This document shows positions 1-64,000 of a DNA stretch of 64,000 nt, piece by piece (positions within the stretch are counted from its first letter, which is position 1; each line of letters opens with the position of its first letter). Position numbers and translations under genes: made by a program. The stretch covers positions 62,001 through 126,000 of the forward strand of contig JAFS01000001.1 in the NCBI GenBank assembly GCA_000526255.1, given 5' to 3'. The stretch is from Verrucomicrobia bacterium LP2A. Its GTDB lineage: Bacteria > Verrucomicrobiota > Verrucomicrobiia > Methylacidiphilales > Methylacidiphilaceae. The notes under the pieces are model-generated. The model saw only the letters and a program-made list of their open reading frames with translations, did no database searches and was not told the DNA's origin.

Positions 1-1581
1 CTGGCGGGACTCTTCTATGCGCTCGAGGCATCGAAGGCCGGGACAGTGGCGATCCTGACGAAGGGCGCCGCGCGGGAGTCAAGCACCCTTCATGCGCAAG
101 GCGGCGTCGCTTGTGTCGCCTCGGCGACCGATACCTTCGATCTGCACATTCAAGACACGCTCGATGCCGGGGGTGGGCTTTGCAAGGAAGCGGTTGTCCG
201 CAGAATCGTCGAGGATGGGCCCGACCGAATCCGGGATCTGGCTCGATTGGGAGTCCGCTTTGCCACTCGCCCGGGGGAGGAAGGCGAAATCTGGGATCTG
301 GGGAAAGAGGGGGGCCACAGCCGCCGCCGGATCTTTCACGTGGACGATGCCACGGGAAGGGAAATCGAGCAGGTCCTCCTGCAAGCTGTTTCGGCCAATC
401 CTCGAATTCAGCTCTTGGAGGAGCATCAGGCGATCGATCTGATCACGCTCGGAAAGCTGGGTTATTCCTCCGAGAATCGGTGCGTTGGCTGTTATGTCCT
501 GGACCGCGCCTCGGGCAGAGTCGAGGTCTTCTGCGCTCACCATACCTTGCTTGCGACGGGCGGCTGCGGCAAGGTCTACCTCTATACCTCCAATCCGGAT
601 GTGGCCACCGGGGATGGGGTTGCCATGGCCTTTCGGGCCGGGGTGCCAGTCGCCAACATGGAGTTCATTCAGTTCCATCCCACCTGCCTCTATCACCCGC
701 AGGCAAAGAGCTTCCTGATCAGCGAGGCCTTGCGAGGAGAGAGAGCCCTGCTCGTGAATCACCAGGGAGACCGATTTTTGCCCGATGTTGACCCTCGGGG
801 GGAGCTCGCGCCGCGGGACGTCGTTGCGCGTGCGATCGATGCGGAAATCAAGCGGAGCGGGCATCCCTGCGTCTATCTCGATATCCGCCGGAAGGGGAAG
901 GAGTTCCTCCTAGGGAGGTTTCCAACGATCTACTCCGCCTGTCTTCGCTACGGCATCGATATGGCCGCGGATCTCATTCCCGTGGTGCCGGCGGCCCATT
1001 ACCAGTGTGGAGGGGTGGTCACGGACATTGACGGGCGGACGGAGTTGCCGGGTCTCTGGGCGGCGGGAGAAGTGGCATGCACAGGCTTGCACGGAGCCAA
1101 TCGGCTGGCGAGCAACAGCCTCCTGGAGGCGGTCGTCGTCTCCTATCGGGCAGCCCGAGCGAGCGGCGCGGCGAAGCCGCCTTCACGGAAGGTCGCCATT
1201 CCCCCATGGGATGAGGGATCGTCGGCCGACCCGGACGAACTCGTGGTCGTGGCACATAATTGGCGGGAGATTCGCGAGCTCATGTGGGATTACGTCGGAA
1301 TCGTCCGCACGAGGAAGCGGCTGCGCCGCGCCGGGGTGCGCCTCCGAAACCTGGCGAGGGAGATCCGGGAGTACTACTGGAGCTATCGTCTCAATGCGGA
1401 CTTGATCGATCTCCGGAATCTTGCGCTCGTCGCAGCCTTGATCGTCGACTCGGCGCTCGAGCGCCGGGAGAGCCGTGGGCTACACTACATTCTCGACTTT
1501 CCCGGACTCGACGATACGCGACCTCCCGCTGACACGATTCTTCGATTCTTCGATTCTCCGAGGCTTCGATCGACTGAGTAA
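1..1581 (+). CDS. nadB: L-aspartate oxidase, 5' end outside window
   Basis: NadB oxidises L-aspartate to iminoaspartate with FAD, the first step of de novo NAD synthesis, in the cytosol. The frame is open from base 1 and the residues before the first possible start (GTG at 46) already read like family sequence, so the N-terminal Rossmann motif lies upstream. Visible family motifs are ATGGCGKVY, the EFIQFHPT block, the ALRGERA substrate arginine region, HYQCGGVVTD and the FAD-binding GLHGANRLASNSLLE. The C-terminal helical part is present (DYVGIVRTRKRL). Succinate dehydrogenase flavoproteins share the fold, but the short length and these motifs favour NadB. The gene converges on the glycosyltransferase that follows. 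Confidence 0.93.
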   Translation: MAGLFYALEASKAGTVAILTKGAARESSTLHAQGGVACVASATDTFDLHIQDTLDAGGGLCKEAVVRRIVEDGPDRIRDLARLGVRFATRPGEEGEIWDLGKEGGHSRRRIFHVDDATGREIEQVLLQAVSANPRIQLLEEHQAIDLITLGKLGYSSENRCVGCYVLDRASGRVEVFCAHHTLLATGGCGKVYLYTSNPDVATGDGVAMAFRAGVPVANMEFIQFHPTCLYHPQAKSFLISEALRGERALLVNHQGDRFLPDVDPRGELAPRDVVARAIDAEIKRSGHPCVYLDIRRKGKEFLLGRFPTIYSACLRYGIDMAADLIPVVPAAHYQCGGVVTDIDGRTELPGLWAAGEVACTGLHGANRLASNSLLEAVVVSYRAARASGAAKPPSRKVAIPPWDEGSSADPDELVVVAHNWREIRELMWDYVGIVRTRKRLRRAGVRLRNLAREIREYYWSYRLNADLIDLRNLALVAALIVDSALERRESRGLHYILDFPGLDDTRPPADTILRFFDSPRLRSTE

Positions 1582-1648
1582 GCTTCGTCCCGCTCCGAGT
1601 CTTGCACCGAGCCTGCGGATGAAAACCAGAGGGGCGTTTTTGTCGGCT

Positions 1649-3436
1649 TCATTGCGGCTTCGGTGGAATCTTCTCCGGACCCGGCAGAGAGCGGACTTCC
1701 AAGTCGACCCAGGAAAAGCGGGCCGAATCGAAGCCCTCGATTCGCGTTGCGCCAAGCCATCCGTCGTTGGATCGGACGGGAGAGGCCGAGAAGGGAGAGG
1801 AATCGCGGAGGGGCGGGCGTCCGGAGAAGAGCCATCGGAACGCATCCTGCAAGGTTCTCTCCCGCCGGAGCCGAATGGAGAATGAGGCTGCCATCCCGCG
1901 CGAGGGATCGTCAGGCCCTCCCTGCTCCGAATCCATGAGCCATCTTCGGCCGGAGTAGAAGACCAGGCTTGGTTCCGTATAGCCGCTCGCCCGGAAAACG
2001 GTGTCTGGCGGAAGACTCTTCCATAGGGGGCGGAGGGTGAGCGCCGGCTCGACGATCCGCAAGCTCGCTCCCAGCAGCCAGAAGCACCCTGCGAGAGCGA
2101 AGGTCGAAACGATACCGAGACCGAGGGGGAGAAGCCGGGAAGGTCGGGAACCGGGCGCAGCGAGGCAATTCGAGAAGAGAATCGCCTTTGCCGCGATCAC
2201 CAAAAGGCAGAGGGAGAAGAGGATCCCGGCGAGCGCCCAAAGCGCGAGCCGCAGCGCCGCGAAACGGGGCTCCCACGGGCGCGTAAGCGTCGCCAAGAGG
2301 GCAAGGCAGCCGCCGAGGAAGCCGACGCTCCAGACAGACCAGAAAAGGGTCAGGCTCACTGCGCGAGAACGGGCCGTCGTTGTCGCGGCCTGCCCCAAGA
2401 GAAGAAAGAAAGCAGGGAAGCCGGGCAAAAGATAATGGGGTAGCTGGGTCGCATAGGGAGTGAAGAGGAAAAAGGGAGCCAAAAACCAGGCGACGAGGAA
2501 GGCGGAGCGGGATGAATAGCTCCCCCGAAGCGAGACAAGAATCCAGCCGAAAAAGGCCGACCAGGGAAAAAGGCTCACGAGAGAGGAAACGAGGTAGTAG
2601 CCCCAGAAATGGGGTCGACCGTCGAAGGCTTCCACGCCCCGGCGGAGGACATGCTCGCCCATCCCCTGGGTCCAAAAGGCACCGTGCGTCGAAAGCAGAG
2701 CCGGGATTCCCCAGAGTGCCACGATCCCCGTCGCGACCAGTGCGCCTTTGAGGAAGTGGAGTCGGCCCCACGGAGCGGGTTTTCTCCACAGGATGAGGCG
2801 CCAGAGCAGGAGGGTCGCCAAAGGTACGGCCCACGCGATCGGGCCCTTCGCGAGAAAGCCGAGTCCGAGGGAGATCCAGAGAATCCAAAACCAGGTCGAT
2901 TTGGCGCCCTCCAGAAGGCGGAGAATCGCCCATTGGGCCAACACGATCGAGACGACCATCGGCATATCGGCTGCGGCAAGTCGACCGTGAATCAGGATCT
3001 GAAGAGAGGTGGCGGTCGACAGAGCAGCTACGACTCCGCCGCGAAAGCCGAAAAAAGATCTCCCAATCAGGAACATGAGGAGGCAGAGAAGAGCGCTGAG
3101 GGCGATGGATGGCATGCGAGCCCCGAGCTCGTTCTCTCCGAAAACGCGATAGCTGATCCCCATGAGCCAATAGATCAAGGGAGGCTTATCGAGCCGATAG
3201 ACGCCGTTGAAGTAGGGCACGCACCATTCGCCGCGCTCCGCCATTTCCCGAGTCGCTTCGGCGAAGCGGGGCTCATCCCGGTCGATCAGGGGCAGGAGAG
3301 CGGACCCGGACACGGAGAGCAAGAACGCGACCAGGGCGAGAAGGAACGAAATCCATCGGACCGGCGAGGGGCTTTCTCCGAACCGGAAACCGACCGGTGA
3401 CCGCGCGGCAGGCAATGCGCCGGAGGTGTCGCTCAC
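1649..3436 (-). CDS. ArnT-like GT39 family membrane glycosyltransferase
   Basis: A 595-residue polytopic inner-membrane protein with a GTG start. The first TM helix (about residues 28-50) is followed by the periplasmic loop motif DRDEPRFAE, which carries the acidic pair typical of GT39/ArnT-type transferases, then ERGEW and a DKPPLIYW block. About a dozen hydrophobic segments and a soluble C-terminal part follow. The family moves a sugar from a polyprenyl-phosphate donor to lipid A, protein or another lipid on the periplasmic side; the acceptor cannot be read here. It stands alone, divergent from the rrn operon and convergent with nadB. Confidence 0.85.
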   Translation of the reverse strand: MSDTSGALPAARSPVGFRFGESPSPVRWISFLLALVAFLLSVSGSALLPLIDRDEPRFAEATREMAERGEWCVPYFNGVYRLDKPPLIYWLMGISYRVFGENELGARMPSIALSALLCLLMFLIGRSFFGFRGGVVAALSTATSLQILIHGRLAAADMPMVVSIVLAQWAILRLLEGAKSTWFWILWISLGLGFLAKGPIAWAVPLATLLLWRLILWRKPAPWGRLHFLKGALVATGIVALWGIPALLSTHGAFWTQGMGEHVLRRGVEAFDGRPHFWGYYLVSSLVSLFPWSAFFGWILVSLRGSYSSRSAFLVAWFLAPFFLFTPYATQLPHYLLPGFPAFFLLLGQAATTTARSRAVSLTLFWSVWSVGFLGGCLALLATLTRPWEPRFAALRLALWALAGILFSLCLLVIAAKAILFSNCLAAPGSRPSRLLPLGLGIVSTFALAGCFWLLGASLRIVEPALTLRPLWKSLPPDTVFRASGYTEPSLVFYSGRRWLMDSEQGGPDDPSRGMAASFSIRLRRERTLQDAFRWLFSGRPPLRDSSPFSASPVRSNDGWLGATRIEGFDSARFSWVDLEVRSLPGPEKIPPKPQ

Positions 3437-3552
3437 GATGGGACTATCCCATGGAGTTCGGACGAGATCTTGTCAAATCTCCGAATGGATCTTTCTTCAA
3501 AGGACGCCGAATGGAAGAAGCACCCCTGGAGGCATTTTTTTTCGAAAAGGGC

Positions 3553-3581
3553 TTGTCAATCGGAGCGCCTTTCAGCATATT
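3553..3581 (+). promoter_or_regulatory. candidate rrn promoter
   Basis: A TTGTCA hexamer, a 17-nt spacer and CATATT lie about 205 nt before the predicted 16S start and upstream of the boxA and processing stem. Spacing is ideal for a housekeeping sigma-70 promoter and each box has one or two mismatches to consensus. It is the best match I see in the 350-base leader at 3437-3786. Confidence 0.5.
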
Positions 3582-3633
3582 CATTCTCCTTCGCCGGAAA
3601 TTCGGCGGCCCTGCGCTGGAAGGCGCGGGAGAC

Positions 3634-3645
3634 GATCTTTGAAAA
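3634..3645 (+). promoter_or_regulatory. boxA-like rrn antitermination element (16S leader)
   Basis: GATCTTTGAAAA closely matches the rrn boxA bound by NusB/NusE, and nearly repeats at 5776-5787 ahead of the 23S gene. It lies between the candidate promoter and the 16S processing stem, the usual place. Confidence 0.55.
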
Positions 3646-3659
3646 TGGTTTCGCCAAAG

Positions 3660-3690
3660 CGAAACAGAATTGAATTGTGCGGGACGCCCA
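3660..3690 (+). repeat. 16S pre-rRNA processing stem, 5' arm
   Basis: These 31 bases are the reverse complement of 5434-5464 with only two mismatches. The two arms bracket the 16S gene, so the transcript would fold into the long helix cut by RNase III when pre-16S is released. Confidence 0.85.
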
Positions 3691-3786
3691 AGTTTCGTAA
3701 AGAGCTTTGTGACGCTGCCCGGCCTTCGGCAACGGAGGACGGGATAGCAATCCCGGCTTGACCGGGAAAGTCAGCATCATCTCTTC

Positions 3787-5325
<1,539 letters not shown>

Positions 5326-5433
5326 TAGGTCCGGGTCGAAGAAGGGCTTCGGCCGTTCGACGACTTTCCGGACTAGGTCGACTTCCCTCGAAGGGAAACT
5401 CGAGAGGGAAGCGGGATTCCGCAAGGAGTTCCA

Positions 5434-5464
5434 TGGGCGTCACGCACAATTCAATTCTGCTTCG
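5434..5464 (+). repeat. 16S pre-rRNA processing stem, 3' arm
   Basis: Partner of the arm at 3660-3690: 29 of 31 bases pair. It lies in the 16S-tRNA-Ala spacer. Confidence 0.85.
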
Positions 5465-5516
5465 TTAGAAGTCATTAGCCGCTTGATGGGCGCATAGGTA
5501 TGCTCTTCCGAGCGAA

Positions 5517-5589
5517 GGGGGCATAGCTCAGTTGGTAGAGCGACAGCTTTGCACGCTGTAGGTCAGGGGTTCGAATCCCCTTGCCTCCA
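5517..5589 (+). tRNA. tRNA-Ala (TGC)
   Basis: A 73-nt cloverleaf. The acceptor stem GGGGGCA pairs with TGCCTCC including one G-U pair, the D-arm is GCTCAGTTGGTAGAGC, the anticodon stem ACAGC/GCTGT holds a loop reading TGC, and the T-arm is GGGGTTCGAATCCCC. CCA is not encoded. It lies in the 16S-23S spacer and precedes tRNA-Ile, the reverse of the more familiar Ile-Ala order. Confidence 0.97.
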
Positions 5590-5621
5590 GGGTGCAGCAA
5601 CTTTCGTTTCTGTCTTTCGAG

Positions 5622-5695
5622 GGGCCTGTAGCTCAGTTGGTTAGAGCATGCGCTTGATAAGCGCAGGGTCACTGGTTCGAGCCCAGTCAGGCCCA
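5622..5695 (+). tRNA. tRNA-Ile (GAT)
   Basis: A 74-nt cloverleaf. The acceptor GGGCCTG pairs with CAGGCCC, the anticodon loop TTGATAA gives GAT, and the T-arm is CTGGTTCGAGCCCAG. CCA is not encoded. It is second in the rrn spacer, 32 nt after tRNA-Ala. Confidence 0.97.
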
Positions 5696-5771
5696 GCAAT
5701 CGGAATGGCAGCGGCATGGAGGCGGGAGCTCGCGATGGGCGCTGGCCTTCATTCCCTTGCCATTGAGGCGA

Positions 5772-5810
5772 AGCCGTTCTTTGAAAACTGCAGGCAACAG
5801 AAGAGAAGCC
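5772..5810 (+). repeat. 23S pre-rRNA processing stem, 5' arm, with embedded boxA
   Basis: This stretch is largely the reverse complement of 8751-8790, and the two arms bracket the 23S gene as an RNase III processing helix. It contains GTTCTTTGAAAACT (5776-5789), which matches the Bacillus-type rrn boxA and resembles the element at 3634. Confidence 0.8.
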
Positions 5811-5878
5811 ATTATAGCTTCTGCCAGTGTCTTGAAGAGATCCGCGCGTAAGCGTGGAAGCTCAAGAGAGATTGTGAC

Positions 5879-8735
<2,857 letters not shown>

Positions 8736-8750
8736 CACGGCAGGCTATGC

Positions 8751-8790
8751 GGCTGATCTTCTGTTTGCCTGTAGTTTTCAAGGAACGGCT
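8751..8790 (+). repeat. 23S pre-rRNA processing stem, 3' arm
   Basis: Partner of 5772-5810. The longest uninterrupted matches are around TTTTCAAGGAACGGCT and CTTCTGTTTGCCTG. Confidence 0.8.
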
Positions 8791-8827
8791 GCGACCAGGC
8801 GTCTGCCAAGGGGCAATGATCGGCAGA

Positions 8828-8946
8828 GGCCTGGTGATCCTAGAGACGTGGAACCACCCGTTCCCATCCCGAACACGGAAGTGAAACGCGTCATCGCCGA
8901 TGGTAGTGCGCCGATAGGGCGTGCGAGAGTAGGTCGTTGCCAGGTT
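8828..8946 (+). rRNA. rrf: 5S ribosomal RNA
   Basis: About 118 nt. Helix I forms from CCTGG (8830-8834) and CCAGG (8940-8944). The internal CCCATCCCGAACACGGAAGT block and GATGGTAGT near 8899 are typical of bacterial 5S. The exact ends may shift by 1-3 bases. Confidence 0.95.
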
Positions 8947-8948
8947 CG

Positions 8949-8986
8949 CCCCCCTTTCGCTCTTCGGAGTGGAAGGGGGGCTTTTT
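8949..8986 (+). terminator. rrn operon intrinsic terminator
   Basis: A 14-bp stem starting CCCCCCTTT and closing GGGGGG, with two G-T pairs and a TTCG tetraloop, is followed by CTTTTTG. It sits immediately after 5S and is a textbook Rho-independent terminator. Confidence 0.93.
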
Positions 8987-9097
8987 GTTTGAGAGCCGAA
9001 GAGCTTGGGGGTGGACGGCGCCGCGTTCGGGTTTCGGCAAGGCTCGTTCCGGGCGCGCCGGGTAGGATGCGAATGGATCGGCGGTAAGGAAGCGCTG

Positions 9098-10123
9098 TCA
9101 GGCGTCCGCGGGGCGGCGGCTGGCAGCGGCATGCTCTAGCGAACGTGAGGAAGAATCTCCGAGGGGGCGGCGAGCGAGGACGATATTGTACGCGTTGCCG
9201 AAGACGAATGCCTTCGAAGTGCTCCCAATGATCCGTTCCAAGTGGACCATCGTTCGCATCCGGAGGCGAAACTTCCAGAGCAGCAGGCGGCGGATGAAGC
9301 TCCAAGTCAGGCCCCAGACCCAAAACGGGAGTTGGCGGTAACGAATCGGGGCGAACCCGAGTCGGCGCATCTTGAAGACGAGAAGATTGGCGCCGAAGAA
9401 GTTGTAGTGCCAATTCTCAAAGAACGCCGTAACGTTTCGGTAGTCCTGCTCTCGCCGACAACCGTCCAGGGACCCGGGAGAGAGAATCAAGAGTCGGCCC
9501 CCCGGCTTGAGCAGTCGCCAGCAGTGCGCGAGCCAGGCATCCAGATCCTTCGTATATCCGATCGATTCCAAGGAGTAGATGGCATCGAAAGTCTTTTCTG
9601 GGAGGCTCAGGGAGTCGAAGTCGGCGACGATCGCCTTTACGCGCCCGCCGAAACGCTTGGATGTCCGTTGGCAGATGTCCGCTTGTGCTGGAGAGTTGGT
9701 GACGCACAGCACTTCGATGTCGCAACGACCGGCAAGGTAGCGGGCGGTCGCGCCCGAACCGCATCCGAGGTCCAGGAGACGCATTCCGGGCTCTGGCTCC
9801 AGGAGGGTGTAGACGGGCTGGTAAGGAGGGGCGAAGATTGAAGGTGGGAAAACGCAGGTGCAGTAGTTCTCATTCTCGCCAAGATAGAGACGAAAGACAT
9901 CGTCGTAGGTGCGATTCTGATCGTCGTGCTGGAGAAGGTCGTCAAGCTTCGGGGTCCACTCGACCAGCTGCCGTCGTTCGAACTCGTTGAGCTCATGGCC
10001 GATCTCTTCCGCGCTCTTGAGGTGCGTGACGAGAAGGAAGAGTAGGGAATGGAACAGGTTATAGGCGGCAAAGAGCCCCGCGACGATTCCGGCGGCCAGC
10101 AGCAAGATTGAGACGGGAGCCAC
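9098..10123 (-). CDS. membrane-anchored SAM-dependent methyltransferase
   Basis: The chosen GTG start (10123) lies two bases past the stop of the preceding lipoprotein gene and gives 341 residues; the frame is open further upstream, so the start is not certain. An N-terminal hydrophobic stretch (about residues 4-33) is followed by a class I methyltransferase fold: motif I LLDLGCGSGA, an acidic motif near IVADFDSL, then LKPGGRLLILSP. The overall layout resembles type 11/sterol- or fatty-acid-type methyltransferases, so a lipid-like substrate at the membrane is plausible but unproven. It is the last gene of the lipoprotein array and probably cotranscribed with it. Confidence 0.72.
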   Translation of the reverse strand: MAPVSILLLAAGIVAGLFAAYNLFHSLLFLLVTHLKSAEEIGHELNEFERRQLVEWTPKLDDLLQHDDQNRTYDDVFRLYLGENENYCTCVFPPSIFAPPYQPVYTLLEPEPGMRLLDLGCGSGATARYLAGRCDIEVLCVTNSPAQADICQRTSKRFGGRVKAIVADFDSLSLPEKTFDAIYSLESIGYTKDLDAWLAHCWRLLKPGGRLLILSPGSLDGCRREQDYRNVTAFFENWHYNFFGANLLVFKMRRLGFAPIRYRQLPFWVWGLTWSFIRRLLLWKFRLRMRTMVHLERIIGSTSKAFVFGNAYNIVLARRPLGDSSSRSLEHAAASRRPADA

Positions 10124-10125
10124 GA

Positions 10126-10743
10126 CTATTGGGCGTTCGGAGCATTCGAAGCTTGGGCGGACGGGGGCCGCGGGGCAGCGAGAGTCCTGAATTGGTTCGG
10201 AACCGACGTAGACCGGGGCTTGCCGCCGGAAAGGGAGGCCTTGGGCTTCTCGGGGAGGTATTTTGCTACCCACCAGCGGGACTGCCCGCCTTGCGTGGCC
10301 GAGAGGACGGCTGCGACAGGACCGACGAACGTAACGGCCGGTCCGCTGGCCAGGGCCCCGAGCATGAGGGCGTTCTGGGTGGCTGCTGCTGCGCCGGAGG
10401 TTACTCCGCCGGCAGTGGCTCCGTAATCCTGATAGGTGAGGATCGCGTCCCCATGCATCTTTTTGGCCGCGTTGGCGACGTCCTTGAGGAGATCTCCTTT
10501 GCGAAGTGCACTCCGGCGGTCATGAATGACGCCGACGATCTGATAAGGGCGAGGCGGCTGGCCGTCACTCCAGACATCGATTCCGTTCACCTTGCGGAGA
10601 ACGGCTCCCTTCCCCACCGTCTTAGTGCCATTTTCCACGGGGATGTACGTCGTGTTAGCGCAAGCGGCCAGGCAGACGAGGAGGGGGAGGAAACAAAGAG
10701 GACGGCCGATGGAAGCCCTGATGCACGCCAGAAAGGCTTTCAT
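10126..10743 (-). CDS. array lipoprotein, copy 4 (TYIP subtype)
   Basis: A 205-residue predicted lipoprotein of unknown function. The N-terminus has basic residues, a hydrophobic core and the lipobox LAAC, followed by TTYIP. Shared landmarks with its three neighbours are GKGA, GIDVWSDG, PRPYQIVGVIHD, KKM.GDAIL, a Gly/Ala-rich middle and a SRWWVAKYLP block near the end, then a Pro/Ser-rich tail. An upstream start at 10785 is possible, but the inner ATG sits just before the signal peptide. It most resembles copy 2 of the array. The stop is two bases before the methyltransferase start. Confidence 0.75.
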   Translation of the reverse strand: MKAFLACIRASIGRPLCFLPLLVCLAACANTTYIPVENGTKTVGKGAVLRKVNGIDVWSDGQPPRPYQIVGVIHDRRSALRKGDLLKDVANAAKKMHGDAILTYQDYGATAGGVTSGAAAATQNALMLGALASGPAVTFVGPVAAVLSATQGGQSRWWVAKYLPEKPKASLSGGKPRSTSVPNQFRTLAAPRPPSAQASNAPNAQ

Positions 10744-10765
10744 AAGAAGTGGGCGGGGATCGCCG

Positions 10766-11323
10766 TCATTCCGTTTTCCTTGCACCCGACTTTGTGCCGC
10801 TTGGCAGGTAGCGGATCACCCACCAGCGGGATTGGCCGGTTCCCGCCGAGGAAAGGCCTCCGGCGGCGGCCCCGCCGTACGCGGCGCTCGCGGCAACTCC
10901 CGTGCCCAATTGGGACGAATTTCCCATGTTGCCCGATGCGCCGCTTACCGCGGCCACTCCGGCGCTCATGGTCGCCGCGTAACTTTGGTATTCGAGGATT
11001 CCCTGTCCGCCCATTCGTTTTGCTTTTCTGGTGACATCCTTGAGGATCGAGTCGCGGAAGAAGCCGCTTCGACTGTCGTAGACGACCCCGATCACCTCGT
11101 ATTTACGAGGAGGGGTGCCGTCGGTCCAGACATCGATCCCGTTGATGATCCGTCTGGCCGCGATGCCCTTCCCTTGCTGTTCGTTGGCGCCAACGAAGGG
11201 ATAATACCGTGTCTGCGCGCACGCACCGAGGAGGAGGAGGACGCTGCCGGCCGCAAGAAGGGAGCGGATGTAGGTTAGGCGAATCGGTGGGTTTCGGGGA
11301 GTGGCTCGTGGATGACGTCTCAT
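10766..11323 (-). CDS. array lipoprotein, copy 3 (YYP subtype)
   Basis: A 185-residue predicted lipoprotein. The ATG at 11323 precedes a signal peptide with lipobox LGAC and then AQTRYYPFVGAN. The frame stays open to 11650, but that part is low in sense and the inner start fits the signal peptide. The core blocks GIDVWTDG, RKYEVIGVVYD, KRMGGQGILEY and SRWWVIRYLP match the other array members, and it pairs best with copy 1. The 180-base gap before it (11324-11502) shows nothing recognisable. Function unknown. Confidence 0.73.
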   Translation of the reverse strand: MRRHPRATPRNPPIRLTYIRSLLAAGSVLLLLGACAQTRYYPFVGANEQQGKGIAARRIINGIDVWTDGTPPRKYEVIGVVYDSRSGFFRDSILKDVTRKAKRMGGQGILEYQSYAATMSAGVAAVSGASGNMGNSSQLGTGVAASAAYGGAAAGGLSSAGTGQSRWWVIRYLPSGTKSGARKTE

Positions 11324-11502
11324 TTTTTCTTGTCGTCTCCCCGTTGAGCCTTTCAGCCGGAGCCAACGGGTGCTGGCGCACGAAGGCGCTCCAGGGATAG
11401 TCGAGAGTAAACGCCCTGTCAACCGGAGGATGAACCCACCAGCAAAATCCCGAAGTCCGGAAGACGGCTGCCCGGGGGAGAATGCAGGTGGAGAGCCGCT
11501 CT

Positions 11503-12105
11503 CTATGGCGCGGCTGCGGTCGTGCTCGTCGGTCCGGACGGAGACAGCAGAGCTGCCGGAGCTGCGGGCCGCTTCGGAGCCGCGGAAGACGGTGTTGCGG
11601 GCTCGGCTGCGGTGCTCTTGGGCTCCTCCGGGAGATATTTGGCGGCCCACCAGCGCGAGGTACCCCCTTGGGCGGCACCGAGTGCAATAACCGCCGGTCC
11701 GGCGACAAGCAGGCCCGGGCCGGTCGCTGCGACAAGCGAGCCTACCCAGATCATGTTGCCGGCGGCGGCTCCGGCTGCCGCAGTGGCTCCTCCCATCTGC
11801 AAGGAGTAGTCGTGATATTCAAGGATCGCGTCCGCCCCCATCTTCTTCGCCACCTTGGCCAGATCGTCTTGCAATGTGCTCTTTCGGAGGCCGCTTCGGT
11901 TGTCGTGGATGACGCCGACGATCTTGTAAGGTCGGGGGGGGAGGCCGTCGGTCCAGAAGTCGATTCCTTTGATCCTATGGAGACTGGCTCCCTTACCGAC
12001 GGTGCGGGCTCCCCCTTTGTAAGGAATATAGGTCGTGGTAGCGCAAGCAGTGAAGAAGAACGGCAGAAGCAGGCAGCCGGAGTAGAAGAGATTCCGGACG
12101 TTCAT
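11503..12105 (-). CDS. array lipoprotein, copy 2 (TYIP subtype)
   Basis: A 200-residue predicted lipoprotein. Its ATG overlaps the stop of copy 1 in the form ATGA, which argues strongly for this start and for translational coupling. The signal peptide ends at lipobox FTAC followed by ATTTYIP. The blocks GKGAS, GIDFWTDG, PRPYKIVGVIHD, KKMGADAILEYHDY and SRWWAAKYLP parallel copy 4 most closely. The tail is Ala/Pro/Ser/Thr-rich. Unknown function; likely periplasm-facing. Confidence 0.76.
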   Translation of the reverse strand: MNVRNLFYSGCLLLPFFFTACATTTYIPYKGGARTVGKGASLHRIKGIDFWTDGLPPRPYKIVGVIHDNRSGLRKSTLQDDLAKVAKKMGADAILEYHDYSLQMGGATAAAGAAAGNMIWVGSLVAATGPGLLVAGPAVIALGAAQGGTSRWWAAKYLPEEPKSTAAEPATPSSAAPKRPAAPAALLSPSGPTSTTAAAP

Positions 12106-12686
12106 GAGGGATGGGCTGATCCTGGTTCCTGTTCCTTTGCCGGCCGGACTTTCGGCGGCTTCGCCTCTCTGGAAGGAGACTCCTGGTAACGGAAGACCCA
12201 CCAGCGGGAAGCGCCCGCCCATCCCCCTCCGAGTCCTGCCGAGGCTGGTCCGGCGAAGGCGAGCCAGGAGGAAGCGGTCGAGCCGTATGCTTGCGGCAGC
12301 TGGTCGGCGTTGCTGCCGAAGCCGCTGGCGGAAGCGGCGAAGGAGCTCATGGCGGTCGAGTAGGCTTTGTACTCGATGACGCCCTGGGCCCCCATCTTCT
12401 TTGCCTTCTTGACCACGTCCCTGAGGAGTGCGGCGTGCAGGATGCCGCTCCGATGATCGTGGATCACGCCGACGATCGTGTAGCGGCGAGTCGGGAGGCC
12501 ATCGCTCCAGACCTCGATCCCGTCGATCGCCCGCTCGCCGCCCCCTCCCTTGCCCAACTGCGTGTTCGCCCCGACGTAGGGATAGTAGTGGGTCTGGGCG
12601 CAGCCTCCGAGCAAGACAAGGGCCGCCGTGCGCAGAAGGGCATAGATCGGAAAGAGGCGGGTGGACTGGCTGTGCGGCTTGGGCAT
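12102..12686 (-). CDS. array lipoprotein, copy 1 (YYP subtype)
   Basis: A 194-residue predicted lipoprotein and first gene of the array. The signal peptide ends at lipobox LGGC and is followed by AQTHYYPYVGAN, very close to copy 3. It shares GIEVWSDG, RRYTIVGVIHD, KKMGAQGVIEY and SRWWVFRYQ with the others. No catalytic motif is visible in any copy, so a structural or binding role is more likely than an enzyme, but that is inference. The 242-base gap to the divergent isocitrate dehydrogenase gene should hold both promoters; I could not fix their boxes. Confidence 0.76.
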   Translation of the reverse strand: MPKPHSQSTRLFPIYALLRTAALVLLGGCAQTHYYPYVGANTQLGKGGGGERAIDGIEVWSDGLPTRRYTIVGVIHDHRSGILHAALLRDVVKKAKKMGAQGVIEYKAYSTAMSSFAASASGFGSNADQLPQAYGSTASSWLAFAGPASAGLGGGWAGASRWWVFRYQESPSREAKPPKVRPAKEQEPGSAHPS

Positions 12687-12928
12687 AGCGTCGTCAGCGT
12701 CTCCCTTGTGGCCTCTGCCGTCTTCTCGGGTGTCCGTCCGACAGCGGAGAGGCAGTGGGAGTCCTTAGAGCGTTCAGAAAGAGTAAAGAATACACGCCCC
12801 CCGTCTGTCAACTGCCTTGGGCTGCGGCCAGGAAACGGGAAAAAAGTGGGCATCCGTCAAAGAATCTCTTTGCCAACGCCGCTCCACGGAGTGAACTAAC
12901 CAGATGCATCGGGAAGGACGGAGAAACG

Positions 12929-14374
12929 ATGAGTAAGGTGCCCGTTACGGTTGCGTATGGGGATGGGATCGGCCCGGAGATCATGGCAGCAACGCTTGCG
13001 GTTCTGGGGGCGGCGGGCGCCGAGTTGGAGCTGGAGATCATCGAGATCGGAAAAGAGGTCTACCTTCGGGGGAACTCGAGCGGGATTGAGGCGAAGTCTT
13101 GGGAGAGCTTGCAGCGGACGAAGGTCTTTTTGAAAGCACCGATCACGACGCCACAGGGTGGAGGATACAAGAGCCTCAATGTCACGGTGCGAAAGGCGCT
13201 GGGACTTTACGCCAATATCCGTCCCTGCATGTCCTATGTCCCCTTTGTGGAAAGCAAGCATCCCGGCCTGGATGTCGTGATCGTTCGGGAGAACGAGGAG
13301 GATCTCTATGGGGGGATCGAGCATCGGCAGAGCGTCGACTCCTTTCAGTGCCTCAAGATCATGACGCGACCGGGAACCGAGCGGCTCATCCGCTATGCTT
13401 TCGAGTACGCCCGCTCCTACCAGAGGAAGAAGGTCACCTGCTTCACGAAGGACAACATCATGAAGCTGACCGACGGGATGTTCCACAGGGTCTTCGAGGA
13501 AGTCGGCGCGCAATATCCCGAGATCGAGAAAGAGCATTGGATCGTGGACATCGGGGCGGCCAAGCTTGCGGACACCCCGCAGATCTTCGACCTCGTTGTC
13601 GTCCCGAATCTCTATGGCGATATCCTGTCGGATGTCGTCGCCCAGATTGCCGGTTCCGTTGGGCTGGCGGGCTCCTCCAACATCGGCGCCCGATACGCCA
13701 TGTTCGAGGCGATCCATGGCTCCGCCCCTCGTCGAGCCGGGCAGAACTTGGCAAATCCCTCCGGACTTCTCTTGGCGGCGGTGCAAATGCTCCTCCACAT
13801 CGGGCAGCGAGGCGTGGCTGAGCGGGTGCACAACGCTTGGTTGCGCACTCTCGAGAAAGGAGTCCATACCTACGATATTTTTCGTGCCGGGAAGAGCCGC
13901 CAAAAGGTGGGCACCAGAGAGTTCGGGCTGGCGGTGATCGCCAATCTCGGGGAAGTGCCGGAAACGCTCACTCCTGTCCAATACGGAGAGGACAGCCTCA
14001 ACCCTCGATCCGATTTTCCCTACCACCGTCTCGAAGAAAAAAAGGTCCTGGTCGGCGTCGACGTCTTTGCAGAGTTTCCAGGAAGAGTCGAGGAGCTGGC
14101 TGCGGCGCTTCGGGAGGTCGGCGGCGAAGGAGTGGCGCTTGAGTCCATCGCAAACCGCGGAATGAGCGTCTGGCCTTTCGGGCTGGGCGAAACGCTGCTC
14201 GCGGGACCCTTCCAGTGCCGGTTTCTTGCCAAGGCCCCGTCCTTGGGGCTTTCGCAGCGAGCGATCGTCGATCTGCTCGGGTCGGTCGAGGCCGCGGGAA
14301 TTGAGTTCACAAAGGCAGAGCTGCTGTATACGTTTAATGGCGCCGAAGGGTTTTCCCGAAGCCAAGGAGCCTAG
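12929..14374 (+). CDS. icd: isocitrate dehydrogenase
   Basis: A 481-residue decarboxylating isocitrate dehydrogenase of the TCA cycle. The chosen ATG has GGAG six bases upstream; the frame runs open to 12755 but that part is not family-like. Motifs are GDGIGPEI near residue 11, a VRKALGLYANIRP substrate segment, RENEEDLYGGIEH, and the metal-binding region NLYGDILSD followed by GSAP. Length and the extra C-terminal domain (roughly residues 365-481, with the ACT-like stretch EKKVLVGVDVFAEFPGRVEE) fit the Thermus-type long isocitrate dehydrogenase rather than the E. coli form. The cofactor cannot be assigned by eye. Confidence 0.9.
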   Translation: MSKVPVTVAYGDGIGPEIMAATLAVLGAAGAELELEIIEIGKEVYLRGNSSGIEAKSWESLQRTKVFLKAPITTPQGGGYKSLNVTVRKALGLYANIRPCMSYVPFVESKHPGLDVVIVRENEEDLYGGIEHRQSVDSFQCLKIMTRPGTERLIRYAFEYARSYQRKKVTCFTKDNIMKLTDGMFHRVFEEVGAQYPEIEKEHWIVDIGAAKLADTPQIFDLVVVPNLYGDILSDVVAQIAGSVGLAGSSNIGARYAMFEAIHGSAPRRAGQNLANPSGLLLAAVQMLLHIGQRGVAERVHNAWLRTLEKGVHTYDIFRAGKSRQKVGTREFGLAVIANLGEVPETLTPVQYGEDSLNPRSDFPYHRLEEKKVLVGVDVFAEFPGRVEELAAALREVGGEGVALESIANRGMSVWPFGLGETLLAGPFQCRFLAKAPSLGLSQRAIVDLLGSVEAAGIEFTKAELLYTFNGAEGFSRSQGA

Positions 14375-14386
14375 CCCGTCGGATTT

Positions 14387-14457
14387 TGCCCGGTGGTGTA
14401 ACGGTAGCACAGAGGCCTTTGGAGCCTTTAGTCATGGTTCGAATCCATGCCGGGCAG
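14387..14457 (+). tRNA. tRNA-Gln (TTG)
   Basis: A 71-nt cloverleaf 12 bases after icd. The acceptor TGCCCGG pairs with CCGGGCA, the D-arm is GTGTAACGGTAGCAC, the anticodon stem GAGGC/GCCTT holds loop CTTTGGA with anticodon TTG, and the T-arm is ATGGTTCGAATCCAT. The U1 start is typical of bacterial tRNA-Gln. CCA is not encoded. Confidence 0.96.
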
Positions 14458-14554
14458 GGGTGAAGGCGCCTAACCTGGATCCTGCCCTGGATGGGAGGGC
14501 GGTGGTTCGGAAATCGCGTCCTGTTTCACCCCGCTCGCAAAAGAGGGATGCTTC

Positions 14555-15628
14555 GTGTTCAAGCCGGAGGCGAAAAGCGGGTTTCGCGCGGGTATCCATC
14601 TTTATGGATTGCTAACGCAGTCGGGGGCGACGGCGACCGACAAAAAGAGCCTCGGCTGGCGTCCCAGGGGAAATGCTCGGGTACGCGACAGAACCCGGGT
14701 CCGGGGCCACCGGGGCTGCATTCGCGCCGTCTTGTCCTCTCTCGTTCTCGCGCTGGTTCTTGAGGGATTCTCTTCACTCAGGGCAGATCCCATTTTCTAC
14801 CCGGGAGTCGAGATTGCCGCCCAAGATCTCGTCGAAGGGATGAACGAGTCGGATCCCGGCAAAGACTGGCTCGGTCGGTGGCGCCGGATGACGATCGAGA
14901 CGCGCGAAAAGCAGACTCACTGGTTAACGCCGCTTGTCACGGAAACCCCTCGCTTGGAGCAGCGTATACGCTATGACGTCTACGACGAAACCTTGCCGAA
15001 CGGAAACAAGAAGTGGAATTTCGGGGCGGGCAAGGGCGTCAACTTCATTATCGCTCCGACGATGGAGGCGGCAGTGGCGTTACCGCAGTATCTCTACTAT
15101 CCGGGAGCCGGGGGCCTGGACGGATTCCGGGGAGAAAGCTTCATGATCAAGAATCGCATCATGTGTTCTCCGGAGGGCCAGAAGAACTACGTCTTTTCCG
15201 TCATGCTCGAAACGCTCACACCGACCGGGACGCTGCCGGGAGCCGCCGAGCATTGGATCTGGACGCCGATTGTTACCTTTGGCAAAGGCTGGGGAAACTT
15301 CGACTTTATGGTGAACCTGGGGACCTCCTGGGCCGACGCTGACAACAAGCAACTCGGCACTCCGATCGTCTGGGGTCTCGCCTTGCAGTATCGGTTCGGC
15401 GTCATCTGCCCCACGGTTGAATTGAATTCGCACCCGTCGATAAGCCAATTTTACTTTTTTGGCCAGCCGGGCCTCTTCCTGACCCCCGAGCTCTTGATCG
15501 GGCGCTTCCACTTCCGCGATAACTACTCGCTCTATTTTGGGTTCGGCTATCAGATGGCACTCGATGCCGCGACGGTGGAGGCACAGTATGCCAATGCGCT
15601 CGTCGTCAAGTTCCATCTTCTCTTTTGA
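14555..15628 (+). CDS. putative outer-membrane beta-barrel protein, paralog 1
   Basis: I do not recognise a named family. Up to 357 residues from GTG 14555; the true start is uncertain because the signal-peptide-like segment (ending SSLRA before DPIFYPG) begins only around residue 50. The mature part has alternating aromatic/polar stretches such as QYRFGVICPTVELNS and ends in FHLLF. A C-terminal aromatic residue is the usual BAM targeting mark of outer-membrane barrels. It is closely related to the next gene: both share DPIFYPG, EIAAQDLVE, TPLVT, RIRYDVYDET, GKGV, KNYVFSV, FGKGWGNF and LLIGRF. A transport or structural role is only a guess. Confidence 0.65.
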   Translation: MFKPEAKSGFRAGIHLYGLLTQSGATATDKKSLGWRPRGNARVRDRTRVRGHRGCIRAVLSSLVLALVLEGFSSLRADPIFYPGVEIAAQDLVEGMNESDPGKDWLGRWRRMTIETREKQTHWLTPLVTETPRLEQRIRYDVYDETLPNGNKKWNFGAGKGVNFIIAPTMEAAVALPQYLYYPGAGGLDGFRGESFMIKNRIMCSPEGQKNYVFSVMLETLTPTGTLPGAAEHWIWTPIVTFGKGWGNFDFMVNLGTSWADADNKQLGTPIVWGLALQYRFGVICPTVELNSHPSISQFYFFGQPGLFLTPELLIGRFHFRDNYSLYFGFGYQMALDAATVEAQYANALVVKFHLLF

Positions 15629-15884
15629 GAGACGACAGGCGCTCACAAGATTTTGCTCACAACTTCGGCCCACCCTGCGGGTTTAACGTTAGGAAAGGGC
15701 TTGCGCTGGATGCACGGGTCACTTGGGGCTTTCGAAGTTGGCGGTCCTGGATCCTCGAATCGAAAAGAACTTGCCAAGTTGGCGTGCGAATTGCTTATGG
15801 GGGTTTGCCTTTGCTCAACCGCCGGATGCTCGCCTTCCCTTCTTCATGAGCCTGCGAGGATCTCATCTCTTCCGACAGGCTAGC

Positions 15885-16823
15885 ATGTCGGCTCAGGGCA
15901 ACCGCTCCGCGGCCTCACTCCGCCTTCTGCTTCTGGTTTCCGGTTGGATTCTCGCACTTTGTTCCCGGTCCGCTCACGCCGATCCGATTTTCTATCCAGG
16001 CGAGGAGATCGCGGCACAGGACCTGGTGGAAAGCATGAATGACCAGAGTCCTGGCACAAGCTGGTTCGAGCAATGGTACCACATGACGGCAGAGACCAAG
16101 CAGCGGCAGGCGAACTGGATGACTCCCCTGGTTACGACGACCGCGCGGCTCGAGCAGCGGATTCGGTACGACGTCTACGACGAGACGAAGGGAAACGGGA
16201 ACAAAGAGTACAATTTTGGGAGCGGCAAGGGCGTGAGCCTCATCGTGACTCCCACCGACGAATTCACCTTTTCTCTCCCGAACTATATCGACGAACCCGG
16301 GGTGCCGAGCGCGACGGGATTTCAGGGTGAAGTGCTCCAACTCCGGCATCGACTCATGGCCTCTCCGGAAAACCAGAAGAACTACGTCTTTTCGGTCCAG
16401 CTTGCCGCGCTCACTCCGACGGGGTTGATTCCGGATAAGCAGGACCACTGGGTCTGGACGCCAATGATCCTTTTCGGAAAGGGATGGGGCAATTTCACCT
16501 TCATGATCAATCTCGGCACCCAGTGGGCCGACGGAGACAATCAGCAGCTTTCCGCTCCGATTATCTGGAATGCGGCGTTCGAATACCGGTTCGGCTATAT
16601 CACTCCCTGCGTGGAGCTGAACAGCCAACCGAGCGTCACCCGCTTCCTGGCCTTCGGGTCGCCGGGACTCTTCGTCACGCCGGAGCTTTTGATTGGCCGC
16701 TTCCCGATGACAGAGGACATTCGCTACTACTTCGGAATCGGCTACCAGATTGCCTTGGATCACGCTACGATCGAGTCGAAGTATGCGAACGCCCTCATCG
16801 CGAAGTTCCATATTCTTTTTTGA
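15885..16823 (+). CDS. putative outer-membrane beta-barrel protein, paralog 2
   Basis: 312 residues from ATG 15885 (another ATG at 15846 is possible). A clear signal peptide ends SAHA before DPIFYPGEEIAAQDL. The rest follows the upstream paralog nearly block for block, including RIRYDVYDET, KNYVFSV, LTPTG, FGKGWGNF, LLIGRF and a C-terminal ANALIAKFHILF ending in Phe, as expected for a BAM-inserted barrel. The 256 bases between the two paralogs hold no gene I can support. Function unknown. A protease-like gene follows after 21 bases and may be cotranscribed. Confidence 0.75.
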   Translation: MSAQGNRSAASLRLLLLVSGWILALCSRSAHADPIFYPGEEIAAQDLVESMNDQSPGTSWFEQWYHMTAETKQRQANWMTPLVTTTARLEQRIRYDVYDETKGNGNKEYNFGSGKGVSLIVTPTDEFTFSLPNYIDEPGVPSATGFQGEVLQLRHRLMASPENQKNYVFSVQLAALTPTGLIPDKQDHWVWTPMILFGKGWGNFTFMINLGTQWADGDNQQLSAPIIWNAAFEYRFGYITPCVELNSQPSVTRFLAFGSPGLFVTPELLIGRFPMTEDIRYYFGIGYQIALDHATIESKYANALIAKFHILF

Positions 16824-16844
16824 AAGAAGGGTGAGGGGAGGAGG

Positions 16845-18164
16845 ATGACGCTGCTCCGGTTGGCAGCCGTTGCTGTCGGGATCGCTCTGTCTGGCCTGCC
16901 GCGGTCGGCGGTCGGCTCTTCGCCTCGCGCAACGGTGGAAGCATGCCTGGAAAACAGCGACCTGGTCGGCGCCGGGGAGGCGGCACGGGAGTGGGCGCGG
17001 GCACAACCGGATGCCGCAGCATCCTGGAAGAAGCTCGGCTGGTTCGAGCTCATGGAGAATCGCCTTCCGGAAGCGCGCGCCCATCTTCATCAGGCGCTTC
17101 GGCTCGACCCGTCGGATCGAGAGACCAAGGCGCTCCTCTCCCTTGCCTGGTATCGGACGGGAGAGCTGAGCCAGTCCGCGGCGGAGATGGACGACCTCGG
17201 TCATGCTGCGCTGGCCGAGCTCGTCGCGACGCTTGAGCCCGGAGCCTATACGGTGAGCGGAGCGACTTCGGTCCGGATCGGCCTGCTCCCGGGCTCCTTG
17301 CGGCCGAAGTTTCCGGTGCGGATCAACGGAAAGGAGGCCCAATTCTACATCGACACCCGCGGCGGGATGAGCGCGATTAGCGATACTGTCGCTCGCGCAG
17401 CAAAGGTCGAGCGGCAGCGGAGCAACTTCCTCCAGTTCTGGTTCTGGGCCGCCGGGAAATGGACGGTCAAGAATCGTTTCGGGCGGGTGGAAAAGCTCGA
17501 TTTAGGACCGATGCAAGTCGGACGGGTTCCCGTGCTCTTGCCGAACTGGAAGGGGTTGGTGGACGGCTTGCTCGGGACCGATTTCCTTTCCCATTTCCAG
17601 ACGGTGGTCGATTACCCGCGGAAGGAGCTCTTTCTCCGCAAAGCCGAGCCGGGATCAGCAAAAGATCCGCATTCAGAGAATGGCCAGGAGGATGGGCGGA
17701 TCGTCCTTCCCTTTTTTTGGACGCCCGGAGGGCAGATCGTGCTGCAAGGAAGGGTCAATGGCAGGGACGTGATCTTTCTATTGGATACCGTCGCCGCCGG
17801 GAGGCCGATTACGCTCTCCCGGAGATTCATCCACCGGGCCCACCTTCCCGCGCACGGCGGCTACATCATCAGCCTTCGGCGAGCGGGTCTTTTTCCCCGG
17901 GTTTATACGGAGTTCCGGGAATTGCAGATCGGACCGATCGTGCAGAGCGATCAGAAGGCGGACATCGGCACGATGTATGACTTTCCTCCCTCCATCGATC
18001 ATATGCAGGGGTTTCCGATCGACGGGATCCTGGGGAATGCCTTCTTTCAGGACTATCGGCTAACCTTGGATTTCCATCGCATGCGTGTCATGCTCGAGCC
18101 CTCGAAGCGTATTGGAGCGATGAAGGACCGGGTGCGCACCGCGAACCCGGTTGCGGAGCGGTAG
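16845..18164 (+). CDS. secreted TPR protein with two retropepsin-like domains
   Basis: 439 residues; a GGGAGGAGG ribosome site abuts the ATG. A signal peptide (about 1-24) is followed by TPR-like helices (about 30-118) and then two tandem aspartyl-protease-type lobes. Lobe 1 has IDTRGG (169-174) where the catalytic DTG is expected and the hydrophobic-Gly motif GLLGTDF (241-247). Lobe 2 has LDTVAAG (313-319) and GILGNAF (394-400). The aspartates remain, but the Gly after Thr is replaced in both lobes, so activity is uncertain. Likely periplasmic. It sits in a plus-strand run with the barrel paralogs and the flippase-like gene. Confidence 0.72.
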   Translation: MTLLRLAAVAVGIALSGLPRSAVGSSPRATVEACLENSDLVGAGEAAREWARAQPDAAASWKKLGWFELMENRLPEARAHLHQALRLDPSDRETKALLSLAWYRTGELSQSAAEMDDLGHAALAELVATLEPGAYTVSGATSVRIGLLPGSLRPKFPVRINGKEAQFYIDTRGGMSAISDTVARAAKVERQRSNFLQFWFWAAGKWTVKNRFGRVEKLDLGPMQVGRVPVLLPNWKGLVDGLLGTDFLSHFQTVVDYPRKELFLRKAEPGSAKDPHSENGQEDGRIVLPFFWTPGGQIVLQGRVNGRDVIFLLDTVAAGRPITLSRRFIHRAHLPAHGGYIISLRRAGLFPRVYTEFRELQIGPIVQSDQKADIGTMYDFPPSIDHMQGFPIDGILGNAFFQDYRLTLDFHRMRVMLEPSKRIGAMKDRVRTANPVAER

Positions 18165-18188
18165 CTCGGAATCGAGAGGCGGAGGAGG

Positions 18189-19220
18189 ATGGAGCGCGAG
18201 GGAGCGTCCCAAGGGCGCCGTGGCCCGTGGAGGACGAGCGCCTGGAAGTGGACGGCGCGAGCGGCGGTTTCTGCGATCCTTCTCGGATGGATCGCCACGC
18301 GGGTGGATTGGCGACAGATCGGCAAGCTGGCGGCGTCGGCGAGACCAAGCTGGCTCGGGATGGCCGTCCTCTTTGCCGGGCTGTCGACGCCCATCACTTC
18401 GGTCCGCTGGCGCATCCTGCTTCAGGTGCTGAAGCTTCCCCTTTCCTTTCCGCAGGCGCTGGCGCTGGGGTTCGTCGGAAAGTTCTTCAACGCGATCCTG
18501 CCGGGTTCGACGAGCGGCGATTTCGTCCGGATCTACTATGCGACGCGCGCTTTCCCAGGAAAGGCCGCCATGGCCGGATTCTCGGTCCTCTACGATCGCT
18601 TTCTCGAAGGGGTCGTGCTTCTCGTGCTGGGCTCGCTGCTCGCGGCAGCCTTTTATTCGCAGCTCGCGGCCCATGCGGTGCTTCGGAACGCAGCACTCGC
18701 TCTTTTTCTCTTGACGCTCGCTACCCTGGCCCTGGTCCCCATTCTCCTCCACTACCTTGCGCGTGGACGGCTCCGGCTTCCGGGCCATGGGAAGACGGCG
18801 GCGCGCTTCGAAAAGGCGCTGCAAGAGATCCTGACGGCCGTTCAACTCTATTGGAAGGCCACGCGGGCAAATTCGATCGCCGTCGGTCTCTCGGTCGTGG
18901 CGCACGGGAGTTCCGCCGCCTTGCTCTGGGCGCTCATGCAGGCGCTCCGCTTGGAGCTGCCGTTCTGGCTGCTGGTGACGACGATGGTCGTCGTGAACGT
19001 GGCGGTCGCGCTCCCGGTCAGCATCTCGGGACTTGGGATTCGGGAAGGGGCGCTTCTCTACCTTCTCGGCTCGTTCGGAGTGAGTCGGGAAGAGGCGGTG
19101 GCCTTCTCCCTGCTCCTGTTTGCGGTAGGACTCGTCTGGAGCCTGGTCGGCGGAATCGTCTATCTCTATTATCGAGCGGGCTCTGCGGACGCGGAATGTG
19201 GGGGAATGCACAATCGGTAA
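18189..19220 (+). CDS. lysylphosphatidylglycerol synthetase TM/flippase-like (UPF0104) membrane protein
   Basis: 343 residues with about eight TM helices; GGAGGAGG directly precedes the ATG. The family signature GFVGKFFNAILPGSTSGD, followed by VRIYYA, is clear near residue 96, and SISGLGIREGALLYLL occurs near the C-terminus. The family matches the N-terminal membrane part of MprF, which flips aminoacylated lipids; stand-alone members also occur and may move glycolipids or polyprenyl lipids. The soluble aminoacyl-transferase domain is absent, so a flippase-like or regulatory role is inferred. The 3' end overlaps the next gene by 23 bases. Confidence 0.8.
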   Translation: MEREGASQGRRGPWRTSAWKWTARAAVSAILLGWIATRVDWRQIGKLAASARPSWLGMAVLFAGLSTPITSVRWRILLQVLKLPLSFPQALALGFVGKFFNAILPGSTSGDFVRIYYATRAFPGKAAMAGFSVLYDRFLEGVVLLVLGSLLAAAFYSQLAAHAVLRNAALALFLLTLATLALVPILLHYLARGRLRLPGHGKTAARFEKALQEILTAVQLYWKATRANSIAVGLSVVAHGSSAALLWALMQALRLELPFWLLVTTMVVVNVAVALPVSISGLGIREGALLYLLGSFGVSREEAVAFSLLLFAVGLVWSLVGGIVYLYYRAGSADAECGGMHNR

Positions 19221-20076
19221 GCTTTGTTGGGTGTTAGGGGTTGCCATGGTCCTGGCCGGTTGCCTACCGAAGGAGCCGCAGAGCGAGCCTGTGATCGGAT
19301 TGATCACCGATTTCGGCCTGCGCGATCCCTATGTGGCGGAGCTGAAGGGGGTCATTTATTCGGTCCATCCGAGCTCCCGGGTCGTGGATCTGCTGCATCA
19401 GGTCGAGCCCTTCCAAATCTGGCAGGCGGCTTACCTGGTCGAGGAGTCCGCGCGGGAGTTTCCGAAGGGGTCGATTTTTATTACCGTAGTGGACCCGGGG
19501 GTCGGAACCGAGCGGGCGCCGATTTTGCTCGAAACTCGCTCCGGCAAGTTCTTCTTTTCGCCGGATAATGGGATCCTCTCGCTCGTGGTCGAGCGGGAAG
19601 GGATGCGGAGGGCCTGGAAGCTCGACAAGCCCGCGTTTCATCGAGCGGGAACCCCTTCGCGCACCTTTCACGGGAGGGACATCTTTGCACCGGGAGCCGC
19701 CCACTTGGCCGCCGGCGTCGATCCGGAGCAGCTCGGCTCCCGAGTCCAGAATGTGCAATTACTCAACCTGACACCGGCCGGCGTTCTCGGCCAGGGCGTT
19801 CAGGGACAGGTGATTTCGATCGACCGTTTCGGCAATGTGATTACCAATATTCCTCGGGATCTCTCTTCCCGTTTGCAGGAAGGCATTCTGCTGCGGATCT
19901 CCATCGGCGAGCAGACGATTCGCGCGCCGCTTGTCGGGACCTACGCGGAGATTCCGCCCGGAAAGCTGGGAGCTCTCTTCAATAGCTCGGATTACCTCGA
20001 GCTCGTCATGAACAAGAGCTCGGCGGCCCGTCAGATCAAGATCACGGAAGGGACCCGGCTCCTGGTGAGGCCGTAA
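19198..20076 (+). CDS. SAM hydrolase (DUF62 / SAM hydroxide adenosyltransferase) with lipoprotein signal
   Basis: 292 residues. The catalytic family hydrolyses S-adenosylmethionine to adenosine and methionine and is related to fluorinase and chlorinase. Motifs are LITDFGLRDPYV, VVDPGVGT, SPDNGILS, TFHGRDIFAPGAAHLA and DRFGNVITNI, all at usual places. Unusually, the N-terminus has a lysine, a hydrophobic run and the lipobox LAGC with Cys22 when the GTG at 19198 is used. A later GTG (19231) would still leave a hydrophobic leader with the lipobox. Export would separate the enzyme from cytosolic SAM, so the true location is a real question. Its GTG lies inside the flippase-like gene. Confidence 0.87.
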   Translation: MGECTIGKLCWVLGVAMVLAGCLPKEPQSEPVIGLITDFGLRDPYVAELKGVIYSVHPSSRVVDLLHQVEPFQIWQAAYLVEESAREFPKGSIFITVVDPGVGTERAPILLETRSGKFFFSPDNGILSLVVEREGMRRAWKLDKPAFHRAGTPSRTFHGRDIFAPGAAHLAAGVDPEQLGSRVQNVQLLNLTPAGVLGQGVQGQVISIDRFGNVITNIPRDLSSRLQEGILLRISIGEQTIRAPLVGTYAEIPPGKLGALFNSSDYLELVMNKSSAARQIKITEGTRLLVRP

Positions 20077-20139
20077 ATGCGGCCAGCTCGCCTACCGCAC
20101 TTGTGCAGCACGGGAGCCCCTGCTATCTTCCCCATGCTC

Positions 20140-21963
20140 ATGGCTCAGATAAGAAATATCGCGATCATCGCGCATGTCGATCACGGAAAGACGACTCTCG
20201 TCGACCAGCTCCTCCGCCAGTCCGGGACGTTTCGAAGCAATCAAGCGGTGGCGGAGCGAGTCATGGACTCGATGGACTTGGAAAAGGAGAAGGGAATCAC
20301 GATTCGCGCAAAGAACGCCTCCTTCCATTACAAGGACTATAAGATCAATCTGGTCGACACGCCCGGCCATGCCGACTTCGGAGGCGAGGTAGAGCGAAGC
20401 CTTCGCATGGTGGACGGGGTCCTCTTGCTCGTCGACGCGGTAGAGGGACCGCAGGCTCAGACGAAGTTCGTTCTCAAGAAGGCGCTGGCTGCCGGTCTTT
20501 CCCCGATCGTCCTTCTCAACAAGGTCGATCGAGAGAACGCCAGACCCAACGAGATTCTTGACCAGGTCTTTGAGCTCTTCCTGGAGCTCGAGGCGACCGA
20601 CGAGCAGCTCGACTTCCCCGCTCTCTATGCGTCAGGCAAGGCAGGCTTTGCCTCCCGCGAATGGCGCGGGGTGGAGGAGGCGCAGAAGCTCGGGATGGAG
20701 CCGCTTTTCGAAACGATCCTGGAAAAGGTTCCGCCTCCGAAAGCCGATGCCACCTCTCACTTCTCGCTCCTGGTCGCCAATCTCGATTACAGCGACTATC
20801 TCGGGCAGCTTGCCATCGGGAAGATCTACGGAGGAACGATCCGGGTGGGAGATTCCGTGGTCTGCCTATCGGGAGGCGGGATCTCGCGGAAGGGGCGCGT
20901 GACCCAGCTCCTGGGCTATCACGGCCTGCAGCGTCAGGAACTCACCGAAGCCGTCGCTGGAGATATTGTCGCCGTGGCCGGGCTCGAAGAGGTGGAAATT
21001 GGGGATACCCTTTGCGACCAGGAGGATCGGCAGCCGCTGCCGAGGATTGAGGTCGACCCGCCCACGGTCCGGATGCGCCTGCTCGTCAACAATTCTCCTC
21101 TGTCGGGCCGGGAAGGGAAATTTCTCACGGCCCGGCATCTCCGGGATCGGCTCTTTCGGGAAATCCGCACCAACGTGGGACTTCAGGTGGAAGACAATGG
21201 CACCGGCTCCTTCGAAGTGAGCGGCCGAGGCGAGATGCAGATCGCCGTTTTAGTCGAGCAGATGCGGCGGGAGGGCTTCGAGCTCATGGTCTCGCGCCCT
21301 GAGGTGATCTACCGGAAGGACGAGACCGGCCGCACACTGGAGCCGCTCGAGACGCTTTACGTCGATCTTCCGCAGGCCTCCTTGGGTTCTCTCTTGGAGT
21401 CTCTGGCCCGGCGGGGGGCGGAGGTGGAAAACATGCGGCATCTGCGGGATACGGTTTTCGTGGAAGCGGTGATTCCGACGCGCGGGCTGCTCGGCTTCGA
21501 GACCGAGCTGGTCAACCTGACCCGGGGAGAGGGCGTCGCGAGCCATCTCTTTCGCGAGTATGGTCCCAAGAGAGGGGAGATTGTGCTTCGAGGGAACGGC
21601 GTCCTGGTTTCGATGGAGAAGGGGACGACGACTTCGTTCGCCTTGGAGAACCTCCAGGAGCGGGGGCTACTCTTCGTGGGCCCTGGGGAAGAGGTCTACG
21701 AGGGGATGGTCGTTGGGGAGAATGCGCGGCCCGACGACCTGCTGGTGAATCCCTGCAAGGCCAAGCACCTGACCAATATGCGCTCCCAGGGAGACGGCAA
21801 GGGAATCCTCTTGGAGGCGCCGCGGAGCCTGAGCCTGGAGCAGGCGATCGAGTATGTCGGTCCCGACGAGTATGTCGAGGTGACCCCGAGCAAGCTTCGG
21901 TTGCGGAAGAAGCTCCTGAGCGCGATCGAAAGGCGGAGGGCCGAGGCCGCGGCGGGCGCGTAG
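20140..21963 (+). CDS. typA: ribosome-associated GTPase TypA/BipA
   Basis: 607 residues from the ATG at 20140 (another ATG lies six bases upstream). It is a translational GTPase acting on the ribosome, often in stress or low-temperature assembly. G1 [10 protein letters not shown]3 [14 protein letters not shown] and G4 [10 protein letters not shown] are intact. A beta-barrel domain II, EF-G-like domains III and V (with RGLLGFETE) and the TypA-specific C-terminal domain follow. The length is normal. The 63 bases before it carry nothing recognisable. Confidence 0.95.
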
Positions 21964-21993
21964 CCCTTTTTCGGCTCTTCCCTGGGAACGAGC

Positions 21994-22539
21994 ATGGAAG
22001 CCGTGATCGTAGTCGACATGCTCGTCGACTTCGTTCGCGGAAAGCTGGCCACGGGTCGGGAGGCTGCGGTGATCGAGCCGCTCCGGCGGCTCCTTTCCGT
22101 GGCGCGAGCGGCCAAGAGCCCCGTGGTCTATGTGGGCGATGCTCATCTTTCCCATGATTTCGAGCTGCGGGTTTGGGGAGAGCATGCAATGCGAGGGAGC
22201 GACGGAGCCCGCATCGTCGCCGAGTTGGCCCCGGAAAGGGACGATTACCTTCTCGAGAAGCGGAGCTACAGCGCTTTCTTCGAGACCGGGCTCGATTCGC
22301 TGCTTCGCTCGCGGGAAGTGGATACGGTCGTCCTTACGGGGCTCCACACGCATATCTGCATCCGCCACTCCGCCGCCGATGCGTTTTTCCGGGGGTACCG
22401 GATTGTCGTGCCGATCGATTGCGTGGCCGCTTTTACGGAGGCGGAGCAGGGGTCAGGCCTGGAGTATCTCCATCGCATCTACGGGGCAGAGCTGATCACG
22501 GGCGCCGACATGGCGCAACGTCTCGGTTCCGGATGCTGA
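21994..22539 (+). CDS. isochorismatase/nicotinamidase-family cysteine hydrolase
   Basis: 181 residues. The catalytic triad of the family is visible as D8 (VVDM), K89 (LEKRSYSAF) and C122 (THICIRHSA). A D49-x-H51-xx-H54 cluster resembles the metal site of nicotinamidases, so nicotinamide-to-nicotinate hydrolysis is possible; other members cleave isochorismate or N-carbamoyl groups. A pair of hairpins follows before the convergent ctaB gene. It is 30 bases after typA and likely cotranscribed. Confidence 0.8.
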   Translation: MEAVIVVDMLVDFVRGKLATGREAAVIEPLRRLLSVARAAKSPVVYVGDAHLSHDFELRVWGEHAMRGSDGARIVAELAPERDDYLLEKRSYSAFFETGLDSLLRSREVDTVVLTGLHTHICIRHSAADAFFRGYRIVVPIDCVAAFTEAEQGSGLEYLHRIYGAELITGADMAQRLGSGC

Positions 22540-22581
22540 CCTGTCTCCTCCAGGTCGGAGCTTTAGCCGAAGTCTCGGCTA
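22540..22581 (+). terminator. candidate bidirectional terminator hairpins
   Basis: Two inverted repeats sit in the 39-base gap between convergent genes: GACCTG/CAGGTC and TAGCCGA/TCGGCTA (22564-22581). The second overlaps the ctaB stop. T runs are poor, so an intrinsic terminator is only possible. Confidence 0.35.
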
Positions 22582-23562
22582 TTTCCAGAAAAGAACGAGA
22601 AGTCCCAGGAGCAGGGGCAGGTAGGCGATCGAGGCAAAGAACAGGGCGCGCGCCGTGGCCCGATCGGGTCCGTTGTGGAACCGAATGGCCGTCCAGAGGA
22701 AGAGGGCTCCCAACACCGTCGCTCCCAAGGAGTAGGGAAGGGAGGCCGTTCCCGCCGCCATCGGCCAGAGACTGACGAGAAGGAGAACCGAGGTGAAAAA
22801 GACCGTCTGGGAGGTGAGCTTTCGTCCAGTCGCATCGACTACGACGAGCATCCGGAAGCCAGCCCGTTCGTAATCGTTCCGGTAGAGCCAGGCAATGGCG
22901 AAGAAATGAGGCATCTGCCAGAGAAAGAGCAGGGACAGAAGAAAAAGGGCGGTCTCGTCCACTTCGTTCTTGGCGCTCACGTATCCGATGACCGGAGGCA
23001 GACCGCCGGAGATGGCACCCACCCAGGTATTCCACGGGCTGAGCAGCTTGAGCGGCGTGTAGACGCAAACGTAGGTCGCCAGGGTCGCGGCGGCAACCAG
23101 CGCGGCAAGGAAGTTCGTGAATAGGGCGAGATAGGCGACTCCGGCGGCTGCGGAAGCCAACGCAGCTGCTGCAGCATGGAGTCCGTCGACGCGGCCTGCG
23201 GCAATCGGGCGATTCCGGGTTCGGGCCATCTGCGCGTCTTGACGGCGCTCGATCACCTCGTTGAGAACGGCCGCGGCGGCCGCCACGAGTGCGGTTCCCA
23301 CGACAGCGTGGAGGGCTCCGAGGCCGTTCATCGGATGGTCGGATCCGAGGCAATAGCCGATCAGGGTAGTCAGGAGAACGAGGAGGGTCAGCCGGAACTT
23401 GATCAGCTCCGAAATCTCCCGCCACCAGCGAATCGGAGCGGGCAGCACCCGCGGCACCGGTGCGGCGAGCGCTTGCTGGGCGTCGGACGGAAGCGAAGGA
23501 GAGGACGGATTATGGAACACGTCTTTCACCGGAACCAAAGCGAAAGGCTCTAGGCGGGACAT
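22579..23562 (-). CDS. ctaB: protoheme IX farnesyltransferase
   Basis: 327-residue inner-membrane prenyltransferase of the UbiA superfamily that farnesylates heme b to heme O, the first step to heme A. The polyprenyl-diphosphate motif region reads LNEVIERRQDAQMARTRNRP, as is usual for CtaB/CyoE, and the second acidic loop contains DYERAGFRML. About eight to nine TM helices follow. The start ATG lies inside the last 13 bases of ctaA, with GGGAAAGGA just ahead, so the two are translationally coupled. Confidence 0.92.
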   Translation of the reverse strand: MSRLEPFALVPVKDVFHNPSSPSLPSDAQQALAAPVPRVLPAPIRWWREISELIKFRLTLLVLLTTLIGYCLGSDHPMNGLGALHAVVGTALVAAAAAVLNEVIERRQDAQMARTRNRPIAAGRVDGLHAAAAALASAAAGVAYLALFTNFLAALVAAATLATYVCVYTPLKLLSPWNTWVGAISGGLPPVIGYVSAKNEVDETALFLLSLLFLWQMPHFFAIAWLYRNDYERAGFRMLVVVDATGRKLTSQTVFFTSVLLLVSLWPMAAGTASLPYSLGATVLGALFLWTAIRFHNGPDRATARALFFASIAYLPLLLGLLVLFWK

Positions 23563-24629
23563 TCCTTTCCCGCATCGCCCACAGAATCCTTTCGGGCCGC
23601 AAGAGCCTCCTTGCCGGCGAGCCAGCGATGGCGATAGGCGATTCCCGCACCCAGGATGGCGAGAAGGAAGAGGCCGGCACCCAGCAGAACGTGAAGCGAC
23701 GTCGGCACGACGGATTTTCCGCTCCAGATTACGAACGCGCCGAGTGCGATCTGCGCGGCGGTGAGAGCCAAGAACCAGCCCATCGTTCGACGAAGCGCTC
23801 CCGGCCGATCTTTGCCCGAGAGGCCGGAAGCGATTGACAGGGCGAAGAGGAGGATCAGGAGCGCCAACCCGCGATGCACCAGTTGCAAATGAATCTGGAA
23901 AAGCGAGGTAGGCGCGATGCTTCGTGCTGCTCGCTGCGCGTTGATTTGCCCGAGATCGGCCTCGGTAATGTGCGGCCAGAGATGGCCGTACGCGGTTGGG
24001 AAATCAGGGATGGAGAGCCAGGCATGCGCATGGCGCATGGCGGCGGCGACGAGGAGCTGCAGATAGAGAAGCAGGCAGAGGCTCAGTAGGGCACCGGGAA
24101 TCCAGGGTGGCAAGCCCGAGAAGGCGGTTTTCCCAAAGGAGCTTCTGTCGGCGGGATGCCACAGGCGGGTCGAGGTCGCGAGCCAGATGACCGCGACGAG
24201 AGCGAGAAAGCCCTGAGCCAGGGCGGCATGAAGAATGCCCAGTCGATCGGCCACCCAGACGACACGGAGTCCTCCCACTACACCCTGCAGGACGACCAGA
24301 AGCAGAGCAGACGCCCCCGCCCACCGGAGCCACGACCGGGTCTCCCGCAGCCAGATCCAACCGACCAGCACGATCGTAAGCAAGCCGACCGCCGACGCGG
24401 CCAAGCGATGGCTGTGCTCGTAGAGCACTCCCCCCGCCCAGCGAGCGAAGGGGAGGGAGAACATGTTGTAGCCGAAGCTTGTCGGCCAATCGGGAACCGA
24501 CATCCCCGACTCGGTGCTCGTCACGAGCGCCCCGACGCCGATCAGCACGAGAGTCGCGACGACCAGAACACCGGCGAACCAGTGAAGAGCCTGAGAGGGG
24601 AAAAGACGTTGCGTTTCCAAGGAAAGCAA
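23550..24629 (-). CDS. ctaA: heme A synthase (COX15/CtaA)
   Basis: 359-residue inner-membrane enzyme that oxidises the C8 methyl of heme O to a formyl, giving heme A for aa3-type oxidase. Eight hydrophobic segments are visible, with histidines expected to bind heme: LYEHSHRLAAS, GILHAALAQ, LVHRGLALL and TSLHVLLGA. The loop VTSTESGMSVPDWPTSFG is typical of the family. Cytochrome oxidase subunits are not in the window. First gene of a two-gene operon, divergent from moxR across 207 bases that I could not resolve into promoters. Confidence 0.92.
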   Translation of the reverse strand: MLSLETQRLFPSQALHWFAGVLVVATLVLIGVGALVTSTESGMSVPDWPTSFGYNMFSLPFARWAGGVLYEHSHRLAASAVGLLTIVLVGWIWLRETRSWLRWAGASALLLVVLQGVVGGLRVVWVADRLGILHAALAQGFLALVAVIWLATSTRLWHPADRSSFGKTAFSGLPPWIPGALLSLCLLLYLQLLVAAAMRHAHAWLSIPDFPTAYGHLWPHITEADLGQINAQRAARSIAPTSLFQIHLQLVHRGLALLILLFALSIASGLSGKDRPGALRRTMGWFLALTAAQIALGAFVIWSGKSVVPTSLHVLLGAGLFLLAILGAGIAYRHRWLAGKEALAARKDSVGDAGKECPA

Positions 24630-24836
24630 TCCTTACCCTTTCTACCTACTCCGATTCTTTGGTAGCTGTCACGTCGGATTTGATCGAGGGATGGCTTACG
24701 GGAACGCCCGGGGGAGACACGGAAAATCCCCGGAAGGGGAAAATGCTCGCAGCGGAGCCTTGTCGAGCGCCCCGGCCGAAAAAAGAGCCTCGCGTCGCAA
24801 AAGGGACTCCTGGCTATACTGTTCGTAGGAGCCATC

Positions 24837-25808
24837 ATGATCAAGGGACCGGAGTGGGCGCGGCGGATTCTCGATGAAGTGCACAAGACCGTGCTTGGTC
24901 AGGACAAGATCATCGAGAGGCTGCTGATCGCCCTTCTTTCGGGTGGCCACGTCCTGATCGAAGGCATGCCGGGATTGGCGAAGACGCTCCTGGTGAAGAG
25001 CCTCTCTACGGCGGTGGGGGTGCAATTCGAGCGGATTCAGTTTACTCCGGATCTTCTTCCCAGCGATGTCGTCGGGACGATGGTGTTCCAGCCGCAGGAG
25101 AGCAGATTCTACCCCCATCTCGGCCCGATTTTTGCCAATATCGTCTTGGCCGATGAAATCAATCGGGCACCGGCGAAGGTGCAGAGCGCCCTGCTGGAAG
25201 CGATGCAGGAGAGACAGGTGACCCTGGGAGGTGCCGCGCATCGCCTTCCCGATCCCTTTCTTGTGCTGGCGACGCAAAATCCCATCGAGCAAGAGGGGAC
25301 CTATCCCTTGCCGGAGGCGCAAGCCGACCGGTTTCTCTTCAAGGTCCTGGTAGATTATCCGTCGGAAGACGAGGAACGCTCGATGTTGCGCCTGTGGGGG
25401 AGGCTGACGGAGACGCCTGAGGTTTCCGGGGTCTCCTCCGCCGAGGAGATCTGTCAGCTTCGTTCCCAGATCGATCAAGTCTATGTGAGCCCGGCAATCG
25501 AACGCTACATCCTGGAGCTCGTGCGGTCGAGCCGGCGCCAGGAGTTCGTTGGCGGGCAAAAGCTTCTTTCCTACGGAGCTTCGCCGCGCGCGTCGCTGGC
25601 CCTGTTTCTGGCCGGGCGCACGATGGCTTGGTTGCGGGGTCTCGATTATGTGAGTCCCGCGTTGATCCGGGAGATTTTTCCCGATGTCCTCCGCCACCGG
25701 GTCGGGTTGAGCTATGAAGCGGAGGCCCAAGGAATCCAAGTGGGTCAGGTCTTGGATCAATTACTGGAATGCACCGCGATCCCGGAGGCGGACCGAGCGC
25801 GGGCATAA
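24837..25808 (+). CDS. MoxR-family AAA+ ATPase
   Basis: 323 residues with AGGAG six bases before the ATG. Walker A is GMPGLAKT, Walker B VLADEINRAP, sensor region LVLATQNPIEQEGTYPLPEAQ, and the C-terminal lid domain is intact. MoxR ATPases work with VWA proteins as metal-insertion or assembly chaperones; in methylotrophs one set matures methanol dehydrogenase. The downstream DUF58 and VWA genes complete the usual core. The specific client is unknown here. Confidence 0.92.
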   Translation: MIKGPEWARRILDEVHKTVLGQDKIIERLLIALLSGGHVLIEGMPGLAKTLLVKSLSTAVGVQFERIQFTPDLLPSDVVGTMVFQPQESRFYPHLGPIFANIVLADEINRAPAKVQSALLEAMQERQVTLGGAAHRLPDPFLVLATQNPIEQEGTYPLPEAQADRFLFKVLVDYPSEDEERSMLRLWGRLTETPEVSGVSSAEEICQLRSQIDQVYVSPAIERYILELVRSSRRQEFVGGQKLLSYGASPRASLALFLAGRTMAWLRGLDYVSPALIREIFPDVLRHRVGLSYEAEAQGIQVGQVLDQLLECTAIPEADRARA

Positions 25809-25819
25809 AGCGGCCATTC

Positions 25820-26728
25820 GTGGACTCGTCCAAGGATCTTTCCCGGATTGTTGCGGCGTGCGGGCTTTTGCGTCGCCTGGAATGGCGGGTGCGCCGCTCC
25901 TCGAGATCCCTGCTCGAAGGCGGCTACCGTTCGGCCTTTCGGGGGAAGGGGATGGAATTCGAGCAGGTGGTTCGTTACGAGTTCGGCGATGACGTGCGGG
26001 ACATCGATTGGAATGTCACGGCGAGAAAGGGAGAGCCGTATCGCAAGAAGTTCGTGGAAGAGCGCGAGCTCTCCGTTCTTCTCCTGGTGGAGGACAGCCC
26101 GTCGCTCTGCTTCGGCTCTGAGGGCAAGACCAAGCGCGAGGCGGCATTGGAGGCCGCCGGCTTCTTGGCGGTACTCTCCGCCGATAATCGCGATCGCGTG
26201 GCCATTCTGCGTGTCTACTCCGGCGGCTACGCTCTCTACCCCTCAAAGCGGCAGCGCCGCGGAATCCTCGGTTCGCTCTTGCAGCTTTTGACCAGCCGGC
26301 CTCCGGAGCGGTGGCCTCTGCCGGAGCCGGAGATCCCATGGAGAGTGGTTCATTCGGCTCTGGTGCGGGGCGGGGTCTTGGTTTGGCTTGGGGATTTCGC
26401 GGGAGAGACCAAACCCGCGGATTGGGCGGGATTGCGATCGAGATTCGAGCTGGTGGGCATTCGGATCGACGATCCCTGGGAGAGAAGGCTGCCGGAGATG
26501 GGTGTCGTGGACGTTTTGGATCCAACCTCCGGAGAGTTTCTTTCCCTGGACACCTCTTCGCGCGGCGTTCGCCGACGCCAGGAAGAGTGGGTCCGGGAGC
26601 GGGAGCAGCGGTGGAAGGAGCTCTTTCCCTCCGCTCGATCGGCGTGCGTGCTGAGCACCGACCAGCCGATCGCCTCGGGGCTCGCGCAATTCCTGCTTGC
26701 GCGCAGGCGCGAAATGCCTGTTGCTTAG
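25820..26728 (+). CDS. DUF58 domain protein of MoxR operon
   Basis: About 302 residues from GTG 25820, 11 bases after the moxR stop; the frame also continues upstream into moxR and the start is uncertain. The family motif is GKGMEFEQVVRYEFGDDVRDIDWNVTAR, given here in part as EFGDDVRDIDWN, followed by PYRKKFVEERE. A VWA-like fold follows with VEDSPSL, where MIDAS residues would sit. DUF58 proteins sit between MoxR and VWA proteins in most bacteria and are thought to be adaptors of the chaperone. Confidence 0.85.
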   Translation: MDSSKDLSRIVAACGLLRRLEWRVRRSSRSLLEGGYRSAFRGKGMEFEQVVRYEFGDDVRDIDWNVTARKGEPYRKKFVEERELSVLLLVEDSPSLCFGSEGKTKREAALEAAGFLAVLSADNRDRVAILRVYSGGYALYPSKRQRRGILGSLLQLLTSRPPERWPLPEPEIPWRVVHSALVRGGVLVWLGDFAGETKPADWAGLRSRFELVGIRIDDPWERRLPEMGVVDVLDPTSGEFLSLDTSSRGVRRRQEEWVREREQRWKELFPSARSACVLSTDQPIASGLAQFLLARRREMPVA

Positions 26729-26780
26729 CCGGGGTAGCTCGATTGCGGCGACGAGCGCATCCGGCAATTCCCTTGCGATC

Positions 26781-27788
26781 ATGGGTCATCTGCGACTGGG
26801 ACATCCCTTCTTCCTTTTCCTTTTCGCTCTTCTCCCGCTGCTGATCTGGGCGAGAAGCCGGAAGAAATCCTCGGTCTGGATGCTTCCGTTCTCCGGGCGC
26901 TGGAAAGGCAAAGGCGAGGCCCAATCGGAGAAGGCAGCGATTGTCTGCGCCTACGGAGGGCTCCTGTTGGCGATCTTCGCTCTGGCGCAGCCGCTCAAGG
27001 AAATGGGAATCTTTCGGATTCCGCGCGAAGGCTACGACATCATGCTCGTCCTCGACCTCTCCGGGAGCATGCTGGCCGAAGATTATGAGCGGGGCGGTCG
27101 AACGGTGAGCCGGTTCGAGGCGGTGCAGGGTGTGGTGAAATCTTTTTTGGACAAGCGCGTCGGCGACCGGATCGGCCTGGTGGCCTTTTCCGGGAGGGCA
27201 TATACCGTGAGCCCTTTGACCTTTGACCATCGATGGCTCGATCGGCAAATCGATCGATTGGAGGTGGGAATGATCGAGGATGGGACGGCGATCGGGGATG
27301 CGGTCGGTCTGGCCCTTACGCGCCTGACCGGGAAAGGAGCCGCCGAAGCGGGGAAGAGAAAGGGGAAGTTTCTGATTCTGCTGACTGACGGAGGAAATAA
27401 TTGCGGAACGCTCTCCCCGGATGAGGCTATCGATCTGGCGACCCAAAAGAGGGTTCCTATTTTTACGATTGGGGCTGGACGCCTGGGCGATGCCGGCGCT
27501 TCCCTTCTCGACCCGGGGGGACAGACCGTCGGGGCGGACATGACGCCTTCGGATCTCGATGAAGAGCTGCTCCGCCGCATGGCGCAGCAGACCGGCGGGC
27601 GCTACTTTCGGGCGATGGATGAGGGAACGATTCGGGAAGCCTTTGCCGCGATCGACGCGGAAAAGAAGGTTTCCTTCTCCGATCATCCCGGACGGATGAC
27701 GGAAGAGCTCTATCCGTACTTCCTGGCTCCCGCTCTTCTGCTGTGGGGGCTGGCACTCTTCCTGGCCCGACGCCGTCTGCTTGCGTGA
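26781..27788 (+). CDS. BatA-like VWA domain membrane protein
   Basis: 335 residues from the ATG at 26781. TM helices near both ends (about 9-26, 55-77 and 308-328) flank a von Willebrand A domain with an intact MIDAS motif DLSGSMLAED, the TDGGNNCG loop and GTAIGDAV. This is the usual layout of BatA/Aerotolerance VWA proteins that partner with MoxR. No BatB/BatD or TPR partner follows; the next gene is convergent after 29 bases, so the operon is minimal. Confidence 0.87.
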   Translation: MGHLRLGHPFFLFLFALLPLLIWARSRKKSSVWMLPFSGRWKGKGEAQSEKAAIVCAYGGLLLAIFALAQPLKEMGIFRIPREGYDIMLVLDLSGSMLAEDYERGGRTVSRFEAVQGVVKSFLDKRVGDRIGLVAFSGRAYTVSPLTFDHRWLDRQIDRLEVGMIEDGTAIGDAVGLALTRLTGKGAAEAGKRKGKFLILLTDGGNNCGTLSPDEAIDLATQKRVPIFTIGAGRLGDAGASLLDPGGQTVGADMTPSDLDEELLRRMAQQTGGRYFRAMDEGTIREAFAAIDAEKKVSFSDHPGRMTEELYPYFLAPALLLWGLALFLARRRLLA

Positions 27789-27817
27789 CGGGGGCGCGAT
27801 CCCTGCCGAGGTTGCTG

Positions 27818-28522
27818 CTATGGGCCCACGGCCGGATCTTCAACGACGATCGGCCGCGTTGCCGCCTTGGCGACCGCCCCTTCCGGGAGATAGCCGCTCC
27901 AGGCCAGGCCCGGGTGGATCAGAGCCCCTCGGCCGAGGATGGAACCGGGATTGAGGACGGCGTTGCACCCGACCTGTGCCCGGTCTCCCAGGATCGCGCC
28001 GAACTTGCGGAGGCCGGTGGAGAAGACGGCCTGTCCGAGACGGACCCGCACCTCGTCGCCGAGAAGGCGCAGATTCGAGAGGATCGCACCCGCTCCGAGA
28101 TGGGCGTAAGCGCCCAGGATCGAATCGCCCACGTAGCTGAAGTGAGGAACTTGAACCCCGTTGAAGAGGAGAGCGTTCTTGAACTCGCAAGAATTGCCGA
28201 GGACACAGCGGTTCCCGACGATGACATCCTGACGCACGAAGGCTCCTGGTCGGATCGTGCAGCCTTCCCCGATCCAGGCCGGCCCAAGAAGGACCGCTCC
28301 GGCCTCGACGACGCATCCCTTTTCGATCCGGACCCGGGGGCCTACCGTGGCTCGGGGCGAGACCTCCCCCAAGATGGCCGGCTCCAGCTGTTCTTCCAGG
28401 TAGCGCGCAAGGTGGCGCAGCACCTCCCAAACCTGGGAGATTCCAAGGAAGAGAGAGGCGTGGGCCGTCTCGGAGAGATCCAGGAGAGATTCCGGCGCAA
28501 AAGGGGAAAAAGGTGCCGCCAT
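27818..28522 (-). CDS. left-handed beta-helix (hexapeptide repeat) protein, GlmU-like
   Basis: 234 residues. After a short helical N-terminus (about 1-48) there are repeated hexapeptide turns such as IEKGCVVEAGAVLLGPAWIG (spread over residues 69-88), VIVGNRCVLGNSCEF and LNPGSILGRGALIHPG, which form a left-handed beta-helix. The layout FKNALLFNGVQVPHFSYVGDS matches the acetyltransferase half of bifunctional sugar nucleotidyltransferases such as GlmU, but the uridylyl/nucleotidyl half is absent. It may be an acyltransferase of nucleotide sugars or a cut-down regulatory form. It lies next to the mobile element, between it and the VWA gene. Confidence 0.7.
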   Translation of the reverse strand: MAAPFSPFAPESLLDLSETAHASLFLGISQVWEVLRHLARYLEEQLEPAILGEVSPRATVGPRVRIEKGCVVEAGAVLLGPAWIGEGCTIRPGAFVRQDVIVGNRCVLGNSCEFKNALLFNGVQVPHFSYVGDSILGAYAHLGAGAILSNLRLLGDEVRVRLGQAVFSTGLRKFGAILGDRAQVGCNAVLNPGSILGRGALIHPGLAWSGYLPEGAVAKAATRPIVVEDPAVGP

Positions 28523-28637
28523 GGCCGCTCCCTAAGAGATTTCTCAGTCCTCGGGCAAGCAGATTCGCTCGCGACACGCGATGATCCGGGAAACGCGGAA
28601 TTCTGGAATGATTCTCATGCGCTTACCTAGGTTTTTC

Positions 28638-28652
28638 CGCTTGCGACAAGCG
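28638..28652. repeat. small perfect hairpin near element right end
   Basis: CGCTTG and CAAGCG flank a three-base loop. It lies about 90 bases beyond the tnpB stop, in the 222-base gap to the beta-helix gene. It could belong to the element end; no T run follows. Confidence 0.4.
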
Positions 28653-28960
28653 CTCGAAGCAGGGCACGCCCGACCCACAACAGACGGCGATTGTCTAGCA
28701 CCTAATCATACAAACCGTTCCTAAAACCATAGACCACCATCCCACTACCAGGGAAGGTCGTCGATGACGTCGGCCGAACAGTTCTGCCGACGGTTCGCGT
28801 GCCGGGATTCCGCCGGCAATGCCCAGGTTGCGCCCAATGCCCGCGTTTCCGGGAGCAAAGGCGCGGGCGGCTCTCGCAAGCCTCCCGACCGGGCATGCGC
28901 TGCATGCGCCGCTTTGAGCCTCCTCCGAACCTCCGACCAGAACGACCACACATGCTTCGC
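28650..28960 (-). ncRNA. candidate omega (reRNA) RNA at tnpB 3' end
   Basis: TnpB proteins use an RNA encoded by the 3' part of their gene and the element's right end, with the guide reading into flanking DNA. Here the 98 bases after the tnpB stop read, on the minus strand, through GGTCTATGGTTTTAGGAACG and GTTTGTATGATTAGG and carry no gene. Position and extent are inferred from family knowledge; no structure was computed. Confidence 0.3.
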
Positions 28961-30373
28961 CCGATTCCTCGCGGGTAGGGCAAAGGTGAGGTGGCCGCCA
29001 TTGCGGGCTGGCGCGACGGCCTCCCGCACGGTCGGATGCTCGGAGAAGCCCAAGCCTCTCCTGGCCACGGCATAGGCCGCGCCCTGGTGAGAACCGATGC
29101 CGTGACGACGCGCATGATTCACCGCGCCAATCACGGAAGTATAGGCCGGATCGACTTCGATCCCCTCGACTCCGGCTCGAAAACAGGCCGCCTTGAGCAT
29201 GGCGATGGTCTTGGAGTAGCAAAACGACGAGATCTTCCTGGCGGCGGATGGACTCGCCACCTCAAGCTCAGCCCTTCTTTTCTTGAGATCCAGCCGCTCA
29301 AGGACCAGGGGAAGACCACGCTCCCGTGCCATCTCCACAATCATCCTCGCCGCGTCGCCGATGATCGCCTTGGCTTGATCTTCGGTCTTGCCGTAGAGGT
29401 TGAGATCCACCCGAAGGGCCCGCCGCAGGTTGCCGAACCGGTCCGTCTCCGCCACGGCCAGATGGTCGTGGTTGATGTCGATCCCAACCGCTCCCGCCAG
29501 ACGGCTCGTCGCCATGGGAACGGACCTGGCCGGGACGCTCGCGAAGACCCGCCAGCCCTTCCGATCCCTCACAAAGCGGTAGCTCACAGCCACTCCCTCC
29601 CGCTTCCGGACAGGCTTGCCCGTCTTGGTTTGCGAGAAGACAACCCGGCTCGCGGCAAGCGCATGAAGGATCTCCTCCTGGCCATAGGCGAATCGCACGC
29701 CGGGAATGACCAGAAGCTTGCCATCCGAGGCCAGCGCGTCGGGAAGACGTAGACGCAGCGTGACACTGCCGTCTTCCTCGACCGAAGCCCGGCAGGACTG
29801 GTTGCCCGCCGTCTCGTCCTTCGAGCCGATCACGAAGAACTGACTGCTCCGCGCCGCCTGCCAATCCTCTTTCCACTTCGCATGGCTGGCATAACCGTTC
29901 TCCTCCAGGGCAAACTGCTTGCGGAAAAGGCGGCGGGAGCCGAAGCAGAGGCGGACGCGCCCCGAGTCCCGGTCGGCGATCCGTGCCGTGAGCCTGGCGC
30001 GAAGGCTCCCAAGCCGACGCTTCTTCTGGTGCAGCTTCTCCGAGCCTGGCTCCCTCGCCGAGAGAATGCGGACGACCCTTTCGGCTTTCTGGATGCGGGA
30101 CTCGGCCTCGGCGATCCACTCCGGAAGCCGCTCCCGGATCGAGGCGATCTTGCCCTCGAGGCCCACGCGAATCGCGTTGAACTGCCGGGCGGTGATCCCA
30201 AAGCGCCGCTGGAACTCGCACTTGAGATCGCCCATCGGAATCCCCACCCGCATCCTGGCAAAGAGTGCCCGCTCGGCTTGCCCGTAGAGATCCGCATAGC
30301 CGTCAAGAGCCGCGACCTGCTCTGCCGCCAGCCTCAAGCGCGTCTGGTAGGCGAAGACCGGACGATCACTCAT
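28745..30373 (-). CDS. tnpB: TnpB RNA-guided nuclease-like protein, atypical
   Basis: 542 residues, longer than the usual 350-420. RuvC-type residues are visible as D299 (GIDINHDH) and E359 (VLERLDLKK). The segment VDPAYTS (407-413), which normally leads into the CxxC zinc finger, runs instead into VIGAVNHARRHGI with no cysteines. The third acidic residue, normally in a D-x-N-A-A setting, aligns with SHQGAAYAVARRG (428-440), where no Asp is present. Either the active site is rearranged, as reported for some TnpB branches, or this copy is cleavage-dead. The start overlaps tnpA by eight bases. Confidence 0.85.
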   Translation of the reverse strand: MSDRPVFAYQTRLRLAAEQVAALDGYADLYGQAERALFARMRVGIPMGDLKCEFQRRFGITARQFNAIRVGLEGKIASIRERLPEWIAEAESRIQKAERVVRILSAREPGSEKLHQKKRRLGSLRARLTARIADRDSGRVRLCFGSRRLFRKQFALEENGYASHAKWKEDWQAARSSQFFVIGSKDETAGNQSCRASVEEDGSVTLRLRLPDALASDGKLLVIPGVRFAYGQEEILHALAASRVVFSQTKTGKPVRKREGVAVSYRFVRDRKGWRVFASVPARSVPMATSRLAGAVGIDINHDHLAVAETDRFGNLRRALRVDLNLYGKTEDQAKAIIGDAARMIVEMARERGLPLVLERLDLKKRRAELEVASPSAARKISSFCYSKTIAMLKAACFRAGVEGIEVDPAYTSVIGAVNHARRHGIGSHQGAAYAVARRGLGFSEHPTVREAVAPARNGGHLTFALPARNRAKHVWSFWSEVRRRLKAAHAAHARSGGLREPPAPLLPETRALGATWALPAESRHANRRQNCSADVIDDLPW

Positions 30374-30767
30374 GGAGAGCCTCCAGCGCCTTTTTCGCCC
30401 GCATCAACCGGTCCCGATGCTCGACCAGAATGGCGCTGACCTTCGGATCGCGCAAGAGCCGCAAGAGCCCCTTGCGAGGTCCGTTCATCCCGGAGCCAAC
30501 CTCCTTGACCGCATCGACAATCGGCAACCGCTTGGCAAGCGCCCACTCCGTCAGCCGCGCCAGCTGCCTGTCCAGATCGGCCTTCTGGTCGGCGCTGGAG
30601 ACGCGCGCGTAGAGGGCAACTCCGCCGGGCTGCCTCTCCTCCGCATGCACGATCACCGTCCCGGTCGGCAGTTGCTCGGCCGGCGCGGGCAGCTTCCCGT
30701 CCTTCCCCATCCGCCAAGCCGTCTTGCAGCAAAGACCCTGCCGCCTCGCCCAGATGCTCAGCTTCAT
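30366..30767 (-). CDS. tnpA: IS607-type serine recombinase TnpA, C-terminally shortened
   Basis: 133 residues. A MerR-like DNA-binding N-terminus (SIWARRQGLCCKTAWRM) precedes the serine recombinase core: ALYARVSSADQKADLDRQL with catalytic Ser57, VKEVGSGMNGPRKGL and VEHRDRLMR. Full-length IS607 TnpA is near 190-200 residues and continues past HRDRL with a dimer helix region. Here the frame ends after RAKKALEALHE, so roughly 60 residues are missing and tnpB begins straight away. I see no missing part in another frame, which suggests an internal deletion and an inactive transposase. Confidence 0.82.
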   Translation of the reverse strand: MKLSIWARRQGLCCKTAWRMGKDGKLPAPAEQLPTGTVIVHAEERQPGGVALYARVSSADQKADLDRQLARLTEWALAKRLPIVDAVKEVGSGMNGPRKGLLRLLRDPKVSAILVEHRDRLMRAKKALEALHE

Positions 30768-31199
30768 GGGAAAAGAATGCCATGCAACGTGAGTTATGTC
30801 TATTAATCAGTCAACTGTTGGCAACCCTATCGCATAGACGAAGAAACTCCCTTGCGCGAGGTGACCAACAGCTACACGACGTAGACCCATTTGTGAAGCG
30901 GCATATCCGCCCGTTCAATATTTGTACCTGTACGAACGTTAAAATCCTCTTAGCATCGATTGCAGCGAAAATATCCACCTTTGCGAAGCGTGATGCGGTC
31001 GGGAAGGCCGCATCAGGTGCATTCCACTCCATTGGACCAGAGGCACGACTCAAGCTACTTGCGTGCCGACTCGTGATCCCGGAGCATCTCGAAAAGCTCA
31101 AATGTCCTGAGCGCTAGCGCATCATTCAGATGAGATACCATGAAACATTAACGATATTTTAAATGAAACTTTATGAGTAGGTAGAGAATGGCATTCCTA
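30768..31199. other. AT-richer intergenic stretch before dcw cluster
   Basis: About 430 bases with visibly more A and T than the surrounding coding DNA. It presumably holds the left end of the IS607-type element and the upstream part of the mraZ promoter region. A plus-strand frame ending at 31117 (LVIPEHLEKLKCPER) and an overlapping minus-strand frame exist, but neither has a ribosome site or family-like sequence, so no gene is called. Confidence 0.5.
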
Positions 31200-31243
31200 G
31201 TGGAAAAGCTGATTGACAGGTGGCAAGGAGTGGAGGAAAGTGG
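31200..31243 (+). promoter_or_regulatory. probable MraZ operator: GTGG boxes on a 10-bp grid
   Basis: GTGG occurs at 31200, 31220, 31230 and 31240; the slot at 31210 reads TGAT instead. The last three boxes are contextually alike (GGTGGC, AGTGGA, AGTGGA). MraZ is known to bind short G-rich direct repeats one helical turn apart upstream of its own gene. A TTGACA at 31213-31218 lies inside the array, but its -10 partner at 17 nt (GAAAGT) is poor. Confidence 0.75.
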
Positions 31244-31269
31244 AGCGCAACGGGGGAGGGTAACCCCCA

Positions 31270-31698
31270 ATGAGCGCAAATTACACTGATGCCTTTGAGC
31301 ATGCCTTCGATGATAAAGGACGGATAACCATCCCCTCGGAATGGAGGCAGGAGGGTTACGAAGTCCGGCTCTTTGCCTTTCCATCCCGTTCGAAGTGTCT
31401 CAAGGTCTACCCGGAGAGCTGGCTTGGCCGGCTCCGAGAACGGGTCACCGGCCTATCCTTTCAGGATCCCTTGCGGCAGCAGCTCGAGGCTTTGGCCCGC
31501 ATCGCTCAGATGGTGGGCTGGGACCAGCAGGGGAGGATGGGCATCAAGGAGCGCCTGCGGCGCCAGGCGGGGTTGCGCCGCGAGGCGGTGCTCGCGGGCT
31601 GCTTCGATCACTTTGAGATCTGGAGCGCTGAGTCTTGGCGGGCGCTGCAGCTCGGGCCGACGACCCTGGAAGACGTGATGGAAAAGGCAGGCTTTTGA
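31270..31698 (+). CDS. mraZ: transcriptional regulator MraZ
   Basis: 142 residues, normal length. It has two SpoVT/AbrB-like halves: DDKGRITIPSEWR near residue 14 and a second one around GRMGIKERLRRQAGL and DHFEIWSAESW. MraZ forms a ring and represses or tunes the dcw operon through the repeats just upstream. The ATG follows GGGGGAGGG. First gene of the division cluster; rsmH starts 37 bases on. Confidence 0.93.
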   Translation: MSANYTDAFEHAFDDKGRITIPSEWRQEGYEVRLFAFPSRSKCLKVYPESWLGRLRERVTGLSFQDPLRQQLEALARIAQMVGWDQQGRMGIKERLRRQAGLRREAVLAGCFDHFEIWSAESWRALQLGPTTLEDVMEKAGF

Positions 31699-31735
31699 AT
31701 GGTGGGTGGATCGGGTGTGGGAACAAGGGAGGATC

Positions 31736-32692
31736 ATGCGCAATTCTCTGCCGGAAGAGGGGGGCATGGACGGACGGCAACATGAGCCGGTCCTGCTGCG
31801 CGAGCTCTTGGAGGCGGCCGCACCGAGGGAAGGGGAACGTTGGATCGACGGCACCTTCGGGTTTGGGGGGCATGCGACCGCGTTGTTGGAACGCGGCTGC
31901 CTCGTCCTGGCGATGGATCGTGATCCGGAGGCCGCACAAAGGGCGGATTTCCTTCGGAAGAGCTGGGGTGATCGGCTTCGGTTCATTCCGGGCAATTTTG
32001 CCGCCATGGCGGAGGTTGCCGGAGGGGCGGGTTGGGAGTCGGTGGACGGGGTCCTCCTCGATCTCGGGATCTCGTCGGGGCAGCTGGACGACCCTTCGAG
32101 AGGCTTCAGCTTCCGCTGGGATGCGCCGCTCGACATGCGGATGGATCCATCGGGGATGCGGACCGCGGACGACCTCTTGCATGAGCTCGACGAAGCGGAT
32201 CTGGCGCAGCTCTTTGCCGTAGTGACCTACCCGGGTGAGAGCCGGCGGCTGGCCCGCGCCGTGGTGCGAGCTCGCGAAGGGCGGCGTCTGCGGACGACGG
32301 GGGACCTCGTCGCGGCCATCGGGGCGGCTCGACCGTCACGGAAACGCATTCATCCGGCGACCAGGGCCTTCCTGGCTCTCCGGATGGCGGTCAACGACGA
32401 GTTGGGCTCTCTGGAGCGGGCGTTGCCGGAGGCGCTGCGCCTGCTCGGCCCCGGGGGAAGGCTGGCGGTCATCAGCTTTCACTCGGAGGAAGATCGCCGG
32501 GTCAAACAGTTTCTCCGGGAGCATACGAGGCGAGAGTCCACGGTGCGATTCGGAGTGGAGGAGACGCATCCCCCCATGGAGGGGTTTGCGCGGCAGGCGC
32601 GGTTTCTCCCCTCGGATGAGGAGGTTGTGAGGAATCCACGCTCGCGAAGCGCCCGCTTGCGAGTGGGCTGGAAGGAAAGCAGGAGGGATTGA
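31736..32692 (+). CDS. rsmH: 16S rRNA m4C1402 methyltransferase RsmH
   Basis: 318 residues from the ATG at 31736, which has GGGAGG just before it; an inner ATG at 31766 is also possible. It N4-methylates C1402 of 16S rRNA. Motifs are HEPVLLRELL, the SAM site DGTFGFGGHATALLE, LLDLGISSGQLDDPSRGFSF and the C-terminal LAVISFHSEEDRRVKQF. The stop TGA shares its last base with the ATG of ftsL. Confidence 0.95.
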   Translation: MRNSLPEEGGMDGRQHEPVLLRELLEAAAPREGERWIDGTFGFGGHATALLERGCLVLAMDRDPEAAQRADFLRKSWGDRLRFIPGNFAAMAEVAGGAGWESVDGVLLDLGISSGQLDDPSRGFSFRWDAPLDMRMDPSGMRTADDLLHELDEADLAQLFAVVTYPGESRRLARAVVRAREGRRLRTTGDLVAAIGAARPSRKRIHPATRAFLALRMAVNDELGSLERALPEALRLLGPGGRLAVISFHSEEDRRVKQFLREHTRRESTVRFGVEETHPPMEGFARQARFLPSDEEVVRNPRSRSARLRVGWKESRRD

Positions 32693-33054
32693 TGAGTGGA
32701 AACCAGATGAGACATCTCGAGCCGTTCCCGTTGCGCACGCTGGGGGGGTGGATTGTCGCAGTTCTCTTTCTCGCGGGAGTCGGCATTGCCTTTCTTTCCT
32801 TCAAGAACCAGGTCGCCCGACTCTCCCTCGAAGTGGCGCGCACGGAAAAGGATCTGATCCAGTGGAAAAAACGGAACATGCGGGTGCAGGTGGGGCTCGC
32901 CCGAGCAAGCTCCGCCGTGGAGCTGGAACGAAGAATCGCCTCTTGGCACCTCGGCTTGGTTAAGACGAGCGAGCTCGAAGTGGTCCGCATGGAGGAAGGG
33001 AAACCTTCCGACGCCCTTGCGGATACGACAAAGAGAGAACGACAACTGCCGTGA
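32692..33054 (+). CDS. ftsL: FtsL-like division protein
   Basis: 120 residues. A short cytosolic tail, one TM helix (about 16-36) and a coiled-coil-like segment (LSLEVARTEKDLIQWKK) match FtsL, which with FtsB and FtsQ activates FtsWI in the septum. Sequence is weakly conserved in this family, so the call rests on topology and on the position between rsmH and ftsI. Overlaps both neighbours by 1-4 bases. Confidence 0.8.
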   Translation: MSGNQMRHLEPFPLRTLGGWIVAVLFLAGVGIAFLSFKNQVARLSLEVARTEKDLIQWKKRNMRVQVGLARASSAVELERRIASWHLGLVKTSELEVVRMEEGKPSDALADTTKRERQLP

Positions 33055-34805
33055 AAACCCGTCAGCGATCACTCTGGGTCCTGGTTCTGCTCGCCTTCGG
33101 GTTCACCGTGGTTTCGCACCGGCTCATCCAGCTCCAGCTCGTCGAGCACCCGAAGTACGCACGGTTGGCGATGCTCAATCACTGCGCCCGAGTCGAGCTG
33201 CCGGCCCATCGAGGCATGGTCGTCGATGTTCATGGAACTCCGCTTGCTCAGAGCCAGGCCGTCTACGAGGTGCGCCTCGACGGAAAGAATCTTCTCGATC
33301 CGAAGCAGGCCCTTCCGAGGCTAGAAAACCTGCTCGGTCTGGAGTCGGGAACGATTTCCCGCACCTTCCGTCCGAGCGAGAGATATCGACTGCTCGCGAA
33401 GCGGGTGGGCGAAGATGTCGTTCAGAAGCTGAACGTCTTCGAGCAGGAAAAGCTGCGGGAGTGGCGTGCTCAAGGCAAGAACCCGGAGCCCTTCCTTCTC
33501 TTCCTTGAGGATTTCATCCGCGTTTATCCCAACGGGCGAGAGGGCGCTGCCATCGTCGGGTTGATGGACGCGGAAGGGAAGGGAGTTGCGGGAGTCGAGC
33601 GTGCCTTCGACCGACAGCTTCGCGGCTCCCCGGGGGAGCGTTGGATCGAAAAGGATGTCCTGGGCAGAGAAATTCCGGTATATCGTGGCTTCAACGCGGC
33701 TCCCGTCGACGGCGCGACGGTTCGACTGACCATCGACCTGACGATCCAGCACATTCTGGAGAAAGGACTGGACGATCTGGATCGGGAGTACCGGCCCAAG
33801 GCGATCTGCTCAGTCGTGATGCGGCCCTCAACGGGGGAAGTGCTGGCCATGGCCGTCCGGCCGACCTTCGATCCCAACGACGGAGAGCATGTCCGGCCGG
33901 AGCTGCTGCGCGACCGCTGCCTGACCGATCCCGTGGAGCCCGGGTCAATCTTCAAGATCGTCACGCTCGCGGGCGTCTTGGAAGAAAAGCAGGTGACCCT
34001 CAATTCGTCCGTCAACTGCGAGAACGGCGCCTTTTCCTACGCCGGCTACGTTTTGCACGACAGCCATCCCTACGGGACCCTCACCGTTCGGGAAGTGACC
34101 GCCAAATCGAGCAATATCGGTTTCGCCAAGCTGGGAATCGGCCTGGGTTCGGCTCGGCTCTACCGCTTCGCCCGCGCTTTTGGGATCGGCACCCCGACGG
34201 GGGTCTTGCCGTTGCAGGGAGAGTCGGGGGGCCTCCTTCGGGCTCCTTGGCAGTGGTCGAAGCTTTCCATCAGCCGGATTCCCATGGGACAAGAGGTGAT
34301 GGTGACCCCGATGCAGATGACGCAGGCGATGTCGGTCATCGCCAATGGGGGACTCTTCATGAAGCCCCAGCTGGTCCGGGGGTGGGTTTCTCCCGAAGGC
34401 AGGCCCACCTCTTACGTTGCGCCTCAGCAGGTGCGCCGCGTCATTTCGGAGAAGACGGCGCGCTGGGTCTCGCTCGCCCTCGCCAGCGTGGTGGCCAAAG
34501 GAGGTACCGGAACGAAAGCGGCCGTGCCCGGCTATACGGTGGCGGGAAAGACGGGGACGGCGCAAAAGGCGGTCGGCGGGAGCTACGCTCACAACCGTTA
34601 CGTCTCTTCTTTCATCGGTTATCTACCGGAGGAGGATCCCCAGTTCGTGCTGCTCATCATGGTGGATGAGCCGAAAGGGGGGCGCTACTACGGCGGCGAA
34701 GTCGCCGCACCCGCGTTCAGCTCGATGGCTGCCCAGATTGCGGAAGCCTTGGGCGTCGTGCCAAGGAGCGCGCCGGCACGGGCGGCACACCTGGGATCGT
34801 TGTGA
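33051..34805 (+). CDS. ftsI: septal transpeptidase FtsI (PBP2b/3 type)
   Basis: 584-residue class B penicillin-binding protein that crosslinks septal peptidoglycan. N-terminal TM (about 9-25), dimerisation domain with RGMVVDVHGTPLAQS, then the transpeptidase with SIFK (active serine in EPGSIFKIV), the SSN triad motif (AKSSNIGFAKLG) and KTGTAQ. GTG start within the GTGA overlap with ftsL. No C-terminal PASTA domain. Confidence 0.94.
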   Translation: MKTRQRSLWVLVLLAFGFTVVSHRLIQLQLVEHPKYARLAMLNHCARVELPAHRGMVVDVHGTPLAQSQAVYEVRLDGKNLLDPKQALPRLENLLGLESGTISRTFRPSERYRLLAKRVGEDVVQKLNVFEQEKLREWRAQGKNPEPFLLFLEDFIRVYPNGREGAAIVGLMDAEGKGVAGVERAFDRQLRGSPGERWIEKDVLGREIPVYRGFNAAPVDGATVRLTIDLTIQHILEKGLDDLDREYRPKAICSVVMRPSTGEVLAMAVRPTFDPNDGEHVRPELLRDRCLTDPVEPGSIFKIVTLAGVLEEKQVTLNSSVNCENGAFSYAGYVLHDSHPYGTLTVREVTAKSSNIGFAKLGIGLGSARLYRFARAFGIGTPTGVLPLQGESGGLLRAPWQWSKLSISRIPMGQEVMVTPMQMTQAMSVIANGGLFMKPQLVRGWVSPEGRPTSYVAPQQVRRVISEKTARWVSLALASVVAKGGTGTKAAVPGYTVAGKTGTAQKAVGGSYAHNRYVSSFIGYLPEEDPQFVLLIMVDEPKGGRYYGGEVAAPAFSSMAAQIAEALGVVPRSAPARAAHLGSL

Positions 34806-36280
34806 CGCTTCGGGATCTGCTGGTTGCTGTCGAGCCTTGCGGGGTGGCAGGGAAGGCGGATCCCTTGGTTCTAGGACTCTGCTACGATTCACGGATCGCA
34901 AAGCCGGGAGATCTGTTTTTTGCCTGGCAGGGCTCCAAGGTCGACGGCCATCAGTTCCTCGCGGATGTGATGAGCAAGGGAGTGGTCGCCATCGTGGGGG
35001 AGAGGGATCCGGCGACACTCTCCCTCGGCATCCCCTACGTGCGAGTCGACAACGCCCGCGAGGCGCTGGCTCGGATGGCGGAACGCTTTTACGGTCATCC
35101 GAGCGGCTCGATGGACTTGGTGGGAATCACCGGCACAAACGGGAAGACGACGACCGCGTTCCTCACGCACCATATTCTTGAATCGGTGGGGCGAAAGACC
35201 GGCCTCGTCGGCACGGTGCGCTACTCGCTCGGGGAGCGGACTCTGCCGGCGCGCCGGACCACACCCGAAGGAAGCGATCTGCAGAAGCTGCTCTCCGAAA
35301 TGCGGGAGATCGGTTGCCGCTCCGCCGTCCTGGAAGTTTCTTCCCACGCGCTGGCGCAGGGGAGAGTGGCCGGTCTGGATTTCGCGGTCGGAATCTTTAC
35401 CAACCTGACCTCGGATCATCTCGATTACCACGGGAGTCTCGAAAGCTACGGAGCGGCCAAGGCGTTGCTCTTCGAGCGGCTCGCCTCTTCGGAGAAGACG
35501 TCGGCCGCAGTGCTCAACGCGGACGACCCGGCTTGGCGCGCCCTTGGTTCGAGCCTTCGCCGGCCGAAGCGGATGCTTTTCTACAGCGCACGGGGCGCGC
35601 CCGAAGCCGATTTCCGGGCAGAGGACCTTCGTATGGATGCTTCCGGCAGCTCGTTTCTCTTGACTTATCCGGGGGGATCGCTTTTCGTCTCCATCCCGCT
35701 GCTGGGATCCTTCAATGTCGAAAACGCCTTGGGCGCCTTTGCCGCCGCCTTTGTTCTCGGCGTCTCCCCCCACCAGAGCGCCAGGGCGCTGGCCGGTTTT
35801 CCAGGAGTACCAGGCCGGATGGAGCGTTTCTGCTCCGCCGACGGCGTTATCGCTGTGGTCGATTATGCCCATACGGAGGATGCACTGCGGAAGACGCTGG
35901 CGGCTCTCCGGGAGCTGGCTCCGAAACGGCTCGGGCTCGTCGTCGGCTGCGGGGGGGACCGGGACCGGACGAAGCGGCCGAAGATGGCTGCGGCGGCCTG
36001 CGAGCTGGCCGATCGGGTTTTGTTTACCTCCGACAATCCGCGAACCGAATCGATCGAACGGATCTTCGCGGATATGTCCGAAGGTGTCCCCGCAGACCGT
36101 CTCCCGGTCTGGATTCCGGATCGTTGGCTCGCGATCGAGCAGGCTCTGCGCGAGGCCGGCCCGGGCGACTTGGTCTGTATCGCCGGCAAGGGACATGAAA
36201 CGACGCAGGAGGTGCAAGGCGTCTTCCATTCCTTCGACGATCGGAGCGCGGTAAGCAAGGTCTTGGCGGCGAGAGGATAG
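34802..36280 (+). CDS. murE: UDP-MurNAc-L-Ala-D-Glu:meso-DAP ligase MurE
   Basis: 492-residue cytosolic ligase adding the third stem-peptide residue. ATP site GITGTNGKTTTAF, substrate lysine region and C-terminal domain are present. The motif DNPRTE (in TSDNPRTES) is the DNPR signature of meso-diaminopimelate-specific enzymes, so the peptidoglycan is predicted to be of the DAP type. GTG start inside a GTGA overlap with ftsI. murF starts six bases after it. Confidence 0.95.
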   Translation: MTLRDLLVAVEPCGVAGKADPLVLGLCYDSRIAKPGDLFFAWQGSKVDGHQFLADVMSKGVVAIVGERDPATLSLGIPYVRVDNAREALARMAERFYGHPSGSMDLVGITGTNGKTTTAFLTHHILESVGRKTGLVGTVRYSLGERTLPARRTTPEGSDLQKLLSEMREIGCRSAVLEVSSHALAQGRVAGLDFAVGIFTNLTSDHLDYHGSLESYGAAKALLFERLASSEKTSAAVLNADDPAWRALGSSLRRPKRMLFYSARGAPEADFRAEDLRMDASGSSFLLTYPGGSLFVSIPLLGSFNVENALGAFAAAFVLGVSPHQSARALAGFPGVPGRMERFCSADGVIAVVDYAHTEDALRKTLAALRELAPKRLGLVVGCGGDRDRTKRPKMAAAACELADRVLFTSDNPRTESIERIFADMSEGVPADRLPVWIPDRWLAIEQALREAGPGDLVCIAGKGHETTQEVQGVFHSFDDRSAVSKVLAARG

Positions 36281-36286
36281 AACCAT

Positions 36287-37663
36287 ATGGAGCCTTGTTC
36301 TCTTGAGAGAATCGAGGAGTGGAGCGGAGGGTCCCGCAAGCGCGGAGATGCGGGAATCATGCTTTTGCGGGTTCATACCGACTCGCGGACCATTCAGCCC
36401 GGCGACTGTTTCTGGGCTCTTTCGGGAGCGAACTTTGACGGCCATGATTTCGTAGAGGAGGCCTTTCGCCGGGGCGCCCGTGCGGCCGTTGTCGCTCGTT
36501 CGATGGATCGCCTTTCCCTTCCCGCGGACGCGGGTCTCGTGGTCGTCGCGGACACGCTCGCCGCGCTGCAGCAGTTCGCCCATCGATACCGCCGAGCACT
36601 TCCTGCGAAAATCGTTGCGGTGAGCGGCAGCAGCGGAAAGACGACGACCAAGGAGCTGATCCTGGCCGTCTTGCGGAGCCGCTTTCCGGTGCACGGCAAT
36701 GCGGGAAATCGAAACAATCAGATCGGATTGCCTTTGGCGATTCTCGATTTCACCCCGGAGATTGCCTTCGGCATTCTCGAAATGGGAACGAACCATCCTG
36801 GGGAAATCGCTTGTCTGGCCGCCATCGCGGCTCCGGACATGGGAGTTCTCACAAACATCGGCCTTGCCCATGTCGGATTTTTCGGAAGCGACGAGGCGAT
36901 TGCCGAGGAAAAAATGGCCCTCTTGGCGGCTCTCCCTCTGGATGGGTGGGCCATCCTCCCAGACGAGGACGCATGGATTCGTCGCATGGCCGGTCGATGC
37001 CGAGGCAGGGTCCTCTGGGTCGGCACGGGCTCCGAGGCGTATTGGCGGGCGCGGCAGATCGAGATGCGGGGAGAGGGGATCCACTTCCTGCTTCAGGGGG
37101 ATGGGGAAGAGTTGCCGGTGCAGCTCCGGACGGCCTCTCGAGCGGTCGTCACCGACGCCCTGCTGGCGGCGGGAGTGGGAAGGCTGGCGGGATTGTCGGC
37201 CCGGGAGATCGTTCGGGCGTTGGAAAGTGCGGTCTACCCGGCGCATCGAATGGAGATTCGCGCTCTTCCGGATGGTTGGGTCATCGATGACAGCTACAAC
37301 GCCAATCCCGATTCGGCTCTGGCGGCCCTCCAAGCCCTTGGGGAATTTCCGAAGGGCGAGCGGAAAGGGGCCGTTCTCGGCACCATGGGGGAGCTCGGGG
37401 AGCAATCGATCGATCTGCATGAGCGATTGGGACGGAGTGCGGGCGCCCTGCCGATCGCGTTCCTGATTGTGGTGGGACCCGAGGCGGAAACTCTGGCTCG
37501 AGGAGCGGCGGCCGGAGGGCTTCCGCAGGAAAGGATCCGCCGATGCGCCACCGCCGATGAGGCGATGCGGGAGTTGCACGCCTTGCGGCGGGCGGGCGAT
37601 GTGATCTTGGTGAAGGGCTCCCGATTTCTTGGGCTCGAGCGCCTGGTGGAAGCTCTGATGTAG
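36287..37663 (+). CDS. murF: UDP-MurNAc-tripeptide:D-Ala-D-Ala ligase MurF
   Basis: 458-residue ligase completing the UDP-MurNAc-pentapeptide. Motifs are the ATP loop VSGSSGKTTTKEL, NAGNRNNQIGLPL, EMGTNHPGEI, LTNIGLAHVGFFG and the C-terminal DDSYNANPDS. Length and order are standard. The 64-base gap before mraY carries an AAAGGAG ribosome site. Confidence 0.95.
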   Translation: MEPCSLERIEEWSGGSRKRGDAGIMLLRVHTDSRTIQPGDCFWALSGANFDGHDFVEEAFRRGARAAVVARSMDRLSLPADAGLVVVADTLAALQQFAHRYRRALPAKIVAVSGSSGKTTTKELILAVLRSRFPVHGNAGNRNNQIGLPLAILDFTPEIAFGILEMGTNHPGEIACLAAIAAPDMGVLTNIGLAHVGFFGSDEAIAEEKMALLAALPLDGWAILPDEDAWIRRMAGRCRGRVLWVGTGSEAYWRARQIEMRGEGIHFLLQGDGEELPVQLRTASRAVVTDALLAAGVGRLAGLSAREIVRALESAVYPAHRMEIRALPDGWVIDDSYNANPDSALAALQALGEFPKGERKGAVLGTMGELGEQSIDLHERLGRSAGALPIAFLIVVGPEAETLARGAAAGGLPQERIRRCATADEAMRELHALRRAGDVILVKGSRFLGLERLVEALM

Positions 37664-37727
37664 CGGTGGCGAAGAATGATGAGGGAACGGGAGGAGACCG
37701 CAAGGGCGGAACGAAAGGAGTTTCGAG

Positions 37728-38828
37728 GTGCTCTACTACCTACATTTGCTCTCAGGAAGTTTTATTGGGTTTAATGTATTTCGCTACATCACGTTCCGGG
37801 CGGTCGGGGCGGCGCTGACGGCTCTCTTCATCTCTTGGATCTTCGGGCGTCCCACGATCGGCATGCTCCGGCGCCTGAAGATGGGCCAGCCGATTCGCGG
37901 AAAGGAAGAAGTGAGGCATTTGGCCGACCTGCACGGAGCAAAGGCCGGAACGCCTACGATGGGGGGATTGCTGATTCTCTCGGCACTCCTCGGAAGCTGC
38001 CTGCTCTGGGCTGTGCCAACGAATCGTTTCCTCTGGATCTGCCTGGGGGGAACGGTCGCGCTCGGAGCTCTCGGCTTCTGGGACGACTACCTTAAGGTAG
38101 TGCAGAAAAAGTCGGCGGGCATTCCCGGGCGCGTCAAGCTCCTGGTCCAGGCCGCTGTCGCCCTGGTCGCAGGCGTGCTCCTCCTCGGAAATCCCGAGAC
38201 GGTACGGGAAGCGAGCAAGGTGGCCGTGCCGTTCTTGAAATCGATCTCTCGAATCGAGCTCGGATGGGCGGCCCTGCCCTTCTTCCTGCTCGTCGTGATG
38301 GGCTCGTCGAACGCGGTGAATCTCACGGACGGTCTCGACGGACTGGCGATCGGTTGCTCGATCGGAGTCGCACTCGTCTTCGCAGTCTTCTGCTACGTAG
38401 CTGGGCGTCCGGATTGGAGCTCCTACCTCTTCGTGCCCCATGTGCGGGGCGCGGACGAACTGGCCGTCTTCTGCGCGGCGCTGCTCGGAGCCAGCATCGG
38501 ATTCCTCTGGTACAACTGCCATCCGGCCGAAGTCTTCATGGGCGATACCGGTTCCTTGGCTCTTGGGGGGGCTTTCGGCCTGCTCTCGATTTCCATCGGA
38601 CAAGAGCTTCTTCTGGTCGTCGCCGGAGGCATCTTCGTCCTCGAGGCTCTTTCGGTCATGATCCAGGTTGCCTCGTTTCGATTGACGGGAAAGAGGGTAT
38701 TCGCGATGGCCCCCTTGCATCACCATTTCGAGCTGAAAGGCTGGGGAGAATCGAGGGTGACTGTCCGTTTCTGGATTTTGAGCCTGCTTTGCGGGCTCCT
38801 GGCACTTTCGAGCCTGAAATTGAGGTGA
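37728..38828 (+). CDS. mraY: phospho-MurNAc-pentapeptide transferase MraY
   Basis: 366-residue inner-membrane enzyme forming lipid I on undecaprenyl phosphate. About ten TM helices; signature KAGTPTMGG, the catalytic FWDDYLKV, NAVNLTDGLDGLA and the C-terminal HHHFEL loop are all intact. GTG start with AAAGGAG nine bases upstream. Confidence 0.95.
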   Translation: MLYYLHLLSGSFIGFNVFRYITFRAVGAALTALFISWIFGRPTIGMLRRLKMGQPIRGKEEVRHLADLHGAKAGTPTMGGLLILSALLGSCLLWAVPTNRFLWICLGGTVALGALGFWDDYLKVVQKKSAGIPGRVKLLVQAAVALVAGVLLLGNPETVREASKVAVPFLKSISRIELGWAALPFFLLVVMGSSNAVNLTDGLDGLAIGCSIGVALVFAVFCYVAGRPDWSSYLFVPHVRGADELAVFCAALLGASIGFLWYNCHPAEVFMGDTGSLALGGAFGLLSISIGQELLLVVAGGIFVLEALSVMIQVASFRLTGKRVFAMAPLHHHFELKGWGESRVTVRFWILSLLCGLLALSSLKLR

Positions 38829-38852
38829 GGGCATCCGAGGAGAAAACGGCGA

Positions 38853-39665
38853 ATGAGAAGAAAAATACGATCGTCGGCCAAGGTGCTGCGCTGGAAGGCC
38901 TCGGGTCCCCCGAGCGGAGTTGCGGCATATCCCTCCCCGGGAGCAACGGAACTCGTGCAGCAAGAGCTCCCGCTGAAGGAAAGCACGGCTGGACTGCGGG
39001 TGATCACGGTCATCCTCGCCGTCATGCTCCTTCACGTGCTCTTTATCGGAAGCATCGCCCTCTACAATCTCCTGGGCGGTAGAGGAAAATCGGCTCGGAC
39101 CGGGAGCGTGGGAGAAAACAGCCCGGCCGTCGTCGATGGGTCGGGCGCGCGACCGGCAAAAAAGCCGGATGAGGAATTATTGGGGACGGCAGCGCCGCCA
39201 TCCTCGTCCACCGTGCGTTCCCGCCGAGGAGGGGGGAAGGGGCAGAGCGGTACTTCTTCGTTGTCGAACGCCGAGGAGACAGGGAGGAAAAAGGGAGGTA
39301 AGAGGCAGCTCCGCCGGGTCTCCGCCCAAGAAGACGGGGAAAAAGCCAATGTCTCGGAGGCTGCTCCTGCGAAAGGGCAGCGGACAGGGCAAGCTCGCGG
39401 CACGGTGCAGACGGCATTGCTTACCCAACCGCAGGACGAGTCGGCGGACCCGGCGCCTTCCGCTGCGGGCGGTTCTCGCGCTTACCACGTGGTTCGCGGT
39501 GACACTCTCTGGCGGATCGCCCGTCGCTTCCACGTCGGGCTCGACGATCTGATGACAGTCAATCGGCTGACTCTCGCAAGCAAGCTGCACATCGGCGAGG
39601 AGCTTCAGATCCCTGCGGCGAAGGCGGGCCGGGCTCGCCGCAGCGGCGGCGCAGCAGGCGAATGA
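38853..39665 (+). CDS. LysM-domain membrane protein in the murD position
   Basis: 270 residues. A short cytosolic part is followed by one TM helix (about 49-70), a long low-complexity linker rich in Gly, Ser, Arg and Lys (about 75-205) and a single C-terminal LysM domain: AYHVVRGDTLWRIARRFHVG with LHIGEELQIP. LysM binds peptidoglycan, so a wall-anchored role near the septum is likely. In most dcw clusters murD sits between mraY and ftsW; nothing resembling murD is present here. No catalytic domain is visible. Confidence 0.85.
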   Translation: MRRKIRSSAKVLRWKASGPPSGVAAYPSPGATELVQQELPLKESTAGLRVITVILAVMLLHVLFIGSIALYNLLGGRGKSARTGSVGENSPAVVDGSGARPAKKPDEELLGTAAPPSSSTVRSRRGGGKGQSGTSSLSNAEETGRKKGGKRQLRRVSAQEDGEKANVSEAAPAKGQRTGQARGTVQTALLTQPQDESADPAPSAAGGSRAYHVVRGDTLWRIARRFHVGLDDLMTVNRLTLASKLHIGEELQIPAAKAGRARRSGGAAGE

Positions 39666-39696
39666 GGAGCGGGAAGGGGGATGAAAGGATAGGGGG

Positions 39697-40854
39697 GTGA
39701 GGGAAAGAACGCTTCACCGCTGGATCGGGTATGCACTGATCCTCGTTGCCTTTGCGCTCATGGGACTCGGCTTGATCGCCCTGTACAGCGCGGCTGGCCG
39801 TTTCGTGGGCGAGAAGGACGCCTCGCTCCTTCCCCTGGTCGAGAGGCAGCTCTGCTGGATCGGGATGGGTATCGGCGCGGGTGCGCTCTTGACGCGCATC
39901 GACTATCATTGGTTCCTGAAGCATTCCTGGGCGCTGCTGGGCCTCGGGCTCTTTCTACTCTTGCTCTGCTTTCTTCCCGGAGTCGGCCATACCGTGCATG
40001 GATCTTCCCGCTGGATCTCCCTCGGTCCGTTGACCTTGCAGCCATCGGAGCTCATCAAATGGTTCCTCTGCATCTTTGCTGCGGCGCAATTGGGAAAGCC
40101 CGTTCTCCAGCCAAGGGGGAGATGGCGTCGCTACGCGACGGTCCTCGCCGTGACGGTGGCCTTTGCCGGCCTTCTGCTCCTTGCCCGCGATCTGGGAAGT
40201 GCTGCTCTTTACCTCGCCCTGGCTACGGTGGTTCTGGTAATTGCCGGGATGCCGCTCTGGCTCATCGGACCGGGCTGCCTGACGGCAGCAGGCATGATTC
40301 TCGGGGTGGCTTTGAGCATTCCCGAACGGAGGGCCCGATTGCTCGCCTTTTGGAACATGGAGAGCGATAAGCAGGGCAAGGCCTATCAGGTATGGCAGGC
40401 GCTCGTGGCTCTTGGCTCCGGAGGGGTCACCGGGCTCGGATTGGGGAACAGCCGGCAGAAGATGTATTATCTTCCCGAAGCCACGACCGATTTCATCTTT
40501 CCCATTCTTGGGGAGGAGCTCGGTCTTTGGGTGACCCTGGGCGTGGTGCTGGCCTACCTTGTGCTTGCCCTGTGCGGCGGCTGGATTGCGCTTTTTGCCC
40601 CCGACGGGGAGGGAGTCTTGCTCGGCATGGGGCTGGTCACGCTGATCGCCGTCCAGGCAATCGCCAACCTGGGAGTTGTTACGGGTCTCTTGCCGAACAA
40701 AGGACTCCCCTTACCCTTCATCAGCTACGGCGGATCGAATGTCCTGTTTTGCCTGATGGCGCTGGGCACCCTTCTCAACATCCACCGGCAGGGAGGAAAC
40801 GGATCGGCCTTTTCTGTGGAATCCCAAGGAGCGCAGCGCAACGTGCGGCTATGA
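39697..40854 (+). CDS. ftsW: septal glycosyltransferase FtsW (SEDS family)
   Basis: 385-residue SEDS protein polymerising glycan at the septum with FtsI. About ten TM helices; motifs RWISLGPLTLQPSELIKW, ESDKQGKAYQVWQAL, the EELG region (FIFPILGEELG) and LPLPFISYGGSN. GTG start 31 bases after the LysM gene. Its stop overlaps the murG ATG (ATGA). Confidence 0.94.
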   Translation: MRERTLHRWIGYALILVAFALMGLGLIALYSAAGRFVGEKDASLLPLVERQLCWIGMGIGAGALLTRIDYHWFLKHSWALLGLGLFLLLLCFLPGVGHTVHGSSRWISLGPLTLQPSELIKWFLCIFAAAQLGKPVLQPRGRWRRYATVLAVTVAFAGLLLLARDLGSAALYLALATVVLVIAGMPLWLIGPGCLTAAGMILGVALSIPERRARLLAFWNMESDKQGKAYQVWQALVALGSGGVTGLGLGNSRQKMYYLPEATTDFIFPILGEELGLWVTLGVVLAYLVLALCGGWIALFAPDGEGVLLGMGLVTLIAVQAIANLGVVTGLLPNKGLPLPFISYGGSNVLFCLMALGTLLNIHRQGGNGSAFSVESQGAQRNVRL

Positions 40855-41951
40855 GCAAGCAATGCGTCGTCATCGCCTGCGGCGGCACGGGCGGGCACCT
40901 CTTTCCGGGCCTTGCCGTCGCCGAGGAATTGCGGCGACGGGGGAAAGAGATTTGCCTGCTCCTTTCCGAAAAGCGGATCGACCGGACCGCCTTGGAGGGA
41001 GAAGGGGACTTTCCTTGGGAAACCCTTCCGACCATAGGATGGCCAGGGGGCCTTTCGGCGAGGACGCCGGCATTTTTTGGGAAGCTCGGGCTAAGCTGGT
41101 GGAACTGCAGGGTTCTCTTTCATCGGTTGGCCCCGGGAGCGGTTCTCGGGATGGGGGGCTTTTTGAGCGCCGCCCCGCTTCTCGTCGCCAGGGGGCGGCG
41201 GATTCCAACCTTGCTCCATGAGTCGAACGCCGTCCCCGGTCTGGTCACCCGCCTCTTTTGTCGCAAGGTCGACCGTCTCCTCCTCGGTTTCGAGGCCTGT
41301 CGGGAGCGTTTGCCGGGAATCCCGTCGATCGTGACGGGAACTCCTCTTCGCGCGAGGCTCCAGAGGGTTCCTCGCAGCGAGGCGGCGGAGGCCCTTGGGC
41401 TTGCGTCCGATCGCTCGACCATCCTTGTCCTGGGGGGAAGTCAGGGCGCGCAAGCCTTGAATCGCCTTTTGCGAGAGGCGGCACCCGCCTTGGCCCAAGC
41501 TTCGAAGCCAGTGCAGATTCTCCATCTTTCTGGTCCGGCGGAGCGCGAGGCTTGTTTGTCGGCCTACCGAGCGCAGCGGATTCCCGCACGGGTCGAAAGC
41601 TTTTCCCATCGAATGGATCTCTTTTACAGCCTGGCTGATGTCGCGGTTGCTCGCTCCGGAGCCGCCACCCTGTCGGAAGTCGCCTTCTATGGCCTGCCGA
41701 CCATCCTCGTCCCCTTTCCCTTCGCCGCCGACGATCATCAGCGCATCAACGCAAAAGCTTTCGTGGCGGCGGGAGCGGGTTTGGCCTACGATCAGGCGGC
41801 TTTATCTGGAGAGACGTTGGCCAAGGCGCTCGTGGAGATCTTGAGCGACGAGAGGAAGCGGCAAGCGATGGGCGCCGCGGCGGCGGGCTTGGCACGGTCG
41901 GACGCGGCCAGGGCGGTTGCGGAGGAGGTGGAGCGATGCATGCAACGTTGA
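40851..41951 (+). CDS. murG: UDP-GlcNAc:lipid I transferase MurG
   Basis: 366-residue GT28 enzyme making lipid II at the cytosolic membrane face. N-terminal glycine loop CGGTGGHLFPGLAVAEEL, then GMGGFLSAAPLL, HESNAVPG, VLGGSQGAQALN and the donor-binding ARSGAATLSEVAFYGLPTI. The frame is open upstream, but the ATG in the ATGA overlap with ftsW precedes the motif correctly. The stop lies 16 bases inside the next gene. Confidence 0.95.
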   Translation: MSKQCVVIACGGTGGHLFPGLAVAEELRRRGKEICLLLSEKRIDRTALEGEGDFPWETLPTIGWPGGLSARTPAFFGKLGLSWWNCRVLFHRLAPGAVLGMGGFLSAAPLLVARGRRIPTLLHESNAVPGLVTRLFCRKVDRLLLGFEACRERLPGIPSIVTGTPLRARLQRVPRSEAAEALGLASDRSTILVLGGSQGAQALNRLLREAAPALAQASKPVQILHLSGPAEREACLSAYRAQRIPARVESFSHRMDLFYSLADVAVARSGAATLSEVAFYGLPTILVPFPFAADDHQRINAKAFVAAGAGLAYDQAALSGETLAKALVEILSDERKRQAMGAAAAGLARSDAARAVAEEVERCMQR

Positions 41952-44233
41952 GGGGTTCCTGGACCGGCTGCCTGAGCCGGCCGACTCGAATTCATCTTGT
42001 CGGCGTGGCGGGCTCCGGGGTGGGGCCGCTCGCCCGCCTCCTGCTGCTTCAGGGACATCACGTATCCGGATCGGATCGGCGGAGGACTCCCGCCGTCGCC
42101 GATCTCGAGGGGATGGGACTCCGCTTTTCCTGTGGGCATGACGGCGATCTGCCCGATGGGGTCGAGCTTCTGGTCTATTCGTCCGCCGTTCGGGAGGACA
42201 ACCCCGAGCGCAAGATTGCCGCGGCACGGGGGATTCCGACCGCGCGAAGAGCCGATCTGCTCCAGGAGCTTTGCCGGGCAAAGAAATCGATCGTCGTCGC
42301 GGGAATGCATGGAAAGACGACGACCACGGCTCTCCTTGCCCATATCCTGCGCCGGAGCGGATGGGAGCCGTCCTACTACGTCGGGGGCGATGCGCCCGTT
42401 CTCGGCGCGAGCTCGGATTGGGGCGGAGGGGACTATATGGTCATCGAGGGCGACGAGAGCGACGGCACGCTCGCTTCCTTTCAGCCCGCGCACGCCGTGC
42501 TGTTGAACGTGGAGGAGGAGCATCTGGATTTTTATCCGGGAATGGAGGCAATCCTCGATGTCTTTGCCACCTTCCTCGACCGATGCACGGGCAAGATTGT
42601 CTATTGCGCCGATGACCGGTATGCTTCGACGCTTTGCGCCGAACGAAGGAATGCGGTGAGCTACGGCCTGGGCCCCGAGGGTCGGTACCGCGCCGAGCGG
42701 GTCGAGCTGGGGCCCTTCGAGAGCACGTTTCTCCTGGTCGCCGGAGGAGAGCCGATCGGCGAGGTCCGCGTGCCGCTTCCCGGAAGGCAAAATGTCCAGA
42801 ACGCTTTGGCCGGAATCGCCCTGAGCCTGGAGCTCGGGCTGCCTTTTGCCGATATTGCTCTGGCAATGGCGGGCTTCCGGGGAGTCAAGCGGCGTTTCGA
42901 GGTGCTCTTCGCTGGTCCTTCCTTTCTGGTCGTCGATGACTACGCGCACCATCCCACGGAGATTCGAGCCACGCTCGCCGCCGCCCGGGGGGCCGGCCGA
43001 AAGCGGGTGGTGGCCCTTTTCCAGCCCCATCGCTATTCCCGGGCGCATGGACTCGAAAGGGAATTCGCGACCGCCTTTCGAGGGGCGGATCTGGTCTTGG
43101 TGACGGATATTTATGGCGCGGGTGAGCAACCCATTGAAGGAGTAAGCTCGGAGCGGCTGGCGCGAATGATCGCCGAGGGGAGCGGAGTGAAGGCGCTCTC
43201 CGCCTGCAGCGTCTTGGAGGCGAAGAAGGCGGCGGCCGCAAGCCTCCGCCCGGGCGACCTCTTCCTGGCGCTGGGAGCCGGCGATGTGCATCGGGTGGCT
43301 CGAGCGCTTGCCGCGCAATGTTCCCTTTGCGAGGAGCTGCGGCGATCTCTGTCGCCATCGGCCGTTCTCTCCCTTTCGGAACGCCTGGGCCCGCATACGG
43401 CATCCGGTTTGGGGGGACCTGCGGAACTCTGGTGCGAGCCTGCGAGCCGGGAAGACCTCTGTCGCGTAATCGGGGTCGCCGATCGCGAAAAGATGCCCCT
43501 TACGGTCATCGGCAGCGGTTCCGGCAGCTTGATTGGCGATGGGGGAGTTCGCGGCCTCTGTGTGAGCTTGCGCCATCCTGCCTTCCGCCAGGTGATTGTC
43601 GACGGCGGAGAGGTTGCGATCGGCGGCGGGGCGCTCCTCTCTCGAGTCGCCGAGGAGACCGCTCGCCGAGGGGTGGGTGGATTTTCTTTTCTCTCCGGCG
43701 CTGCAGGCACGATCGGCGCTTTGCTGGCCCGTGGGTCGTGCGCCCTGAAGCGGCACCTCCTCGATCGACTCGAGGAGGTGGTCCTGGTCGATCGGAAGGG
43801 AGAATGGCAGGTCCTTCTCCCAGGAGAAGGCGGCGCCTGGCCAGAAGACGGGGCCTGGGGCCATCTCGGCATCGTCGTCGGCGTACGGCTGCGGACCGTT
43901 CCTTTCCGGAAGGGGGAGGCTTTTCGGGTGCCGCTTTCGGACTCCGGAATGGATGCGGCTTCCGGGATGAGCGGCCGCTGGCTCGTCCGAGTCTTTCGAG
44001 ATCCGGGGGGAGCGGATATGCGCCAGCTTTGGCAGGGATTGGGCCCGGATCCGATCGAGATCGGCGGAGCTTGGATCGAGCCCTCAGTCCCGAACCGGAT
44101 TCGGTTGCGGGAGGGAGCGAGAACGGCGGATGTGCTCGCCCTCATGGAGGAAATTCGGAAGCGGTTGCACGAAGGGAACGGCGTTGAGCTGGTTCCCGAC
44201 CTTGTCATCTTCAGAGAGGAGGAGCAGTTGTGA
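41936..44233 (+). CDS. murC: MurC fused to a degenerate MurB domain
   Basis: 765 residues. Residues 18-460 are a complete MurC (UDP-MurNAc:L-Ala ligase): GVAGSGVGPLA, ATP loop GMHGKTTTT (123-131), EGDESDGT, DDYAHHPTEI (334-343) and LALGAGDVHR. Residues about 475-760 align with MurB, the FAD-dependent UDP-GlcNAc-enolpyruvate reductase. Conserved pieces are GLGGPAE (491-497), GSGSGSLIGDGGVRG and GTIGAL, plus a MurB-like end. But the YR pair is gone (WGHLG), the SFFKNP serine is replaced (VFRDP, 686-690) and the final glutamate region reads ELVPDL. No frameshift explains this. Reductase activity is doubtful. Confidence 0.9.
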   Translation: MHATLRGSWTGCLSRPTRIHLVGVAGSGVGPLARLLLLQGHHVSGSDRRRTPAVADLEGMGLRFSCGHDGDLPDGVELLVYSSAVREDNPERKIAAARGIPTARRADLLQELCRAKKSIVVAGMHGKTTTTALLAHILRRSGWEPSYYVGGDAPVLGASSDWGGGDYMVIEGDESDGTLASFQPAHAVLLNVEEEHLDFYPGMEAILDVFATFLDRCTGKIVYCADDRYASTLCAERRNAVSYGLGPEGRYRAERVELGPFESTFLLVAGGEPIGEVRVPLPGRQNVQNALAGIALSLELGLPFADIALAMAGFRGVKRRFEVLFAGPSFLVVDDYAHHPTEIRATLAAARGAGRKRVVALFQPHRYSRAHGLEREFATAFRGADLVLVTDIYGAGEQPIEGVSSERLARMIAEGSGVKALSACSVLEAKKAAAASLRPGDLFLALGAGDVHRVARALAAQCSLCEELRRSLSPSAVLSLSERLGPHTASGLGGPAELWCEPASREDLCRVIGVADREKMPLTVIGSGSGSLIGDGGVRGLCVSLRHPAFRQVIVDGGEVAIGGGALLSRVAEETARRGVGGFSFLSGAAGTIGALLARGSCALKRHLLDRLEEVVLVDRKGEWQVLLPGEGGAWPEDGAWGHLGIVVGVRLRTVPFRKGEAFRVPLSDSGMDAASGMSGRWLVRVFRDPGGADMRQLWQGLGPDPIEIGGAWIEPSVPNRIRLREGARTADVLALMEEIRKRLHEGNGVELVPDLVIFREEEQL

Positions 44234-45138
44234 ACAAGAAGCTTCGGGTGGCTGTCCTGGAAGGAGGTCCTTCGCACGAAAGGGAAGTTTCGTTGCGAAC
44301 GGGAGAGGCCGTGACAGCGGCTTTGCGGCAGTTGGGCTACCCGGTGGAGGAGGTCGATCCGAGGGAGGGGGATGTCGTCATTCCCGATGGGACCGAGATC
44401 GTCTTTCTCTGCTTGCATGGAACCTTCGGAGAGGACGGACAGGTCCAGAGGCTGCTCCTGCGGCAGGGCCTCCCTTTCACGGGCAGCGGGGCCGACGCGA
44501 GCGAACGGGCCTTCGATAAGTCGTGGAGCAAGGAAATCTTCCGAAAAGCCGGCGTGCCGACTCCGGGTTGGACCCTGGCGCGTTCGGGCGACGGGCTCCC
44601 GCTTTCCCTCCCCTTCGTGATCAAGCCGGCGCGGCAGGGGTCGAGCATCGGGATCAGCCGTGTTTTCGAGGAGAAGGACTACCCGGAAGCCCTGGCCCGA
44701 GCGACGGCGGAAGATCATCTCGTCGTGGCGGAAGCCTATATCGAGGGACGAGAGCTCACGGTGGGTATCCTGGGGGAAAACCTTCTGCCGATCGTCGAGA
44801 TCCGCCCCAAGGCGGGCTTTTACGATTACCGCAACAAGTACACTTCCGGGGCCAGCGAATATCTCTGCCCGGCACCCCTCCCGACCGACGTGGCCCAATC
44901 GGTCGCCGCAATCGCCCGCGCCGCCTATCGATCGCTCGGTTGTACGGTCTACGGACGCGTGGATGTGCTTCTGGACGGGGCCGGGAATCCCTGGGTTCTG
45001 GAGGTGAATACGATTCCGGGCATGACGGAGACCAGCCTCTTCCCGAAAGCCGCTCGGGCGGCCGGAATCGCCTTTCCGCAGCTCTGCGAGGAGGTCCTCC
45101 AGCTTTCGTGGACCGAACGGAACAGGCAGTCGAGATGA
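44230..45138 (+). CDS. ddl: D-alanine--D-alanine ligase
   Basis: 302-residue ATP-grasp enzyme making D-Ala-D-Ala for MurF. N-terminal VLEGGPSHEREVSLRTG, LHGTFGEDGQVQ, FTGSGADASERAFDK, VIKPARQGSSIG, YDYRNKYTSG and the C-terminal EVNTIPGMTETSLFP are intact. GTG start in a GTGA overlap with murC; stop overlaps the ftsQ ATG. Confidence 0.95.
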   Translation: MNKKLRVAVLEGGPSHEREVSLRTGEAVTAALRQLGYPVEEVDPREGDVVIPDGTEIVFLCLHGTFGEDGQVQRLLLRQGLPFTGSGADASERAFDKSWSKEIFRKAGVPTPGWTLARSGDGLPLSLPFVIKPARQGSSIGISRVFEEKDYPEALARATAEDHLVVAEAYIEGRELTVGILGENLLPIVEIRPKAGFYDYRNKYTSGASEYLCPAPLPTDVAQSVAAIARAAYRSLGCTVYGRVDVLLDGAGNPWVLEVNTIPGMTETSLFPKAARAAGIAFPQLCEEVLQLSWTERNRQSR

Positions 45139-45995
45139 ACCGCTTCCGTAAGTCCAACCAGAGAAGACGCTCGACCCGGAGCGTCCTGCAGACGAAGGCG
45201 GGAGCGCAGCAGCGAAGGCGACTCTTCTTGCGGCGCATCTCCTTGCTTGTGCTGATCGTCGCGGGCCTCGTCGGTGTGGGCAGCGCCGGTTACTACGTGG
45301 GATCCCGATTGGCGCTCCCGTTTTTGTCGACAGATTCGCGCTATGCCTTGCAGGAAGTCGTGCTCGACGGCACCGAACGCCTTCCTCGCAAGGAGATCCT
45401 AGCCGCGTGCGGACTGCGGCTGGGTCAAAACCTGCTGAGCATCTCGCTGCCGGAGGTCTACAAGGCGGTCTCATCGCTCCCCTATGTGCAGCGAGCCTCG
45501 GTTCGCCGGGAGCTTCCCAACCGCATTGAGATTACCGTCGAGGAGCGAGTCCCGCTCGCAAAAGTCTGGACCAAGGCCAAGCGATTTGCCGGCCAGAACT
45601 TATGCGTCGATTTCCAAGGAGTGATCTTCGTAGCGCGCAAGGGTGAGGTCGTCGCCCTTCTCCCCGAGCTCGAAGGCGTCCCGTCCGACGATCTGGAGAT
45701 CGGGAATCGGTTGCATACACCGGAGTGTCGAGCGGCTCTGCGCCTGCTCCGCCTCCTGCAAGGGACCCCATCCTTGCGCAATCTCCTCGATCCAGCGAGT
45801 CTCGACGTCTCGGGTCATCTCAACCTGAGGGTTGTTACCCGCGATGGGATAGGAGTTGTCTTGCGTCTGGACCATCTGGAGAGGCAGATGAGGAGGCTGC
45901 AAAAGATTTATGCCTTTTCGCAGAGCCGCGGTCGCAAGGTGGCTTCCGTCGATCTGACTCCGGAGCAGAATGTTCCGGTGATTTTCGAGCATTAG
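45135..45995 (+). CDS. ftsQ: cell division protein FtsQ
   Basis: 286 residues. A basic cytosolic tail, one TM helix (about 36-60), a POTRA domain (YALQEVVLDGTERLPRKEIL...) and the FtsQ/DivIB domain (LPYVQRASVRRELPNRIEI, VEERVPLAKVW) are visible. It links FtsL/B and FtsWI to the ring. The ATG falls in the ATGA overlap with ddl; a longer open frame upstream is antiparallel-free shadow of ddl and is not used. Confidence 0.9.
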   Translation: MNRFRKSNQRRRSTRSVLQTKAGAQQRRRLFLRRISLLVLIVAGLVGVGSAGYYVGSRLALPFLSTDSRYALQEVVLDGTERLPRKEILAACGLRLGQNLLSISLPEVYKAVSSLPYVQRASVRRELPNRIEITVEERVPLAKVWTKAKRFAGQNLCVDFQGVIFVARKGEVVALLPELEGVPSDDLEIGNRLHTPECRAALRLLRLLQGTPSLRNLLDPASLDVSGHLNLRVVTRDGIGVVLRLDHLERQMRRLQKIYAFSQSRGRKVASVDLTPEQNVPVIFEH

Positions 45996-46005
45996 GACAG
46001 CTTCG

Positions 46006-47241
46006 ATGTTCGGCAATAAATCTCGGTCGGTCCTTGTCGGGCTGGAGGCGGGAACCAGCAAGATCAAGGTAGCCGTCGCGGAGCTCAATGCCCGAGGAGC
46101 CCTGACTCTCCTCGGGGTGGCCGAGAGCCCTTCGACGCATATTCGCAAGTGCGAGATTACCGACTTCGAGATGACGCAAAAGGCGATCCATCAGGCGATC
46201 CTGGACGCGGAGGAAAAAACGGACGTTTCGATTGGAGAGGTCTACCTGGCGATCTCGGGTGCTCATATTCGCTCCTTCCAAAGCCGCCTCGCCCTCGATT
46301 TGGGACGGGAAGGGGCGATGATCGAGCAAGGCCATTTGCGCGAGCTGCGCGAACTGGTGCGGCAACAGGCCCTGCCACAGGGGCAAATCTTGCTCCACGA
46401 TCTTTTGCAGACCTACATTCTGGACGACGGGACAGCGACCGCGAATCCCGTCGGGCTCTTCTCCCGCCGCCTCATGGCCGACTATCACCTGGTTTCCGGG
46501 ATCGCAACGCGTCTCCAGACCACGGTTCACTGCGTGAAGGAGCTCTCGCTTCGGGTGAAGGCGTATGCCTTGTCGAGCTATGCTACCGCCCAGGCGCTCC
46601 TAAGCCCGGAGCAGAAGAGCTTCGGATCGGTCGTCATCAATTGCGGAGCGGGGATCACCGATTACATCGTCTATCGGAATGGGTTTGTCGCCCATTCGGG
46701 AACGCTCGGGGTAGGAGGAGACCACCTGACCAACGATCTCGCCGTTGCCGTGAAGATTCCGTTCCCCCGAGCCGAGGAGCTCAAGAAGACCCATGGCACG
46801 GTGGATTTGCGGGAAGACGTGGCGCATCGCCGTGTCGGCCTGATGGCCGGGGGGTCCTACGAGCAGCAATTCGTTCCGATGTCCTTGATCGTGGAAGTGC
46901 TTCAGGCGCGGCAGGCGGAGATCTTCGAGATCATTCGGGAAAACTTGGAAGATCAGCCGTTCTGGGAGGGCTTCTCGGGAAGGATCTTCTTGACGGGCGG
47001 AGGTTCCCAGCTTGACGGCATCCAGAAGTTGGCGACAAAGATTTTCGATCGGCCCGTGGAGGCGGCGAAGCCGCTCGCCTTCGAGGGAGAGGTCTCTTGC
47101 GAGGGGAGGCAAGGTTGGACAACCGTGTTGGGCCTGCTGCGGTATGGGCGTATCGTGGAAATGCAGGAGAGCGGGGGCGGCCGATGGGACCGTATAGGTC
47201 GGTCGCTGAGCCGGTTCCTTTCGAGGATCCGGTTATTTTAG
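46006..47241 (+). CDS. ftsA: cell division protein FtsA
   Basis: 411-residue actin-like protein tethering FtsZ to the membrane. Phosphate-1 loop VGLEAGTSKIKVAVAE, the 1C domain, NCGAGITDYIVYRNG, TLGVGGDHLTNDLA and FLTGGGSQL are present. The last residues (IGRSLSRFLSRIRLF) form the amphipathic membrane-targeting helix. The gene is otherwise normal, which makes its odd FtsZ partner downstream stand out. Confidence 0.93.
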   Translation: MFGNKSRSVLVGLEAGTSKIKVAVAELNARGALTLLGVAESPSTHIRKCEITDFEMTQKAIHQAILDAEEKTDVSIGEVYLAISGAHIRSFQSRLALDLGREGAMIEQGHLRELRELVRQQALPQGQILLHDLLQTYILDDGTATANPVGLFSRRLMADYHLVSGIATRLQTTVHCVKELSLRVKAYALSSYATAQALLSPEQKSFGSVVINCGAGITDYIVYRNGFVAHSGTLGVGGDHLTNDLAVAVKIPFPRAEELKKTHGTVDLREDVAHRRVGLMAGGSYEQQFVPMSLIVEVLQARQAEIFEIIRENLEDQPFWEGFSGRIFLTGGGSQLDGIQKLATKIFDRPVEAAKPLAFEGEVSCEGRQGWTTVLGLLRYGRIVEMQESGGGRWDRIGRSLSRFLSRIRLF

Positions 47242-47331
47242 GAACAGTTCTTGTCGATTCTTGTGGAAGACGTCCATGAGGGAGAACCGGAAACTCATCG
47301 ATGGGTCAGTGAAAACGGTCGAGGAAAGAGA

Positions 47332-48468
47332 ATGAGCGTGCGCATCGTGGGAGCGGGTGCGGCGGGGATCAATGTCGTCGACGAGTGGATTCTTTTATCG
47401 GATTGCCCGACGGGGAGCCTGGCCTGCGACGGTGAGGCTTCCTCGGTCGATGGGTCGCTTGCGTCGCAAAAGCTCCTCCTTGCGCCCGACATTACGGGCG
47501 GGCTCGGCTGCTTCGGCAGCCGCGATCTTGCCTGGCGGATGGTGGGGCAGGAGAATCAGCAGCTGGAAGAGCTTCTCAAGGATTGTTCCCGCTTGTTGAT
47601 CGTGACCGGGCTTGCCGGAGCAACGGGTGCGACGGTCGCGGAAGTCCTTTCCCTCAAAGCTGTGGAGCGAGAGATTCCGACTACGGTTTTCGCGTTCCCT
47701 CCCTTTCCTTTTGAGACGGAGGAGCGACAGGAAGCGGCGGAGGCGACCCGCGATGCCCTCCCGGCCGAAGCGTCTCTCTTTCTTTTTCCGCCTCCGCCGC
47801 TCTCAGAAGAGCCCATCCCGGATGTCGCCGCGGTGCGGCGAGGGTTGCGCGCCTTTCAGAGTGCCCTCGCCCAGTGGGTCGATGTCTGGTCGGGGATGGC
47901 TCGCGGTGTCGTTTTGCCTGCCAATCCAGGAGCCGAGGCGGAGTCTTCCCGATTCACCGTCGCTGGGGTAATCGAGGATTGCCATGTTTTCAGCGAAGCG
48001 CGCGCTCGGCTCGATCTCTCGTTGCCGGGGTTCCTGGAGGGGAGCGGATTCCGGCAGGCGGCTGAGAAGGCCGATCGCTGCCTGGCTTACATTGAGGCTG
48101 GTGGCGAGGACTCCGGCTGGAAGGAGGAGCTCGGGGAACGGCTGCGGGAATTTCTCCCGAAGCGAACACGCCTCGACCTTCTCCGGCGAACCGAGGCTCG
48201 CCCGACGGAAACCCGGCTCTTGCTTCTCGTGGGTCGAGCCGCTTCTCGGCATCCGACGCCGGTGTGCCCGGAGCGGGATGAGGAGAGGCCGGCTCCGGAG
48301 CCGGCGCGAATCCCGCTCCGTCCTTGCGTCTTCCCGGAACCGGAAGGGCGGCTCGTCCCTGCCTCCCAGGCCTCCCAGGATGGCACCCCCTTCGCAAAAA
48401 CTGCGGCTACCCTGCACAAAGGCCAGAATCTGGATATTCCTGCGTTCCGGCGGAGGAGCCGGAGCTAA
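47332..48468 (+). CDS. ftsZ: highly divergent FtsZ-like protein
   Basis: 378 residues from the ATG with GGAAAGAG upstream; GTG 47251 is an alternative. It sits right after ftsA, where ftsZ belongs. An FtsZ-like N-terminus is traceable: GAGAAGINVV (7-16), TGGLGC near 55, the region LLIVTGLAGATGATVAEVL (88-106) in place of the GGGTGTG tubulin signature, and TTVFAFPPFPFETEER (117-132). No NLDFAD-type T7 catalytic loop can be found, and PNDRL is replaced by FPPPPL. The C-terminus ends in LDIPAF (367-372), the FtsA/ZipA-binding peptide of true FtsZ. GTP hydrolysis in the standard way is doubtful. Confidence 0.75.
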   Translation: MSVRIVGAGAAGINVVDEWILLSDCPTGSLACDGEASSVDGSLASQKLLLAPDITGGLGCFGSRDLAWRMVGQENQQLEELLKDCSRLLIVTGLAGATGATVAEVLSLKAVEREIPTTVFAFPPFPFETEERQEAAEATRDALPAEASLFLFPPPPLSEEPIPDVAAVRRGLRAFQSALAQWVDVWSGMARGVVLPANPGAEAESSRFTVAGVIEDCHVFSEARARLDLSLPGFLEGSGFRQAAEKADRCLAYIEAGGEDSGWKEELGERLREFLPKRTRLDLLRRTEARPTETRLLLLVGRAASRHPTPVCPERDEERPAPEPARIPLRPCVFPEPEGRLVPASQASQDGTPFAKTAATLHKGQNLDIPAFRRRSRS

Positions 48469-48566
48469 GCGGGCGAGGGAATGATTTGCGGAGCGCGGAA
48501 AGCCGGCTTGTGCTTCGCCCGCAAAGATAGGGTATTGTGCCCGGGAGGGACCGCGGCGGATCGAGT

Positions 48567-49739
48567 ATGGGAAGTGATCGCTGGCAAAAAGCAGAGAGGG
48601 AAGAGGGGGTGCCGTCTTTCGAGAAGCCGGTCCGCCAAAAACGACTCGAAAAAGGTCTTTCGCAGAAAGAGGTGGCCGGCCGGGTCGGGATCACGCGGCA
48701 GGCTCTCCATTCCATCGAAACGGGCCGCTACGTTCCAAACACCTTGGTCGCGGTCCGTCTTGCCCGGACGCTCGGAAGCCGGGTGGAGGAGCTCTTTCCC
48801 TGCTGGGAAGAAATCGATCTTCCTTTTTCGCCAGGTCCGTTTTCTCAGGTGGAGGGCGGCAGGCGTCTGGTCTTGGCCGATGTGCGTGGCCGTTTGATCC
48901 CTTACCCGGTGGAACGGCTAGAAGAGGGCTCCGGCACCTTTGTGGCAGCAGATGCGCTCCTCCCGGGGGGAGATCGGGGGGGCGAGTGGAGCCTCCTCTC
49001 CTCCACCGTCGCGATTCAGCGAAGCGCCTTCTTCCTCGGCTGCGACCCCGGCATCGGCCTTCTTGTCGAGAAAATCGCCGCCGTGAGCCGAGATCGGCTC
49101 CGCTGGGTTTCCTGCGCGAGTGAAAAGGCGGCGGCTGCGCTTCGCGCTGGGCAGACGCATCTGGCCGGCTGCCATCTTCCCGCAGGGAAGGCGCGCAACA
49201 ACTGGGCGCTCGCGCGAGAAGCGTTGCAGGGATTCGGCGGAGCTTTGATTCGCTTCGCGCAGTGGGAGGAGGGAATCGCCGTTGCGCGAGGGAACCCGCT
49301 GGGCATTCGCTGCGCGGAAGATCTGGCCAATCCCGGCTTGCGGTTCCTCAATCGGGATGCGGGGTCCGGGAGCCGGGCCCTTCTGGACGATCTGCTCCGA
49401 AAGCATGAGGTTCCCGGGAGTGCGATTCCGGGATATGAAAAAACGGCCCGCAGCCCGGTTGCGGCTGCGCGCGCAGTGGCTTTCGGGGTGGTTGATGCCG
49501 CCTGGACCAACCGCGCTTGCGCGCAGGCGCAGGAAGTAGAGTTCATTCCCCTGGCGGCCAGCGAGTTCGATTGGATCGTTCCCCTCGATCAGCTTGATCA
49601 CCCTACGGTCGCCTTGCTTCTCGATCTCCTCTCCGATTCGCGCATGAGGGCCGAGTTTACCGCTCTTCCCGGATATGACGTCAGCCGGATGGGAACGGTC
49701 GCGGCGAGATTCGCGAAGGAAGGGGAGACGGCAAGTTAG
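48567..49739 (+). CDS. XRE-type regulator with periplasmic-binding-protein-like domain
   Basis: 390 residues from the ATG at 48567 (an ATG at 48537 is also in frame). The N-terminal helix-turn-helix is RLEKGLSQKEVAGRVGITRQ with a following IETGRYVP. The rest (about 140-385) resembles a type 2 solute-binding domain: FLGCDPGIGLL, LAGCHLPAG, FLNRDAGSGSRALLDDLL and VVDAAWTNRA. Such fusions are known for molybdate or other oxyanion-sensing regulators, so the ligand may be an oxyanion, which is a guess. Its stop overlaps the convergent ABC gene by four bases. Confidence 0.82.
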   Translation: MGSDRWQKAEREEGVPSFEKPVRQKRLEKGLSQKEVAGRVGITRQALHSIETGRYVPNTLVAVRLARTLGSRVEELFPCWEEIDLPFSPGPFSQVEGGRRLVLADVRGRLIPYPVERLEEGSGTFVAADALLPGGDRGGEWSLLSSTVAIQRSAFFLGCDPGIGLLVEKIAAVSRDRLRWVSCASEKAAAALRAGQTHLAGCHLPAGKARNNWALAREALQGFGGALIRFAQWEEGIAVARGNPLGIRCAEDLANPGLRFLNRDAGSGSRALLDDLLRKHEVPGSAIPGYEKTARSPVAAARAVAFGVVDAAWTNRACAQAQEVEFIPLAASEFDWIVPLDQLDHPTVALLLDLLSDSRMRAEFTALPGYDVSRMGTVAARFAKEGETAS

Positions 49740-51604
49740 GTAGAAGTGATTGCGTCTGCTTCCCCGCTCGCGTTTTGTGCTTCCCAGAGCCGGCGGTAGA
49801 GACCTCGCCGAGCCAGGAGGTCGCCATGTCGGCCGGACTCGGAAAATCGCCCTTCGTTCAGCACATAGATCCAATCCATTTCGCTGGCCAGCCGAAGCCG
49901 GTGGGTGACGAGCAAGGTTGTCTGGCGGGAGGAGAGGAGATGCAAGCTCTTGAGGATTTCCGCCTCGACTGCTGGGTCGAGAGAGCCGGTTGGTTCGTCG
50001 AGCAGGAGAATCGGGGCCTGCCGCAAGAAGGCGCGAGCGATCCCGATCCGTTGGCGCTGCCCGCCGCTCAAGGCCTGTCCATGCTCTCCGACGAGCGTCT
50101 GATACTTCTCCGGCAGCCGCTCGATGAACTCATCGGCTTGCGCCGCCTGCGCCGCGTTCTCGATTTCCTCGAACGAAGCGGCGGGCCGTCCCAGAGCGAT
50201 GTTTTCCAGGATGGTGCCTGGGAAGAGTACCGCATCCTGGGGAACGATCGCTAGGTTCTCTCGCAGGGATCGCTTCTTCATCGTCCGGATATCGGCGCCA
50301 TCGATTCGGACCGTGCCGGCGGAAGGCTCGAAAAAGCGCGGAATCAGAGCGAGGAGCGTGCTCTTTCCGCTACCGGTCGGACCTACGATGGCAACGCGCT
50401 GACCTGGCGCGACATGGAAGGAGAGGTCTTGAAGAACGGGCTGGCGCCCTTCGTAGGAAAATTGGACATGATCGAAGGCGATTTCTCCGCGAGGGCGCGG
50501 GAGGTCGGTTGCTCCAGGCAGGTCCGGGATTGTGTCGTCCGTTTGAAGGACCTCGAAGACGCGGGCCAGGCGCGCTGCGGCATCCTCGAGAGCCCACGCG
50601 GTGTACGACAACTGCTCGAGCGGTTGATAGAGCAGGGCGAGGTAGCTAAAAAAAATCCACAATTCGCCCACGGTCAGGCGTCCTTGGGCGACTTGCAGCG
50701 CTCCCACGAAGAGAACCAGGGCGGCTCCGAATGCGGTGATCCCGGTGGCCGCCAAGGAGGACAGGCTATTGGTCCAGAGGAATTGGAGGTTGGTCTGGCG
50801 GCTCTCCTCCACATGACGGCGGAAGGTCGAGAGGGTGCTCTCCTCGCTGCCGTAGGCTTGAAGCAGCTGAATGTTCGCCAGACCCTCAACTGCCTGGGCA
50901 AGCACCCGGCTCTCCCTGTCTTGGAGCTCCCCGCTTTCCCGGCGGATCCTCCCCGCAAAATGGCCGATGATGAACCAGAGAAACGGAAGGATTCCGAGAG
51001 CGCACGCCGCCAAGAGAGGATTCATCCGAAAAAGAACTACGGTGGCGCCGATCAGCGTGGCGCTTGATCCCAGGACCGTACCGAAGCCTCTTTGGAAGAG
51101 CGTCTGAATCGCCTGCGCGTCATAGGCGACCCGGTAAGCCAAGTCGGCTTGGATGCGGCTCCGGTGATACGGGAGAGGAAGGCTCTGCAAATACCCGAAA
51201 AGGTCGGTGCGAAGGAGTACCAGAGCCCGCAATCCACAGTGATAGAGGAGAGAGTTGGCCCAGAGGTTGAGACCCCCGTGCAACAGGGAAAATCCGACGA
51301 GGGCCGCGGCGGCGCCGAGCGCTGCTTCCGGCAACGAAAGCGTCCAGCCGAAGAAGTGGCTTTTTCCGGGGCGCGAAAGGAGGGCGTGGTCGATGAGCCA
51401 CTGCACGGGCCAAGGGCGCAGCAGGCTCGCCGCCACGGTCAGAAGAAGCAGAAAGGAAGCAAGCAGGGAAGCGCCCGCGATGCCGGAAAAGTAGGGGAGG
51501 CAGTCGCGGTAGCTCGAAAAGCCTCCTTTCCGTTCGCGTTGCGGCATGCCGCGCGTCGCAGGATCCGATGGGACCGAGCCTCGAATGGCGGAATGCGGAG
51601 TCAT
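49736..51604 (-). CDS. MsbA-like ABC exporter (fused TM and ATPase domains)
   Basis: 622 residues from an ATG that overlaps the upstream stop as ATGA; a longer frame upstream only mirrors the neighbouring gene. The TM domain with six helices covers about 30-320, the ATPase about 355-590 with Walker A IVGPTGSGKSTLL, signature LSGGQRQRIGIARA and Walker B ILLLDEPTGSLD. Half-transporters of this kind dimerise and export lipids, glycolipids or drugs. Coupling to a glycan-building gene suggests a glycolipid or exopolysaccharide precursor substrate, which is inference. Confidence 0.9.
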   Translation of the reverse strand: MTPHSAIRGSVPSDPATRGMPQRERKGGFSSYRDCLPYFSGIAGASLLASFLLLLTVAASLLRPWPVQWLIDHALLSRPGKSHFFGWTLSLPEAALGAAAALVGFSLLHGGLNLWANSLLYHCGLRALVLLRTDLFGYLQSLPLPYHRSRIQADLAYRVAYDAQAIQTLFQRGFGTVLGSSATLIGATVVLFRMNPLLAACALGILPFLWFIIGHFAGRIRRESGELQDRESRVLAQAVEGLANIQLLQAYGSEESTLSTFRRHVEESRQTNLQFLWTNSLSSLAATGITAFGAALVLFVGALQVAQGRLTVGELWIFFSYLALLYQPLEQLSYTAWALEDAAARLARVFEVLQTDDTIPDLPGATDLPRPRGEIAFDHVQFSYEGRQPVLQDLSFHVAPGQRVAIVGPTGSGKSTLLALIPRFFEPSAGTVRIDGADIRTMKKRSLRENLAIVPQDAVLFPGTILENIALGRPAASFEEIENAAQAAQADEFIERLPEKYQTLVGEHGQALSGGQRQRIGIARAFLRQAPILLLDEPTGSLDPAVEAEILKSLHLLSSRQTTLLVTHRLRLASEMDWIYVLNEGRFSESGRHGDLLARRGLYRRLWEAQNASGEADAITST

Positions 51605-54147
51605 GCGCTCCCGTTCCCGGCCCGGGAGGAGTCGGAGCGCGAACCGAAGGGATGCCAGGGGACCGGGTGCAGGCCCAGGAGCTGGCCCGCAGCAGCCACG
51701 ATGTCCGCGAGCCTGCGCCGAAGCCGGAGCCCTTCCCAAGCCCACAGGATAAAAACTGGCCCCGCTCCCGCGGACAAAAGCAGGGCGGACCGGCCGAAGG
51801 CGGCAAAGGCGGCGGCCAGGACGAGGCCGCCGCCTGTCCAGCCGAGAATGGCGAGAGGGCTCGGGCGCAGCAGCGTTGCCACCCGAAGCACTCTTCTCCG
51901 TTGCGGGTAGACCTCGGTCAGCGTGCGGAGTTGTACGTGCCACCACGGCCCGGCGAAAACGTGAAGATCCCAGCTGCTCCATCCGGCGTCGAGAGCGTAG
52001 AAATAGCCCTTCTCCTTCAGGACGGACTGGATCTGAGTCAGGAGATCCATGCGCTCGATGCCGGATTCGCTCCAGAGAGCGACTCCCTCCCGGGAGAAGG
52101 TTGCGCGGATCGGGGATGCGGGACCCGAGGATCGCGAGGCGGGCGGAACCGGCTTCCCGCGAAGCCAGGTAAGTCCCCGGGGAATGCCGCGGGCGAGCGG
52201 CTGCAAGTAAGCTAAGGCGAAAAGAAGAAGCCGATCGGCTCGCGTGGCGAAGGGGCGTGCGATCTCTCCGCGGAGCCCGTAGATTGCTGCCGGGATCAGG
52301 CTGACCGAAAGCAGGAGCGCCGGAGCGAGACGGGCGGGCCAGCCAAGGCAGAACGGCAGCGAGAGGAGTGCGAGGATGAGCCATTCGACGCTGGAGAGAA
52401 CCGCGGCCCAAGAAGTCTCCGTGCGGGAGTAGAGGCATTGAAAGAGGCCGCCGGCGAATGGGCCATGGTAGACCCGCGGCGGAAAAAGGGAGAGGTGCGA
52501 AGGCCCCGGCGAATAGATCTGCCCTTTCCAGAACGCGGCCCCGTCCGCACGGAAGCGACCGAGGTGGCGGAAGCGCAGGAGGGCTTCAGCCTTCCCGTAA
52601 CCGGCCTGCTGCCGCAGGTAGGCCAAGACGGTCGACCGCCGGTGGTGCCAGACGAGCGCGCCGGGGGCAAAGCCGAGACGGTCGCCGCGATCGAGAAGCC
52701 TCCAGCAGAGGTCGACATCATCCCCGGCGACGCGAAATTCGGGAAGGAACCCTCCCACCGTTTCCAGGGCCGATCGCCGAAAGGCCATGTTGCAGCCGGG
52801 AAGATGCTCCGCCAGCCGCTCGGTCAGCAGAACATGGGTCGGGGCGCCGGGTGCCGCCGCGAGGGAGGCTTCGACCGCCGTGGTCGGGGGAGGGGCGATG
52901 TTCGGGCCCCCAACACCCGCCAGATCGCCCGATTGGAAGGCGCGGGCCAGAAAATAGAGCCAGTCCTGGTCGGCGATGCAGTCGGCATCGGTGAAGGCGA
53001 CGATCTCTCCTTCCGCCGCGGCGATGCCTCGATTGCGCGCGGCCGCCAAGCCGAGATTCTCTTGGTAGAGGAGACGAATTCCCTCGAAGGTCTCGAGCAG
53101 CTTCCGGGAGCCGTCGGTCGAGCCGTCGTCGACTACGATGATCTCGAAATCGGGGTAGTGAAGCCGTTGCAGGGAGCGGAGGCAGTCACCGAGGAAGCTC
53201 TCGCCGTTGAAGTTGCAGACGACGACGGAGACCTTGGGAGCGTGCGGGAGGGGAAAACGCAGAAACAGGGGCTCTTTCCAGGAGCGAAAGAGAGCCTGCA
53301 CCCGATGGAAGCTTGGCTTCGGGCTCCGATCCTTCCTCACCAATCCGAACGCCCAATCGGTGATTTCCAAGCCTCCCGTGAACCATTCGTCCGTCCATGA
53401 GAAAAGGACCGTGCCGGCCAAGCCCGAGTGAAAAACCGTCTCGACGTGGGCGGCGAGGAGATCGGCCTGCTCGATTTCCGTATGGCGCAGGGTGTCCATG
53501 CCGAACTCGGTGACCAGCAGAGGCTTCTCGCCCGAAAGAGTTTGGAGGCGCGCCAAATAGGCGCTCAGGTCCGCAGGCCGATGAAGATACACGTTGAAGG
53601 CGACGAAGTCGACCGAGGGGGGGCGGAGGTATTCGGTCGGGGGATAATTCGCATAGCTGACGAGAGCTCCGGGATCCTCTTCCCGCACGATCTCCATCAA
53701 GAAATCGAGATGGCGCTCGATTCGCCCGGCTCCAGCCCACCGGACGAGATCGGGAGGCATCTCGTTGTCGACCAGGTAGGCGAAGATCGCCGGGTGTCCG
53801 GCTCTCTCTCGCACCGATTTTCGGACATGAGCGCGGATCTTGCGGAGAACGCGCCGATCTTTCCAAAAAAGGGTGCGCTCGACCCAGGGGATCGTGATCA
53901 AAACCCGCAGCCCGTGGTCGACCGCGGAATCGAGCAGGTCGAGCGGAGGAAGGTGGTAGACCCGGAGGAGATTGCAGCCGCATTCCCGGATCCGCGAGAA
54001 ATCATCCCGAATCGCCGCCGATTCGGGAAAAGGCGTTTCGTCGGGCGAACGAGGAGCGAACGGACCGTAGGTCACCCCCTGGACGGGAAATTTCTTCCCC
54101 TCTTCGAAGAAAAACTTCCCACGAATCTGGATGCGGGCGACCTCCAT
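51601..54147 (-). CDS. glycosidase-GT2 glycosyltransferase fusion, membrane bound
   Basis: About 848 residues; start uncertain (the frame also opens at 54171). The N-terminal 290 residues form a clan-A-like (GH2/GH5-type) TIM barrel with candidate catalytic glutamates E129 (VDNEMP) and E214 (VTEFGMD). A GT2 domain follows (about 305-540): VSVVVCNFNGESFL, VVDDGSTDGS, DADC, NMAFRRSALE and AGDDVDLCWRL. TM helices around 585-645 and 750-790 flank a hydrophilic segment. This order, hydrolase then transferase in one chain, fits a membrane glycan-building machine. The stop overlaps the ABC exporter start as ATGA. Confidence 0.8.
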   Translation of the reverse strand: MEVARIQIRGKFFFEEGKKFPVQGVTYGPFAPRSPDETPFPESAAIRDDFSRIRECGCNLLRVYHLPPLDLLDSAVDHGLRVLITIPWVERTLFWKDRRVLRKIRAHVRKSVRERAGHPAIFAYLVDNEMPPDLVRWAGAGRIERHLDFLMEIVREEDPGALVSYANYPPTEYLRPPSVDFVAFNVYLHRPADLSAYLARLQTLSGEKPLLVTEFGMDTLRHTEIEQADLLAAHVETVFHSGLAGTVLFSWTDEWFTGGLEITDWAFGLVRKDRSPKPSFHRVQALFRSWKEPLFLRFPLPHAPKVSVVVCNFNGESFLGDCLRSLQRLHYPDFEIIVVDDGSTDGSRKLLETFEGIRLLYQENLGLAAARNRGIAAAEGEIVAFTDADCIADQDWLYFLARAFQSGDLAGVGGPNIAPPPTTAVEASLAAAPGAPTHVLLTERLAEHLPGCNMAFRRSALETVGGFLPEFRVAGDDVDLCWRLLDRGDRLGFAPGALVWHHRRSTVLAYLRQQAGYGKAEALLRFRHLGRFRADGAAFWKGQIYSPGPSHLSLFPPRVYHGPFAGGLFQCLYSRTETSWAAVLSSVEWLILALLSLPFCLGWPARLAPALLLSVSLIPAAIYGLRGEIARPFATRADRLLLFALAYLQPLARGIPRGLTWLRGKPVPPASRSSGPASPIRATFSREGVALWSESGIERMDLLTQIQSVLKEKGYFYALDAGWSSWDLHVFAGPWWHVQLRTLTEVYPQRRRVLRVATLLRPSPLAILGWTGGGLVLAAAFAAFGRSALLLSAGAGPVFILWAWEGLRLRRRLADIVAAAGQLLGLHPVPWHPFGSRSDSSRAGNGSA

Positions 54148-54305
54148 ACGCGGCAAGGAACGGCGCACCACGGAGGTGCAGGGCCGCTAACCGGCTCCTG
54201 CGCAGAATCCTAGCGGCTTGTCCGGAAGCTTGGCAAGGCTGCACGGCTTCTTCCCCGCGACGCCTGCTCTTTACGGAAGGAAAGGCGGCAGGGTAAACAG
54301 GGACG

Positions 54306-55208
54306 ATGCGGAGCGAAAGCGAAATCGCCCAGTCGGGGCTCCGGCTCCTCCACCGAGGCAAGGTTCGGGATCTCTATTCCTGGCGGGACGAGCTTTGGCT
54401 CGTGGCCTCAGACCGGATCTCGGCATTCGACTGCATCCTGCCGACGCCGATTCCCGGCAAGGGGAGAATTCTCACGCAGGTGAGCCGCGGCTGGTTTGCT
54501 CTCCTGGCACCACTCTGTCCCCATCACGTCTTGGGCTACGATCTCCCGCCGGAGGTTCCTTTTCCGGAATGGACGGGACGGCTCACCCGAGCCAAGCCCT
54601 GCCGTCCGCTTCCCATCGAGTGCGTGGTGCGCGGCTACCTGGCGGGCTCCGCCTGGAAGGAGTATGAGAGCACGCGAAGGGTGGCGGGGCAGGCGCTTTC
54701 GCGCGGACTGCGGGAAGGGGATCTGCTTCCGGAGGTGCTCTTCACCCCGACGACGAAGGCGGAGGTCGGTCATGACCTGCCTCTGACGCCGTCCGAAGCG
54801 GAGAGGCGGATCGGAGCGGATCTCTATGCCCGCGTCGCCTCGCTCTCCTTGGCGCTGTACGGCGCGGGAAGGAACTATGCGGCGGAGCGGGGGATCCTCG
54901 TTGCGGACACGAAATTCGAGTTCGGGATGCGGGGAGAGGAGCTTCTCCTGATCGATGAGGTGCTGACCCCCGATAGCTCGCGGTTCTGGCCTCTGTCGGA
55001 GTATCGACCTGGCGGGTCGCAGCCCAGCTTCGACAAGCAGTTCGTTCGAGACTACCTCGACTCCCTTGCCTGGGACAAACGGCCGCCCGCTCCCGAGTTG
55101 CCGGAGCCGATCGTGACGCAGACGCAAGCCAAGTACCGGGAGGCGTTGCAGCGGCTCTTCCCAGACCTGGCAAAGGAGCTCTCCCCTCAGGGCGAAGCGA
55201 TCGGATAG
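54306..55208 (+). CDS. purC: SAICAR synthase
   Basis: 300 residues. It joins CAIR and aspartate with ATP in purine synthesis. Motifs are LLHRGKVRDLYSW, SDRISAFDCILPTPI, ECVVRGYLAGSAWKEY, DTKFEFG and IDEVLTPDSSRFWP. The length is that of the larger (yeast-like) form. Divergent from the glycosidase-GT2 gene across about 158 bases, where both promoters should lie; I could not identify them. Confidence 0.95.
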   Translation: MRSESEIAQSGLRLLHRGKVRDLYSWRDELWLVASDRISAFDCILPTPIPGKGRILTQVSRGWFALLAPLCPHHVLGYDLPPEVPFPEWTGRLTRAKPCRPLPIECVVRGYLAGSAWKEYESTRRVAGQALSRGLREGDLLPEVLFTPTTKAEVGHDLPLTPSEAERRIGADLYARVASLSLALYGAGRNYAAERGILVADTKFEFGMRGEELLLIDEVLTPDSSRFWPLSEYRPGGSQPSFDKQFVRDYLDSLAWDKRPPAPELPEPIVTQTQAKYREALQRLFPDLAKELSPQGEAIG

Positions 55209-55385
55209 GGTGCCTCGTGTGGCGCCGTGCACCCTCCGCTTCCGATCCCTTGGTGGAACGATTCCGCTTGCATTGACCGATCTGGCGCATTGAGAGAATA
55301 GTGCCGCCGGAGGGAGACAATTTGGGGGCGACCGGGTTTAATCCGTTCGTCGGCCTGCGTGCGGGAAGCGAATGTACCGAGGCAA

Positions 55386-56975
55386 ATGCCCCCCGGTGGT
55401 CTGCATAGTGTGAAGAGTAAGAAGATCCATCGCGCGCGGTTGCACCGTGGCGTCGCGGCGCTTGCCCGGATGCTGCTTTGCCCGATTCTTGCTGCTGGAC
55501 CGGCCTTCGCGCAGACGGAGCCCAGCACGGGAAAAGCGCGGTTGGCTCACCCGGCTCGGTCGCTGCCATCCTATGAGCAGCCCGTGCAAGGGCGTCCGGC
55601 GCCCGGCAACGCCCCTTCGCTTGAGACGCTGCTGGAGGCGGTTTCGCCGATCGCTGTGAAACGGTCGGATCCGAAGGCGCTCGACCTGGCCGGCTGCTAC
55701 CAGATGGCAGCGATCCGCTGGGACCAACTCAAGATCGACTACCAGACCCTGCGCGCTCAGCAGGCGGTAGTGACGCAAACCCTCTCGGCATTTTTCCCGC
55801 AGTTTTCGTGGGAAAATATGCAGAGCTTCCAGAACACGACGGGGGTCATTCCCACCGTAAGCGGAGTGGCCATAGGAACCTCCCAGGGCTACTTCTCCTT
55901 CAACGGGATCAACACGACCTGGCTTCTCTTCGATAGCCTGAGGCAGCAGAACCGGGTGGCCGCGGCTCGGGCGGATGCGGCCGCTCAATCCTACACGCTG
56001 CGGCGGGATTACCAGATGCTCTATCTCAATGTCGCCCAGGCGTTCTATCAGGAGCTCAACTATGAAGGGAGCGTCTCCATCCTCGAAGATCAGATTGCCG
56101 CTCTCCAGGGCCTTGTCACTGAGCTCGAATATCGGCTGAAGATCGGAAGGTCCCGGCCCGCCGATGTCTTCCAGGCTCAAGCGAATCTCGCCGCGGCGGT
56201 CGCTCAGCGGGAGGGATATATCGGGTTGATGAATCAGTACAAGGCGACCCTCAACTACTACTTGGGCATTGGCCTGGAGAAGATCGACCTGAAGGAGATG
56301 CAGCCTTTTCCCGGGTCTCAGGCCTTGGAAGACTACTTGATCCACATCGGAAGCCGGCCGGACGTTCTCGCGCAGCTCCAGCTCCTGCGGGCGCAGAAGG
56401 CGGCGCTGGCGGTTGCTATCGGGAATTTTGGCCCACGGGCGGGCGTGTCGGGGAGCTACTTCTTGAGTCACCAGCCGGATTCACCGGTGCTCTGGACGGT
56501 CAACATCGTGGCGACGATGCCGCTTTTTACCGGGGGACTGCTCACGGCCACCGTCCGGGAAGAGCGGGCGCTCGTCCATGTCGCGGAGCTCCAGGTGGAG
56601 AATTTGAAGCGGACCGCCGACCAGAACCTTCGGATCGCTTTCGCTCTTTTCAACGCAGCGGTGGAGCAGGTCCTCCAGTATCGGGAGCAGGTCGAGGTTT
56701 CTGCGCTCTACTACGCGGCGCAGCGAGACGACTTCCAGCGCGGGGTCGCCCAGCTCCTTGATGTCCTCGTGGCCCTGAACACCTATCAGCAGTCGCGGCT
56801 CTCCCTGCATCAGAACGAGATGAACGCCCGGTATCAATTGGTGAACCTCTTCGTCCAGGCGGGCTTGACTCCGACCAACATCGAGGCCACGGGCCTTCCC
56901 GTGCAGAACATCCTTCGCACCGGCCCGCCCGTGGGTCCAGGCAACCCGCCGGTGCTCAAGGCTTCCCTACCGTAG
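55386..56975 (+). CDS. TolC-family outer-membrane efflux protein, paralog 1
   Basis: 529 residues from ATG 55386 (an upstream GTG at 55359 is also in frame). A signal peptide ends AAGPAFAQ. The mature protein has the TolC pattern of two long helical hairpins with repeated segments: KARLDYQTLRAQQ-like coils, NVAQAFYQELNYEGSV, SRPADVFQAQANLAAAV and, in the second half, DVLVALNTYQQSRLSLHQ. It would form the trimeric exit duct for the RND pumps downstream. The next gene, six bases on, encodes a protein of the same length and near-identical middle. Confidence 0.87.
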   Translation: MPPGGLHSVKSKKIHRARLHRGVAALARMLLCPILAAGPAFAQTEPSTGKARLAHPARSLPSYEQPVQGRPAPGNAPSLETLLEAVSPIAVKRSDPKALDLAGCYQMAAIRWDQLKIDYQTLRAQQAVVTQTLSAFFPQFSWENMQSFQNTTGVIPTVSGVAIGTSQGYFSFNGINTTWLLFDSLRQQNRVAAARADAAAQSYTLRRDYQMLYLNVAQAFYQELNYEGSVSILEDQIAALQGLVTELEYRLKIGRSRPADVFQAQANLAAAVAQREGYIGLMNQYKATLNYYLGIGLEKIDLKEMQPFPGSQALEDYLIHIGSRPDVLAQLQLLRAQKAALAVAIGNFGPRAGVSGSYFLSHQPDSPVLWTVNIVATMPLFTGGLLTATVREERALVHVAELQVENLKRTADQNLRIAFALFNAAVEQVLQYREQVEVSALYYAAQRDDFQRGVAQLLDVLVALNTYQQSRLSLHQNEMNARYQLVNLFVQAGLTPTNIEATGLPVQNILRTGPPVGPGNPPVLKASLP

Positions 56976-56981
56976 TGGATC

Positions 56982-58571
56982 ATGGACGTAAGCCGGAGCG
57001 GAAGCATCGGTCTCTGGAGAGGGGCGAAACAGAAGCGCGAGAAGAGGGCGCTTGGCGTCGGAGTCCTCTGCCTGCTCAGCCTGCTTCCCTGGCCGGTCGC
57101 GGCACAATCGCAGGAGAAGGCGGAACGCGCGCGTCCGGACTGGCCCCTTCGCGCGCTGCCGGCTCAGGCACAGCCGGAGCCCGGCCGCCCCGCCGTTTCG
57201 AACATGCCTTCCTTTGACGTGCTGCTGCAAGCCGTCTCTCCCATTGCCGCAAAACGGGAGGATCCAAAGGCGATCGACCTGTCGGAATGCTACCGGCTGG
57301 CAGCGATCCGATGGGATCAGCTGAAGATCGATTATCAGACCGTCCGCGCCCAGCAGGCGGTAGTGGCCCAGAACCAGTCGGCGTTCCTACCACAATTTTC
57401 CTGGCAGAACGAGCAGAGCTTTCAGAACACTACGGGGGTCATCCCGGTCGTTGGTGGGGTCGCCGTGGGACAATCGGGCGGGTACTTCTCCTTCAACTCG
57501 ATCAACTCGACCTGGCTCCTCTTCGACAGCATGCGTCAGCAGAACCGGGTGGCCGCGGCCCGGGCGACCGCTTCGGCGCAGACCTACTCGATGGCGTGGG
57601 ACTACCAGAACCTCTACTCGAATGTCGCCCAGGGGTTTTATCAAGAGCTCAATTACGAAGGCAGCGTCAAGATCCTCGAAGATCAGATCGCCATTTTGCG
57701 CAACCTGGTAAACGAGCTCCAGTATCGATTCAAGGTGGGCCGGTCTCGTCCCGCCGACGTCTTTCAAGGGCAGGCGAATCTCGCGGCCGCGGTCGCTGCG
57801 CGCGAGGGCTACGTCGGGTTGATGAACCAGTACAAGGCGGTGCTCAACTACTACCTGGGCATCGGTCCGGAGAGGATCGACCTCAAGGAGAGCCAGGCGT
57901 TCCCCGGATCGCAAACCCTGGAAGATTACCTGGCACATGTGGGGAGCCGACCGGACGTGCTGGCCCAGGTGCAGCTCCTGCGCTCCCAGAAGGCGACGCT
58001 CGCGGTCGCCATCGGCGAGTTTGGCCCTCGCACGGCCGTCGCCGGCACCTACTTCTTGAGCCACCAGCCCGATTCGCCGGTCGTCTGGAACACCAATATC
58101 GTGACGACGATGCCGCTCTTTACGGGCGGCCTCTATACCGGGTATGTCCGCCAGGAGCGGGCGCTCGTCCACTCGGCCGAGCTCCAGGTGGAGAATTTGA
58201 AGCGTACCGCCGATCAGAGCCTCCGGATCGCCTTCGCTCTGTTCAACGCCGCGGTAGGGCAGGTGCTCCAGTACCGGGAGCAGGTCGAGGTTGCGGCGCT
58301 CTATTTCGCCGCTCAGCGGCACGACTTTCAGCGGGGAGTGGCGCAACTCCTCGATGTGCTGGTGGCTCTCAACACCTACCAGCAGGCGAGGCTGTCACTT
58401 CATCAGAACGAGATGAACGCCCGGTATCAACTGGTGAATCTCTTCGTCCAGGCGGGCTTGGCCGACGGGAACTTGAATCGCACCGGACTTCCGCTTCATG
58501 ATATGCTCCAAACGAGCTCGCCCTCCGGCCCCGGGGCACCGCCGGTGATGCCGGTTTCGGCTCCGCAATAG
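56982..58571 (+). CDS. TolC-family outer-membrane efflux protein, paralog 2
   Basis: 529 residues, a tandem duplicate of the preceding gene; long blocks such as QNTTGVIP, SRPADVFQ, VGSRPDVLAQ, FLSHQPDSPV and DVLVALNTYQQARLSLHQ are shared. The signal peptide ends WPVAAQ. Divergence is greatest in the N-terminal 80 residues and the C-terminal tail. Whether both copies pair with different RND subunits or form mixed trimers is not visible. A 106-base gap leads to the sigma factor gene. Confidence 0.88.
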   Translation: MDVSRSGSIGLWRGAKQKREKRALGVGVLCLLSLLPWPVAAQSQEKAERARPDWPLRALPAQAQPEPGRPAVSNMPSFDVLLQAVSPIAAKREDPKAIDLSECYRLAAIRWDQLKIDYQTVRAQQAVVAQNQSAFLPQFSWQNEQSFQNTTGVIPVVGGVAVGQSGGYFSFNSINSTWLLFDSMRQQNRVAAARATASAQTYSMAWDYQNLYSNVAQGFYQELNYEGSVKILEDQIAILRNLVNELQYRFKVGRSRPADVFQGQANLAAAVAAREGYVGLMNQYKAVLNYYLGIGPERIDLKESQAFPGSQTLEDYLAHVGSRPDVLAQVQLLRSQKATLAVAIGEFGPRTAVAGTYFLSHQPDSPVVWNTNIVTTMPLFTGGLYTGYVRQERALVHSAELQVENLKRTADQSLRIAFALFNAAVGQVLQYREQVEVAALYFAAQRHDFQRGVAQLLDVLVALNTYQQARLSLHQNEMNARYQLVNLFVQAGLADGNLNRTGLPLHDMLQTSSPSGPGAPPVMPVSAPQ

Positions 58572-58677
58572 GCAATCTTTCCCTTCTTGCGACAGGGAGC
58601 GATCGGGAGGGATTACGACGCCCGGAAAATGGGCGTGATTCTACCTCCCGCCGGGTAAGAAGGCCGGAAACGAAAGC

Positions 58678-59250
58678 GTGGTGGAGGAAGAATCCGAAGA
58701 CATCGCGCTCATGGCGAAGATCGCCAAGGGCGATGACGAAGCCTTTCGACGGCTCATCGAGCGCCATGAGCTTGCCGTTTTCGGCACGGCCGTCAAGATG
58801 CTGCAAGATCGCTTCGTCGCGGAAGAGATTACGCAAAAGGTCTTCCTGCGCGTCTATTGGGCGGCCAAGCGGTATCGGCCGACGGCGAAGTTCCGCACTT
58901 GGCTCTTCACGATCTTACGGCGGCTTGTCCTGAACGAGCTGCGCCGCCGCTCCTCCTCCTCCGCACTCGTTTTTACCGGCGACGATGCATGGGAGGGGAC
59001 TCCCTCCGCTTCTCCCCGCTCTCCCGCGGAGCTGCTCGTCGACAAGGAGCGGCTCGAGCTGGTCGAGCGCGCCATCGCCTCCCTGCCTCCAAAGCAGCGG
59101 CTCGCGGTCGTCCTCAAGAGCTACGACGATCTCTCCTATGAGGAGATCGGACGGGTCCTCGGACTCTCGTTGAGCGCGACCCGCGCCCTGCTCTTCCGCG
59201 CTCGCGAAAGCTTGCGCAAGACCTTGTCGTTCCTAAGGGAAAGTCGTTGA
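58678..59250 (+). CDS. ECF-type RNA polymerase sigma factor
   Basis: 190 residues from GTG 58678 (58681 also possible). Region 2 contains DDEAFRRLIERHELAVFGTA and EITQKVFLRVYWAAKRYRP; region 4 contains LPPKQRLAVVLKSYDDLSYEEIGRVLGLS. It is a group 4 sigma factor that would direct a stress or envelope regulon. No anti-sigma gene is next to it; the small secreted protein downstream lacks the usual zinc motif. Confidence 0.9.
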   Translation: MVEEESEDIALMAKIAKGDDEAFRRLIERHELAVFGTAVKMLQDRFVAEEITQKVFLRVYWAAKRYRPTAKFRTWLFTILRRLVLNELRRRSSSSALVFTGDDAWEGTPSASPRSPAELLVDKERLELVERAIASLPPKQRLAVVLKSYDDLSYEEIGRVLGLSLSATRALLFRARESLRKTLSFLRESR

Positions 59251-59325
59251 GCGAAGGCATCCGGGCGGCGGGTGCCGCGTTTTCCCTCTTTTCCCTCGGG
59301 GAAGGAACGGGTTAGACTGGTTTTC

Positions 59326-59673
59326 ATGCCGGTCAAACGACGCTTCCTTCCTCTTTCGATCCTCCTCGCCGTCTTCTGCTCGTGCATCGCTTTGTCCTCC
59401 CCAGGCGCGTGCGCGGCAAGCCGAGCCAGCGTCTCCTCCGAAGGCGCTCCGGCAGGGACGGTCCTATGGAAGACCTTCCCGGAGGGAGGAGGGTATTTCC
59501 AGCAGCGCCAGGACGCGCCGATCATCGTCATTCCCGGCCCTCCTCGACTGCCGGTTCCGGCGGCTCCCGAAGGGGCGGCGGGTCAACATGGGAGAATACC
59601 GCGACAGAAGGTTGTGCCTTCTTTCATTCCCAACGAGGCGATGGAGACCGGAGCCTTTTCCGGCGGCCTGTAG
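59326..59673 (+). CDS. small secreted protein of unknown function
   Basis: 115 residues from the ATG at 59326. A signal peptide (basic start, hydrophobic core, cleavage near ACAASRA) is followed by a Pro-rich mature chain with PIIVIPGPPRLPVPAAPEG. No recognised domain. It lies between the ECF sigma factor and the RND genes on the same strand; a link to either is only suggested by position. Confidence 0.5.
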   Translation: MPVKRRFLPLSILLAVFCSCIALSSPGACAASRASVSSEGAPAGTVLWKTFPEGGGYFQQRQDAPIIVIPGPPRLPVPAAPEGAAGQHGRIPRQKVVPSFIPNEAMETGAFSGGL

Positions 59674-59836
59674 CGGGCATCCGTCGGTCGTAGGCAGACG
59701 ACGCGATCCTCCGCAACATCCGCTCGCTTGGGCGGTTCAATCGGTTGAGATCCACAGGCGCGCGGCTGTGGGATCGCGCGACAGACCCTCCCCGGGAAGA
59801 GGCATCGGGCCACTGACTTGAGGATGGGGCATCCAG

Positions 59837-62800
59837 ATGACTCTCTCCGATCTCTCCATTCGTCGGCCCGTCTTCGCGTGGATGCTCATGGCCGGACTCC
59901 TCATCTTCGGGGCGATCTCCCTCGGCCGGCTGGGGGTGAGCGATCTCCCGGAGATCGACTTCCCCGTGTTGACGATCAACCTCCAGTGGGCGGGCGCAGC
60001 ACCCGAAATCATGGAGACGGCGATCGTCGATCCGATCGAGGAAGCCGTGATTTCCGCCCAGGGGCTGCGGAACATCACTTCTTTTATCGAGCAGGGGCAG
60101 GCGTCGATCATCCTCGAGTTCGACCTTGGGAGGCCGATCGATGCGGCACTGACCGAGGTCCAATCGAAGGTCAGCTCGGTCAAGCTCCCCTACGATACCA
60201 CGACGCAGGCGGCGACGCAGACCGTCCAGCCCGTTGCGCAGCCGATCCTCACCAAGGACAATCCGGAAGAGCAGCCGATCCTGATCCTTTCGGTATCGGG
60301 CAAGGATAAGACGCTGCACGATCTGGTGACCTATGTCGATCTGGTCCTGCACGATGAATTCCAAATCGTCCCCGGGGTCGGGGAGATCGTGCTGGCCGGC
60401 TACAACGTCCGCAACCTGCGGGTCTGGGTCGACAACGAGAAGCTCAAGCCACTGCAGCTCACCCTGCTTGACGTGCAGACGGCACTGCAGCAGGAGCAGG
60501 TGGAGGTTGCGGCCGGCTACCTCGAAAACTCCCGGCGGGAGATGAACGTCCGGGCCATGGGGGAAGGGCTGACACCGGAAGCGGTGGGCGACATCCAGAT
60601 CAAGAGACGAGGAACCGAGCTCGTCTATCGATCCCCCATTCACATTAAGGATGTCGGGCGGGTGGAGGACGGGCTCGATGATATTCGGCGGATCGCCGTC
60701 AGCGGCGGCCAGCCGGTTGTGGGACTCGGCATCAAGAAGCAACCGGGTGCCAATTCGGTGGCGGTCGCGCGGGCGGTCAAGCAGAAGCTCGAGGAAGTCA
60801 AGCGCCATCTGCCTCCCGGATTCGAGGTCGCGGTCGCCTATGACCGGACGCACCATATCGAGGAGGCGATCCAGGAGACCCTCTTTACCCTGCTCCTGTC
60901 GGCCCTGGTGACGGCGGTCGTCTGCTATCTTTTCTTGGGGACGTGGAGCTCTACCCTCAATGTCCTTCTCTCGATTCCCACTTCGGTGCTCGGGACCTTC
61001 ATCATCCTCTACTTTCTTGGTTTCACCCTCAACTTCTTCACCCTTCTCGGCCTCTCCCTGGCGATCGGCATCATCGTTGACGACGCGATCATGGTTCTGG
61101 AGAACATCGTCCGCCACAGGGAAATGGGCCAGAGCAGGGTGCGGGCCGCCCAGATCGGCGCTCGGGAAATTACCTTCGCGGCCGTCGCCGCCACGGTGGC
61201 GATCGTGGCCATCTTCCTGCCGGTTGCGTTCATGCGCGGGATCGTCGGGAAATATTTCTATCAATTCGGGGTAACCATCACCGCCGCCGTCGCGCTTTCC
61301 CTCCTCGAGGCGATCACCCTGACTCCGATGCGCTGCTCGCAGCTGCTCGAGGATCCGAGCCATCGCCGGGGGCTTGCCTGGCTCATGGACCGGATCTTTC
61401 ACGGGCTTTCGCGGATCTACCGGTTCTTCCTGCGCATCTGCGTCGATCACTCCTGGCTCATCCTGCTGGCGGCGGCCGCCCTCTTCGCCCTCTCCCTGCG
61501 CTTCCTTGCGCTGCTGCCCAAGGAGCTGATCCCCGCGCAAGACGAATCCTCTTTCCTCGTGCGCATCCAGACGCCGGTCGGCTCCTCGATCCATTACACG
61601 CAAAAGAAGCTGGAAGAGTGCGAGGCGATCATCGCGACTCACCCCGAGGTGGAGCGGGCCTTTGGAGAGGTCGGCGGATTCATTCAACGCACGGGGGCGA
61701 GCGACGGCAACCTGATCGATGCCCAGGTCAACGTGGGCACGGTCTACGTGACGCTCAAGCCCAAGGGAGAACGAAAGCTGACCCAGCAAGAGATGGGGGA
61801 TCGGCTGCGGACGGAGCTCACCAAGCTCGGGGGAGTCAAGGTGGCCCTCCAGGATCTCTCGATCCGGGGATTCACCACGGGGCGCGGGTTACCGATCGAG
61901 TTCTCGGTACGGGGGCGCGACTACAAGGTACTCCGGGAGCAGGTCGCCAAGATCACCGAACAGATGAGAAAATCGGGCTACTTCGTCGATCTCGATTCCG
62001 ATTTCCGGGACGGAATGCCTGAGGTGCGCGTCTTCCCCGACCGCTTCGCCGCCAACGCCTGTGCCATGCCCATTCAAAACATCTCCAACACGGTGGCGGT
62101 CGCGATCGGAGGCGTGGCCCAGAGCCAGTTCACCAACGGAGAGCGTCGCTACGACATCCGGGTCCGCTTGGAGGGCGGAGAGCGCGTGAAGCCCGAGGAT
62201 ATTCAGAAGCTCTTTGTCCGGACCAATTCGAACGAGTATATGCCGATCACCTCGGTGGCCCATTTCGAGACCGTCTCGACCTATCAGACGCTCGGACGAC
62301 GCATGCGGGAGAGGGCGATCACGGTCTTTGCCAACGTCGCTCCCGGAAAGTCGCAGGCAGCGGCTCTGGCCGAGGCCCGCAAGATTGCCGATAAGCAGGT
62401 CCTCCACGGCTACCGGGTCTACTGGAGCGGCGGAGCCGCCGCCTTCGAGGAGACCTTCGGCAGCCTCCAGTTCGCTCTCTGGGTGGGGATCGTGATCGCC
62501 TACATGGTCCTCGCCTCTCAGTTCAACAGCTTCATCCATCCCTTGACCGTCTTGCTGGCGCTTCCGTTCAGCTTGAGCGGGGCGCTGCTCGCTCTCTATC
62601 TCGCGCACCAGTCGATCAATCTCTACAGCATGATCGGCCTGGTCCTGCTGATGGGCATCGCAAAGAAGAACTCGATCCTGCTCGTCGAATTTGCGAACCA
62701 GAAGCGGCACCTCGACGGTCTTCCGGTTCGGGAAGCGCTGCTGGAAGCGGGGCCGATCCGGCTCCGTCCGATTCTGATGACCTCCGTGGCGACGCTGGCG

Positions 62801-63043
62801 GCGGCCCTCCCGCCGGCTCTCGCGATCGGTCCGGGCTCCGAAAGCCGGATCCCCATGGCGATCACGATCCTGGGAGGGGTGACCGTTTCCACTTTCTTCA
62901 CCCTCTTCGTGGTTCCAGCGGCCTATCGCGTGCTGGCCCGCCTGGAACGACCTCCCCGGCGGCCTTCTTCTCCCGGCGAGAGGCCAGCTCGGGCGGTCTG
63001 GGAGCATGCGGAGGCCCCGCAGAGCCCGGACGGCATCCCATGA
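59837..63043 (+). CDS. RND multidrug efflux transporter (MdtB/AcrB type)
   Basis: 1068-residue inner-membrane proton antiporter. Twelve TM helices in two repeats with two large periplasmic loops; N-terminus LSDLSIRRPVFAWMLM. The proton-relay aspartates are in TM4 (GIIVDDAIMVLENI, near residue 414) and the lysine in TM10 (GIAKKNSILLVEFA). No membrane fusion protein (HlyD) gene lies beside it in the window. Its stop overlaps the next RND start as ATGA, as in MdtB-MdtC pairs. The 163-base gap before it shows no gene. Confidence 0.93.
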   Translation: MTLSDLSIRRPVFAWMLMAGLLIFGAISLGRLGVSDLPEIDFPVLTINLQWAGAAPEIMETAIVDPIEEAVISAQGLRNITSFIEQGQASIILEFDLGRPIDAALTEVQSKVSSVKLPYDTTTQAATQTVQPVAQPILTKDNPEEQPILILSVSGKDKTLHDLVTYVDLVLHDEFQIVPGVGEIVLAGYNVRNLRVWVDNEKLKPLQLTLLDVQTALQQEQVEVAAGYLENSRREMNVRAMGEGLTPEAVGDIQIKRRGTELVYRSPIHIKDVGRVEDGLDDIRRIAVSGGQPVVGLGIKKQPGANSVAVARAVKQKLEEVKRHLPPGFEVAVAYDRTHHIEEAIQETLFTLLLSALVTAVVCYLFLGTWSSTLNVLLSIPTSVLGTFIILYFLGFTLNFFTLLGLSLAIGIIVDDAIMVLENIVRHREMGQSRVRAAQIGAREITFAAVAATVAIVAIFLPVAFMRGIVGKYFYQFGVTITAAVALSLLEAITLTPMRCSQLLEDPSHRRGLAWLMDRIFHGLSRIYRFFLRICVDHSWLILLAAAALFALSLRFLALLPKELIPAQDESSFLVRIQTPVGSSIHYTQKKLEECEAIIATHPEVERAFGEVGGFIQRTGASDGNLIDAQVNVGTVYVTLKPKGERKLTQQEMGDRLRTELTKLGGVKVALQDLSIRGFTTGRGLPIEFSVRGRDYKVLREQVAKITEQMRKSGYFVDLDSDFRDGMPEVRVFPDRFAANACAMPIQNISNTVAVAIGGVAQSQFTNGERRYDIRVRLEGGERVKPEDIQKLFVRTNSNEYMPITSVAHFETVSTYQTLGRRMRERAITVFANVAPGKSQAAALAEARKIADKQVLHGYRVYWSGGAAAFEETFGSLQFALWVGIVIAYMVLASQFNSFIHPLTVLLALPFSLSGALLALYLAHQSINLYSMIGLVLLMGIAKKNSILLVEFANQKRHLDGLPVREALLEAGPIRLRPILMTSVATLAAALPPALAIGPGSESRIPMAITILGGVTVSTFFTLFVVPAAYRVLARLERPPRRPSSPGERPARAVWEHAEAPQSPDGIP

Positions 63044-64000
63044 ACTTGCCTGAGCTTGCGATTCGTCGACCGGTCGCTGCATGGATGCTCATGGCATCCC
63101 TGGTCTTTTTCGGCATTCTCTGCCTCTTTTCCCTCGGGATCAGCCGGCTTCCGGATGTGACCTACCCGGTCTTGACCGTCGTCGCCCAGTGGCCCGGTGC
63201 ATCTCCCGAGGTCATGGAAGCCGAGGTCGTCGATCCGCTGGAGGAGGTGCTCATGTCGGTGCAGGGGATCCGGGACGTCACGAGCACGATCATGCAGGGT
63301 GTCGCGCGGATTCAGCTCGACTTTCGCCTGGATCGGGATATCGACGCGGCCCTGCAGGAGACGAATTCCAAGATCCGGGCGGTGCAGCTCCCCTACAACG
63401 TGGATCCCCCCGTGATCTTCAAGGTCAATCAGAACGACTCCCCGATTCTCTGGCTTGCGGTCACCTGGGATCGACCCTTGAAGGATATCATTCGCTATGT
63501 GGATACGCGCGTTCGCGACAAGTTTTCCTTAGTGCAGGGGGTCGGCGACATCCAGCTCGGGGGCTGGACGGATCGGAACTTCCGCGTCTGGCTCGATCGG
63601 AACAAGCTGGCGCAATATCAGGTCGCTCCCAACGACGTTCTCAACCTCTTCCGGGCCGAATACCAGGAAACGGCCGCGGGCTACCTGGAAAGTGCCCACA
63701 ACGAGATCAACGTCCGGGTGATGGGCGAGGTGAGGTCGCCGGAGGAGATGGGGGGGCTCGCTCTCAACCATCGGGGAGGGTCGGGGGGGGCGAACCTTCC
63801 TCCTTTGACCGGCATTGCTTCCTCGCAAGGCGGAATGGCGGGCACTGCGGGGACAACCAGCTTTGCGACGAACACGCTGAGCAATGTGCGGGGCCCAGCC
63901 GACTCGTTCACCCCGCTTGCGCAGATTGCTCGGCCTGAGGATGGTCTCATGGACCCGCGCCGTTTCGCGCGGAGCGACGGAGTTCCCTCCGTGGGCTTGG
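63040..64000 (+). CDS. second RND efflux transporter, 3' end outside window
   Basis: The open frame starts at the ATGA overlap and runs off the window after 320 codons. N-terminus LPELAIRRPVAAWMLMASLV, then DVTYPVLTVVAQWPGASPEVME, VDPLEEVLMSVQGI and LYP-type porter segments match RND pumps and differ enough from the upstream one to be a distinct subunit. From about residue 245 a 45-residue Gly/Ser/Thr-rich stretch interrupts the porter domain before PLAQIARPEDG resumes the family pattern. With its neighbour it probably forms a two-RND (MdtBC-like) pump. Confidence 0.9.
   Translation, partial: MNLPELAIRRPVAAWMLMASLVFFGILCLFSLGISRLPDVTYPVLTVVAQWPGASPEVMEAEVVDPLEEVLMSVQGIRDVTSTIMQGVARIQLDFRLDRDIDAALQETNSKIRAVQLPYNVDPPVIFKVNQNDSPILWLAVTWDRPLKDIIRYVDTRVRDKFSLVQGVGDIQLGGWTDRNFRVWLDRNKLAQYQVAPNDVLNLFRAEYQETAAGYLESAHNEINVRVMGEVRSPEEMGGLALNHRGGSGGANLPPLTGIASSQGGMAGTAGTTSFATNTLSNVRGPADSFTPLAQIARPEDGLMDPRRFARSDGVPSVGL

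Follow-up and report, generated by a model that had tools for sequence, protein, structure and literature searches.

A dcw-cluster FtsZ of Methylacidimicrobium with no recognisable T7 loop and a conserved FtsA partner

The ftsZ gene found directly after ftsA in a Methylacidimicrobium genome encodes a protein that is an FtsZ by descent, fold, position and tail, but is not a standard FtsZ by its T4 loop, its T7 loop or the curated family model. On balance, this single functional FtsZ is probably a nucleotide-binding scaffold that is held by FtsA and is not turned over by hydrolysis of its own. The window is the whole stretch of 64,000 nucleotides that was analysed; all positions refer to it. The source genome (2.47 Mb, 99.9% complete) belongs to Methylacidimicrobium, acidophilic bacteria that consume methane, whose named relatives are M. 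cyclopophantes and M. tartarophylax.

The locus and the conserved FtsA partner

ftsZ is the open reading frame 47332-48468 (+). It encodes 378 aa from an ATG closely preceded by a good ribosome-binding site (GAGGAAAGAG), and it lies directly 3' of ftsA (46006-47241) where a standard dcw cluster ends, the place expected of FtsZ. An alternative TTG start at 47251 would give 405 residues. The features are listed below, with the evidence in brackets.

33051..45138, + strand: upstream dcw cluster, namely ftsI-type PBP, murE, murF, mraY, LysM protein, ftsW, murC-murB fusion and ddl (Pfam; ddl from its open reading frame)
44230..45138, + strand: ddl (open reading frame)
45186..45995, + strand: ftsQ, POTRA_1 and FtsQ_DivIB_C domains (Pfam)
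46006..47241, + strand: ftsA, conserved partner with C-terminal amphipathic tail (TIGR01174; 84-91% identity in the genus)
47332..48468, + strand: ftsZ, T7-less FtsZ ortholog, 378 aa (PF00091, 47.4 bits; profile-profile match)
47344..47373, + strand: T1 loop region IVGAGAAGIN, residues 5-14; Gly7, Gly9 and Gly12 invariant in the family (alignment)
47500..47517, + strand: T3 loop region GLGCFG, residues 57-62, invariant in the genus (genus alignment)
47608..47634, + strand: T4 "tubulin signature" GLAGATGAT, residues 93-101 (alignment)
47701..47715, + strand: T5 region PFPFE, residues 124-128, invariant in the genus (genus alignment)
47776..47799, + strand: T6 region LFLFPPPP, residues 149-156 (alignment)
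47824..47901, + strand: core helix H7, residues 165-190, pLDDT about 90 (model)
47902..47967, + strand: place of the T7 loop and helix H8, residues 191-212, beginning GVVLPANPGAEAESSRF, pLDDT 57-80 (alignments, model)
47968..48243, + strand: C-terminal subdomain, residues 213-304, with equivalents of S7, H9, S8, H10, S9 and S10; fast evolving, fold kept (dN/dS, divergence ratio, model)
48385..48465, + strand: C-terminal FtsA-binding peptide TPFAKTAATLHKGQNLDIPAFRRRSRS (near-invariant in the genus; extended motif phylum-wide)

murC and murB form a single fused gene (window 41936-44230). Such a fusion is likewise reported for Verrucomicrobium spinosum. The gene 3' of ftsZ (window 48537-49739) encodes a helix-turn-helix and a periplasmic-binding-protein-like domain (PF12727), and its product is possibly a one-component ligand-sensing regulator.

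The same ftsZ is found in every Methylacidimicrobium genome with an unbroken locus; in one genome (G006), ftsA lies at a contig end. Assembly, frame or sequencing error and chance were ruled out, since the six species with a complete gene agree in the same losses.

FtsA is actin-like and binds ATP. The FtsA of the window is a normal member of TIGR01174 (269 bits, cut-off 176) and ends in an amphipathic-looking stretch, RWDRIGRSLSRFLSRIRLF; the partner is intact, as first noticed. It keeps R and E aligned with R300 and E303 of a PDB chain, residues that bind FtsZ in E. coli. Identity to the window FtsA is 84-91% in the genus, 55-59% in the sister genera and 46-49% in most of the order; for FtsZ the corresponding values are 57-80%, 23-29% and 26-27%. 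One distant order member has 34% (FtsA) and 22% (FtsZ).

Fold, sequence elements and selection

PF00091 matches the window FtsZ above its threshold (47.4 bits, cut-off 33), covering residues 3-139 only, and is the sole Pfam family reported at E up to 1; PF13809 gave no match. TIGR00065, the FtsZ equivalog model, falls far short (40.5 bits, cut-off 295.2); the order member L015 (181.9 bits) is likewise below this cut-off. In profile-profile alignment, the genus or the whole family matches 23 other verrucomicrobial FtsZ over 292-302 columns (E 6e-36 / 2e-48); the alignment runs through H7, the place of T7 and the C-domain. One alignment, made at full length against distant FtsZ of viral contigs, was discarded: it placed a 30-residue gap at T6-H7, which was judged false because intermediates of the family and the order show that this region is colinear.

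AlphaFold given five genus sequences alone reached pLDDT 36; when its input combined full-length genus sequences with IMG/VR-contig FtsZ rows covering the N-domain, it gave a model of the window protein with pLDDT 85.6 and pTM 0.89, showing the two-domain FtsZ fold and core helix H7. The Foldseek / VIA-align matches listed are all FtsZ or CetZ (best Z about 28 over about 291 residues). As the input held canonical N-domain rows, the likeness of the N-domain is partly built in; that of the C-domain is not. Residues 191-212 are the least certain region of the model, with helix only as a three-residue turn. The predicted fold has both domains of FtsZ in full, and only T7 and helix H8 are replaced by a low-confidence loop; fold alignment, proposed with the original prediction, gave an FtsZ with no T7 or H8 beyond this turn.

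The T7 loop of E. coli FtsZ is numbered N207-x-D209-x-x-D212. None of the six complete FtsZ of the genus, the window protein included, contains an N-x-D-x-x-[DE] string, and in neither the sequence nor the profile-profile alignment is a T7 position aligned to Asn or Asp. The T7 motif that was said to be missing is thus missing in all six; its absence is family-wide and not special to the window genome. The T4 loop reads GLAGATGAT (residues 93-101) and not GGGTGTG, as first noticed, and fails the GGGTG[ST]G signature (the window reads AGATGAT). Relative to E. coli, Gly105, Gly107 and Thr110 are replaced by Ala; Gly103, Gly106, Thr108 and Gly109 are kept. The Gly-to-Ala changes are mild, and an order member that keeps Asp212 (L046) has the near-identical GLAGATGV. 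The T6 Asn and the H7 Asn/Asp touch guanine in FtsZ. In Methylacidimicrobium the T6 Asn (Asn165 in E. coli) is replaced by P or A, and the H7 Asn/Asp is altered to Q/H. The tail kept its LDIPAF, as reported at the outset (NLDIPAFRRR); its sole variation in the genus is F to Y in one member (NLDIPAY). The conserved C-terminal peptide is longer than that of E. coli, with a motif like RGRFEKSxxTxxxGExLDxPTFxRR across the phylum.

dN/dS was estimated by the Nei-Gojobori method on six species (15 pairs). Over the whole gene it is 0.27 for ftsZ versus 0.09 for ftsA, ftsZ evolving about three times as fast. By part of ftsZ, it is 0.12 (residues 1-140), 0.30 (141-200), 0.40 (201-305), 0.83 (linker) and 0.20 (tail). 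ftsZ is under purifying selection and is not a pseudogene. By this pattern, selection maintains the tail and the half with the nucleotide loops, and holds the half with the activating face only loosely, as would fit a protein whose nucleotide half and FtsA tail are still in use. The claim that standard GTPase features were lost holds for T7; for the nucleotide-binding half, which is conserved best, it goes too far. The C-domain to N-domain ratio of divergence is 2.57 in Methylacidimicrobium and 1.65 in Methylacidiphilum; outside the family it is 0.93-1.36 in four verrucomicrobial groups, with single pairs in one group reaching 2.72.

T7 erosion in the phylum and other tubulins in the genome

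T7 is not recognisable in the whole family (Methylacidimicrobium, Methylacidiphilum and a third genus, which has Glu at 212). In the order outside the family it is typically GLIQLSFADVRSL: the Asn and the first Asp are lost and Asp212 is kept. One large group within the class reads GLINLDFSTLRQ and has lost Asp212. Among 40 further FtsZ spread over about 35 families of the phylum, the alignment proposed with the original prediction found a complete N-D-D triad in 6; Asn207 is present in 17, Asp209 in 25 and Asp or Glu at 212 in 26, with at least one acid in each. Different lineages lost different members of the triad (FtsZ L216-L255, L007-L092). FtsZ of three genomes of a family with bacterial tubulins, probably that of V. 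spinosum, has neither Asn207 nor Asp209. As a control, N-x-D-F-A-D is intact in 34 of 35 FtsZ from IMG/VR contigs (printed stretches, one of the 34 beginning at D-F-A-D); the 35th reads NIDLRD. In total, 76 IMG/VR contigs (L097-L172) encode FtsZ relatives, most of them about 50% identical to E. coli FtsZ, with T7 intact in those examined (NIDLRD once); these genes are either phage-borne or host contamination. A scan of the viral contigs with the order profile gave no match.

By these alignments, T7 erosion is phylum-wide; the family of Methylacidimicrobium is near the extreme and one other family, f37, goes further, which answers the question, raised at the outset, of how far this FtsZ exceeds the reported divergence of verrucomicrobial FtsZ. 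Family f37 is suspected to be Lentisphaeria. In three of its genomes the ftsA-adjacent FtsZ has 383-417 aa and an eroded T7, T4 being destroyed in one. In six others (G139, G246, G280, G211, G214, G240), FtsZ has 247-304 aa and consists of the N-domain and the tail, without C-domain or T7 (L202, identical to L184, L204, L205, L206, L209, L210); these are single assemblies, mostly metagenome-like drafts, and the open frame of G280 spans 317 aa, its true start probably lying further in. GGGTGTG is found among them in G139 only. FtsA was detected in the same locus as the f37 FtsZ in all but G240, whose locus is short. The tail and part of the N-domain can therefore outlive the polymer-forming half in this phylum. 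A second FtsZ-like protein of f37 (TIGIGGAGSKIAAKL...GGGTGNG) has no FtsA-binding tail (L189, L195, L201); the ftsA-linked FtsZ of these genomes is reduced. Three genomes of 5-6 Mb of another family, f39, perhaps Lentisphaera (G217, G229, G274), have no confident PF00091 match; a 376-aa frame reaches about 18-19 bits (L196-L198).

It had also been proposed that a second, canonical FtsZ could do the polymerising. Searches of the 99.9%-complete source genome with PF00091, PF13809 and a 23-sequence FtsZ profile returned, besides the window gene, only an FtsZl1 gene of the Tubulin_2 family (PF13809, 213 bits), and PF00091 and the FtsZ profile found the window gene alone; a hidden second FtsZ is thus unsupported. 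FtsZl1 (L062, G000:C2:904237-905256) lies in a 1,047-aa open frame on a contig other than that of the dcw cluster. Tubulin_2 was found in the four genomes of the genus that were tested and in two of the three Methylacidiphilum tested; the third genus of the family gave no match, and the relatives in which the search found none include G023 and G028, both T7-less. From its presence in two of three Methylacidiphilum and its absence from the searches of the third genus, it does not track T7 loss. FtsZl1 proteins have no recognisable T6-T7, and a direct role in division was judged unlikely (Makarova and Koonin 2010, PMC2875224). SepF, an alternative membrane anchor, was found in none of nine genomes. 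MreB is present (504 bits).

Mechanism, alternatives and meaning

In FtsZ filaments, each GTPase site is completed by the T7 loop of the neighbouring subunit, and hydrolysis reportedly requires this loop (PMC8456036). Because the equivalents of E. coli Asn207, Asp209 and Asp212 and most of H8 are gone, the window protein most likely has little or no assembly-coupled GTP hydrolysis. The expectation that classical hydrolysis between subunits is very unlikely, and that the ring would be unlike that of E. coli, is supported by this loss, as read from the sequence. Loss of hydrolysis need not stop division, since the hydrolysis-deficient FtsZ(D212G) of E. coli supports division and FtsA with FtsZ constricts liposomes largely without hydrolysis (PMC4383033). 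In B. subtilis, however, the corresponding change, D213A, gives slower treadmilling and condensation (PMC8079713).

The favoured explanation is vertical inheritance within the dcw cluster, during which the activating half of the GTPase would have been dismantled and the nucleotide-binding half and the FtsA-docking tail kept. FtsA would hold FtsZ on the membrane through the LDIPAF tail; the FtsZ scaffold would mark the division site and recruit the septal machinery; turnover would be supplied by other parts, FtsA being the obvious candidate. We infer that nucleotide is still bound, that hydrolysis is lost and that FtsA is the source of dynamics. Nucleotide binding itself may be lost, because the T6 Asn and the H7 Asn/Asp are altered too. 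The fast, weakly constrained C-domain speaks against a normal filament, and the protein could perhaps form no polymer at all.

The main alternative, rather unlikely, is that FtsZ no longer polymerises and is a tail-bound adaptor of FtsA, the ring being built from FtsA filaments or FtsA-recruited synthases. The fast part is the C-domain, which is one face of the longitudinal interface, and FtsA is strongly conserved; f37 FtsZ of 247-304 aa retain the tail without the C-domain, so the tail can be selected for even where the polymer-forming half is gone; and FtsZ is gone altogether in Planctomycetota and Chlamydiota (PMC12283558). However, the C-domain fold is still predicted in the genus, under some constraint (dN/dS 0.40), and a bare adaptor would have no need of the strong conservation seen in the top face and the nucleotide loops. 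Taken for the genus and for f37 together, the claim that Methylacidimicrobium FtsZ, and more clearly that of f37, is an FtsA-binding adaptor and not a GTP-driven filament, with ring and dynamics from FtsA, is a tentative one, on the unlikely side. Hydrolysis between subunits could instead persist through substitute residues of the divergent loop, such as an acidic GAEAE/GDEAQ stretch. Most genus members do have acidic residues after position 200 in the loop, and T7 triads vary widely in the phylum, yet V. spinosum ftsZ is essential (PMC12283558). This reading is nevertheless improbable: the genus alignment shows no loop position that is consistently acidic, the predicted order of the loop is low and dN/dS is 0.30 over residues 141-200. 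It is scarcely credible that ftsZ is a decaying remnant and that cells divide by means of a second FtsZ or of FtsZl1/Tubulin_2. In its favour, the four genomes of the genus that were tested all have a Tubulin_2 gene, and ftsZ evolves about three times as fast as ftsA; but purifying selection is strongest on the GTP-site half and the tail, the reading frame is intact with synteny in six species, there is no other match to PF00091 or the FtsZ profile, Tubulin_2 was not found in the T7-less G023 and G028, and its family, without recognisable T6-T7, was judged unlikely to have a direct role in division (PMC2875224).

The protein, probably a scaffold held by FtsA, can be set beside known systems. 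It shares with canonical FtsZ (E. coli, B. subtilis, M. tuberculosis) the fold over about 291 residues, T1/T3/T5, the dcw place after ftsA and the LDIPAF tail; unlike them, it has no T7 triad, almost no H8, Gly-to-Ala changes in T4 and no T6 Asn. Methylacidiphilum FtsZ (M. infernorum) also lacks T7, evolves fast beside a slow FtsA and has a similar extended tail motif, whereas it keeps T4 Gly105 and the T6 Asn and is 23-29% identical to the window protein. Hydrolysis-deficient mutants (E. coli D212G/D212A, B. subtilis D213A, S. aureus T7 mutants 3wgk/3wgl) have likewise lost T7 catalysis, which division survives in E. coli D212G (PMC4383033); these are laboratory changes in a canonical protein, whereas in the window protein the entire loop and most of H8 have been lost naturally, and the loss is fixed. 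FtsZ of Ca. Thiosymbion oneisti is a natural low-GTPase FtsZ for which no polymerisation was seen in vitro (PMC8953583), comparable to the low GTPase expected here from sequence; in contrast, its T7 loop and GTP-site residues are conserved (PMC8953583). FtsZl1 (PF13809), of the same genome, is also a tubulin-superfamily protein without recognisable T6-T7 (PMC2875224), but it has its own family model and its 1,047-aa frame is away from the dcw cluster.

Accelerated ftsZ evolution was reported for Methylacidiphilum infernorum, as data not shown and with no motif analysis, by Hou et al. 2008 (PMC2474590), where a reviewer's remark calls the Lentisphaera ftsZ non-functional. The FtsZ of M. infernorum was found only with an alternative query (Rivas-Marin et al. 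2016, PMC5147048). A 2025 study in which V. spinosum ftsZ is essential treats verrucomicrobial division as canonical (PMC12283558). In the open-access literature, no report was found of the T7 loss in the family, the phylum-wide erosion or the FtsZ without C-domain.

GTP-powered treadmilling of FtsZ is taught as the organising engine of bacterial division. A cultivable genus whose only FtsZ has no hydrolysis loop, in a phylum with T7 eroded nearly throughout, is a natural experiment on the need for hydrolysis. Biochemistry on purified proteins and the genetic tools that V. spinosum now has can test the claims directly. The phylum also supplies possible intermediate stages in the loss of FtsZ from Planctomycetota and Chlamydiota; if FtsZ is an adaptor here, the phylum would be a living series from near-canonical to T7-less to C-domain-less FtsZ, beside the FtsZ-free Planctomycetota and Chlamydiota.
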